NCBI GenBank assembly: GCA_016928515.1
Contig: JAFGKR010000187.1
Coordinates: forward strand, 1 to 34,770
Source: Bacteroidota bacterium
GTDB lineage: Bacteria > Bacteroidota > Ignavibacteria > SZUA-365
Direction of reading: 5' to 3'
Length of the DNA: 34,770 nucleotides
The position numbers and the translations under genes were made by a program. This document shows positions 1 to 34,770 of this stretch, one piece after another. The notes beneath the pieces were generated by a model. The model was not told the origin of the DNA, did not search any database, and saw nothing but the letters and a program-made list of their open reading frames with translations. Each line of letters starts with the position of its first letter. Positions within the stretch are counted from its first letter, which is position 1.

Positions 1-78
1 ATTTTAGCGATCATTCATCCGGTGAGAAGCACTCCTTCTCCCCGTCTTCCGTAGACACTCTGACGAGCGAAGCGCCTG

Positions 79-474
79 ATGCGTCAAGCCATACTCTGCG
101 TCGACGACGAACCCATTGTCCTGGACAGCTTGCGTACGCAGCTCAAAGGACATTTCGGCCCTCGTTTCACCTATGAGATCGCCGAGAATGCGGATGATGC
201 CTGGGAAGTCATCGACGAGCTCGTTGCTGACGGGGTGGACATCCTTCTGATCGTTTCCGACTGGTTGATGCCGGGAATCAAGGGAGACGAATTCCTCATC
301 ACCGTGCACCGTCGCCATCCCCGCATCATCACCTTCATGCTTACCGGCCAGGCGCACGATGACGCCATCCGCAACGCGCGGGAGCATGCCGCGCTCCGTG
401 CATGTATTCACAAACCCTGGCGGGAGGAGGAATTGATCGCAATGATTCAGACGGCCGTGGAGGATGCTCCATGA
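79..474 (+). CDS. Stand-alone response regulator receiver domain protein (131 aa)
   Basis: A single phosphoacceptor receiver (REC) domain with no output domain. Visible hallmarks are the acidic pair D9-D10, the phosphoacceptor D61 in SDWLMPG, the MLTGQ switch threonine and the conserved lysine in IHKPW. Such proteins act as phosphate shuttles or protein-interaction outputs in the cytoplasm. It overlaps the next gene by an ATGA junction, and that gene starts with a closely similar REC domain, so the two probably arose by duplication and may be served by the same kinase, likely the one at 5000-6796 (inference). The ATG at 79 gives a normal REC N-terminus, but no strong ribosome binding site precedes it. 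Only 78 bases of upstream sequence are visible, so earlier operon members could lie outside the window. Confidence 0.9.
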   Translation: MRQAILCVDDEPIVLDSLRTQLKGHFGPRFTYEIAENADDAWEVIDELVADGVDILLIVSDWLMPGIKGDEFLITVHRRHPRIITFMLTGQAHDDAIRNAREHAALRACIHKPWREEELIAMIQTAVEDAP

Positions 475-2048
475 GCAAGCCCGTACTGATGTGCGTGGAC
501 GATGAGGAGATGATCCTTCTCAGTTTGAAGGATCAACTCCGCGAGCATTTCAGCAGGGATTTCGCCATCGAGATGCTTGAAAGCGGCGATGAAGCCCTCG
601 AACTGGCGAAAGAACTCATTGCGTCGGCTATCGATATTCCCGTGATCATCTGTGATCAGATCATGCCCGGGATGAAGGGAAACGATCTTCTGCGCGAGCT
701 GTTCGTCCTCAGTCCCAAGACCTTTTCCGTGCTGCTCACCGGTCAGGCGGATGCCGGTGCCGTGGGCGATGCCGTCAACAACGCCAACCTGTACCGTTAC
801 ATCCCAAAACCCTGGGAAGAAACCGATCTCGTTCTGACGATTAAAGAAGCCGTACGCAGTTACTATCAGGACAAGAAGCTGGAAGAACAGAACCGCATCC
901 TCACGGAAATGAACGAAAATCTCGAGCAGCTTGTCGCGGACCGCACCATCGAAATTCTCCGGCAGAAGGATGAGATCCAGAAACAGATGCACAGCATCGA
1001 AGAACAGCGAAAGGAACTGGAGCTGCGCAACGGCTTCATCCGGGATGTCTTCGGGCGTTATGTCAGTGACGAAGTGATGAAGACCATTCTGCACGATCCC
1101 GCTGGTCTACAGATCGGCGGTGCGAAACGGGTGATCTCCGTGCTGCTCTCGGATCTTCGCGGTTTCACGATCTTCTCCGAACGTCTCGTCCCTGAAGAAG
1201 TCGTCCGTATTCTCAACCGCTACTTCGAACGCATGGTCGAAATCATCTCCGAACACAGCGGTATTGTCATCGAATTCCTGGGAGACGGTATTATGGCAAT
1301 ATTCGGCGCACCGAAACATCTCGACGATCACGCCGATCATGCCGTCGCCTGTGCGCTTTCCATGCAATTGGCGATGGAAGACATCAATCGCATGCATGAG
1401 ACGGAGGGCATTCCTCCTGTTGAAATGGGCATCGGTGTTGCGTCCGGAGAGGTCGTCGTCGGCAACATCGGCTCGCTTCGCCGGACGAAGTACGGTATTA
1501 TCGGGTATCCGGCGAACCTGGCGGCACGCATCGAGGCACTCAGCACCGGCCGGCAGGTACTGATTTCGGAGGAAACGCTGCAGCGCTGCCGTTCCGAGGT
1601 CGACATCGTCCGTCATTTCCGGGTATCCGTGAAAGGTGTGGATCACCCGCTCACCATTTATGAAGCTTCGGGCATCGGTAACGGATTCGGTATTCAATTC
1701 GCTCCCCCGCGGATCGCACTGCGACCGATCGAGAAAACCGTCTCCGTCGAATTCGCCATCCTCGACGGGAAATCAGTCCCTGACACCACGTATGCCGCAA
1801 AACTCCTTTCCGTCTCCAGCCGTGAAGCCGTGCTTCACGAACCGGTGCATCTTCTCCCGCACGCCGATGTGCGTCTGCATGCCATGCTCGTCGACGGGCA
1901 GCGCGTACCGATGGAAGTGTACGCCAAAGTCACGGAACGACAGAATGACACCGTTCGCCTGCGGTTCACATCAATCCTCTTTGCGGATTCGGAGAAGCAT
2001 TTCGAGGAACTCCTCGGTCTTCCGCCGCTCGAAAGGGTTGATGCATGA
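471..2048 (+). CDS. Receiver / class III nucleotide cyclase fusion with PilZ-like C-terminal domain (525 aa)
   Basis: Residues 1-130 form a REC domain (D10-D11, phosphoacceptor D62, T90, K113). Residues 131-190 are a charged coiled coil and 215-400 a class III adenylate/guanylate cyclase catalytic domain. Metal-binding aspartates are D228 (SDLRGFT) and D272 (FLGDG); N349 and R353 fit the transition-state positions in ANLAARIE. The substrate-selecting positions are E268 (normally Lys in adenylate cyclases) and G342 (normally Asp or Thr), a pairing closer to guanylate cyclases. Residues about 425-515 look like a beta-barrel of PilZ type without the RxxxR c-di-GMP motif (tentative). The start at 471 is chosen over an upstream in-frame ATG at 402 because GGAGG precedes it, it forms an ATGA overlap with the first gene, and the REC domain begins there. 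Phosphorylation of the REC domain probably controls cyclase dimerisation through the coiled coil (inference). Confidence 0.9.
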   Translation: MSKPVLMCVDDEEMILLSLKDQLREHFSRDFAIEMLESGDEALELAKELIASAIDIPVIICDQIMPGMKGNDLLRELFVLSPKTFSVLLTGQADAGAVGDAVNNANLYRYIPKPWEETDLVLTIKEAVRSYYQDKKLEEQNRILTEMNENLEQLVADRTIEILRQKDEIQKQMHSIEEQRKELELRNGFIRDVFGRYVSDEVMKTILHDPAGLQIGGAKRVISVLLSDLRGFTIFSERLVPEEVVRILNRYFERMVEIISEHSGIVIEFLGDGIMAIFGAPKHLDDHADHAVACALSMQLAMEDINRMHETEGIPPVEMGIGVASGEVVVGNIGSLRRTKYGIIGYPANLAARIEALSTGRQVLISEETLQRCRSEVDIVRHFRVSVKGVDHPLTIYEASGIGNGFGIQFAPPRIALRPIEKTVSVEFAILDGKSVPDTTYAAKLLSVSSREAVLHEPVHLLPHADVRLHAMLVDGQRVPMEVYAKVTERQNDTVRLRFTSILFADSEKHFEELLGLPPLERVDA

Positions 2049-3253
2049 AGACGCACCGTACCTTTCTTCTCTGCTCCATACTCCTTCTCCACCTGTCGCC
2101 GCTGAAGGCACAGGAAAACGAAACCTCACTCTTCGGTTCACTGCAGCTGATCCTGTTCAATCAGAAATCCCACCTGACATTCGGCGGAGGGACACTTCCT
2201 GGAGGAGGACAGCTCACCGAGGAACGAAGCAGTTTCGCGATCCAGCAGATGGATCTGTTCCTGCAGAAACACATCGGAGAGGATTTTACGGCCTTCTTCG
2301 ATCTGGAATTTCAGCTGAATTATTCTTCTGAGCAGCAATGGGGGGCGTTCAGTATCCAGGAAGCATGGCTCCACTACGCAATGTCGGATGCAGTGGGATT
2401 CAAGATCGGGATGCTCTATCCCGCATTCAACAATCTGAATGAGATCAAGAACCGACTCGCCCTGCTTCCCTATATTTTTCGCCCGGGAGTATACGAGCGC
2501 CTGCTCTCGGACCTCTTCCTGAGTGAGGATTACATTCCCGAAAGAGCCTATGTACAGATACAGGGCGGAGTACCGTACAAGTCGTTTTTCTTCGATTACG
2601 CCGTATATGCCGGAAATGCGGAGGGATCGTACATTTCCACTCCCGGGCCAGACGGGAATCCGCGGAACGATCTCAACAGCGGTTTCGAGTTTCTGACCGG
2701 TGTGGATCCGACCGAGTTCAATCTGAAGCTTTTCGGCGGACGGGCCGGCATCCGTGCACGGGATGAACAGTTCAAGGCAGGGATTTCCTTTACACATGAC
2801 TACGACAATCTGCGCGACACGACGTCGTACCCGCTCATCTACGACGGCATCCGTGGGCCACTGCGAGGCGATGCACGCCGAATGCGGATCGGAGGAGATG
2901 TTTCCGGCCGCATCGGCCCTGTCCGCTTCGAGGTCGAAGGCATTTCCGTGCTGTACGATCATCCGCCCGCGGAGGAGCGCGGGATCGAACTTTCCATGGA
3001 TTTCGCATACGCAATGGTAGGGTATGCGTTCGGTGACGCACTCTTTGTGTACGGATCGTATGAAGGAGGAACCGCAGTATTTGGTCAGCGATGGACGCAT
3101 CAGACTGTCACTGCGGGTGCTGCATATCAAATCTCCCCTGCTGCAACCGTGAAAGCACAATATATTCTCTATCGCCAGTTTCTCGATGAAGCCTTGCATC
3201 AGGACGAATCCTCACTTCGATTTGTGTTTCTCGGACTCAGTCTCGTATTATGA
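2045..3253 (+). CDS. Outer-membrane porin-like beta-barrel protein, copy 1 (402 aa)
   Basis: It begins with a Sec signal peptide of about 23 residues (basic MKTHR, leucine-rich core, cleavage near LKAQ). The rest shows alternating aromatic/polar strands and ends in hydrophobic strand residues (FVFLGLSLVL), typical of an outer-membrane barrel. It resembles the phosphate-selective or general porin type in overall design, but no substrate can be read from sequence. The start overlaps the cyclase stop by four bases (ATGA), so the two are probably translationally coupled. It is clearly paralogous to the protein at 3692-4972: shared segments include DLEFQLNYSS, SIQEAWL, LNEIKNRLAL and GGRAGIRARDEQFK / GGRLGVRTRDEQFK. 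It probably brings small solutes or anions to the periplasm for the co-transcribed binding protein and kinase (inference). Confidence 0.8.
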   Translation: MKTHRTFLLCSILLLHLSPLKAQENETSLFGSLQLILFNQKSHLTFGGGTLPGGGQLTEERSSFAIQQMDLFLQKHIGEDFTAFFDLEFQLNYSSEQQWGAFSIQEAWLHYAMSDAVGFKIGMLYPAFNNLNEIKNRLALLPYIFRPGVYERLLSDLFLSEDYIPERAYVQIQGGVPYKSFFFDYAVYAGNAEGSYISTPGPDGNPRNDLNSGFEFLTGVDPTEFNLKLFGGRAGIRARDEQFKAGISFTHDYDNLRDTTSYPLIYDGIRGPLRGDARRMRIGGDVSGRIGPVRFEVEGISVLYDHPPAEERGIELSMDFAYAMVGYAFGDALFVYGSYEGGTAVFGQRWTHQTVTAGAAYQISPAATVKAQYILYRQFLDEALHQDESSLRFVFLGLSLVL

Positions 3254-3260
3254 GCCCCAG

Positions 3261-3692
3261 ATGACCATTTCCACACGCATATTCTCCTTCGTCGCTCTAT
3301 TGCTGGGACTTGCCTGTAATTCCCTGCAGGCGCAGACCGTCGTCATCACGAATCCCTCGGTTCCGACCGAGAGTTTCAGCGCGAAGGAGCTTCTGGATGT
3401 GTACACGCTGAACAAGGCACACTGGGAAAACGGCTCGCGTATTACCGTTTTTGATCTCAAGAGCGGGAAAGTGAAGGAGACGTTCTATGATCATCTCGGG
3501 ATATCTGAGCAGGAGCTGCAGCGCATATGGTTGCGGAAACAGTTTACCGGAAAGGCTCGACCACCACGCTCGATGTCGAACGAAGACGACGTCGTGCGCA
3601 TGGTCGAAAGCACACCCGGCGGCATCGGATATGTCAGTGAGCGTGCGGTAGCCGGAAAGAAGAATGTCCGCATCGTCGCGCGGATCAAATAA
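3261..3692 (+). CDS. Secreted one-lobe phosphate-binding-like (PstS-type) protein (143 aa)
   Basis: A signal peptide (MTISTRIFSFVALLLGLACN, cleavage near LQAQ) is followed by about 118 residues resembling part of a PstS-type periplasmic binding protein. The motifs FSAKELLDVYTLNKAHW, a QRIWLRKQFTG stretch and the near-terminal TPGGIGYVSE are typical of small 'phosphate ABC transporter substrate-binding' proteins. At 143 residues it is about half of a normal two-lobe binding protein, so it may act as a sensor partner or single-lobe binder rather than deliver to an ABC importer; no permease or ATPase gene is nearby. The ATG at 3261 is preferred over the in-frame ATG at 3186, which lies within the porin gene. 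It sits 7 bases after porin 1 and overlaps the second porin's start by one base. Confidence 0.75.
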   Translation: MTISTRIFSFVALLLGLACNSLQAQTVVITNPSVPTESFSAKELLDVYTLNKAHWENGSRITVFDLKSGKVKETFYDHLGISEQELQRIWLRKQFTGKARPPRSMSNEDDVVRMVESTPGGIGYVSERAVAGKKNVRIVARIK

Positions 3693-4972
3693 TGCGTTTC
3701 ATCCTCCGTACGAAAGACATGCGTATTTCTTTCGACATTTCGCTGATAAGTGTTCCGCTCATCCTTCTCGGGATGATGGCTGCTACAGCCACGACGAACG
3801 CCCAGGTCGACGATGCGCTACAGCTGTTCGGTTCGATGCAAACCATCTTCTTTCACCAGGAATCGCGTATCGACACCGACATCCCCGCTCTGGGATTCTC
3901 CTCTTCCGGCACGGAGACACGCAACACCTTTGCGCTGCAACAGATGGATATTTTCCTCCGAAAGGAAATCGATGCAGATTTCACCGCATTCGTGGATCTG
4001 GAGTTTCAGCTCAACTATTCTTCCGACCAGCGCTGGGGAAGCGTCTCCATCCAGGAAGCCTGGCTCAATTATCACCTGAGCGATGCGATCAATCTGAAAA
4101 TGGGGCTGCTCTTCCCGGCATTCAATCATCTGAACGAAATCAAGAATCGTCTGGCACTCCAGCCGTATCTGTTCCGGCCCCTGGTTTACGAACGTCTTCT
4201 TTCACGAAAATTCTTTGCGGAGGATTTCATTCCGGAGCATGCGTTTTTTCAGGTTCACGGTGCACTCCCGACCGGAAACTGGTTCGTGGATTACGCAGCC
4301 TATGCCGGAAACGCGGAGGCTTCGTACATTTCGCGATCCGCACCTGACGGGAGTATCATCACGGATCTGAATCCGAACTTCGAATTTCTGTCCGGTGTCG
4401 ATCCTTCCAACATCAAACTCAAGCTGTTCGGGGGCCGTCTCGGAGTGCGCACACGAGATGAACAGTTCAAGGTCGGACTCTCGCTGACGCATGATTACAA
4501 CAATCTCCGGGACTCAACGCGCTACCCCGGTCATGTCCTTTCAGGTCCCGCCCGGCGGCTGCTTGGAAGCGACGCACCACGAATCCGTGTCGGGCAGGAT
4601 CTCACCGGACGACTCGGGGACTTCTGGCTCGAATTCGAAGCGATCAAAGTGCTCTACAACCTCGACGAAGCGGATCGGCTTTCGATTGAAATCGAGCAGT
4701 CCTTCTTTTCCGGTGTGCTCGGGTATGACATCATTCCGGAAGTAACGACGTACGCCACTCTTCAGTACGGCGATTACACGTTCGGACTCGACTCGGACTA
4801 TTTTCTGTACGGCTTCGGCGGCGCGTGGCGCGTCAACGACGCAATATCGGCCAAGGCACAGTTTGTCGTCTACGATGAACAATTCAACGATTCCCCTTCC
4901 GAAGGATCGACGGTGATCAGCCAGCATGTCTGCATCACATTCGTTTTTCTCGGCTTCAGCATCCTCTTGTAA
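3692..4972 (+). CDS. Outer-membrane porin-like beta-barrel protein, copy 2 (426 aa)
   Basis: Paralogue of the porin at 2045-3253, with colinear conserved blocks through most of the length and the same kind of terminal strand (FVFLGFSILL). The signal peptide spans about residues 10-38 with cleavage near TTNAQ. The ATG at 3692 overlaps the previous stop by one base (TAATG), but an in-frame ATG at 3719 would give a more standard signal peptide (MRISFDISLISVPLIL) and is a real alternative. The two copies flanking a binding-protein-like gene suggest a local duplication followed by divergence in the loops. Ligand unknown. Part of the operon that ends with the kinase at 5000. Confidence 0.8.
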   Translation: MRFILRTKDMRISFDISLISVPLILLGMMAATATTNAQVDDALQLFGSMQTIFFHQESRIDTDIPALGFSSSGTETRNTFALQQMDIFLRKEIDADFTAFVDLEFQLNYSSDQRWGSVSIQEAWLNYHLSDAINLKMGLLFPAFNHLNEIKNRLALQPYLFRPLVYERLLSRKFFAEDFIPEHAFFQVHGALPTGNWFVDYAAYAGNAEASYISRSAPDGSIITDLNPNFEFLSGVDPSNIKLKLFGGRLGVRTRDEQFKVGLSLTHDYNNLRDSTRYPGHVLSGPARRLLGSDAPRIRVGQDLTGRLGDFWLEFEAIKVLYNLDEADRLSIEIEQSFFSGVLGYDIIPEVTTYATLQYGDYTFGLDSDYFLYGFGGAWRVNDAISAKAQFVVYDEQFNDSPSEGSTVISQHVCITFVFLGFSILL

Positions 4973-4999
4973 CGCACTCAGCATCAGATCGCATACGAC

Positions 5000-6796
5000 A
5001 TGAAACTTCTGCGCGAAAGACGGTTCACGGTACGGCAGAAAATCCAGCTGCCGATCATCCTCTTCATTGCGCTGCTGTCATTGTTCATGTTTCTCTATTT
5101 CCCGTACGAGCACAAACAAGCACTGACCGACAGTTTCCGTAATGAGGTGCGTTCACTCGCCCAGATGGTATCGAACAGCGTGACGATCGCTGCCGCGAAT
5201 CAGGACTGGGACGCCGTTCGGCATGCACCGGACTTCGTGCGCAAAGCACCCGGTGTCCTTTTTGTCGCGATGATCGATCTCGAAGGAAATACCTTTTCTT
5301 CACCCGATGAGAGTTTTCGTTACGACCCGACCTACGAGCACTCCGACACACTGATCGTCGGCTCATATCCGGTTGAAACCAGCATGTTCCGCGGATCCGT
5401 TGTCGTCGGTTCCAGTACGCGATTCATTGACGAAAAGGTCGTCACCCTCCGCGTGACCACACTGTGGGTAGCGCTGATCACATTATTCCTCGGAACGCTG
5501 TTCGGGATGTGGGTGGCAAACCTGATCGTCCGTCCGCTCTCCCTTCTCCGGCTTGCTGCGATCAAAGTAGGGCACGGGGATCTCGATACCGCAGTGTACC
5601 GGACGTCACACGATGAAATCGGAGACCTCGCGACTGAATTCAGCAAGATGATCACAAATGTGCGGCTTGCACAGGTCAGCGTTCAAGAGACAAACGCCGA
5701 GCTGCAGACAAAGAATCGGCTGCTTGAAGCGGAACGGCGTCAGCTCGCTCGCACACTGGAACATCTCAAAACCACGCAAGCGCAGCTGGTACAGTCTGAA
5801 AAAATGGCGGCACTTGGGCAGCTCATCGCAGGTATCGCTCATGAAATCAACACACCATTGGGAGCGATTCGGGCGTCCATTTCAAATATTGAACATGCAC
5901 TCGAACATACGTTGCGTGAGCTGCCATCTCTGCTTCCGCGCCTGACACCGACGATTCAGGAACAGTTCTTCGCGATGGTAGAAGCCAGTCTCGATCAGGA
6001 TGTTTCCCTGTCTCCGCGCGACGAGCGACAGAAACGCAGGGAACTCCGTGTACAGCTCGCTGAATTGGAGTTGCTCCATGCGGACGAAATCGCTGACGCA
6101 CTTGCCGACATGTCCCTCTTTGACGATTGGCAGCCATTCTCGGAACTCCTGCGCCACCAGGACGTCCGGGAGATCCTCCTCGCTGCAACCCGACTCGCAC
6201 TTCAGCAGCGGAACAGCAGGAACATCGAGACCGCCGTAGAGCGCGCAAGCAAGATCGTCTTCGCACTGAAGAGCTTCTCGCATCGTGACCAGAGCGGAGA
6301 GATGGTTCGCGCCGATCTCGCAGAAGGGATTGATACCGTAATTACGCTCTACCATAATCAACTCAAGCACGGAATCGAGGTCGTCCGCGACTTTGCTCCA
6401 TTGCCACGTGTGTTCTGCTATCCGGATGAACTGAACCAGGTGTGGACAAACCTGATTCATAACGCGATTCACGCGATGCACAATCAGGGAGTGCTTGAAA
6501 TTTCCCTTCACCGCGACGGTGATAATGTGGAAGCGAGGATTACGGACTCTGGTCAAGGCATCCCGGAAGAGATCCGGGAGAGAATATTCGAACCGTTCTT
6601 CACGACCAAAGAAGCCGGACAGGGGACCGGTCTGGGGCTCGATATCGTCCGGCGCATCATCGAGAAACACGAAGGCAGCATCGACGTTCGGAGCCGCCCG
6701 GGACGAACAACCTTCATCATCCGCATTCCACTGCGCACCGAACGCAGTACCAATTCTGCTGGTCCGTCCACCGACGAGTCGGGCCGACGGATGTAG
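5000..6796 (+). CDS. Membrane sensor histidine kinase with HAMP and enlarged H-box region (598 aa)
   Basis: Order: TM1 about residues 15-34; an extracytoplasmic sensor segment about 35-150; TM2 about 153-178; HAMP about 178-230; a coiled coil to about 265; the H-box with H281 in [11 protein letters not shown]; then a HATPase domain with N-box N488 ([10 protein letters not shown]), G1 DSGQGIP (516-522) and G2 GTGLGL (542-547). Between the H-box helix and the second dimerisation helix, which appears to resume near residue 410 ([11 protein letters not shown]), there are about 100 extra helical, charged residues. The sensor segment is too short for a double-Cache fold and I do not recognise it. 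As the last gene of the operon, it is the obvious candidate to phosphorylate the two receiver proteins encoded at its start. Confidence 0.92.
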
Positions 6797-6802
6797 AACA
6801 CC

Positions 6803-8203
6803 ATGCCTGCCGACGCTGCCCCGCACGTATCACACCGGATGATCTCCACCCGCCATCTCCGGGAGACCACTGCCCTGGCCATTCCGGTTTCCATCGGACA
6901 GCTCGGGCATGTCATGCTGAGCGTCACCGACAGCCTGATGGTCGGACAATTGGGGGCAGCGCATCTCGCAGCCGCGTCACTCGGCCACAGCGTGTTCGTG
7001 CTCTTGCTGGTTTTCGCCATCGGCTGTAGCTCCGCAATCACCCCACTGACGGCGATCGCCGCCGGCAAGGGAGATCATGACGAGGCCGGCATCGTTTTCC
7101 GCCAGGGGTTGCTCCTCTGCGCTTTCATCGGCATCCTTCTCATCGGTGCCGCATGGATTCTGACCGATTTTCTCGACCTGCTCGGGCAGGAACAGCACGT
7201 GTTGGTACTCGCAGCACCCTATCTGCGAATCCTCGGTTTCAGCTTCCTCCCGATGATGATATTCCTCTCCACGCGGCATTTCATTGAAGGGCTCTCCTGG
7301 ACCCGCCCTGCGATGATTATCATTCTTCTCGCAAACGCTGTCAATGTCGGCGGAAACTGGGTTCTGATCTACGGGAATCTCGGCATGCCGGCACTGGGAC
7401 TCAATGGTGCCGGATACAGCAGCCTGCTTGTTGAGCTGTTCTCCGCTGTTGCAATTTTCACCTATGTGTTCCGAGCAAAACGCTTCCGGCGATATCAACC
7501 GATCCTGCAGTTCCGTTCAATCAATATTTCCGTCATGCGACGCCTGCTTCGTATCGGTGTGCCCAGCGGGGTGCAGTACATGCTCGAGGCGGGATCCTTT
7601 TCGTTCTCTGCGATCATGATGGGATGGATTGGCGCTACTGCGCTTGCGGCACATCAGATAGCGATCAGCCTCGCATCCGTCAGTTTCATGATCATCCTCG
7701 GCATCTCCCATGCAGGCACGATCCGCGTCGCGAACTTTGTGGGGAAACGTGATGGGGAGGAAATCCGACGTGCAGGTGTCACAGCGGCGATCATGGCCCT
7801 CGGCTGCATGTCGCTCGCGGCACTGACGTTCATCCTGTTCCGTACGGAATTGCCGAAATTCTATATCGACGACACCTCCGTGATTTCCCTCGCGGCCAGC
7901 CTTCTGATCTATGCCGCCGTCTTCCAGCTGTCGGACGGGATGCAGGCTGTTGGTCATGGCATTCTCCGTGGAATGACCGATGTCACGGTCCCGATGATGA
8001 TCGCGGCGTTCGCGTACTGGGTGGTTGGTCTTCCATCAGGGTACCTCTTCGCATTCATACTCGATTTCGGACCGGAGGGCATCTGGCTTGGATTTGTCGG
8101 GGGACTCACGACGGCGGCCGTTGCGTTTCACATTCGCTTTCATCGTCTCAGCCGCCGTCTGTTTCCTCCGTCCCCTGCGGAGACGGCTCCCGCTGCGCGA
8201 TGA
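6803..8203 (+). CDS. MATE family multidrug/toxin efflux transporter (466 aa)
   Basis: A polytopic inner-membrane protein with about 12 hydrophobic segments in two similar halves and the usual MATE length. Recognisable family regions include [20 protein letters not shown] near the N-terminus and the second-half counterpart [23 protein letters not shown] carriers export cationic compounds or metabolites in exchange for Na+ or H+; the substrate cannot be deduced. The start at 6803 lies 6 bases after the kinase stop, so it may be co-transcribed with that operon, but the function looks unrelated. An alternative ATG at 6839 would remove 12 residues ahead of the first membrane segment. Its 3' end overlaps the convergent dehydratase gene by 56 bases. 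Confidence 0.92.
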
Positions 8204-8912
8204 GCCCACGAAGCACGACGGAGGCACAGAAGCAGCCGAAAACCGGAGGCATGTAGGATATCGTGCCCACAACGGTCTTCTTGTTCCGTTCATCTTCGAC
8301 CGGTCGCATACTGTGGCGCGGAACATCCTCCGGTGAGTAGACCACGGTCACCCCTTCCCGTATACCGAGCCGGTGCAGTCGTTTTCGCAACATTTTTCCA
8401 AGGCGACAGTGATGCGATTGTGCGATGTCGTCGATACGCACATGCGTGGGATCCAGTTTCCCGGCGGCGCCGAGGGAACTCACAACGGGCAGGTGATGTC
8501 GCACCGCTGTGGAAATCAGGAACACTTTCGGAGAGAGCGTGTCTATCGCGTCGACCACATAATCATACGGTCGTGCCACCAGTTCTTCAAGCCGATCATC
8601 GCGGAGAAACTCTGCGATCACCTCCAATTGGATATCCGGATTGATGTCAAGGAGCCGCTCCGCCATCACTTCGGATTTCATACGCGCCTCCGTCGAATGC
8701 AACGCAGGAAGCTGGCGGTTCCGGTTACTCGGTTGCACGATATCACCATCGACGATGGTCAGACGTCCCACCCCGCCGCGGCAGATCTGCTCAGCGGCAT
8801 AGGCACCCACGCCACCGAGTCCGACCACGAGCACATGCGCGTTGTGCAGCCGATGCACTGCGTCGCTGCCGATCAGCAGAGTGGTCCTCTCAAGCCAGGG
8901 CGCCGCACTCAC
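8148..8912 (-). CDS. tcdA: tRNA threonylcarbamoyladenosine dehydratase, ThiF/E1-like (254 aa)
   Basis: A Rossmann-type adenylating enzyme of the ThiF/MoeB superfamily, closest to TcdA (CsdL/YgdL), which cyclises t6A37 in ANN-decoding tRNAs in an ATP-dependent reaction. Visible: the glycine-rich VVGLGGVGAYAAEQ loop, the IVDGDIVQPSNRNRQ motif that contacts ATP, VDAIDTLSPK, SSLGAAGKLDP and the C-terminal GTISYMPPVFGCFCASVVLRG. I prefer GTG at 8912, which overlaps the TatD stop as GTGA and has GGGTGG just upstream; a TTG at 8930 would add six residues. It forms a two-gene unit with the TatD hydrolase and converges on the MATE gene with a 56-base overlap. Confidence 0.9.
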   Translation of the reverse strand: MSAAPWLERTTLLIGSDAVHRLHNAHVLVVGLGGVGAYAAEQICRGGVGRLTIVDGDIVQPSNRNRQLPALHSTEARMKSEVMAERLLDINPDIQLEVIAEFLRDDRLEELVARPYDYVVDAIDTLSPKVFLISTAVRHHLPVVSSLGAAGKLDPTHVRIDDIAQSHHCRLGKMLRKRLHRLGIREGVTVVYSPEDVPRHSMRPVEDERNKKTVVGTISYMPPVFGCFCASVVLRGLIAQREPSPQGTEETDGG

Positions 8913-9589
8913 GGATCCACCCGGAAGCAACGGTGGAAATTCTCGCTGACGGCAAGCATCAATTCCTCCTCATCCCGCAGCAGAAGATCGGCGGCCGCAC
9001 GATAGATATCACGGATGTCAAGACCACTCTCATCCGTCTCGAAAAAGAGACGGTTGAGCGGTGTCGTCGTCAGTGCTTCACGGGCCTTGCTGCCGACTTC
9101 GAGCACTGCCGCGCCGAAGGAGAGGTGGAAATCCAGTTGCAGCAGTTGTCCGGCCAACTCGCTGTGTCCGGTAAAACCGTGAATGATCCAGGGATTGCTT
9201 TCACGTCGCTGCTTCCGGAGTTGCATCAGATCGGCATGCGCTCGAACACAGTGCAGAATGACCGGCATGCGATGTTGCGCCGCAATATCCAGCTGTGCAT
9301 CGAGAGAGTGACGCTGTGTGTGCAGCGCCGGCCCACGAACACGATCCAGTCCGATCTCACCGACAGCCACACACCAGGGCTCTTCGACCACAGCGGCAAG
9401 CACTGTCGCATCCTGCTCGGGGTTGCGTCCGTCAGCATCCCAGGGATGCACTCCGACACTGCCGTGAACCGGATGATGGGCCGGAAGAGTGACATCGTCC
9501 AACCGGACGTTCACGATGCGAAGCAGACCATCGATCTCTGCATGGTGATGCGTGTGAATGTCGATATGGGGATATCTGCCGCTCGTCAT
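8909..9589 (-). CDS. TatD family metal-dependent hydrolase (226 aa)
   Basis: A TIM-barrel metallohydrolase of the TatD/YcfH type, cytoplasmic DNase or deaminated-substrate hydrolase family. Visible metal-site motifs in order: HIDIHTHHH near the N-terminus, VGVHPWD, VGEIGLD, VILHCVRAHADL, IIHGFTGH and FFETDES. At 226 residues it is somewhat shorter than the usual 250-265, with the shortening spread over loops rather than at one end. The ATG at 9589 directly follows AAGG, a tight spacing. It overlaps the tcdA start by four bases. Exact substrate not deducible. Confidence 0.85.
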   Translation of the reverse strand: MTSGRYPHIDIHTHHHAEIDGLLRIVNVRLDDVTLPAHHPVHGSVGVHPWDADGRNPEQDATVLAAVVEEPWCVAVGEIGLDRVRGPALHTQRHSLDAQLDIAAQHRMPVILHCVRAHADLMQLRKQRRESNPWIIHGFTGHSELAGQLLQLDFHLSFGAAVLEVGSKAREALTTTPLNRLFFETDESGLDIRDIYRAAADLLLRDEEELMLAVSENFHRCFRVDP

Positions 9590-9780
9590 CCTTGTCGAAT
9601 ATACCGTATTCCGTACGAATGTAACATCCCGTATTCAACGGCGTATACTGAAATATATCGATACATGTTTTTCTCTCCGCACATGTTCAGGTTCCCGTCT
9701 TTTCACTGTATCTCTTCTGAAAAAATCCGTATACTTTTCTCCTGTTCCATCCCGGGAAACGGGAGATGTTCGGACTGGAT

Positions 9781-9805
9781 GGAACAAAGCTCCTTAAAGG
9801 ACGTC
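9781..9805 (+). promoter_or_regulatory. Candidate ECF-type promoter ahead of the sigma-factor gene
   Basis: GGAAC at 9781-9785 is separated by exactly 16 bases from CGTC at 9802-9805. This matches the general ECF sigma pattern of an AAC-containing -35 element and a CGTC/CGTA -10 element with a 16-17 base spacer. It lies 17 bases before the sigma gene ATG (9823), so transcription would start near 9812 with a very short leader. It suggests autoregulation by the encoded sigma factor. Only one instance was recognised in the window, so the assignment rests on motif shape and position. Confidence 0.45.
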
Positions 9806-9822
9806 TATAGGTCAGTGTTGTG

Positions 9823-10437
9823 ATGACGCCGGAAGGTATGGCAGACACCCTAGCAGGACAATACGTTCCCCCTCGCGCCACGGAACCCGGCGATGATATT
9901 CTCATCACCCGCTTCCAGGCCGGAGATGACGATGCCTTTCGTCTGCTGCTTGAACGCTATACGGAACGGATACGCAATCTGGTGTTCAGTATTTTTCATG
10001 ACACGGATCTGATCGATGACATCACCCAGGATGTATTCATCAAAACCTATCGTGCACTGCCGCACTTCCGTTTCGACGCGTCATTCTACACATGGCTGTA
10101 TCGCATCACCGTGAACCATTGCCGTGACATCATGCGGAAACAGAAACTGCGAAAGATGCTGTCCCTGCACTCACTGATGGAAACCCGCGATCGGGAACTG
10201 ACGGTAAAAACCTCCGTGCAACCAGCGGATACGGATACGCAGGAATGGATACAGAAAGGACTGCAGAAACTCCCGGAGAAATATCGTCTCCCGGTGATTC
10301 TCAAGGATATGGAAGGATGTTCCTACGAGGAAATGGCGGATATCATGCAATGTGAACTTGGAACGGTTAAATCACGACTCTCACGCGGGCGCTCCATGCT
10401 CCGCGATTGGCTGCGACCAATGCTGGAGGGATACTGA
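9823..10437 (+). CDS. ECF-subfamily RNA polymerase sigma factor (204 aa)
   Basis: A two-domain sigma-70 family protein. Region 2 spans about residues 30-100 (AFRLLLERYTERIRNLVF, DDITQDVFIKTYRAL, FYTWLYRITVNHCRD) and region 4 about 145-200 (LPEKYRLPVILKDMEGCSYE, EMADIMQCELGTVKSRLSRG, a helix-turn-helix). It directs RNA polymerase to a specific promoter set and is normally held by a membrane anti-sigma factor, here apparently the next gene one base downstream. Start choice is uncertain: GTG 9820, ATG 9823 and ATG 9838 are in frame and none has an ideally spaced ribosome site; GGAAGG lies too close to 9838. A candidate self-recognised promoter lies at 9781-9805. Confidence 0.93.
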   Translation: MTPEGMADTLAGQYVPPRATEPGDDILITRFQAGDDDAFRLLLERYTERIRNLVFSIFHDTDLIDDITQDVFIKTYRALPHFRFDASFYTWLYRITVNHCRDIMRKQKLRKMLSLHSLMETRDRELTVKTSVQPADTDTQEWIQKGLQKLPEKYRLPVILKDMEGCSYEEMADIMQCELGTVKSRLSRGRSMLRDWLRPMLEGY

Positions 10438-10438
10438 C

Positions 10439-12040
10439 ATGCTCTCCCGGCACGCGACCCGCGTCTCTCAGCAATTATCCCTTTACTTGGACGACCGTCT
10501 CGAGGGAATCGAACGGCTGGAAATCGAACGTCGTATTGCGAACGATGCTGCCGTTCGAGAGGAATACCAGCAGCTGAAAGCCATGCAGGCGATGCTGGCC
10601 TCCCGTGATGCACTCCCCGAAAACCCGTTCCTCGCTGAACGCATCATGAATCGCCTCCACGAGCATACCGGGGAGCGGGACGATGCGTCCCCGGTTTCAC
10701 ACCGCTTCCTTCCCGTCACTGCAGGACTCTTCGCTGTCCTGCTTGCCGCCGTCGCCCTTTTCGCGTGGTTGCAGAGGGACGACATTGTGCACTACGTGGA
10801 AGAAACCGGGGCCCAGATGCAACACGCCTACGAGGAAACCATTCTCAAAGGCTGGATCATGCCCCTGTTTCAACGCACCGATCGGGATCAGGTTCTCCAT
10901 TTCGCCATGTTCGGGACACTTCCGCTGGACAGGGAGGACGGCACCATCCTTCGGATCGACGAAAACGCCACTCAGGGCTATCGCGTCGAACTCGCCCGCG
11001 AACCGGAGCTGGCACGACCACATGCGACCATCGATGAGCTGTACTCGGAAATTGAACCGACCGAAATGCAGCGCAAAGTGTTCGATTCCCTCTTCCTCTA
11101 CGCCCAGAGACAGATCGAGTCCTCCGTACTCATGAACGATGAGAAGGAACTTGCAATCGATCCCGCGATCAGCACATATCAGAAAGTCATTCTCTCCGGT
11201 ATCGCGGCAAGTCTTGAACCGGACCAGCAGGAGCGCTTTGAACGCTTCCTGTCACAGCGTCATACACCGTACACCTTCGTCTCCCGCATTTCCCGTCAGA
11301 CACGACCGGCGAGTACGCAGCGTCCTGACCGTGTCATCGAGCATTTTCGGACCGTACCCCTGCCGGAGGAATTCGTCGTGTTTACACGCGACAGCATCTC
11401 GCGTACGCGGCTCCATCTGGATATGGACAGTTTGCGCCGCCTGATGAAAATGGTGGAAGACCGGATGCCTCGCATTCAGGTAGAGGTCAAGGAACTCGTC
11501 CGTATCCAGATCAGGGGCAATGACAATGTCATGCGGGAAATGGAAATCGATCTTCTGAATGTCCTTAACGAAATCGCCATCCTCCGGCGTGAGGAAACGC
11601 CCCGAACCCGAAGTGTGACCCGTTCGTCCCGCCCTCAACGCATGCCTCGTGAAACGGATGTGCGGATAGATATTTCACCGGACTCGGAGATGCATATCAC
11701 CGTGGGAATCGATTCCGTCATCAATCGGGCACTTCAGCCGCTCGAACGTATGGGGATCGATTTCCCGGCTGACTCCATGGGCATGCGGGATCGTTTCGAT
11801 CATGATTGGCGGCGTTTCGTTCCGGAGGAGCGGCTACGGACACTTGACAGCCTGCTGCGCCGACACATTCCGGGAGATTCCGGCCGCTGGCGACGACATC
11901 CTGATCCTGCTCCGCCGGAGTCGCGCTTCGAACATCCCGAGCGCCTTCCCGAAGGTCTGATGATTCCGCATCCGATGCGTCCGCGACTTCTGGATCCAGC
12001 ATCCACGCCTTTGAAGAAGGATACCGTATACGACATATAA
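10439..12040 (+). CDS. Putative membrane anti-sigma factor with large extracytoplasmic domain (533 aa)
   Basis: The start at 10439 is supported by GGAGGG eight bases upstream and lies just after the sigma gene stop. Residues 1-75 form a helical cytoplasmic segment of anti-sigma type (QQLSLYLDDRLEGIERLEIE, then ERRIANDAAVREEYQQLKAM), but it has no HxxxCxxC zinc motif. A single membrane helix covers about residues 90-112 (LPVTAGLFAVLLAAVALFAW). The remaining 420 residues should be periplasmic; they are charged, rich in arginine and proline towards the C-terminus, and contain no fold I recognise. Position, topology and N-terminal pattern support an anti-sigma role (inference); the outer domain is far longer than in typical anti-sigma factors and could be the stress sensor. 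Confidence 0.72.
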   Translation: MLSRHATRVSQQLSLYLDDRLEGIERLEIERRIANDAAVREEYQQLKAMQAMLASRDALPENPFLAERIMNRLHEHTGERDDASPVSHRFLPVTAGLFAVLLAAVALFAWLQRDDIVHYVEETGAQMQHAYEETILKGWIMPLFQRTDRDQVLHFAMFGTLPLDREDGTILRIDENATQGYRVELAREPELARPHATIDELYSEIEPTEMQRKVFDSLFLYAQRQIESSVLMNDEKELAIDPAISTYQKVILSGIAASLEPDQQERFERFLSQRHTPYTFVSRISRQTRPASTQRPDRVIEHFRTVPLPEEFVVFTRDSISRTRLHLDMDSLRRLMKMVEDRMPRIQVEVKELVRIQIRGNDNVMREMEIDLLNVLNEIAILRREETPRTRSVTRSSRPQRMPRETDVRIDISPDSEMHITVGIDSVINRALQPLERMGIDFPADSMGMRDRFDHDWRRFVPEERLRTLDSLLRRHIPGDSGRWRRHPDPAPPESRFEHPERLPEGLMIPHPMRPRLLDPASTPLKKDTVYDI

Positions 12041-12050
12041 TCCGTCGTAT
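12028..12050 (+). other. Seven-base inverted repeat over the anti-sigma gene stop
   Basis: ATACGAC (12028-12034) and GTCGTAT (12044-12050) can form a perfect 7-base-pair hairpin with a 9-base loop that includes the stop codon. No T-run follows, so it is not a standard intrinsic terminator. It could limit readthrough or protect the 3' end of the sigma/anti-sigma mRNA; it may also be fortuitous. Confidence 0.3.
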
Positions 12051-12085
12051 CAGAGATGGAACCTATTGCATGATTCCGGGGATAT

Positions 12086-12114
12086 TTGTCACTCATTCTG
12101 TTCGTCTGTATACT
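12086..12114 (+). promoter_or_regulatory. Sigma-70-type promoter for the secreted TldD-like pair
   Basis: TTGTCA (12086-12091) and TATACT (12109-12114) are separated by exactly 17 bases, each one mismatch from the sigma-70 consensus. The transcript would start near 12121, leaving a leader of about 34 bases with a strong GAAGGAGG site before the ATG at 12155. This means the TldD-like genes can be expressed independently of the upstream sigma/anti-sigma genes. Confidence 0.6.
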
Positions 12115-12154
12115 TATTTTTCCCCTTCACGACATATCACCTGAAGGAGGTGCG

Positions 12155-13894
12155 ATGTTTCCGCAAAACCATTCAAAAACCGTTTTGTCGTTCTTTGCAT
12201 TCCTGCTGTGTTTCATGGGACAACCACTCTGTGCCCAGCAGGACCGACTGATCGATCTCATGTCACGCGAACTCGATCGCGAAATGCAGGTGCTGAAGGC
12301 ACAGGATCCGCCCGCATATTTTCTGTCGTATCGCATCGATGAATCCGTGACCAGTGCAGTCAGCGCTTCCCTCGGCGCCATCAAAAACAGTCATGACGAT
12401 CATCGCCGGCTCCTCACCGTTCAGCTCCGTGTCGGCGATTATACCATGGACAACACGCGGGAAATTCGCGGCGACGATGCTTTCGACCTGAATTTCCCTC
12501 AGTTCACCTTCATTCCGATCGATGAGGACGAAGACGCCATCCGTCTCGTTATCTGGAACGCGACGAACCAGCAATACCGCAAAGCGGCGAAGAAATATCA
12601 GGAAGTGAAAGCCAACACCGCAGTCAAGGTCGCGGCAGAGGATCAATCACCAGACTTTGCCCGGGATGTGACTCCGGTACAGCACATTGATCCCCTGTTG
12701 AAAACCGCGGATCTGCTCCCCGACCGATCGATCTGGGAGAAGAAATTGAAACGATATTCCGCCGGCTTCCTCGAATCCGAACACATCTTTGAAGGGGATG
12801 CGTCATTGCGATTCTCCGCGGAACGCCGGCGCATCGTCACCAGCGAGGGGAGCAGAATCGCAGAGAATCGCGTCGCTGTGCGGCTGTTGCTGCATGCTAC
12901 GATCAAATGCGATGACGGTATGGAACTTCCACTGCATCGCAGCTACTTTGCATTCGATTTTTCCGGTCTTCCATCGGACGAAGAGATCATGGCCGACGTG
13001 AAGGAAATGGTCGCCACGCTCCGTGCAATGCGGGAAGCGCCGGTCATCGAACCGTACACCGGCCCCGCGTTGCTGTCGGGCGAAGCCGCGGGTGTTTTCT
13101 TCCACGAAATTTTCGGTCATCGCGTCGAGGGACACCGGCAGAAACTGGAAAGTGAGGGTCAGACATTCAAGAAAAAGGAAGGACAATCCATTCTCCCCTC
13201 ACATATGAGTGTCGTCTTCGATCCCTCGCTGAAGTCATTCGAAGGTCAGGATCTCAACGGATACTATCGCTTTGATGATGAGGGAGTAAAGGGTCAGAAA
13301 GTCACGGTCGTCGAAAACGGGGTACTCCGTGATTTCATCATGAACCGGACCCCATTCGAAAACCACCCGACATCGAACGGACACGGCCGTGCGCAGGCAG
13401 GATATCAGCCCGTTGCACGACAGTCCAATCTCATCGTCACAACGACGCAGCCACGAAGCGACGCGGAATTGCGCGAACTCCTTCTGGAGGAATGCCGTCG
13501 CCAGGGAAAGGAATTTGGCCTGTTGTTCAAGGATGTACAGGGCGGTTTCACGATGACCGGACGCTGGCAACCGAACTCCTTCAATGTCACACCGACGGAA
13601 GTCCACCGTATCTACACTGACGGTCGCCCAGACGAGCTTGTGCGCGGCGTCGATCTCGTGGGAACTCCGCTCGTCATGTTCTCCAATATCACAGAGGCAG
13701 GCGCCCGACCCGCCGTCTTCACCGGCACCTGCGGCGCGGAATCCGGTGGGGTTCCCGTAACAGCCATATCCCCCGCGCTTCTTGTTTCCCAGATCGAGGT
13801 GCAGAAAAAGAGCAAGTCCCAGGAACGGGCACCGATTCTTCCACGCCCGGATCGGGATCGGGATACACCGCAACCGTCGAAACGGAGATTCTAG
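12155..13894 (+). CDS. Secreted TldD/PmbA-family zinc metalloprotease (579 aa)
   Basis: A TldD-type peptidase carrying an N-terminal signal peptide (cleavage near LCAQ, residue 28), unlike the cytoplasmic enterobacterial TldD. The zinc motif HEIFGH is intact (H317, E318, H322), followed by RVEGHRQ, and the family's third ligand, a cysteine, is present at C526 in GTCGAESGG. TldD with its partner TldE degrades or trims unfolded peptides, for example microcin and CcdA substrates. This copy should act in the periplasm or outside (inference). The start at 12155 follows GAAGGAGG; an in-frame ATG at 12086 lies inside the promoter and is rejected. The C-terminus has a charged Arg/Asp/Pro tail after the last family motif. 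The next gene, 32 bases on, encodes the degenerate partner. Confidence 0.9.
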   Translation: MFPQNHSKTVLSFFAFLLCFMGQPLCAQQDRLIDLMSRELDREMQVLKAQDPPAYFLSYRIDESVTSAVSASLGAIKNSHDDHRRLLTVQLRVGDYTMDNTREIRGDDAFDLNFPQFTFIPIDEDEDAIRLVIWNATNQQYRKAAKKYQEVKANTAVKVAAEDQSPDFARDVTPVQHIDPLLKTADLLPDRSIWEKKLKRYSAGFLESEHIFEGDASLRFSAERRRIVTSEGSRIAENRVAVRLLLHATIKCDDGMELPLHRSYFAFDFSGLPSDEEIMADVKEMVATLRAMREAPVIEPYTGPALLSGEAAGVFFHEIFGHRVEGHRQKLESEGQTFKKKEGQSILPSHMSVVFDPSLKSFEGQDLNGYYRFDDEGVKGQKVTVVENGVLRDFIMNRTPFENHPTSNGHGRAQAGYQPVARQSNLIVTTTQPRSDAELRELLLEECRRQGKEFGLLFKDVQGGFTMTGRWQPNSFNVTPTEVHRIYTDGRPDELVRGVDLVGTPLVMFSNITEAGARPAVFTGTCGAESGGVPVTAISPALLVSQIEVQKKSKSQERAPILPRPDRDRDTPQPSKRRF

Positions 13895-13926
13895 TGGCGC
13901 CAACGACACCCAAGGAGAATACGCAT

Positions 13927-15777
13927 ATGCAGAAAATATCCATCCCCATTCTCATTCTCATCCTCGGCTTTCATGTGATGTTCGATTGCACCGCGCAGCA
14001 GCAGGAGTCGATCGTTCTGCAAGCCATGAAGGATGAGCTGCAGCGAAACATCGATCGCCTGTCGCTGGAAGACATGAGCACACCATTTTTCATCAGCTAC
14101 CAGGTAAAGGATACGAGAAGCATCTCCATTCAGTCTACCGCAGGGGCCATCACACATTTCGATTCGAGCCACAGTCGCAGGCAGAACGTTCGCGTGCTCG
14201 TCGGAGATTACACTCAGACGCAGGAGCATTTCGTCGGCTCCGACCTCGCCTTCTCGATGGACGCCTCATCCCAATTGCTTTCTCTCGAAGACGATTACGA
14301 TGCCATTCGCAGGGAACTGTGGCTGAGTACGGATCGGGCATACAAAAAGGCGACGGAAACTCTGGAAAAGAAACGTGCCGCATTGCGCCAGCAGCAAATG
14401 CCGGAGGAATACAAGGATGTTGCGGATTTCTCTGCGGCGGAAACCATTGAACATATCGAACCTGTCAAGCACGTCACATGTGACATACCCGCATGGAAAA
14501 AGCGTGTCCGCGAATTGTCGGCGATTCTGAAGGAATACCCGCAGCTGTACACCTCGACTCTCACGTTCAGCTTTGATCAGTCCACGGTCTACTTCGTCAA
14601 CAGTGAAGGAACTGTAACCGTTACCCCCCGGATGAGTACTCGCATCCTCGCCACCGCGGCAACGCAGGCGGAAGATGGGGAGCCCTTGATGGACTTCATC
14701 CTGTACGAAGTGCTTACCCCGGCGGATCTGCCCGATATGGAACAGCTTGCGGCATCCATCCATCACATGGCAAAAACACTCACGGAGAAACGTTCCGCAG
14801 TTCCGATGGACGAATCATACACCGGGCCCGTTCTCTTCGAGGACCAGGCTGTTCCGGAGCTCTTCACCCGACTGTATCTCGGAAGCGAGGGACTGATCGC
14901 ATCACGCATGCCGATCATGGAGGGACCACTCGCCATGATCGGTGCGCAACTGGGGAAAAGAAATCTGGGTGACAAAATAGGAAAGCGCATCCTTCCGAAT
15001 GAAATCAGCATCGCAAGCACACCTTTCGTCCATGAATTCCAGGGCACGGAACTGACAGGAACATTCTCGGTCGATGCGGAGGGAGTGCAGCCCGCGGAGA
15101 AGTTGCTCTTGATCGACAAGGGGAATGCTGCCGCACTTCTTTCCGACAGAGTCCCGACCCCGCATTCGCAGGCATCAACCGGTCATCGCTGCCTGGGCCT
15201 CGGGAGTTTCGATGGGGACGGAATCTGTCCCGGCGTGCTTGATATCACCGTATCGGATGGTCCAAACGCCTACGAAATGAAACAGCAGCTTCTCGATCTG
15301 GCGGCAGAGGAAGGATTGGAGTTTGCGTATATTGTTCGCCGCATCCGCCCTGACGCCGTCACCGGACCGTCGGTGAGTGACGACCTCAGCACAACCATCA
15401 GCATGTTCGGGATGAGCGCCGGTGGCGGAGCAACACCCCTTGGAGATCCTGTGCGGATCTATCGAGTCAACGTCGCAGACGGCACGGAAACTCCCGTGCG
15501 ATCCGCCGAAGTGCTCAAACCGGGTGCAAGCGCACTGCGCAAGCTGACTGCCAGCATTGACCGGGAAGCGTGGAACTGCACCATGGAGGGTGACAGCCCG
15601 ATTCCCGGTTTCGGAGCTTTTATCAGCATCGGGCGTTCAGTCTCCGGCGCATCCGGCGGGATTCCCGTCTCCATCATTGCCCCGAAGGCGATCATCATAA
15701 GCGACATGGAGGTACGCAAGGAAAAGCGGGCGATCACGCCGAAGCCGCCCATCGTGGAGTCACCACTCTACAAGTGA
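13927..15777 (+). CDS. Secreted TldE/PmbA-like partner lacking zinc ligands (616 aa)
   Basis: Homologous along its length to the preceding TldD-like protein (compare FFISYQVKDTRS with YFLSYRIDESVT, and SYTGPVLFEDQAVPELF with PYTGPALLSGEAAGVFF). The zinc helix is replaced (ELFTRLYLGSEG where the active copy has HEIFGHRVEGH) and no cysteine occurs at the third-ligand position (SVSGASGG). This mirrors the TldD/TldE pair, in which TldE is catalytically silent but needed for the heterodimer. A signal peptide is present (MQKISIPILILILGF..., cleavage near CTAQ). The start at 13927 follows AAGGAGA; a GTG at 13894 overlaps the upstream stop region and lacks that site. The reading frame is fully open, so it is not a pseudogene. 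Confidence 0.85.
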   Translation: MQKISIPILILILGFHVMFDCTAQQQESIVLQAMKDELQRNIDRLSLEDMSTPFFISYQVKDTRSISIQSTAGAITHFDSSHSRRQNVRVLVGDYTQTQEHFVGSDLAFSMDASSQLLSLEDDYDAIRRELWLSTDRAYKKATETLEKKRAALRQQQMPEEYKDVADFSAAETIEHIEPVKHVTCDIPAWKKRVRELSAILKEYPQLYTSTLTFSFDQSTVYFVNSEGTVTVTPRMSTRILATAATQAEDGEPLMDFILYEVLTPADLPDMEQLAASIHHMAKTLTEKRSAVPMDESYTGPVLFEDQAVPELFTRLYLGSEGLIASRMPIMEGPLAMIGAQLGKRNLGDKIGKRILPNEISIASTPFVHEFQGTELTGTFSVDAEGVQPAEKLLLIDKGNAAALLSDRVPTPHSQASTGHRCLGLGSFDGDGICPGVLDITVSDGPNAYEMKQQLLDLAAEEGLEFAYIVRRIRPDAVTGPSVSDDLSTTISMFGMSAGGGATPLGDPVRIYRVNVADGTETPVRSAEVLKPGASALRKLTASIDREAWNCTMEGDSPIPGFGAFISIGRSVSGASGGIPVSIIAPKAIIISDMEVRKEKRAITPKPPIVESPLYK

Positions 15778-15792
15778 CATGCTTGAAGGCGG

Positions 15793-15842
15793 AAGCAGGG
15801 GATGAAGCGACAGTGTATCCTGTGCTCTGTTCCCTGCTTTTT
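15793..15842 (+). terminator. Possible intrinsic terminator after the TldE-like gene
   Basis: AAGCAGGG (15793-15800) pairs with CCCTGCTT (15832-15839), and a five-T run covers 15838-15842. The loop is long (31 bases) and has only a weak internal hairpin, so strength is doubtful. It would separate the TldD/TldE-like pair from the propeller lipoprotein gene. Confidence 0.45.
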
Positions 15843-15881
15843 CCATTTCATGACATTGCAGCACATGCGAGATTTCCGTTC

Positions 15882-17327
15882 ATGAAATCACGGCGCAGAT
15901 CACTCCTTTCAATCCTCTCAACAGCCGTGGCCGGTATCCTGCTTCTATCGGCCTGTGACAGTACGAATCCGGATATCCCACCTGGCGCACCACGAATCCT
16001 CTCCGGTACGGACAGCGTCTCGGTTGATGAGAGGGTCACTGTTACTGTCGTCGCGGAGGATCCTCGTGGACGTCCGCTGACCTACGAAGTCGACTGGGGG
16101 GATGCACGTGACATGCAGACTATCCCGGGTATCGAAAGCGGGCTCTTCCACGAACTGACCTGGCAGTATTTCGATCCAGGTTCCTATGAGATGCGATGCC
16201 GCGTCATCGATGCCGACGGACGAATCTCCGCCTGGTCCGCCACGTTTTCCATTGTCGTCACGGGCGAGGCCGTATTCGCACGCGGCGACTGGTGGATGTT
16301 CATGCGCGATGCTCAGCATAGCGGGCACAGTCGTTTCCAGGGGCCGGGTACGCCGGTTCTCAAATGGCGCCACGCGGCTGCCTCCCCCATCCGTTCCAGC
16401 GCGGTCTTCGATGCGGCAGGAACTGCGTATTTCGGCAGCAACAATTTTCTCCTGCAGGCAGTCTATGCGGATGGACGCTACAAATGGCAGTACCGGACTG
16501 GAAACGCGCGTATCCCGAACACACCCGCACTTTCGCAGGACGGCGCATTGCAGTTCGGCAGCAGCAGCGCAAATATCTATCGCGTGAACCGATACGGATT
16601 GAAGGAATGGAACGTATCCGTGAACGCTCCGATTCTCTCTTCCAGCGCGGTTGTCGACAGGGACGGGAACATGTACATCGGCAGCGAGGATTGCTCACTC
16701 TATTGCGTGTCGGGAAGTGGTAGCATCCGATGGAGCGTGCTGACCAATGGTGCCGTTTCCGGGAGCCCCGCACTCTCGAGGGATGAACAATATGTCTATG
16801 TCGGAAGCCAGGACAGACTGCTCTATGCAGTGAGTAGAAACGGAGATGTCGCATGGACGGCAGTAACTGGCGCGCCGATCACCGGCAGTCCGAGCGTCGG
16901 TCCCGACGAAACGATATATATCGGCAGTGAGGACGGCTTCCTTTCGGCATACAATCCAGATGGCAGCCTGTACTGGAAACGCGATCTACATGCCGCGATA
17001 CGGACGACACCCGCCGTGACGCGGGAGGGGATCATCCATACGGTAACCATCGAAGGGAAACTCTTTGCCCTCGACGGTTCCGGCACAGTTTTATGGGACG
17101 TCATCGTTGCTCCCTCAGGCGGAGAGGCGAGTCCGATCGTGGATGTCATCGGACGCATTTACATCGGTGGACCGGACGGAAGGCTGACGGCGATTTCTTC
17201 CAGCGGACGCATCATCTGGCGATTCGATACTGCATGGCCCATTCAATCGACCGCATCCATAGGTGAGGACGGCAGCATCGCCTTCGGCAACGACGGAGGC
17301 GAATTTTTCGTCCTGCGCGAGCGTTGA
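15882..17327 (+). CDS. Lipoprotein with PKD/Ig-like domain and PQQ-type beta-propeller repeats (481 aa)
   Basis: A lipobox (LLLSAC, lipidated C25) follows basic MKSRRR. Residues about 35-125 resemble a PKD/Ig-like domain (VTVVAEDPRGRPLTYEVDWG, PGSYEMRCRVIDADG). Residues about 145-481 hold at least seven repeats of about 40 residues with the pattern GS.D..LYA....G...W (examples IGSEDCSLYCVSGSGSIRW, VGSQDRLLYAVSRNGDVAW, IGSEDGFLSAYNPDGSLYW), a PQQ-like or BamB-like propeller without recognised catalytic residues. It is expected on the outer or inner membrane as a binding or assembly scaffold. The start at 15882 is preferred over ATG 15774, which would bury the signal peptide. It ends 21 bases from the convergent CHAT gene. 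Confidence 0.85.
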   Translation: MKSRRRSLLSILSTAVAGILLLSACDSTNPDIPPGAPRILSGTDSVSVDERVTVTVVAEDPRGRPLTYEVDWGDARDMQTIPGIESGLFHELTWQYFDPGSYEMRCRVIDADGRISAWSATFSIVVTGEAVFARGDWWMFMRDAQHSGHSRFQGPGTPVLKWRHAAASPIRSSAVFDAAGTAYFGSNNFLLQAVYADGRYKWQYRTGNARIPNTPALSQDGALQFGSSSANIYRVNRYGLKEWNVSVNAPILSSSAVVDRDGNMYIGSEDCSLYCVSGSGSIRWSVLTNGAVSGSPALSRDEQYVYVGSQDRLLYAVSRNGDVAWTAVTGAPITGSPSVGPDETIYIGSEDGFLSAYNPDGSLYWKRDLHAAIRTTPAVTREGIIHTVTIEGKLFALDGSGTVLWDVIVAPSGGEASPIVDVIGRIYIGGPDGRLTAISSSGRIIWRFDTAWPIQSTASIGEDGSIAFGNDGGEFFVLRER

Positions 17328-17348
17328 ATCCACCGAATCTTCCCTGTC

Positions 17349-20300
17349 TTACCGTTCCACCATGATGAACCCTGCCCAGAAAAAGGGATGTGCATACTCC
17401 CTGCGCATTCTCTTCCGTGCCTCTCGAAATGCCCTGTAGGCGTCATTGCTCTCAAGCAGTCCCTCGTAAAACCACTGCATCATCATCGCGGTGGGTTCAT
17501 CCGCCACTTTCCACAGTGTCATCAGCAGGCACTCCGCCCCTGCGACCTGAAACGCCCGCTGCAAACCGAAAATGCCTTCGCCGTTGGTAATATCCCCAAG
17601 TCCTGTTTCACAGGCGGAGAGTGTCACGAGTTCCGTCCCTGTCAAATCCAGTCGACTGATTTCCAGCGCACTCAGGATACCGTCATCACCTCGCGTCGGG
17701 GGAGATTTTCCGGTCCACACTTCGTTCACTCCACTGAATACCAGTCCTGCTCGGAGCATGGGATTATCTTCAACACGAAGCTGTTGCGCTCCCCCGCGGG
17801 TTACGATTTTCTGTCTCTCGTGGGTATCACCGATCCGGGGAACCGGGAAAAAAAATCCGTGTGTTGCGATATGAAGGATTCGCGGACTCGACCCGCTGAG
17901 GGCTTTGACTTTCTCTTCGCGTGCCTGTGGGCCGACAAGTGTAACGTGCGTGATGTTTCGTGCAGAACAGATTTCCGAAATCCGTTCGACTTCCTTCATC
18001 GTTCCCGGCAGCGGTCCCCACGCCCCCCCACGCGTAATATCACCGCCCGGGACCTCATCCGTATCCTCATCTGAACTCAGTTCTCCGAACTGCGGTGCTC
18101 CCAGAAGTACGACGCTTTGTGGTGAACGGTACCGTGACGGTTTGAAGCGGATATTGCGTGAGAGCAGATCGCGTGATCCTGTGAGGAAATGGAGTTCATA
18201 CCGATCATCGAGGTAGGTTGTAGATGTCCCCTCTCCGGTAACCAGGGCATGAAATGAAAGGCGATGGAGAACACCGTCGGGAACCAGGTAACAGGTTCGT
18301 ACATTTTTCAGCTTCTCTTCCAGTGGCTGCCAGACGAGAGAATACAGCTCTGCGGATAGTTGTGGATCGGAAACATAGTTCTCTTTCTGCGGATGCATCG
18401 TGCCATCGAGATACGGACGGAGTTGGTCCTCGCGTGCAAGCGGCACGATGACGGGGTCGTCGGTCCTGGTGAGGACTACCGCAGAATAGAGAATGGTATC
18501 CGTACTCGTCCGATAGTCGTAGTGAAAGGGATGCACGACGAATTCGACGAGGGCTTCATCCGCCTCGAGCTGTCTGCGCACGTCCATCCAGTCGGCGTCC
18601 TGTCGTCTGCGAAGTTTATCATACTCACGGTCGAGCTTCCGCAGGGTGGCGTCGAGCGAATCCGCACTGCGTTGAATGCGGCGTCGTTCCTCCATGAGAA
18701 GAGCATCGTGCGGTCTGCCGGCGAGAGCCGCATCCTGCTCACGTAATGTCGTCAGGCGACCGTTCAGTTCGTCCGCAAAGCGATTTTTCGATCCCTCCGC
18801 GCTGCGGCGTGCCGTTTCATTCGCCACAGCCCCCTTGAAACGCAGCATTGCCTGCAACAGCAATATCGGGATCTCCCTGTCATGATCAGCATACTGAACG
18901 CAGAACTGCCCTATCAGATCGAGGTTGGGTTTCAGGACGGTATTCATGTACTCGAGTTGATGGCGCTCACTGTCGAAGCCGAATGATTGTTTCATTGCGA
19001 TATCGAGGTGATGCATCAACTCCTGCAGGTGCAGAAGTGCCTTGCCGATCTCTTGTTGCTGGGCGTACATCTGTGCGACAATGCGCTCTGCCGCGATACG
19101 TTCCGTATGACCGTCATCGAACATCTCGCGACGAATTTCCAGTGATTCCTCCAATTGTGCGCGTCCTTCTGCGGAGAATCCCGATTCCACGTTCATCCGG
19201 CCGAGGTTCCCCAGAGCGACCGCCAGCTCTACCCCATCAGGCTGGTTCAGTGCGCGAAACTCCTCAACGGCCTCCGCGAAATGCAGTCGGGCTTCCCCGC
19301 TGTGTCCCTGATCGCGATACAGCGTGCCAAGGTTATTGTACTGCCGCGCAATTTCCGGATGTGGACGCTCATACAACCGTTTCACCATTTCGAGTACGGA
19401 GACATAGAGTCGCTCCGCTTCTTCGAGACGCCATTGCTGTGCGTAAAGGGAGGCGAGATTATTCAGCACGATCGCGCGTTGCTGATGATCACCGGGGTAC
19501 AGCGAATCGAGCATGGCGCGCGCAGCTTCGAAATGTTCTTCCGCATCAGAGAACCGGCCGCGGATCATGTGGAAATATCCCATGTTGTTCAAGGACAGCA
19601 GCACATCGGCATGTGGCCCGGGATGCAGTCTTCGTCGCATTTCAAGGGATTCCCGGTACAGGGGCTCTGCTTCCGCATCCATACCGCGTGACTGGAAGAA
19701 ACTGGCGAGGTTGTTCATTGCGGTTGCGACCGCCGGATGGTCACCTGGATACCGTCGTCGCGCCCGCTCAAGAACATCGACCATCAATCGCTCGGCTTCA
19801 GCAAGTCGGCCGAGACGCGTATAGAGATACGCGAGATTGTTTTTCAGCGTGATGACCTCATCGTGATCCGAATCACCATAGGTGGAGGACGCAATGCGGT
19901 TCGCCTCCAGGTACAGTTGCTCCGCATCCTGAAAGTGCCCGCTGGATGTCAGGAAATAGGCGAAGTTGACCATCGGGGAAATCAGTTCGGGAGCGCCGTC
20001 CGGATACAGCCGACGGTACATGGCCAGACTCTCGGCATAATACGATTCCGCCTGACGCGTCTTCCCGAGCCCTTCATAGAAGACGGCTAGATTGTTGTAA
20101 CCGATGGCCACCTCCACATGATCCCCTCCATAGATCCGCTGCTTCATCTCCATGGCTTCAAGAAATAGCGGTTCTGCGTGATCCGGCTTCCCCGCACGGT
20201 GCCAGTAGTATGCCATGTTGTTCATTGTCTGGGCAAGGGAGGGATGATCACCTGGATGCATGCGCCGGCGCATAGCGAGCGCTTCCGCATACAGTGGTCT

Positions 20301-20690
20301 GGCTGCCTCCGTGTTGCCCTCCGCATCGAGCAGGAAGGCACAATTCGAAAACGCATCAGCGACATTGGCATGATCGCCTCCCTGAATCCCGTCCTGTGCG
20401 AACGCGAGGGCACGGCGTGCGATGTCGGTCGTGCTGTCAGACCCGGCTTCGTATGCCGAAAGAAGTTCCATCAGCAGAAGCTGATAACGCACTGAATCTT
20501 CCACTGAACGCCACTGCCCCCGGGAGACATCGGGATAATCCCCGACGTCCCCGCTCTCCTGCGCCCGTGCACTCTGCCATGATGCAATGTGCCATATGGT
20601 GGAGAGGCAAAGACCGATGGTCAGAAGAAACCGGAACAGCGCAGGCATAGGGTGCTGCTCGGGAAACAGTCCGGGAAAGACAGGAGACAC
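17349..20690 (-). CDS. Secreted TPR-repeat CHAT-domain (caspase-like) protein (1113 aa)
   Basis: Residues about 75-560 contain roughly eleven kinesin-light-chain-type TPR repeats of 42 residues (e.g. PSLAQTMNNMAYYWHRAGK). A helical linker follows at 560-720, then a C-terminal CHAT domain, a caspase-fold cysteine peptidase. The catalytic pair is intact: H944 in HIATHGFF and C1027 in LSACETGLG; GEGIFGLQRAF and the terminal HPFFWAGFIMV are also typical. A hydrophobic segment ending near SARAQ predicts export, which is unusual for a putative protease of this fold. Two starts are possible: GTG 20690 with GGAGG eight bases upstream (used here) and ATG 20648, which gives a neater signal peptide but no clear ribosome site. 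Target unknown. The gene lies 17 bases downstream of the small HicB-like gene on the same strand. Confidence 0.87.
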   Translation of the reverse strand: MSPVFPGLFPEQHPMPALFRFLLTIGLCLSTIWHIASWQSARAQESGDVGDYPDVSRGQWRSVEDSVRYQLLLMELLSAYEAGSDSTTDIARRALAFAQDGIQGGDHANVADAFSNCAFLLDAEGNTEAARPLYAEALAMRRRMHPGDHPSLAQTMNNMAYYWHRAGKPDHAEPLFLEAMEMKQRIYGGDHVEVAIGYNNLAVFYEGLGKTRQAESYYAESLAMYRRLYPDGAPELISPMVNFAYFLTSSGHFQDAEQLYLEANRIASSTYGDSDHDEVITLKNNLAYLYTRLGRLAEAERLMVDVLERARRRYPGDHPAVATAMNNLASFFQSRGMDAEAEPLYRESLEMRRRLHPGPHADVLLSLNNMGYFHMIRGRFSDAEEHFEAARAMLDSLYPGDHQQRAIVLNNLASLYAQQWRLEEAERLYVSVLEMVKRLYERPHPEIARQYNNLGTLYRDQGHSGEARLHFAEAVEEFRALNQPDGVELAVALGNLGRMNVESGFSAEGRAQLEESLEIRREMFDDGHTERIAAERIVAQMYAQQQEIGKALLHLQELMHHLDIAMKQSFGFDSERHQLEYMNTVLKPNLDLIGQFCVQYADHDREIPILLLQAMLRFKGAVANETARRSAEGSKNRFADELNGRLTTLREQDAALAGRPHDALLMEERRRIQRSADSLDATLRKLDREYDKLRRRQDADWMDVRRQLEADEALVEFVVHPFHYDYRTSTDTILYSAVVLTRTDDPVIVPLAREDQLRPYLDGTMHPQKENYVSDPQLSAELYSLVWQPLEEKLKNVRTCYLVPDGVLHRLSFHALVTGEGTSTTYLDDRYELHFLTGSRDLLSRNIRFKPSRYRSPQSVVLLGAPQFGELSSDEDTDEVPGGDITRGGAWGPLPGTMKEVERISEICSARNITHVTLVGPQAREEKVKALSGSSPRILHIATHGFFFPVPRIGDTHERQKIVTRGGAQQLRVEDNPMLRAGLVFSGVNEVWTGKSPPTRGDDGILSALEISRLDLTGTELVTLSACETGLGDITNGEGIFGLQRAFQVAGAECLLMTLWKVADEPTAMMMQWFYEGLLESNDAYRAFREARKRMRREYAHPFFWAGFIMVER

Positions 20691-20707
20691 ATACCATACC
20701 TCCGGTG

Positions 20708-20935
20708 TCAGGAACGCACAATCAGTTTGTAATACGTCTTTTCCGCTTCGCGACGCGTGAAATCGAGATCGTGCCTGAAACCTGGTTCACGACGCAGAAA
20801 AAAAGCCAGACGCTCATGAAGTGCTGCGAGAGCATCGTCCTCGTTGGCTGCCCATGCCTCGCATTCGCGAATGGAGGGAATGGATGCGTCCACACCATCG
20901 ATGCACTTCTCGACGACCACGGTGAACTGCAGCAT
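20708..20935 (-). CDS. Small HicB-like protein (75 aa)
   Basis: The sequence begins with a beta strand and turn (MLQFTVVVEKCIDGVDASIP) followed by a helix (NEDDALAALHERLAFFL), the partial RNase-H-like fold of HicB antitoxins and related small proteins. No HicA toxin gene and no DNA-binding tail is visible, so it is probably an orphan HicB-type domain of unknown role rather than half of a toxin-antitoxin pair. ATG 20935 has GGAG eight bases upstream; an in-frame GTG at 20944 would instead overlap the acyl-CoA dehydrogenase stop by three bases. It is likely in one transcript with the dehydrogenase. Confidence 0.65.
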   Translation of the reverse strand: MLQFTVVVEKCIDGVDASIPSIRECEAWAANEDDALAALHERLAFFLRREPGFRHDLDFTRREAEKTYYKLIVRS

Positions 20936-20940
20936 GGCGA

Positions 20941-22083
20941 TCACTCCGTGAGGATGTACCGTGAGATGACAAGCCGCTGTATCTCGGATGTTCCTTCTCC
21001 GATCTGCAGCAGCCGCTGATCGCGGTAGAAACGCTCGATGTCATATTCCTTCATCAGACCGTAGCCGCCATGAATCTGCACGGCTTCGTCCGCAACTTCT
21101 CTTGCGATCTCTGAGCAGTACAATTTCGCCATTGCCGAGAGCTTGGCGAATTGCTGCCCGGTTTGTTTCAGCCAGCAGGCCTTGTAGAGCAGATTGCGCC
21201 CAAGTTCGACTTTCGTGGCCATATCCGCGAGTTTGAATGCGATCACCTGAAACTTGGAGATCGGTTTCCCGAATTGCCGGCGCTGTTTGCTGTATTCCAG
21301 TGCCAGCTCGTATGCACCCTGAGCAAGACCGAGTCCCATTGCCGCAATGGAGAGACGTCCATCATCGAGCGTCTGCAGCATGATGTGAGAACCGTCTCCT
21401 CTCTCACCGAGCAAGTGATCCTCCGGGACGGTGCAGTCATCGAAATACAATTCGGAAGTATTCGACGCGCGCCACATCATCTTTTCCTTCATCGTCCGTG
21501 CAGTGAATCCCGGAGTGTTCTGATCGACGATGATCGTGGAAAATTCTTTCCTCCCGTCTTCCTCTCCGGTCACTGCCTGCACTGTCGAGCCCAGTGTGAT
21601 CTCCGTTGCCCCGTTCGTGATGAATATTTTCGAACCGTTGATGATCCACTTCCCGTCTTCGAGACGGGCGTTGGTCTTCGTACCCCTTGAATCCGAACCG
21701 GCTTCCGGCTCGGTCAGACCGAAGGACCAAAGACCGTTGCCTGTGCACAGGGGCGGAATGTATTTCTGCTTCTGCGCCTCCGTTCCGTGATAATAGAGCG
21801 GACCGATACCCAGGGAATTATGTGCTGCCACGGTCGCCGCCTGCGATCCGTCAATGCGGGCCAGTTCCTCGACTGCAATGATATAGGAAAGATAGTCCAT
21901 GCCCTGTCCCCCGTATTCCGGTGAGACAACCACACCGAACAGCCCGAGTTCACCCATTTTTTTCGTAAGGTCATACGCAAATTCTTCCTTGTCGTCGAGG
22001 TCCTTGGCGCGTGGCCGAATTTCCTCTTCCGCGAATTCTCTTACCGTATTGCGTAACAGCCGATGCTCTTCCTGCTCGTACAT
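20941..22083 (-). CDS. Acyl-CoA dehydrogenase (380 aa)
   Basis: A FAD-dependent enzyme introducing the alpha,beta double bond into acyl-CoA, cytoplasmic, normal family length. Visible motifs: FGLTEPEAGSDSRGTKTNAR (FAD/substrate region), KIFITNGATEIT, QTLDDGRLSIAAMGLGLAQG, the VQIHGGYGLMKEYDIERFYR signature and EGTSEIQRLVISR, whose glutamate corresponds to the catalytic base of short- and medium-chain members. The chain is most like butyryl-CoA or general short-chain types, but exact specificity is not readable. ATG 22083 is chosen for the AAGGAG site upstream and the family N-terminus (EEHRLLRNTVREFAEEEI); an in-frame ATG at 22146 would add 21 atypical residues. Confidence 0.93.
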   Translation of the reverse strand: MYEQEEHRLLRNTVREFAEEEIRPRAKDLDDKEEFAYDLTKKMGELGLFGVVVSPEYGGQGMDYLSYIIAVEELARIDGSQAATVAAHNSLGIGPLYYHGTEAQKQKYIPPLCTGNGLWSFGLTEPEAGSDSRGTKTNARLEDGKWIINGSKIFITNGATEITLGSTVQAVTGEEDGRKEFSTIIVDQNTPGFTARTMKEKMMWRASNTSELYFDDCTVPEDHLLGERGDGSHIMLQTLDDGRLSIAAMGLGLAQGAYELALEYSKQRRQFGKPISKFQVIAFKLADMATKVELGRNLLYKACWLKQTGQQFAKLSAMAKLYCSEIAREVADEAVQIHGGYGLMKEYDIERFYRDQRLLQIGEGTSEIQRLVISRYILTE

Positions 22084-22186
22084 GGATCTCTCCTTGCTGT
22101 GAGTGACACGTGAGGGATGTCCGCCGCGCTTCGGAGAAAGCGCCAACCGGAATCTGAATCACGGGAAACGGGATCGATTTTCAGGA

Positions 22187-22216
22187 AATATACAGTAACG
22201 CTGTGGAGGAATCCAA
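22187..22216 (-). promoter_or_regulatory. Possible promoter for the acyl-CoA dehydrogenase gene
   Basis: On the minus strand TTGGAT (22216-22211) and TATATT (22192-22187) are 18 bases apart, about 100 bases before the ATG at 22083. The match is moderate. Nothing else in the 22084-22335 gap was recognised apart from the short tandem repeat at 22291-22328. Confidence 0.35.
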
Positions 22217-22290
22217 CGTATTGACAGTCGACCGGACAAAAGAATATGCGGGCTCCTTCCCCATTGCCGCTTCTTCGACCTCGCGAACGT

Positions 22291-22328
22291 GATGAAAGAA
22301 TGCCTCAGGAATGAAAGAATGCCTCAGG
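22291..22328. repeat. Tandem duplication of a 19-base unit
   Basis: Two adjacent copies (22291-22309 and 22310-22328) of the unit ATGAAAGAATGCCTCAGG plus one variable leading base (g or a), followed by the beginning of a third (GATGAA). It lies 8 bases beyond the transporter stop codon and looks like replication slippage; no coding or regulatory role is evident. Confidence 0.85.
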
Positions 22329-22335
22329 GATGAAT

Positions 22336-23271
22336 TCAACGCCCGTCAGATCCGCTGTCCGGAGGCAAGGGTTGTATCGTCACGTGTGCGCCACGCTCTC
22401 CGAGACGTTGCAGTACGATTCCACCGACGATCAGAACCAGGCCCGAAACGGTTGAAGCGGATATATCCTCCCCGACGACATGGTGAATGACAAGGAGCGA
22501 GAGAAAGGGAGAAAAATATACCAGATTGCTGATGCGAGCTGTCGTCGATGACAGTGTCAGTGCCTGCATCCAGAAGATGAATGTCAGTCCCATCTCAAAC
22601 ACACCGACATACATCGAACCGAGAAGGGCTGAGAGCGAGACTGCATCGGCGGAGCCGGAGAGAAGAAGCAGCATGGTCACATAGACGCTGCCGAAAGCAA
22701 AGCTGCCGGTCAGTTTCAGAACGGGATCTCCGTCTCCCCGCATATTGAGAATCCAGTACAATGCCCAGATGAAGGAACTGCCGACGGCAAGCGCTACGCC
22801 CTCGATGTTCGTGAAGTCCATGCCAATCAGATCGCCGCGTGTGGATATCACCACAACACCACTGAAACTGACCAACATTGCACCGAGACTGCGCAGACGT
22901 ACCCGCTGACGCAAAAGAAGAATGGAAAGAAGAACAAGAACGATCGGCCACGTATAGTTCAGCGGCTGTGCTTCCTGCGCCGGAAGAAGGTCATACGCCC
23001 GGAACAGCACAAGGTAATACAGGAAAGGATTCAGCAAGCCACGAAAACCGGCAGCAACCCATTCCTTCCTCGTCCAGGTTCGAACATCCCGGAGCCGGCC
23101 CCGAATCGCACTCGCGGTCAGGAGTACAGCGAATGATGTCAAGGTGGAAATCATCAGCAGTTCATGCACGCCTGTCACGCGCAGGGTCAGCTTGAACGCC
23201 GATGCCACCGTCGACCAGCACAGGACGGCGGATGCGGCATACATATAGGCACGCGCTTGCGTATTCATCAT
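22336..23271 (-). CDS. EamA/DMT-superfamily transporter (311 aa)
   Basis: An inner-membrane protein with about ten hydrophobic helices in two EamA halves, the usual 300-residue size. It begins MMNTQARAYMYAASAVLCWS, with the typical first-helix SAVLCWSTVASAFK motif; the second half begins near IEGVALAVGSSFIWALYW. Members export amino acids, metabolites or drugs; the substrate is unknown. Two adjacent ATGs (23271 and 23268) follow a CGGAG site, and the second has the better spacing. Longer in-frame extensions would run into the upstream porin promoter region and lack homology. It is divergent from the porin at 23454. Confidence 0.88.
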   Translation of the reverse strand: MMNTQARAYMYAASAVLCWSTVASAFKLTLRVTGVHELLMISTLTSFAVLLTASAIRGRLRDVRTWTRKEWVAAGFRGLLNPFLYYLVLFRAYDLLPAQEAQPLNYTWPIVLVLLSILLLRQRVRLRSLGAMLVSFSGVVVISTRGDLIGMDFTNIEGVALAVGSSFIWALYWILNMRGDGDPVLKLTGSFAFGSVYVTMLLLLSGSADAVSLSALLGSMYVGVFEMGLTFIFWMQALTLSSTTARISNLVYFSPFLSLLVIHHVVGEDISASTVSGLVLIVGGIVLQRLGERGAHVTIQPLPPDSGSDGR

Positions 23272-23453
23272 GCTCCGATGCGAAATATACCCGAAATCAC
23301 TGCGGCGCGAAAACCGGAAGCAGAAAAACAGACAGGTCTTTGTGAAGAAGGATGATTTCCACATTTTGTACCCATCGATCTGCGCTGAGGCAGAGGCCGG
23401 TTTTCGCTCTTTCCGGCATATTTCCACATCATTTCACATACGGAGATCCCTTC

Positions 23454-24587
23454 ATGAGAATACGTCTGTTCTCCTGCCTGATCATGCTGTGCGCATCGCA
23501 GATCACTCTGAATGCTTCCGCCCTTCCTGATCCCCCCGACAAGGATTCTTTGCGCATGATCATCCAGGAATTTCTCGATCCGTATGGAGTCGAGGTCTCC
23601 GGTCACTTCTTCATCGCATTCGAAATGGGTGATGACAACGGAGAAGCATTCAGTGATTTCTTCATCAATCGCGGATATATCAACGTCAAAAAAGAGTTTC
23701 TCCCGGGAGTGTTCGGTCGTATCACCCCGGATATTTCCGTCGATCGTGAAGGGGACGGCGAGGGGGATTTGGAGATGCGACTGAAGTATTGTTATGTCGG
23801 TGCGGACCTTCCGGATTGGTCGATCTTCACTCAACCATCGGTGGAATTCGGCCTGGTGGAGCGCCCCTGGCTCGGTTTTGAGCAGAAAGTGAATACGTAT
23901 CGCGTGCAGGGATACATGTTTCTTGAAAGCAACGGAATCCTGAATTCCTCGGACTTCGGTGCCTGCGTCATGACATTGTTCGGTGGTGAGATGCCGCAAT
24001 CATACACACACGAGGTCAATTCCAACTGGCCCGGTCGATACGGCAGCCTTGCGGTCGGCATCTTCAATGGCGGAGGATACCATGCCATCGAACAAAACAT
24101 CAACAAGACACTGGAGACACGGGCAAGCCTGCGTCCTCTGCCTGGCCTCATCCCCGGACTGCAGTTCACATACGCAGGTGTCATCGGAAAAGGGAATCGC
24201 TCCGCGCCGGTGGACTGGAACATGCATGTCGGTTTCATCTCGTTCGAGCACCGGTATCTTGTGTTTACCGGTACATACTTCAGTGGAACCGGGGATTTCA
24301 AAGGTAGCGCGGTGGACGAGCAGGGCATTCCCATCGATCAGGAAGGCTTCTCGGTATTCACCGAACTCCGCCTCCCGAAGGTACCCCTGAGCCTGATAGC
24401 ACGCTTCGACCGAATGCGTGATATGCCGGAGTTCGGCCGAAAAAAGCGGACCGACCGCATCATCGCGGGTCTCGCATACAGGTATGCAAAGAAAAGCAAA
24501 GTGCTGATCGATTACGAGACTGCGAAGGATCAGAACGGAACAATCCTCCTCGATGCGGCGAAATTCAGCGTCGAATATGCCTTCTGA
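23454..24587 (+). CDS. Outer-membrane porin-like beta-barrel protein (377 aa)
   Basis: A signal peptide (MRIRLFSCLIMLCASQITLN, cleavage near NASA) is followed by alternating strand patterns ending in a terminal aromatic strand (KFSVEYAF), typical for barrel insertion by the BAM complex. Its design (VSGHFFIAFEMG, YINVKKEFLPGVFGRITPDI, FIKR-like charged strands) suggests an OprO/OprP-type or general porin. It is not closely similar to the two paralogous porins at 2045-4972. It converges with the phosphate transporter gene 25 bases away, which may be coincidence. ATG 23454 has CGGAG upstream; an ATG at 23352 is rejected because it precedes the signal peptide by 34 residues. Confidence 0.72.
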   Translation: MRIRLFSCLIMLCASQITLNASALPDPPDKDSLRMIIQEFLDPYGVEVSGHFFIAFEMGDDNGEAFSDFFINRGYINVKKEFLPGVFGRITPDISVDREGDGEGDLEMRLKYCYVGADLPDWSIFTQPSVEFGLVERPWLGFEQKVNTYRVQGYMFLESNGILNSSDFGACVMTLFGGEMPQSYTHEVNSNWPGRYGSLAVGIFNGGGYHAIEQNINKTLETRASLRPLPGLIPGLQFTYAGVIGKGNRSAPVDWNMHVGFISFEHRYLVFTGTYFSGTGDFKGSAVDEQGIPIDQEGFSVFTELRLPKVPLSLIARFDRMRDMPEFGRKKRTDRIIAGLAYRYAKKSKVLIDYETAKDQNGTILLDAAKFSVEYAF

Positions 24588-24611
24588 TCTCAGGTGCTTT
24601 TGTTCGAGATC

Positions 24612-26924
24612 CTATCCCGGACTTTTCTCCGAATCCTTGTCAGGTTGTGTCTCAGGGAGTTTCTCCATTTTCTCTTTTCCGGATAATTCCGGGTGATAAC
24701 ATTCACGGCAATGATGATATAGCCGTTCTGCGTGGTACACGATCTCCTCGCATTCGGTGAGGATCTCCAGGTAGAGCAAGCTGGTCCGCGTCGTGTACTT
24801 CTCCTTCTTGGAACGCTTGAGTTGCTGTTTGTCCGCTTTCCGGATACGGTTCCGAAGATCTTCGACCTTGTTTTCGAGTTTATCGGCCTTGCCGAAATCC
24901 GCTTGCGCAATGCTGTCCGATATGCGGGAGAGTTCCTTCTTCATGGCCGCAACGATTTCGGTGAACTCCTCCTGCTGAAAACCTGACAGCCCTTTGTGGT
25001 TGTTGTCGATATGCGAATAACATTGCCCGGCGAAATTCCGCAGGCTTCGCAACAGCAATTGCAGGGAACCCATCGCTTCAGCATAGGTTTTTCTTTCGAT
25101 GCTGTCGTCCTTTTCCTCCATCTGTGACGTCCGGAAAATGCTGGCCATCATTCCCTTTCCGCGTTTGTGGAGGTCCTTCGCCATATCCCGGGCTTCCCGC
25201 AGGGCAAGACGATCCTCGGTCATCAACCCCTCAGAAACGCGGTTGACAATCTGAATAGTCGTGGAGACCGCATCACTGAAATCCGCTTTCAGGGCATCGA
25301 GAGCCAGTTCGATGTTCGTACCGGAACCGGATATTCTCCTCTCCGCTTCCTGATATTCCTTCTCCCGCTTGCGGTGGACATTGAGGGAACGCCATAGAAG
25401 GTACCCAGCGAGAAGGGCCACCAGAATCAGACCGACCAGCTCAGTGAAATAGATGATCGTTGCGATAATGGCAGCCGCGGTCGCGGCAACGAATGCCGTA
25501 AAAAACCATCCACCAATGACGGTGAGGACTCCGGAGACTCTGTAGACGGCGGAGTCACGACCCCAGGCACGATCCGGAAGTGCGGTGGCCATGGCGACGA
25601 TGAAAGTGACGTATGTCGTCGAGAGAGGAAGCTTGAGTGACGTTCCGAAGGATATCAGCAGAGCGGCAACGATGAGATTCACCGCTGCACGTAAAAGATC
25701 AAATGCCGGGACTTCTCCGTCCTCGGAGGGGACCGGTTTGTACTTCGATGTGTCAAACCGCCGTTCGACTTTCTCCTTGATCGCATCCGGAGTGATGACG
25801 GAGAAAAAGTGGATGATGGCAAGGACCAGACGAACAATGGAACGGGCGGGTGCGATGGATTCGAACCGTTCGTATCCGTCGCTCTGGCGGCCGAGGTTCA
25901 CGGAGGTCGCCGTAACTGTCCGCGCCTTTTTATTCACCCAGAGAGTCGCCGCCATGATTGCGCCTGCCAGAAGCAGGATCCACGTATTCGCCCGTACCGG
26001 TTCCAGGAGGGATTCCATGGTTTGCGAGAGCGGATCGGAGACGTCCTGAACGTGCATGAACGCGGCGAGTCCACCCAGAGGCGCACCGATGAAATTCACG
26101 AGATCGTTCGCTGCAAAAGCCATTGCAAGCGCGAACGTTCCGGCCAGCACAATCGGTTTGAAAACGTTGATCTTCATTGTCCAAACCAGAATCTGCATCA
26201 GCAGCGTCCAACCCAGAAATGAGATTCCTGCAATCAGCAGTGTGTTTTCCTTCAACCACAGGGCCTGGCTTTCATCGAGAAACGATGCGCCTTTCGCCCC
26301 TTTGACCAGAATGAAATACGAGAGCGCTGCGAGAGCGAAACCACCCCAAACCGCTCCGAACCGTCTCAGCTGTTTTGCGTAATCGAATGTGAACAACATT
26401 CGCGACAGATACTGCACAAGCGACCCGACGATAAAGGCAACCACGACGGATGCGACGATACCAAAGATGATTTTGAATACGCTCGCCGTGTTGATGAAGG
26501 CGAAGACGTCGCCAACACCTCCGCTGCCTGCCTGAATAACCTTGATCGTCGCGATGGCAAACGCAGCACCGAGAAGCTCGAACACCAGCGACACTGTCGT
26601 CGAGGTCGGCAGGCCGAAGGTGTTGAAAAAATCCAGCAGCAGAACGTCCGTCAGCATCGTTGCGGCAAAGATGAACATGACTTCCGGAAATGTCAGCATC
26701 TGCGGATTGAAAATCCCGTTCCGGGCAACCTCCATCAGACCGCTTGAGAAGGTAACTCCGACAATGATTCCAAGTGTCGCCACGATCATGATCACAAAGC
26801 GCGGCGCGACCCTTGCCCCAATCGCTGACGTGAGAAAATTCACCGCATCATTTGCAACACCGACCATGAGATCGATGATCGCGGTAGCGAGCAGAATGAC
26901 GAGAACAATGACAAAGATTTCCAT
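24612..26924 (-). CDS. pit: Pho4/PiT-family inorganic phosphate transporter with PhoU-like C-terminal domain (770 aa)
   Basis: The N-terminal 560 residues carry the two inverted Pho4 repeats with their signatures GVANDAVNFLTSAIGAR (residues about 23-39) and FAANDLVNFIGAPLGG, and about twelve membrane helices. Such carriers import phosphate with a cation. Residues about 590-755 form a long helical, charged cytoplasmic segment like PhoU/DUF47 proteins, which regulate phosphate transport. This makes the protein much longer than E. coli PitA (about 500). ATG 26924 lies 28 bases after the phoU stop; longer in-frame starts (e.g. 27038) lie inside phoU. No strong ribosome site is seen, so coupling to phoU translation is possible. 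Last gene of the phoB-phoR-phoU-pit operon. Confidence 0.9.
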   Translation of the reverse strand: MEIFVIVLVILLATAIIDLMVGVANDAVNFLTSAIGARVAPRFVIMIVATLGIIVGVTFSSGLMEVARNGIFNPQMLTFPEVMFIFAATMLTDVLLLDFFNTFGLPTSTTVSLVFELLGAAFAIATIKVIQAGSGGVGDVFAFINTASVFKIIFGIVASVVVAFIVGSLVQYLSRMLFTFDYAKQLRRFGAVWGGFALAALSYFILVKGAKGASFLDESQALWLKENTLLIAGISFLGWTLLMQILVWTMKINVFKPIVLAGTFALAMAFAANDLVNFIGAPLGGLAAFMHVQDVSDPLSQTMESLLEPVRANTWILLLAGAIMAATLWVNKKARTVTATSVNLGRQSDGYERFESIAPARSIVRLVLAIIHFFSVITPDAIKEKVERRFDTSKYKPVPSEDGEVPAFDLLRAAVNLIVAALLISFGTSLKLPLSTTYVTFIVAMATALPDRAWGRDSAVYRVSGVLTVIGGWFFTAFVAATAAAIIATIIYFTELVGLILVALLAGYLLWRSLNVHRKREKEYQEAERRISGSGTNIELALDALKADFSDAVSTTIQIVNRVSEGLMTEDRLALREARDMAKDLHKRGKGMMASIFRTSQMEEKDDSIERKTYAEAMGSLQLLLRSLRNFAGQCYSHIDNNHKGLSGFQQEEFTEIVAAMKKELSRISDSIAQADFGKADKLENKVEDLRNRIRKADKQQLKRSKKEKYTTRTSLLYLEILTECEEIVYHAERLYHHCRECYHPELSGKEKMEKLPETQPDKDSEKSPG

Positions 26925-26952
26925 GCGCGTATAACGATTCTTGTTAAAAAAT

Positions 26953-27645
26953 TCACGTTCGTTCTGAATGGTTGTCTGTTGAACGCGCGGTGCGACCGCT
27001 GTGCCGGATGATGCGTCCTTCCGCGATGTAGACGACATTTTCCGCAATGTTCGTCGCGTAGTCCGCGATACGTTCAAGATACCGGGAAATGCTGAGAAGA
27101 TGAATAAGGCGTTCAGTCTGGAGTGGAGTGGCGAGGATTCTGTCGCGAACGAGATCGTACATCGCCCTGTTGAGTACATTCACCTCATGATCCCGGTCGC
27201 AAACTGCACGCGCCAGAACCGGATCCATGTCCACAAGTGCGTCAAGACTGTGGGTCAGCATGGAGAGTGTGCGCTCAGCGAGTGCCAGTAATTCAGTCGG
27301 AAGAAGCAGCTGATCGTATTGCCCGAGGGAGAGAACACGGTGCGATACATTTCCCGCGAGATCTCCGACGCGCTCGAGATCAGCATTGATTTTCAGCACG
27401 GCGACCACAAAGCGTACCCCCGCATCGTCCAGTGTCCCGCTCTGCAGCAGAACGACACAGTCTTCCTCTATACTGATTTCGAGAGCATCGACCTCGTCAT
27501 CCCCATCGATCACACGTTGTGCTGATTGCCAGTCTCTTGCACGAATGGCGAGAACGCAACGTCGTGCATTCTCTTCCACGTGTGCGCTCAACTGCAGCAG
27601 CTTGCGCCTGAGGAGGTCGGGAGTATGTGCGGCTCTGTTTTTCAT
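26953..27645 (-). CDS. phoU: Phosphate signalling regulator PhoU (230 aa)
   Basis: Two three-helix PhoU repeats: the first contains LQLSAHVEENARRCVLAI and VLKINADLERVGDLAGNVSH, the second LLSISRYLERIADYATNIAE, each with the metal-binding E/DxxRxxD pattern. PhoU links phosphate-transporter activity to the PhoR kinase and represses the Pho response in high phosphate. The start at 27645 (MKNRAAHTPDLL) gives the normal family N-terminus. An alternative ATG at 27702 has GGAG eight bases upstream and would add 19 residues and overlap phoR by 26 bases; I cannot exclude it. It sits between phoR and pit. Confidence 0.93.
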   Translation of the reverse strand: MKNRAAHTPDLLRRKLLQLSAHVEENARRCVLAIRARDWQSAQRVIDGDDEVDALEISIEEDCVVLLQSGTLDDAGVRFVVAVLKINADLERVGDLAGNVSHRVLSLGQYDQLLLPTELLALAERTLSMLTHSLDALVDMDPVLARAVCDRDHEVNVLNRAMYDLVRDRILATPLQTERLIHLLSISRYLERIADYATNIAENVVYIAEGRIIRHSGRTARSTDNHSERT

Positions 27646-27676
27646 CCACGCATATATTGTGATGCGAACACTGATA

Positions 27677-29482
27677 TCATGCCGTTGGTATTTGCTCCTC
27701 ATCCGGCACACTCCGGCGGAGATAGAGAGAGAACGTACTTCCCTTGCCGGGTGTGCTTTGGACTTCCACATGCCCACGATGTGCCTGGGCGATATGCTTG
27801 ACAATCGCCAGTCCCAGTCCGGTACCACCCATTTTCCGACTGCGTGCCTTATCGATGCGGTAAAATCGCTCGAAGAGACGTGGAAGATGCTCTGCCTCGA
27901 TGCCGAAGCCCTCGTCGCGGACGCTGATGCGGATTTCCTCTTCACTCGTCACTTCAGCCGTGACTTGGATGGTCTTGCGCTCGTCACTGTACTTGATGGC
28001 ATTGGAGATGAGATTCACCATGGCTTGCTCCAGCAGCGGAGGATTGATCATTGCCTCGAGATCTCCACTGCAGTCCAGCTGGATGGCGATGGCCTTTGGA
28101 TCCGCATCGTGCTGGCAGTTTTGTATGGCCGCGAACAGGGTATCGCGAAGGCTTGCGGAAGCAAGCGCAATATGTTCGCGCTCGGTCTCCTGTTCGATTC
28201 GGGAAAGGCTGAGAAGATCCTCGATAATTGCGCTGAGACGGTCCGCCTGTTTTGAGACGATCCCGAGAAAACGCATGGCATCGGCTTTGTCATGGATGGC
28301 GCCGTCCAGCAGAGTCTCGACGAAACCTTTGATGCTTGTGATCGGAGTCTTCAACTCATGCGAGACATTCGCGACGAAATCCCGACGGACATTCTCCAGG
28401 GTCCGGATTTCCGTAATGTCATTCAGAACGATGAGGACACCGATCATCTCTCCTTCACCGTCCTTGAGAATATTTCCATGCGCCTGAAGGTGCCGCTCTT
28501 CGTCGCCGACGAGCGTCACATATCCTTCGATGGCATGATCGCAGGAGAGCGCGCGTTCAACGAATCGTTGCAGACCGACATTTCGTACCAGTTCCTGAAT
28601 GCTCTTTCCTTTCGCCTTCTCCGCGTCGATGCGCAGCATCCTCGCCGCGCTGCTGTTGATGTTCATCAGACGCTCTTCCGTATCGAAGGCAAGAACCCCC
28701 TCCATCATGCTCGACAGGACGGCATCCTGCTCGCTGTGTTGTTGAACGATAATGGAGATCCGATCCTGCAACTGTTCCGCCATTGTATTCATCACTTCGG
28801 CGAGATCGCTCAGTTCTACAGAATCCGGTACGGGGAGGCGAAGGTCGAGGCGACCTTCCGCGAAATGCCGTGCGCCCTGCTTGAGCTTTTCGATGGGTCG
28901 CGTAATGCGGCGGGAGATGTACAGACTCATCAGCCCGGCCAGGAAAGTGATGACCAATCCGCCAAGGACAATCTGCAGCTGCAGCCTTTCAATATTCACT
29001 TCCGCCTGATGGACCGGTACCGCGGTGCGAAGCACACCCAGCAGCCTGTCTCCATCCTTCACGGGGATGGCTGCGTACATCGTGTTCCGCTGTACCGTAG
29101 CACTGAAGCGGGTGGATGTCCCCACCTCACCGTGCATCGCCTTTCGAATCTCCGGGCGATGTTGATGGTTATCCATGCTGTTCGGATCTCTCTCAGAATC
29201 GGCAATCACCTTGCCATCCGGAAGAATGACGGTGATGCGCGTCGCTGCTTTTTCGCCCAGGTCGACCACAAAGCGGTCGAGATCATCCACACTGTCTGCA
29301 ACAAGCCGATGGAGAATCTCCTCATACAGAAGATTTGCCCGTGACTGCAAATCATCCGAAACCTGTTCGAGCAGAATGTTCTTGAAGGAACCGGAAACGA
29401 GAAACGTAAAAGCGAAAAGTGCGAGAAAGATGATCAGAAAATTGGAGGAATAAAGTTGCCAGAACAACCGTTTTTTACGCAT
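27677..29482 (-). CDS. phoR: PhoR-type sensor histidine kinase (601 aa)
   Basis: TM1 about residues 11-31; an extracytoplasmic domain of about 135 residues (single-Cache-like, IADSERDP and RFSATVQRNTMYAAIPV); TM2 about 170-190; HAMP about 190-242; PAS about 250-360; HisKA with H375 in ANVSHELKTPITSIKG; HATPase with N-box NLISNAIKYSD, G1 DEGFGI, F-box LFERFYR and G2 GGTGLGLAI. This matches PhoR/PhoR-like kinases of the long type, which include an extracytoplasmic sensor. It begins 2 bases after the phoB stop and is followed by phoU, so it very likely phosphorylates the PhoB-type regulator in response to phosphate limitation. Confidence 0.93.
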   Translation of the reverse strand: MRKKRLFWQLYSSNFLIIFLALFAFTFLVSGSFKNILLEQVSDDLQSRANLLYEEILHRLVADSVDDLDRFVVDLGEKAATRITVILPDGKVIADSERDPNSMDNHQHRPEIRKAMHGEVGTSTRFSATVQRNTMYAAIPVKDGDRLLGVLRTAVPVHQAEVNIERLQLQIVLGGLVITFLAGLMSLYISRRITRPIEKLKQGARHFAEGRLDLRLPVPDSVELSDLAEVMNTMAEQLQDRISIIVQQHSEQDAVLSSMMEGVLAFDTEERLMNINSSAARMLRIDAEKAKGKSIQELVRNVGLQRFVERALSCDHAIEGYVTLVGDEERHLQAHGNILKDGEGEMIGVLIVLNDITEIRTLENVRRDFVANVSHELKTPITSIKGFVETLLDGAIHDKADAMRFLGIVSKQADRLSAIIEDLLSLSRIEQETEREHIALASASLRDTLFAAIQNCQHDADPKAIAIQLDCSGDLEAMINPPLLEQAMVNLISNAIKYSDERKTIQVTAEVTSEEEIRISVRDEGFGIEAEHLPRLFERFYRIDKARSRKMGGTGLGLAIVKHIAQAHRGHVEVQSTPGKGSTFSLYLRRSVPDEEQIPTA

Positions 29483-29484
29483 GC

Positions 29485-30201
29485 TTACTCCGCGAAGCGA
29501 TAACCGACTCCTCGTACTGTTTCCACATATCTTCCTGCCTCACCGAGCTTTTTCCGCAAGCCCACGATCTGTACGTCGACGGAGCGATCGGTAACGGGAT
29601 ATCCGTCACCGCGAACGGCCTCGACAATCTGCGCACGCGTAAACACCCAGCCCGGCCGGTTGGCCAAAAAATGCAGCACGCGAAATTCCGTCAGGGTCAG
29701 GACGATGTGTTGTCCACCGATCAATACTTCATGTCTGCCGGGATTGATGACCATGTCATGCACACGGAGAATCTCCGAGTCGTCCGCATCCCCATCCTCC
29801 CCGCTACGGCGCAACACGGCCTTGACACGGGCGAGAAGTACGCGACGGCTAAACGGCTTGGTGATGTAATCGTCCGCACCCAGTTCAAGACCGGTCACGA
29901 TGTCCGCTTCTTCACTGCGTGCAGTAAGCATGATCACGGCGATGGCCTTCGTGTCGGAATTTCCCTTGATCGCTTTGCATACTTCCAGTCCATCCACCCC
30001 GGGAAGCATAAGGTCAAGCAGAACGAGATCCGGAGGGGTCTGTTTGATGCGTCGCAGGCCTTCTTCACCGGAAGTCACGCTCTCAACGCTGTATCCTTCC
30101 TTCTCGAGATTGTATGTGACCAGCTCGAGAATATCGTCCTCATCCTCGACGAGAAGTATGTGCCCTTTTGATTTCACCGCAGTCTGCCCATCGTCCGACA
30201 T
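29485..30201 (-). CDS. phoB: PhoB-type response regulator, OmpR family (238 aa)
   Basis: Receiver domain with E19/D20-D22 acidic pocket, phosphoacceptor D63 in LLDLMLPG, MLTARSE and the ITKPF lysine. A winged-helix OmpR/PhoB DNA-binding domain covers about residues 145-236 (LTLTEFRVLHFLANRPGWVF, RSVDVQIVGLRKKLG, VRGVGYRF). The start is not settled: the ATG at 30201 lies only 3 bases after a candidate -10 element, and a GTG at 30177 would start MKSKGHILLVED, the usual length for this family. A Pho-box-like direct repeat lies immediately upstream, so autoregulation is likely. Confidence 0.93.
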   Translation of the reverse strand: MSDDGQTAVKSKGHILLVEDEDDILELVTYNLEKEGYSVESVTSGEEGLRRIKQTPPDLVLLDLMLPGVDGLEVCKAIKGNSDTKAIAVIMLTARSEEADIVTGLELGADDYITKPFSRRVLLARVKAVLRRSGEDGDADDSEILRVHDMVINPGRHEVLIGGQHIVLTLTEFRVLHFLANRPGWVFTRAQIVEAVRGDGYPVTDRSVDVQIVGLRKKLGEAGRYVETVRGVGYRFAE

Positions 30202-30204
30202 AAT

Positions 30205-30245
30205 ATCATACTAATATCGCTCTCATAATGTTAGGGTATTGTTAG
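30205..30245 (-). promoter_or_regulatory. Pho-box-like direct repeat and -10 element before phoB
   Basis: On the minus strand CTAACA occurs at 30245-30240 and again at 30234-30229, an 11-base period, similar to PhoB/PhoP boxes built from 6-7-base direct repeats with 4-5-base spacers (for example TTAACA repeats in Bacillus PhoP sites). Eighteen bases after the second copy is TATGAT (30210-30205), so the second half could replace the -35 element as in PhoB-activated promoters. The element directly precedes phoB. The rest of the 30202-30475 gap holds no other element I recognise, although it must include the iorA promoter. Confidence 0.5.
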
Positions 30246-30475
30246 CGAGATGCAAGAATTTGATATTGCTGTCCGGAACAACGTTTCACTCGGAATAGGG
30301 GAACCTGCCGGCCGTTGGTGCGCCTGAATCACGCAACGGGAAGTGGTTTTTCGCAACCCTGCGGCTCTCTACCTAGGAAAAAAGACATGACGGTATTATC
30401 TTGAAAACATGGTGCCGCCGGCATCCATTTCGAAGAAACAATCACTTTCATGTCTATCAGGACCAAGGTTTGCAT

Positions 30476-32083
30476 ATGAAACGAATGCTGCTGCTCGGCG
30501 ATGAGGCGATCGCCCAAGGGGCACTCGACGCGGGCCTTTCCGGCGTCTATGCGTATCCGGGAACCCCGTCCACGGAAATTACGGAGTATATTCAACGTTC
30601 CAAAGAGGCACGCGAACGCGGTGTTCATTCCGACTGGAGCGCGAATGAAAAAACGGCGATGGAAGCTGCCCTGGGAATGTCGTACGCCGGGAAACGGGCA
30701 ATGGCCTGTATGAAGCATGTCGGGTTGAACGTGGCTGCCGACGGCTTCGTGAACGCCGGGATCACCGGTGCGAATGGCGGACTGCTGGTCGTCGTCGCCG
30801 ATGATCCTTCGATGCATTCTTCCCAGAACGAACAGGACTCCCGCTACTACGGGAAATTTGCGCTTGTCCCAGTCATCGAACCGGCGGATCAGCAGGAAAC
30901 ATACACCGCTGCCTCGTATGGATTTGATCTTTCGGAAAAGTACGGTACACCGGTCATGATCCGGGTGACCACGCGTCTGGCACACTCCCGCGCCGGCGTC
31001 GAACTGATGGAACCCAAGCCCGAGAATGAATTACGCATGCCCGCCGACAAACGGCAATTCGTCCTCCTTCCCGCCATCGCCCGAAAGAATTACCAGTCAT
31101 TGCTCGGCAAGCAAGCCGCATTCGAGGAAGAATCGGAGTCCTCACCCTTCAACAGCTATCAGGACGCAGGCGACACTTCCCTGGGCATCATCACCTGCGG
31201 GATTGCCTATAATTATCTCATGGAAAATTATCCGGAGGGCTGTCCGCACCCCGTGCTGAAAATCGGCCAGTACCCCGCTCCACGTGCCATGGTCAAGCGA
31301 CTGCTCGACAATTGCGACCGTGTGTTGATTCTCGAGGAAGGGGCGCCCTTCCTCGAAGAACAGATTCGCGGCCTGCTCGACACCTCCTACAAGATTCTGG
31401 GAAGGTTGGACGGAACCGTCCCGCGCGCGGGCGAATTGAATCCCAACATTGTCGCGGCGTCCCTCGGCATGAATATCCAGGAAGGGATGCCCAAAGCGGA
31501 GATCGTCCGCCCGCGGCCACCGGAACTCTGCGCAGGCTGTCCCCATATCGACAGCTATCACGCACTGAACGAAGCACTGAAGGAGCTGGAGCCCGGTCGC
31601 GTTTTCAGCGACATCGGCTGCTACACACTCGGTGCGCTTGCTCCCTTCCATTCCATCAACTCCTGCGTCGACATGGGCGCATCCATTACCATGGCCAAGG
31701 GTGCGTCCGATGCGGGACTCTTCCCTGCCGTCGCCGTGATCGGTGACTCCACATTCACGCATTCCGGAATGACCGGTCTTCTCGATGCAGTCATCGAGAA
31801 CTCCACGATCACCGTCATGATCGTCGACAATGAGACAACCGGCATGACCGGTGGACAGGCTTCTGCCGCGCGAGGCCGTCTTGAGGACATCTGCTCGGGC
31901 ATCGGCGTTCCGAAAGAGCATATCAAGGTGGTCGAACCACTGAAAAAGAATCATGAAATGAACGTCGCAACAATCAAGGAAGAGCTTTACTACCGCGGTG
32001 TATCCGTGATCATCGAGCGGCGTGAATGCATCCAGACTCTCAAGATCAGCAAGAAGCTTGCGAAGGAGGCGGAGAAGAAATGA
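30476..32083 (+). CDS. iorA: Indolepyruvate (2-oxoacid) ferredoxin oxidoreductase alpha subunit, short form (535 aa)
   Basis: A thiamine-diphosphate enzyme subunit that oxidatively decarboxylates aryl 2-oxoacids such as indolepyruvate to acyl-CoA with ferredoxin. Visible: N-terminal YAYPGTPSTEITEYI, WSANEKTAMEAALGMSY, the ELCAGCPH motif, and the TPP/Mg region GDSTFTHSGMTGLLDA to IVDNETTGMTGGQ. The protein ends after RRECIQTLKISKK without the C-terminal 2[4Fe-4S] ferredoxin domain of longer IorA proteins (about 600-640 residues), so cysteine clusters are missing; electrons must pass by another route or protein. ATG 30476 is preferred over the in-frame ATG at 30401 on homology and a weak AAGG site. 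Its stop overlaps iorB as ATGA. Confidence 0.92.
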   Translation: MKRMLLLGDEAIAQGALDAGLSGVYAYPGTPSTEITEYIQRSKEARERGVHSDWSANEKTAMEAALGMSYAGKRAMACMKHVGLNVAADGFVNAGITGANGGLLVVVADDPSMHSSQNEQDSRYYGKFALVPVIEPADQQETYTAASYGFDLSEKYGTPVMIRVTTRLAHSRAGVELMEPKPENELRMPADKRQFVLLPAIARKNYQSLLGKQAAFEEESESSPFNSYQDAGDTSLGIITCGIAYNYLMENYPEGCPHPVLKIGQYPAPRAMVKRLLDNCDRVLILEEGAPFLEEQIRGLLDTSYKILGRLDGTVPRAGELNPNIVAASLGMNIQEGMPKAEIVRPRPPELCAGCPHIDSYHALNEALKELEPGRVFSDIGCYTLGALAPFHSINSCVDMGASITMAKGASDAGLFPAVAVIGDSTFTHSGMTGLLDAVIENSTITVMIVDNETTGMTGGQASAARGRLEDICSGIGVPKEHIKVVEPLKKNHEMNVATIKEELYYRGVSVIIERRECIQTLKISKKLAKEAEKK

Positions 32084-32673
32084 AGCGTGACATCATTCTT
32101 GCCGGTGTCGGCGGTCAAGGCATCCTCACAATCGCAACCATCATCGGGTATGCCTCGGTACAGCGTGGATTGAAGCTGAAGCAGGCGGAAGTGCACGGCA
32201 TGTCGCAGCGTGGAGGAGACGTGCAGTCGCATCTCCGCATCAGTGATCAGCCCATCCATTCGGATCTCATCCCCGAAGGCCGTGCCGATCTGATCATCGC
32301 CATCGAACCGATGGAATCACTCCGTTACACCAGCTTTCTCGCACCGGACGGCTGGCTGATTACGAATAAAAAGCCATTTGTCAATATCCCCGATTATCCA
32401 GATCACGACGTTCTCTGGAAAGAAATCGAAGCGCTTCCGCGCAGCATTCTCATTGACGGTGAATCAATCGCACGCAAGGTGGCAACAAACCGCTCGATGA
32501 ACATCGTGATCCTCGGCGCAAGCTCGCCCTTTCTTGACATCCCGCCGGAGGAACTCGAGGCAGCTATCACGACCATCTTCAGCCGGAAGGGCGATACCGT
32601 CGTCGAGCAGAACCTCGCGGCTTTCCGCGCCGGACGCGCATTCGCCGAGGAACGCAACCTGGCAACGACCTGA
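32080..32673 (+). CDS. iorB: Indolepyruvate ferredoxin oxidoreductase beta subunit (197 aa)
   Basis: The gamma-type domain subunit of 2-oxoacid:ferredoxin oxidoreductases, normal length. It starts ILAGVGGQGILTIATIIGYA, followed by KLKQAEVHGMSQRGGDVQSH, both family signatures for CoA and subunit contacts. It forms the IorAB complex with the product of the preceding gene, to which it is coupled by a four-base overlap (32080-32083). ATG 32080 is chosen over a longer ORF start at 32026, which lies inside iorA. Transcription should end at the hairpin at 32697-32731. Confidence 0.93.
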   Translation: MKRDIILAGVGGQGILTIATIIGYASVQRGLKLKQAEVHGMSQRGGDVQSHLRISDQPIHSDLIPEGRADLIIAIEPMESLRYTSFLAPDGWLITNKKPFVNIPDYPDHDVLWKEIEALPRSILIDGESIARKVATNRSMNIVILGASSPFLDIPPEELEAAITTIFSRKGDTVVEQNLAAFRAGRAFAEERNLATT

Positions 32674-32696
32674 TGCATTCCTTCCGAGAGACCGAG

Positions 32697-32731
32697 AAAG
32701 AAAAAGCCCGCACATGACGGGCTTTTTCTTT
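32697..32731. terminator. Bidirectional intrinsic terminator between iorB and the S46 peptidase gene
   Basis: A perfect 14-base-pair inverted repeat (32697-32710 and 32718-32731) with a 7-base loop. The GC core GCCCG/CGGGC is flanked by A-rich and T-rich arms, so each strand's transcript ends in a U-rich tract (GGGCTTTTTCTTT). It serves the convergent genes on both sides. Confidence 0.92.
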
Positions 32732-32751
32732 CCGACATGACTTCTGAGGTG

Positions 32752-34770
32752 TTAATTCACGATCTTCCCGGCGCGCAGCTCATCAGCCAGCCGCTCAAGA
32801 CGATAGATATGGTTGATCGCTTCAATCATTCCGGAGGAATGAACAGACACGGTGCGATTTCCCATCTCCGGCGCGAAAATGAATTCTCCCGGGAGACTTT
32901 CAATATTTCCGTCGAAAGCGAGACCAACCACTTCCTTGTCGCGGTTGATCAATGGACTTCCGGAATTCCCGCCGATGATATCATTCGTGGAGACGAAATT
33001 CAACGGTGTTTTGAGGTCGAACCCGGCCGGCGGATTCAGCCAGCGCTCGGGCAGCGCCCACTGCTCGTCATCGGGGAATGAGTAATGGCGATCGTACATG
33101 CCGTAAAACGTGGTGAATGCCGGCGCCTTGGTGCCGTTGTACTCATATCCTTCGACCACACCGTCAGAGATGCGCAGGGTGAACGTCGCGTCGGGAGGAA
33201 TGGACGTCCCGTAAATCTCGAACAGCGCACGCCCGAGGAGAGTGTTGTTCACTTCGTCCCGGGCAGCGACATCGCGTGCCACCTCGGTCGCCGCTTCACG
33301 TCGCGGCTGCGCCATGCGTGCGAAGGTGATCAACGGATCGCTCGTCGTGCGAAGATTTTCGGGGAATCCTTCGGCAAACTGCACATACTTCGCGGAATCC
33401 GTCAGGATGGATTCATCGAGCAGCCGCTTCGCTGCCTGCGCAGCGGACTGCCCTTTCATGACATACTGTACCAGGGGATCATCGCTTCCGAGATAGCTCT
33501 CCATCATTGCAAGTTTTTTCTCGATGGTCAGGCGCTCCATGTCCATGTCCGCATCGACCGGCTTCCCGAGTGAACGCAGGGTCAGTTTCAGTGCCTGATC
33601 CCTGTATGCGTTCGCACGCTCATCTTCGGGTTTTTCGAGTTCACTGAGCACGCGCGCAAGACTGAGTGCGCGATTGAGATACTCCGATCCGATGACCTCG
33701 AAGCGAAGACCGAGCAGATCCGGAGCTACACTGCGTACCTTCGCACGGGACGCTGCGATCTCATCCCAGAGATGGCCGTATTTTCCGCGTAGCTGCGGAT
33801 TGTCCATGACTTTGGCACGAAACTTCTTGTCAAAATCCTTTCGACGTTGCATGAGAACGTCATTCTCCAGTCCTTCCAGCTGTCCCTTGTACGCCTTCTG
33901 CGAATTGGCCATGCTGAAAATCTGGTTGGTCATCTCCTCCTTCTCTTCCGGATGCAGCTTGATGTACGCTTTCAATACATCGACACGGTCGTCGAGTATA
34001 CGCGAAATCCATGGGAACTGCACGTCGCGATTGAATTCCAGCTGAGCAGAGGTGCTGAGGCGGCTCGTGCTGCCGGGATTGCCGACGGTGAAAACCAGTT
34101 CACCCTCGGAAGGACCGTTGCTGCTCCACCTGAAATAGTGATCCGTCTTCAGCGGCTTGCCGTCTTCATCGTAGACGCGGAAGAAGTTGCAATCGAGTGT
34201 GTAACGCGGATAGGTGAAATTGTCGTCGTCCCCGCCGAAAAAGCCCAGCGACAGCTCCGGCGAGAATACGAGCCTCACATCGTCGTACCGCTTGTACACA
34301 TAGGCCGCATACTTGCCTCCGTTGAAGAAGGTCACCAGCTGGCACCGGTTCCCCGTTTCGACGCTGATACTCTCCTCGAGTTCGGAGATTTTGCCGTCAC
34401 GCGCCGCGAGGCGTTCCTCGTCGCTTTCTGCAGCGTCCATCGCTGCGATGACGTCCGCGGTAACGTCGCGGATTTCCACAAGCTGTTCGACGAAAAGATC
34501 ATCAACCTTGCGCTCATCCTCCAATGTCTCGGCGATGTAGCCATGGACCGAAAGATTCTCCCCTTCCCGGGATACCTGTTCGACTGCCTGCCGGCCGCAG
34601 TGATGGTTCGTCATCACAAGGCCATCGGAACTGACAAACGATGCCGAACAATACGTCGCGAAACGCAGAGCCGACATCCGGACATCATCCATCCATTTCT
34701 GATCAGGTGCAAAATTATATTCTTCCCTGAAATACTCGAGCGGAGGATAGTCGAACGTCCACATGCGTCC
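32752..34770 (-). CDS. S46-family dipeptidyl-peptidase (DPP7/DPP11 type), 5' end beyond the window
   Basis: At least 672 codons, cut off by the right edge: the frame stays open to 34770, and GRMWTFDYPPLEYF is an internal motif of the family, so the signal peptide and about 45 residues are missing. Catalytic signatures: MTNHHCG (His, near the window end), and IGGNSGSPLIN (Ser, about 32955-32975); the aspartate should lie in the YPRYTLDCNFFRVYD region. The S1-pocket region reads LAFDGNIES, with Gly where DPP11 has Arg, suggesting a DPP7-like preference for hydrophobic P1 residues (inference). These periplasmic serine peptidases remove dipeptides from oligopeptides for amino-acid-fermenting or peptide-consuming bacteria. 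It ends facing iorB across a shared terminator. Confidence 0.93.
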   Translation of the reverse strand, partial: GRMWTFDYPPLEYFREEYNFAPDQKWMDDVRMSALRFATYCSASFVSSDGLVMTNHHCGRQAVEQVSREGENLSVHGYIAETLEDERKVDDLFVEQLVEIRDVTADVIAAMDAAESDEERLAARDGKISELEESISVETGNRCQLVTFFNGGKYAAYVYKRYDDVRLVFSPELSLGFFGGDDDNFTYPRYTLDCNFFRVYDEDGKPLKTDHYFRWSSNGPSEGELVFTVGNPGSTSRLSTSAQLEFNRDVQFPWISRILDDRVDVLKAYIKLHPEEKEEMTNQIFSMANSQKAYKGQLEGLENDVLMQRRKDFDKKFRAKVMDNPQLRGKYGHLWDEIAASRAKVRSVAPDLLGLRFEVIGSEYLNRALSLARVLSELEKPEDERANAYRDQALKLTLRSLGKPVDADMDMERLTIEKKLAMMESYLGSDDPLVQYVMKGQSAAQAAKRLLDESILTDSAKYVQFAEGFPENLRTTSDPLITFARMAQPRREAATEVARDVAARDEVNNTLLGRALFEIYGTSIPPDATFTLRISDGVVEGYEYNGTKAPAFTTFYGMYDRHYSFPDDEQWALPERWLNPPAGFDLKTPLNFVSTNDIIGGNSGSPLINRDKEVVGLAFDGNIESLPGEFIFAPEMGNRTVSVHSSGMIEAINHIYRLERLADELRAGKIVN

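Follow-up and report, generated by a model that had tools for sequence, protein, structure and literature searches.

The genes at the left edge of the window (the whole contig of 34770 bases that was analysed, from a draft assembly of 3.77 Mb in 375 contigs) are read, at a probability of roughly 0.55, as a signalling system that spans the cell envelope and is organised around a portable input cassette, namely a porin and a half-size PstS-like periplasmic protein (the one-lobe protein). The conserved core is this pair, which is smaller and more widespread than the operon. The pair looks like a reusable sensing attachment because it is found across the phylum beside many kinds of sensor; no description of a porin/PstS-like/receptor module was found in the searchable, non-subscription papers.

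The operon lies close to the contig edge (the contig starts at base 1 and the first gene at 79) and its genes are listed in Table 1. The six-gene run with short overlaps and gaps of at most 27 bases that had been described in the earlier note was recovered on the + strand, with spacings from the receiver to the histidine kinase (HK) of −4, −4, +7, −1 and +27 bases. The domain assignments made there were upheld by the Pfam families in Table 1, as was the absence of an ABC permease, none being present in the operon or nearby. The proposed extent of 79–6796 held for these six genes; the end at 6796 did not, as the gene for a MATE efflux transporter had been overlooked. This gene starts 6 bases past the HK gene and stays beside it in same-family relatives (L032–L037), and the unit therefore probably comprises at least seven genes and extends to 8203. 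A promoter and terminator scan of the + strand of the operon gave no credible internal promoter or terminator, the counts being near the shuffled expectation; the single 10/12 promoter match was located inside the HK gene. The scan and the joint conservation of the genes both agree with the earlier reading of the run as one unit.

Table 1
Genes of the operon at the left edge of the window and the basis of their assignment
Feature	Position	Strand	Basis
Stand-alone receiver, 131 aa, NosR-like REC	79..474	+	Pfam Response_reg 3.5e-15; first gene of the conserved block
Receiver + class III nucleotide cyclase, 525 aa	471..2048	+	Pfam Response_reg + Guanylate_cyc
Porin A, 402 aa, 16-stranded solute porin	2045..3253	+	AlphaFold2 model + Foldseek; weak Porin_4
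One-lobe PstS-like periplasmic protein, 143 aa	3261..3692	+	Model, Foldseek, profile match; weak PBP_like_2
Porin B, 426 aa, paralogue of porin A	3692..4972	+	48–49% identity to porin A
Membrane histidine kinase (HK), 598 aa	5000..6796	+	Pfam HAMP-HisKA-HATPase_c
MATE efflux transporter, 466 aa, probable last gene of unit	6803..8203	+	MatE 3.3e-59

Full-length orthologues of the HK were identified in seven relatives, with the same gene order in all. The complete order (REC, REC-cyclase, porin, one-lobe protein, porin, HK, MATE) was present in four of them (L032, L033, L035 and L037) and a partial order in two more, L036 having no porin A and L038 a single porin and no MATE gene; in L034 the locus is cut by the contig end, leaving porin B, HK and MATE visible. 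An identical order of seven genes in four other genomes argues against a chance arrangement, and conservation of the neighbourhood, which had been named beforehand both as a check and as the point on which the unit could fail, was thereby borne out. When named genome contigs were scanned with a profile of the closer set of one-lobe proteins, only four named relatives came up, most of them Ignavibacteria metagenome bins. REC genes beside similar kinase cores in other families (L039–L048) were considered and rejected: the REC gene of L039, where this was checked, encodes a fusion of REC with a pyridine-nucleotide oxidoreductase, and these loci are therefore not counted as instances of the module.

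The HK contains a periplasmic sensor domain of ~120 residues (36–158) between two transmembrane helices (17–35 and 159–177), followed by HAMP, HisKA and HATPase_c domains. Its HisKA domain has a long insertion and retains H281, and the N/G ATP motifs are present. The stand-alone receiver has the phospho-acceptor D61 together with the Thr/Lys switch residues, and the receiver of the REC-cyclase has the phospho-acceptor D62. The operon thus carries the residues expected of a two-component system (H281, ATP motifs, D61 and D62); a degenerate kinase or degenerate receivers were rejected, all motifs being in place.

The cyclase has both metal-binding aspartates (D228 and D272), the substrate pair E268/G342, an FGRY motif at 194 and a C-terminal extension; a degenerate cyclase was rejected, as every catalytic residue is present. 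Its closest solved relatives are Cya2 (2W01, 6.7e-58) and then a phytochrome–Cya2 chimera (6FHT). The Glu-Gly combination is the unusual GTP-recognition pair of Cya2 (PMC4886424), in which the single change E488K leads to adenylyl cyclase activity (PMC5995499). In the alignment the adenylyl cyclase CyaB carries Lys and Thr at the two positions, and the Glu/Gly pair is present in all seven cyclases from loci with the gene order of the window. By its residues the protein would belong with the Cya2-type class III guanylyl cyclases (two metal Asp plus the Glu/Gly pair). Because the closest solved relative is Cya2 and its Glu/Gly pair is kept, the REC-cyclase is predicted to be a guanylyl cyclase under two-component control, with cGMP as product. 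The nucleotide cyclase controlled by a receiver that had been proposed earlier is in this way retained, with both domains present, and refined to a probable guanylyl cyclase. The cyclases of two distant loci described below, L066 and L106, have Q/A and E/A, respectively, instead of the full E/G pair, so cGMP may be specific to loci with the window order.

The one-lobe protein retains ~119 residues after removal of the predicted signal peptide. Its model (pLDDT 90.4) was matched by Foldseek to PstS proteins with about half of the target covered (TMt 0.33–0.39), and in this comparison the second lobe was absent from the model. In profile alignment the protein maps onto lobe 2 of PstS, with an E value of 2e-05 to the PstS-type protein 1TWY. 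The Pfam family PBP_like_2 scored 13.3 bits, below the 27-bit cut-off, a search of the PDB sequences using the window protein alone gave no match, and a PF12849 search of the source genome likewise gave none. Judged from the model, the protein by itself has no complete binding cleft and cannot close on a ligand. The AlphaFold2 model of porin A (pLDDT 79.9) has a 16-stranded porin fold and its best Foldseek matches are the porins PorB, Omp38 and OmpT; Porin_4 scored 23.5, just under the 27-bit cut-off. The earlier note's twin porins of uptake type therefore remain twin porins, with the fold corrected to that of ordinary solute-diffusion porins related to the general porins.

The profile of the one-lobe protein was scanned against 394 genomes of the source's phylum and the protein was found in 31 of them. 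Relatives and scan together gave a set of 46 one-lobe genes after three full-length PstS-like genes had been removed. A porin of one family adjoins 44 of the 46 and lies directly upstream in 43. The pair also occurs on replicons of Pseudoalteromonas, Saccharobesus and Caballeronia, and plasmid records account for nine proteobacterial cases. Outside the window order, 30 of 37 loci have a same-strand transducer beside the pair: a chemoreceptor (MCP) in ~16 loci and a histidine kinase of simple (HisKA), HWE or hybrid type in ~13. An HK and a receiver-cyclase accompany the pair together in two distant genomes (L066 and L106), a histidine kinase with a receiver-kinase in L110 and similarly in L112, and a HAMP-SpoIIE phosphatase at one locus (L122). 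The remaining 7 of the 37 loci show no clear transducer beside the pair, as do some proteobacterial pairs, which suggests that the pair may also work without one.

Sensor segments were taken as the periplasmic stretches between the two membrane helices. A profile built from only the seven HK sensors of the window order matched the sensors of MCPs (L101, 8e-32; L115, 7e-29; L127, 3e-25), and iteration added 20 further segments, including those of hybrid kinases, an HWE kinase and the SpoIIE protein. As judged from these profiles, most of the adjacent transducers have one periplasmic sensor domain in common. Pfam gave no family name for it, the nearest sub-threshold families being CHASE8 and sCache_3_2; a second group of transducers has four-helix-bundle sensors. 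In the converse scan with the sensor domain, 22 of 27 strong matches (E about 1e-19 or better) had a one-lobe gene within ~5 kb, in most cases as a direct neighbour, compared with none of 15 weak matches; only 12 of the 27 had not been part of the search alignment, and of those 12 seven were near the pair. The five strong matches away from the pair belong to orphan chemoreceptors or hybrid kinases, one of the chemoreceptors being truncated. Divergence of the one-lobe protein correlates strongly with that of the porin (Mantel r 0.90; 0.89 outside the window order) and moderately with that of the sensor (0.55; 0.44 outside the window order), these values partly reflecting the common descent of whole loci. 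The pattern fits a porin/one-lobe unit that has been plugged into different receptors.

On the preferred reading, which starts from the observed gene linkage, the folds, the shared sensor domain and the substrate residues of the cyclase, a small solute would enter the periplasm through porin A or porin B, as suggested by their fold. The one-lobe protein would bind it as one half of a site shared with a partner (the periplasmic domain of the HK, a second one-lobe copy or the mouth of the porin) and so report the solute. Linkage, the shared sensor domain and the known principle of binding-protein action suggest that it would then act on the ~120-residue sensor domain of the HK; direct contact between the two would be in line with the shared domain and the co-divergence. 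The intact motifs and the co-location of the genes are consistent with an HK that alters the phosphorylation of both the receiver-cyclase and the stand-alone receiver, the latter serving as a sink or as a second branch. The phosphorylated receiver is predicted from the residues to set the activity of the guanylyl cyclase, with cGMP as the output. At other loci of the phylum this cassette would instead feed into chemotaxis, other kinases or a phosphatase. The idea from the earlier note that the porins and the binding protein report a ligand to the HK, which sets a cyclic-nucleotide output, gains from the recurrence of the pair beside transducers that mostly share one sensor domain, and is narrowed in that the HK–cyclase pairing is only one of several outputs. 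It is conceivable, although rather unlikely, that the porin belongs to the sensor itself: its dedicated one-lobe partner would sense, at the periplasmic mouth, either the flux of solute or the occupancy and relay this to the inner-membrane receptor. Pores would then signal through an interchangeable adaptor, with chemotaxis, phosphorelay or cyclic GMP as the output.

Phosphate sensing or scavenging, in which porins of the phosphate type would supply a PstS-like protein and this protein would signal phosphate to a PhoR-like kinase, is considered improbable. Its attraction lies in the PstS fold of the one-lobe protein, in the annotation of proteins of this type as phosphate ABC transporter substrate-binding proteins and in the presence of the phosphate porin OprP among the structural matches of porin A; OprP ranks only 31st, however, and the nearest matches are general porins. 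The anion site of PstS lobe 2, formed by Ser-Gly-Thr and an Arg that bind phosphate in E. coli PstS, is not conserved across the one-lobe family. A PHO4 transporter and a PhoR-like kinase form a separate cluster in the same window (24612–30201). Phosphate is disfavoured as the ligand because the anion site is missing, the operon has no permease and this other cluster exists. The "phosphate-binding-like" protein of the earlier note accordingly keeps its one-lobe PstS fold and loses phosphate as its ligand, half of the PstS site being missing and the remainder not conserved. Classic Pst phosphate transport was rejected on the same observations, the match to PstS being below cut-off and confined to one lobe.

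A response to envelope-permeability stress was judged equally improbable. Here the HK would control the porins and flanking efflux pumps on entry of a toxic solute, the one-lobe protein being a porin-associated monitor and the cyclic nucleotide a relay. In the window family the unit ends with the MATE gene, and in four relatives the receiver is preceded, at a distance of 112–257 bases upstream, by an RND permease gene and a TolC-type gene (the families were checked in L032 and assigned by size and place in the other three); the one-lobe protein and the porin are also the most tightly co-diverging pair. Against this, neither receiver has a DNA-binding domain, no recurrent efflux neighbour of the cassette was seen outside the window family, and chemoreceptors are the commonest neighbours there, which is a better fit to nutrient or signal sensing. 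Mere co-transcription, with the porins and the one-lobe protein as an uptake pair and the two-component cyclase answering an unrelated signal, would account for the pairs that stand alone (L120, L123, L125, L136 and L140) but is the least probable reading, given the several kinds of same-strand transducer, mostly with one sensor domain, and the concentration of strong copies of that domain near the pair.

Activation of chemoreceptors, kinases and c-di-GMP enzymes by binding proteins is an established mechanism (PMC9602780), GltB–GtrS being one example (PMC7927077). In GltB–GtrS–GltR of Pseudomonas aeruginosa and in AioX–AioS–AioR a solute is signalled to the kinase by a binding protein in the periplasm; aioX lies beside aioSR and gltB is co-transcribed with the porin gene oprB (PMC7927077, PMC7533571). 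GltB is a complete binding protein and works for an ABC transporter as well, and AioX binds arsenite via a cysteine. The operon differs from both in its half binding protein, its dedicated porin partner, its cyclase response regulator and its lack of a permease. A gene for a PBP-fold protein beside a membrane receptor gene was found in the operon and in most of the 46 loci; of the two-lobe ligand cleft only one lobe is present, and the system is therefore regarded as a variant that would work like this family and not as a plain member. With PstS (Pfam PBP_like_2) the one-lobe protein shares the fold of one lobe, whereas the second lobe, a conserved lobe-2 phosphate motif and PstCAB are lacking. 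The cyclase has the E/G pair and the FGRY motif of Cya2 from Synechocystis, but Cya2 is a membrane CHASE2 receptor and the operon protein a soluble response regulator. In the c-di-GMP-regulating systems NspS–MbaA and YfiR–YfiN–YfiB an outer-membrane or periplasmic part, a periplasmic reporter and an inner-membrane enzyme are encoded in one operon; these systems have no porin and their folds differ from those of the operon proteins, although the porin/one-lobe pair does adjoin a gene for a GGDEF-EAL protein in Caballeronia.

Activation of a receptor by a periplasmic binding protein is thus already known. The present case differs in that the binding protein is half-size and has no cleft, that it is almost always paired with one porin family, that the pair accompanies chemoreceptors, kinases, a phosphatase and a cyclic-di-GMP enzyme, and that a cGMP branch is predicted. 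The one-lobe protein is short and widespread and is annotated as a substrate-binding protein of phosphate ABC transport, but it seems rather to form one half of a sensory cassette linked to a porin. This reading gives the one-lobe family a testable function and leads to the question of a role for porins in signalling. A cyclic GMP pathway under two-component control is also predicted in Ignavibacteria-like bacteria; cGMP signalling has been documented in few bacteria, Xanthomonas campestris being one (PMC3770947). The source genome also contains two genes with cNMP-binding domains, which are possible receptors, and two further class III cyclase domains.

RND efflux permease and TolC-type genes were found directly upstream of the receiver gene in the four relatives that keep the entire seven-gene order, receiver to MATE (L032, L033, L035 and L037; families checked in L032 and assigned by size and place in the others), so that in this family the module is flanked by two efflux systems. 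The REC-cyclase (window 471-2048) carries a C-terminal extension of ~110 aa, from about residue 410, for which no Pfam match was obtained; in the Synechocystis guanylyl cyclase Cya2, the closest solved homologue of the REC-cyclase, the C terminus is likewise extended, by 118 aa that stimulate activity (PMC5995499).

Coordinates of loci and clusters
Locus	Positions	Strand	Feature
L032	1088-5565		RND efflux permease and TolC-type genes; equivalent position in L033, L035, L037
L110	3938-6902		cassette kinase, then receiver fused to HisKA_2 kinase
L112	3967-6931		as L110
L124	3460-11104		three porin/one-lobe pairs in tandem, then one chemoreceptor
L039	6007-9321		histidine kinase adjoining REC protein; likewise L040-L046, L048
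Window	24612-30201	-	phosphate cluster: PHO4-type transporter, PhoR-like kinase, 238-aa gene
Window	27677-29482	-	PhoR-like kinase: sCache_like, HAMP, PAS, HisKA

The cassette, a porin paired with a one-lobe PstS-like protein beside a membrane transducer, varies in its partners. L110 and L112 encode a putative kinase-to-kinase relay (fusion checked in L110), and the tandem arrangement of L124 suggests that several inputs feed one receptor. On an Alteromonas plasmid (L137 8214-12369) a one-lobe protein gene adjoins Type IV CRISPR genes (csf1-csf5).

The histidine kinases of L039-L046 and L048 have a catalytic core similar to that of the window kinase (32-39% identical) and adjoin REC proteins of 551-567 aa; the one checked, in L039, is a REC-pyridine-nucleotide-disulphide oxidoreductase fusion.

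A search of the window's genome for a full PstS found none. The transporter of the phosphate cluster has 855 aa, and the 238-aa gene probably encodes a regulator of the adjoining PhoR-like kinase. Elsewhere in the window, an ECF sigma factor gene is followed by one matching an anti-sigma factor (9820-12040), and a 1113-aa protein combines TPR repeats with a CHAT caspase-like domain (17349-20690, minus strand).

Follow-up and report, generated by a model that had tools for sequence, protein, structure and literature searches.

The best-described relative of the system reported here is TldD/TldE (PmbA) of Escherichia coli (MEROPS M103; PDB 5NJ5–5NJF), in which one subunit carries an HExxxH motif and a Cys, the second is silent, and the two partner one to one. 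Homologs occur in about 60% of bacterial genomes, and Cys454 is the third metal ligand of E. coli TldD (PMC5810440); published work also describes a chamber, a metal site, sequence-tolerant threading of peptides, and maturation of microcin B17, by a protease of a kind often encoded outside the gene cluster (PMC5810440, PMC10885120). The general function of TldD/TldE is unclear, and both proteins have been studied as intracellular enzymes; within the open-licence literature we found no paper on an exported TldD. A widespread exported counterpart would bring the same chemistry to the periplasm, a compartment in which little is known of peptide turnover.

The window (34,770 nt, the whole stretch of DNA that was analyzed) encodes such a candidate pair, here termed TldDx and TldEx; all features described below are on its plus strand. 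TldDx (12155..13894; 579 aa), a predicted exported TldD-like zinc peptidase subunit, starts with an ATG preceded by AAGGAGG, and is followed after 32 bases on the same strand by TldEx (13927..15777; 616 aa), its predicted exported silent partner. The TldD C-terminal domain (PF19289) is found in TldDx (94.6 bits, 6.4e-27; cut-off 22), and phmmer with TldDx as query retrieves the E. coli TldD structures (5nj5, 1e-14). Identity to E. coli TldD/TldE is about 20%, and, as a further difference from those proteins, the N-terminal domain PF01523 is not matched by TldDx at E ≤ 0.01; a search of the window's own genome yields PF01523 matches only at another TldD locus, with none at the TldDx/TldEx pair. 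TldDx also falls short of the NCBIfam TldD equivalog cut-offs, with 42.5 of 513 bits for NF008006 and 77 of 635 for the archaeal TldD NF040952.

The predicted metal site of TldDx comprises HEIFGH (residues 317–322; 13103..13120), with two metal ligands and the catalytic Glu, and C526 (13730..13732), the putative third ligand by alignment with Cys454 of E. coli TldD. HExxxH and the Cys are intact in all 86 aligned TldDx, in which the H, E, H, C, and G, together with the Ala that follows them, are invariant. By contrast with E. coli TldD, the clamp tether K456 is Ala in 86/86 TldDx, with its partner Glu (E270) kept in all 86; the position of D272 is occupied in TldDx by His327, invariant in an 11-row alignment. 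For TldEx, PF19289 is matched at 9.9e-5 and 22.0 bits, exactly the cut-off, and phmmer with TldEx as query finds no TldD-family structure. In TldEx, none of the three metal ligands remains and the catalytic Glu is gone too: in the alignment, TRLYLG (residues 314–319; 14866..14883) takes the place of the lost HExxxH, no Cys stands at the third-ligand position, and HExxxH is present in none of the 58 aligned TldEx.

Structure prediction shows a TldD fold in the models of both proteins. An AlphaFold model of a natural fusion of the two (L015, from the same family as the window's genome) has a mean pLDDT of 87 and a pTM of 0.85, and its TldDx half aligns with E. coli TldD (5nj5_C) with Z 35.2 and 3.2 Å over 446 residues. 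Because the TldD match of this first half spans residues 4–480, the N-terminal domain is seemingly present in the model despite the PF01523 miss. Modeled alone (pLDDT 88), the TldEx of the window has Z 27.7 to TldD and 23.1 to TldE (5nj9_B). We dropped structure as evidence on the origin of TldEx, since VIA-align ranks TldD first and Foldseek ranks TldE first.

The N-termini of TldDx and TldEx are of the Sec/signal peptidase I type, with a Lys, a hydrophobic core, and a predicted cleavage site between LCA and QQ (TldDx residues 1–27; 12155..12235) or between CTA and QQ (TldEx residues 1–23; 13927..13995). These assignments come from a hydrophobicity heuristic, in which the best 12-mer on the Kyte–Doolittle scale scores 2.68 (TldDx) and 2.82 (TldEx), against a maximum of 1.79 among 13 control E. 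coli proteins assumed from general knowledge to be cytoplasmic. When the same type of rule is applied to relatives, picking a start 15–60 residues before the mature part, signal-like N-termini are found in 70 of 76 TldDx, 65 of 66 TldEx, and 11/11 fused proteins. The six failing TldDx either score below 1.8 (L073, L086, L079, and L091) or have no start (L043, at a contig edge, and L047); the one failing TldEx (L040) has no start. The cytoplasmic location typical of the TldD/TldE complex is thus not what these N-termini predict, both families having Sec-type signals.

The family is widespread, with at least 575 relatives in one scan of genome contigs, and no viral or plasmid carriage of TldDx was found. 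Locus counts rest on the best-scoring 80 of these relatives, reduced to 77 by removal of L029–L031 (duplicates of loci from related genomes), plus 12 from the 41 related genomes (including the window's own), 12 of which have a strong TldDx. Taxa in the record names of the best 80 are Bacteroidota, Ignavibacteria, Kapabacteria, KSB1, Gemmatimonadota, Acidobacteria, Gammaproteobacteria, Latescibacterota, and Pontiellaceae. The resulting 89 loci comprise 65 with the two genes adjacent, 11 with both fused in one frame, 11 with TldDx alone, one with TldEx alone, and one with TldDx broken into three frames. The sole TldEx-only locus is the unlinked partner of one of the 11 TldDx-only loci, and whole-genome searches for the other ten find TldEx elsewhere in 9/10; of the 88 TldDx-bearing loci, 65 thus have an adjacent TldEx and 11 a fused one, and for a further 10 the partner lies elsewhere in the genome. 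In a sample of 296 genomes of the phylum, TldDx is present in 30 (E below 1e-70) and TldEx in 28 of these, adjoining TldDx in 19 and unlinked in nine; the two genomes with TldDx and without TldEx are G392 and G017, and the TldDx of G017 is frame-broken. At the level of sequence, the TldDx–TldEx partnership is shown to be near-obligate, and conserved signal peptides, adjacency, fusion, and co-occurrence when unlinked strongly support a predicted exported active/silent pair. A sequence-only reading of the window had assigned signal peptides to both proteins, HEIFGH and C526 to one, and loss of all three zinc ligands to the other, and had suggested a genome survey for secreted pairs; the alignments and the heuristic agree with it, in relatives also, and the survey reveals a system broader than that reading thought.

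Natural fusions bear on whether the partners work together. L015 encodes one 1168-aa frame consisting of a signal peptide, TldDx, a short linker, and TldEx without a signal, and ten further fusions are mostly from Bacteroidales records; all eleven fused frames have a single N-terminal signal peptide and none at the junction. This arrangement, which sets the family apart from E. coli TldD/TldE, indicates that both mature parts would act together in one compartment, and it offers structural studies both partners in a single chain. The fused state requires four changes on a tree of 86 TldDx, and the starred branches force four, so this state was gained or lost repeatedly. Apparent fusions in the genome scan (e.g., G167 and G045) were excluded from the count: L042, which shares its contig with G167:C132, has its two parts in separate frames, and the sole frame observed at L192 was a TldDx of 571 aa.

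The silent subunit appears to have a separate origin from that of E. coli. In a tree of 97 rows (30 TldDx, 30 TldEx, 14 TldD and 10 TldE of cytoplasmic type, and seven TldD and six TldE of Tat type), a starred branch sets all TldDx and TldEx apart from cytoplasmic TldD/TldE, with support of 94 for TldDx and 99 for TldEx; the trees were built as "quick" searches. Forcing all silent subunits into a single clade costs 156 log-likelihood units and is rejected (AU p = 1.2e-5); thus, the division into active and silent subunits has at least two origins, wherever the root lies. Long branches would pull the silent subunits together, and the tree shows the opposite. TldDx and TldEx also have 95 alignment columns in common that are filled by at most 15% of cytoplasmic or Tat-type rows. 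Judged by the tree and the AU test, TldEx is rejected as a TldE ortholog, and its silent state is a loss separate from that of cytoplasmic TldE. The sequence-only reading had seen here the same active/silent split as in TldD/TldE: an active/silent pair is indeed present, but it reflects an independent loss.

We consider TldDx/TldEx to be, on balance, probably a Sec-exported periplasmic heterodimer that cuts short unfolded peptides, serving general trimming or disposal rather than processing of one clustered precursor; we see periplasmic peptidase action as the most likely role, and we infer the location, the physical complex, the proteolysis, and the substrate class. Both proteins would be exported via Sec and cleaved by signal peptidase I, and the mature forms would assemble in the periplasm into a self-compartmentalized heterodimer of TldD-fold subunits. 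In this complex TldDx would hold the metal site (H317, E318, H322, and C526), and the silent TldEx would close the chamber. By analogy with cytoplasmic TldD/E, unfolded short peptides may be threaded into the chamber in extended-strand form, largely irrespective of their sequence.

The genomic neighborhood invites another explanation. As the sequence-only reading had observed, the pair adjoins an ECF sigma system and a propeller lipoprotein: an ECF sigma factor (9820..10437; profile matches), an anti-sigma-like protein with one predicted transmembrane helix (10439..12040; NF052375 at 1.2e-9, below its cut-off), and a beta-propeller lipoprotein (15882..17327; domain match, with the lipobox LSAC read from sequence). 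The ECF factor could turn on anti-sigma, TldDx, TldEx, and propeller jointly as an envelope-stress module, with the peptidase clearing misfolded envelope peptides or acting on the anti-sigma, an explanation that we regard as unlikely. In its favor, the five co-directional genes are kept in the window and three congeners, and a candidate ECF-type promoter, GGAACA...CGTCTA (9781..9807; chance 0.05 per window), precedes the sigma gene in 4/4 genus members; elsewhere in the window's own genome, another site of this type lies upstream of an exported PDZ protein. However, the ECF motif and its reversed control are equally frequent across the genome (four each), and TldDx is preceded by a candidate sigma-70-like promoter of its own, TTGTCA-17-TATACT (12086..12114), the best such site of the region, which is a consensus match only (10/12 consensus bases) and has the equivalent TTGACA-17-TATACT in L016. 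Moreover, only in the window and the three congeners (L016, L017, and L018), among which gene order is conserved generally anyway, is the pair flanked by sigma, anti-sigma, and propeller; the other lineages examined all lack this link, the fusion-bearing family member (L015) included. The ECF factor may jointly control the pair, but the data do not indicate this for the family as a whole. The earlier proposal of envelope-controlled peptide processing is thus weakly supported: it retains the ECF-type promoter before sigma in its favor, against a link confined to the genus and a sigma-70-like promoter of TldDx's own; the survey of neighbors across genomes that went with it did not extend the link beyond these four genomes.

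TldDx/TldEx might alternatively be an exported amidohydrolase or N-deacetylase that uses this fold and metal site on an acylated molecule of the envelope, not on peptides. The TldD family reportedly includes N-deacetylases, going by the title of the Vobruba 2022 review, and the replacement of K456 by Ala throughout TldDx implies that the cleft may differ. On the other hand, HExxxH and the Cys are fully kept, the model strongly matches the peptidase TldD in fold, and no gene family recurs widely beside the pair: when 101 loci were clustered, no neighbor family outside the pair was common to more than six, and none points to a substrate. We thus rate a deacylating role as quite unlikely. A protease dedicated to maturing an exported ribosomal peptide (RiPP) would have a precedent in microcin B17 maturation by a protease of a kind often found outside the cluster (PMC5810440, PMC10885120), but the pair has a wide, housekeeping-like spread and no conserved neighbors across loci, which renders this role very improbable. 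A RiPP precursor within the cluster of the window is rejected, in line with the sequence-only reading, which had recognized none: no intergenic gap there exceeds ~120 bases, leaving little room for a precursor-peptide gene.

Against the preferred reading of a periplasmic peptidase stands a group of catalytically dead relatives. In one gut Bacteroidales family, the fused protein is matched in 57 of 99 genomes, and in the 32 sequences aligned from these, six are intact, 11 lack only the catalytic Glu, seven have lost ligands, and eight lack the catalytic domain; the silent half is retained in 32/32. The 11 Glu-less forms keep both His and the Cys, with Asn, His, or Ser in place of the Glu, and one dead form of 853 aa has no Pfam match. 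The dead forms make up one side of a 100* branch in a tree that has two long rows. Six dead pairs have dN/dS of 0.12–0.29 (two of them with dS above 1.3), compared with 0.085 in an intact pair, indicating that the dead forms are constrained by purifying selection; for the window and L016, dS is saturated. An exported complex that mainly binds peptide or metal without cutting, with these constrained dead forms as its purest examples, is highly improbable as a general account, because the full catalytic set is kept in the window's lineage and in 86/86 TldDx, more than selection on binding alone would demand. A whole fused clade is nonetheless retained without catalysis, so cleavage cannot be the sole function of this architecture. 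E. coli TldD E263A was crystallized with a bound hexapeptide (PMC5810440); by analogy, loss of the Glu with the ligands kept could make a peptide trap. We tentatively suggest, as a broader and rather speculative view, that bacteria of several phyla have, in the periplasm, a second TldD/E system whose heterodimer was invented independently of the cytoplasmic one and whose partners were fused repeatedly, and from which one gut Bacteroidales lineage dropped the protease and kept the silent half under selection, such that the complex may at heart be a peptide-capturing chamber in which cutting is optional. The second independent active-site loss, together with the natural dead forms, allows the role of the silent half to be asked.

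Other TldD homologs resemble the exported pair in part. Archaeal TldD (NF040952) and TldE (6J6A) share the fold, and the C-terminal catalytic domain matches TldDx at 1.2e-21; to our knowledge, no signal peptide is known for them. Tat-type TldD homologs (PF01523 plus an RRxFL N-terminus; L116/L118 and the second locus of the window's own genome) likewise belong to the TldD fold family and have a non-cytoplasmic signal, but differ from TldDx in their Tat-like N-terminus, in the detection of PF01523, and in a tree position with cytoplasmic TldD/TldE. PF01523 TldD-type proteins also occur in 22 of 40 genomes that carry a TldDx/TldEx pair. The window's own genome (92.6% complete) encodes four TldD-family proteins, namely TldDx/TldEx plus another pair, located on contigs C103/C41, in which the TldD-like protein carries the RR motif; in this Tat-type homolog of the window's genus, unlike in TldDx, HExxxH itself is lost. 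TldDx is the only family member found in that genome with an intact metal site.

In the stretch that carries the ECF-type -10 element and the start of the ECF sigma gene (window 9781-9820), the GTG start codon lies 12 bases after the end of the -10 element, with a similar spacing in the three congeners; the sigma gene transcript may therefore be nearly leaderless. An exported PDZ protein encoded elsewhere in the same genome (region L263:749-1950, contig C375) is preceded, approximately 39 bases upstream, by a candidate ECF-type site, GGAACAAA...CGTCTA. This protein is possibly a member of the window sigma factor's regulon, although the ECF motif count does not rise above control level; another ECF sigma frame adjoins the site and the PDZ gene. 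Beyond the cluster, and convergent to it, a large TPR-CHAT protein is encoded on the minus strand (17349-20690).

The genome encodes another TldD-like pair besides TldDx/TldEx (C103/C41; L027, L028), also represented by L128, L130, L116, and L118. This second pair has a Tat-type N-terminus (RRRTFLQ); it retains HESIGH in Kapabacteria/Ignavibacteriae records, but in the genus and family to which the window belongs HExxxH is missing.

In gut Bacteroidales, exported TldD-TldE fusions (L224-L250) form a clade predicted to be catalytically dead, some members having the catalytic domain deleted; these fusions are under purifying selection.
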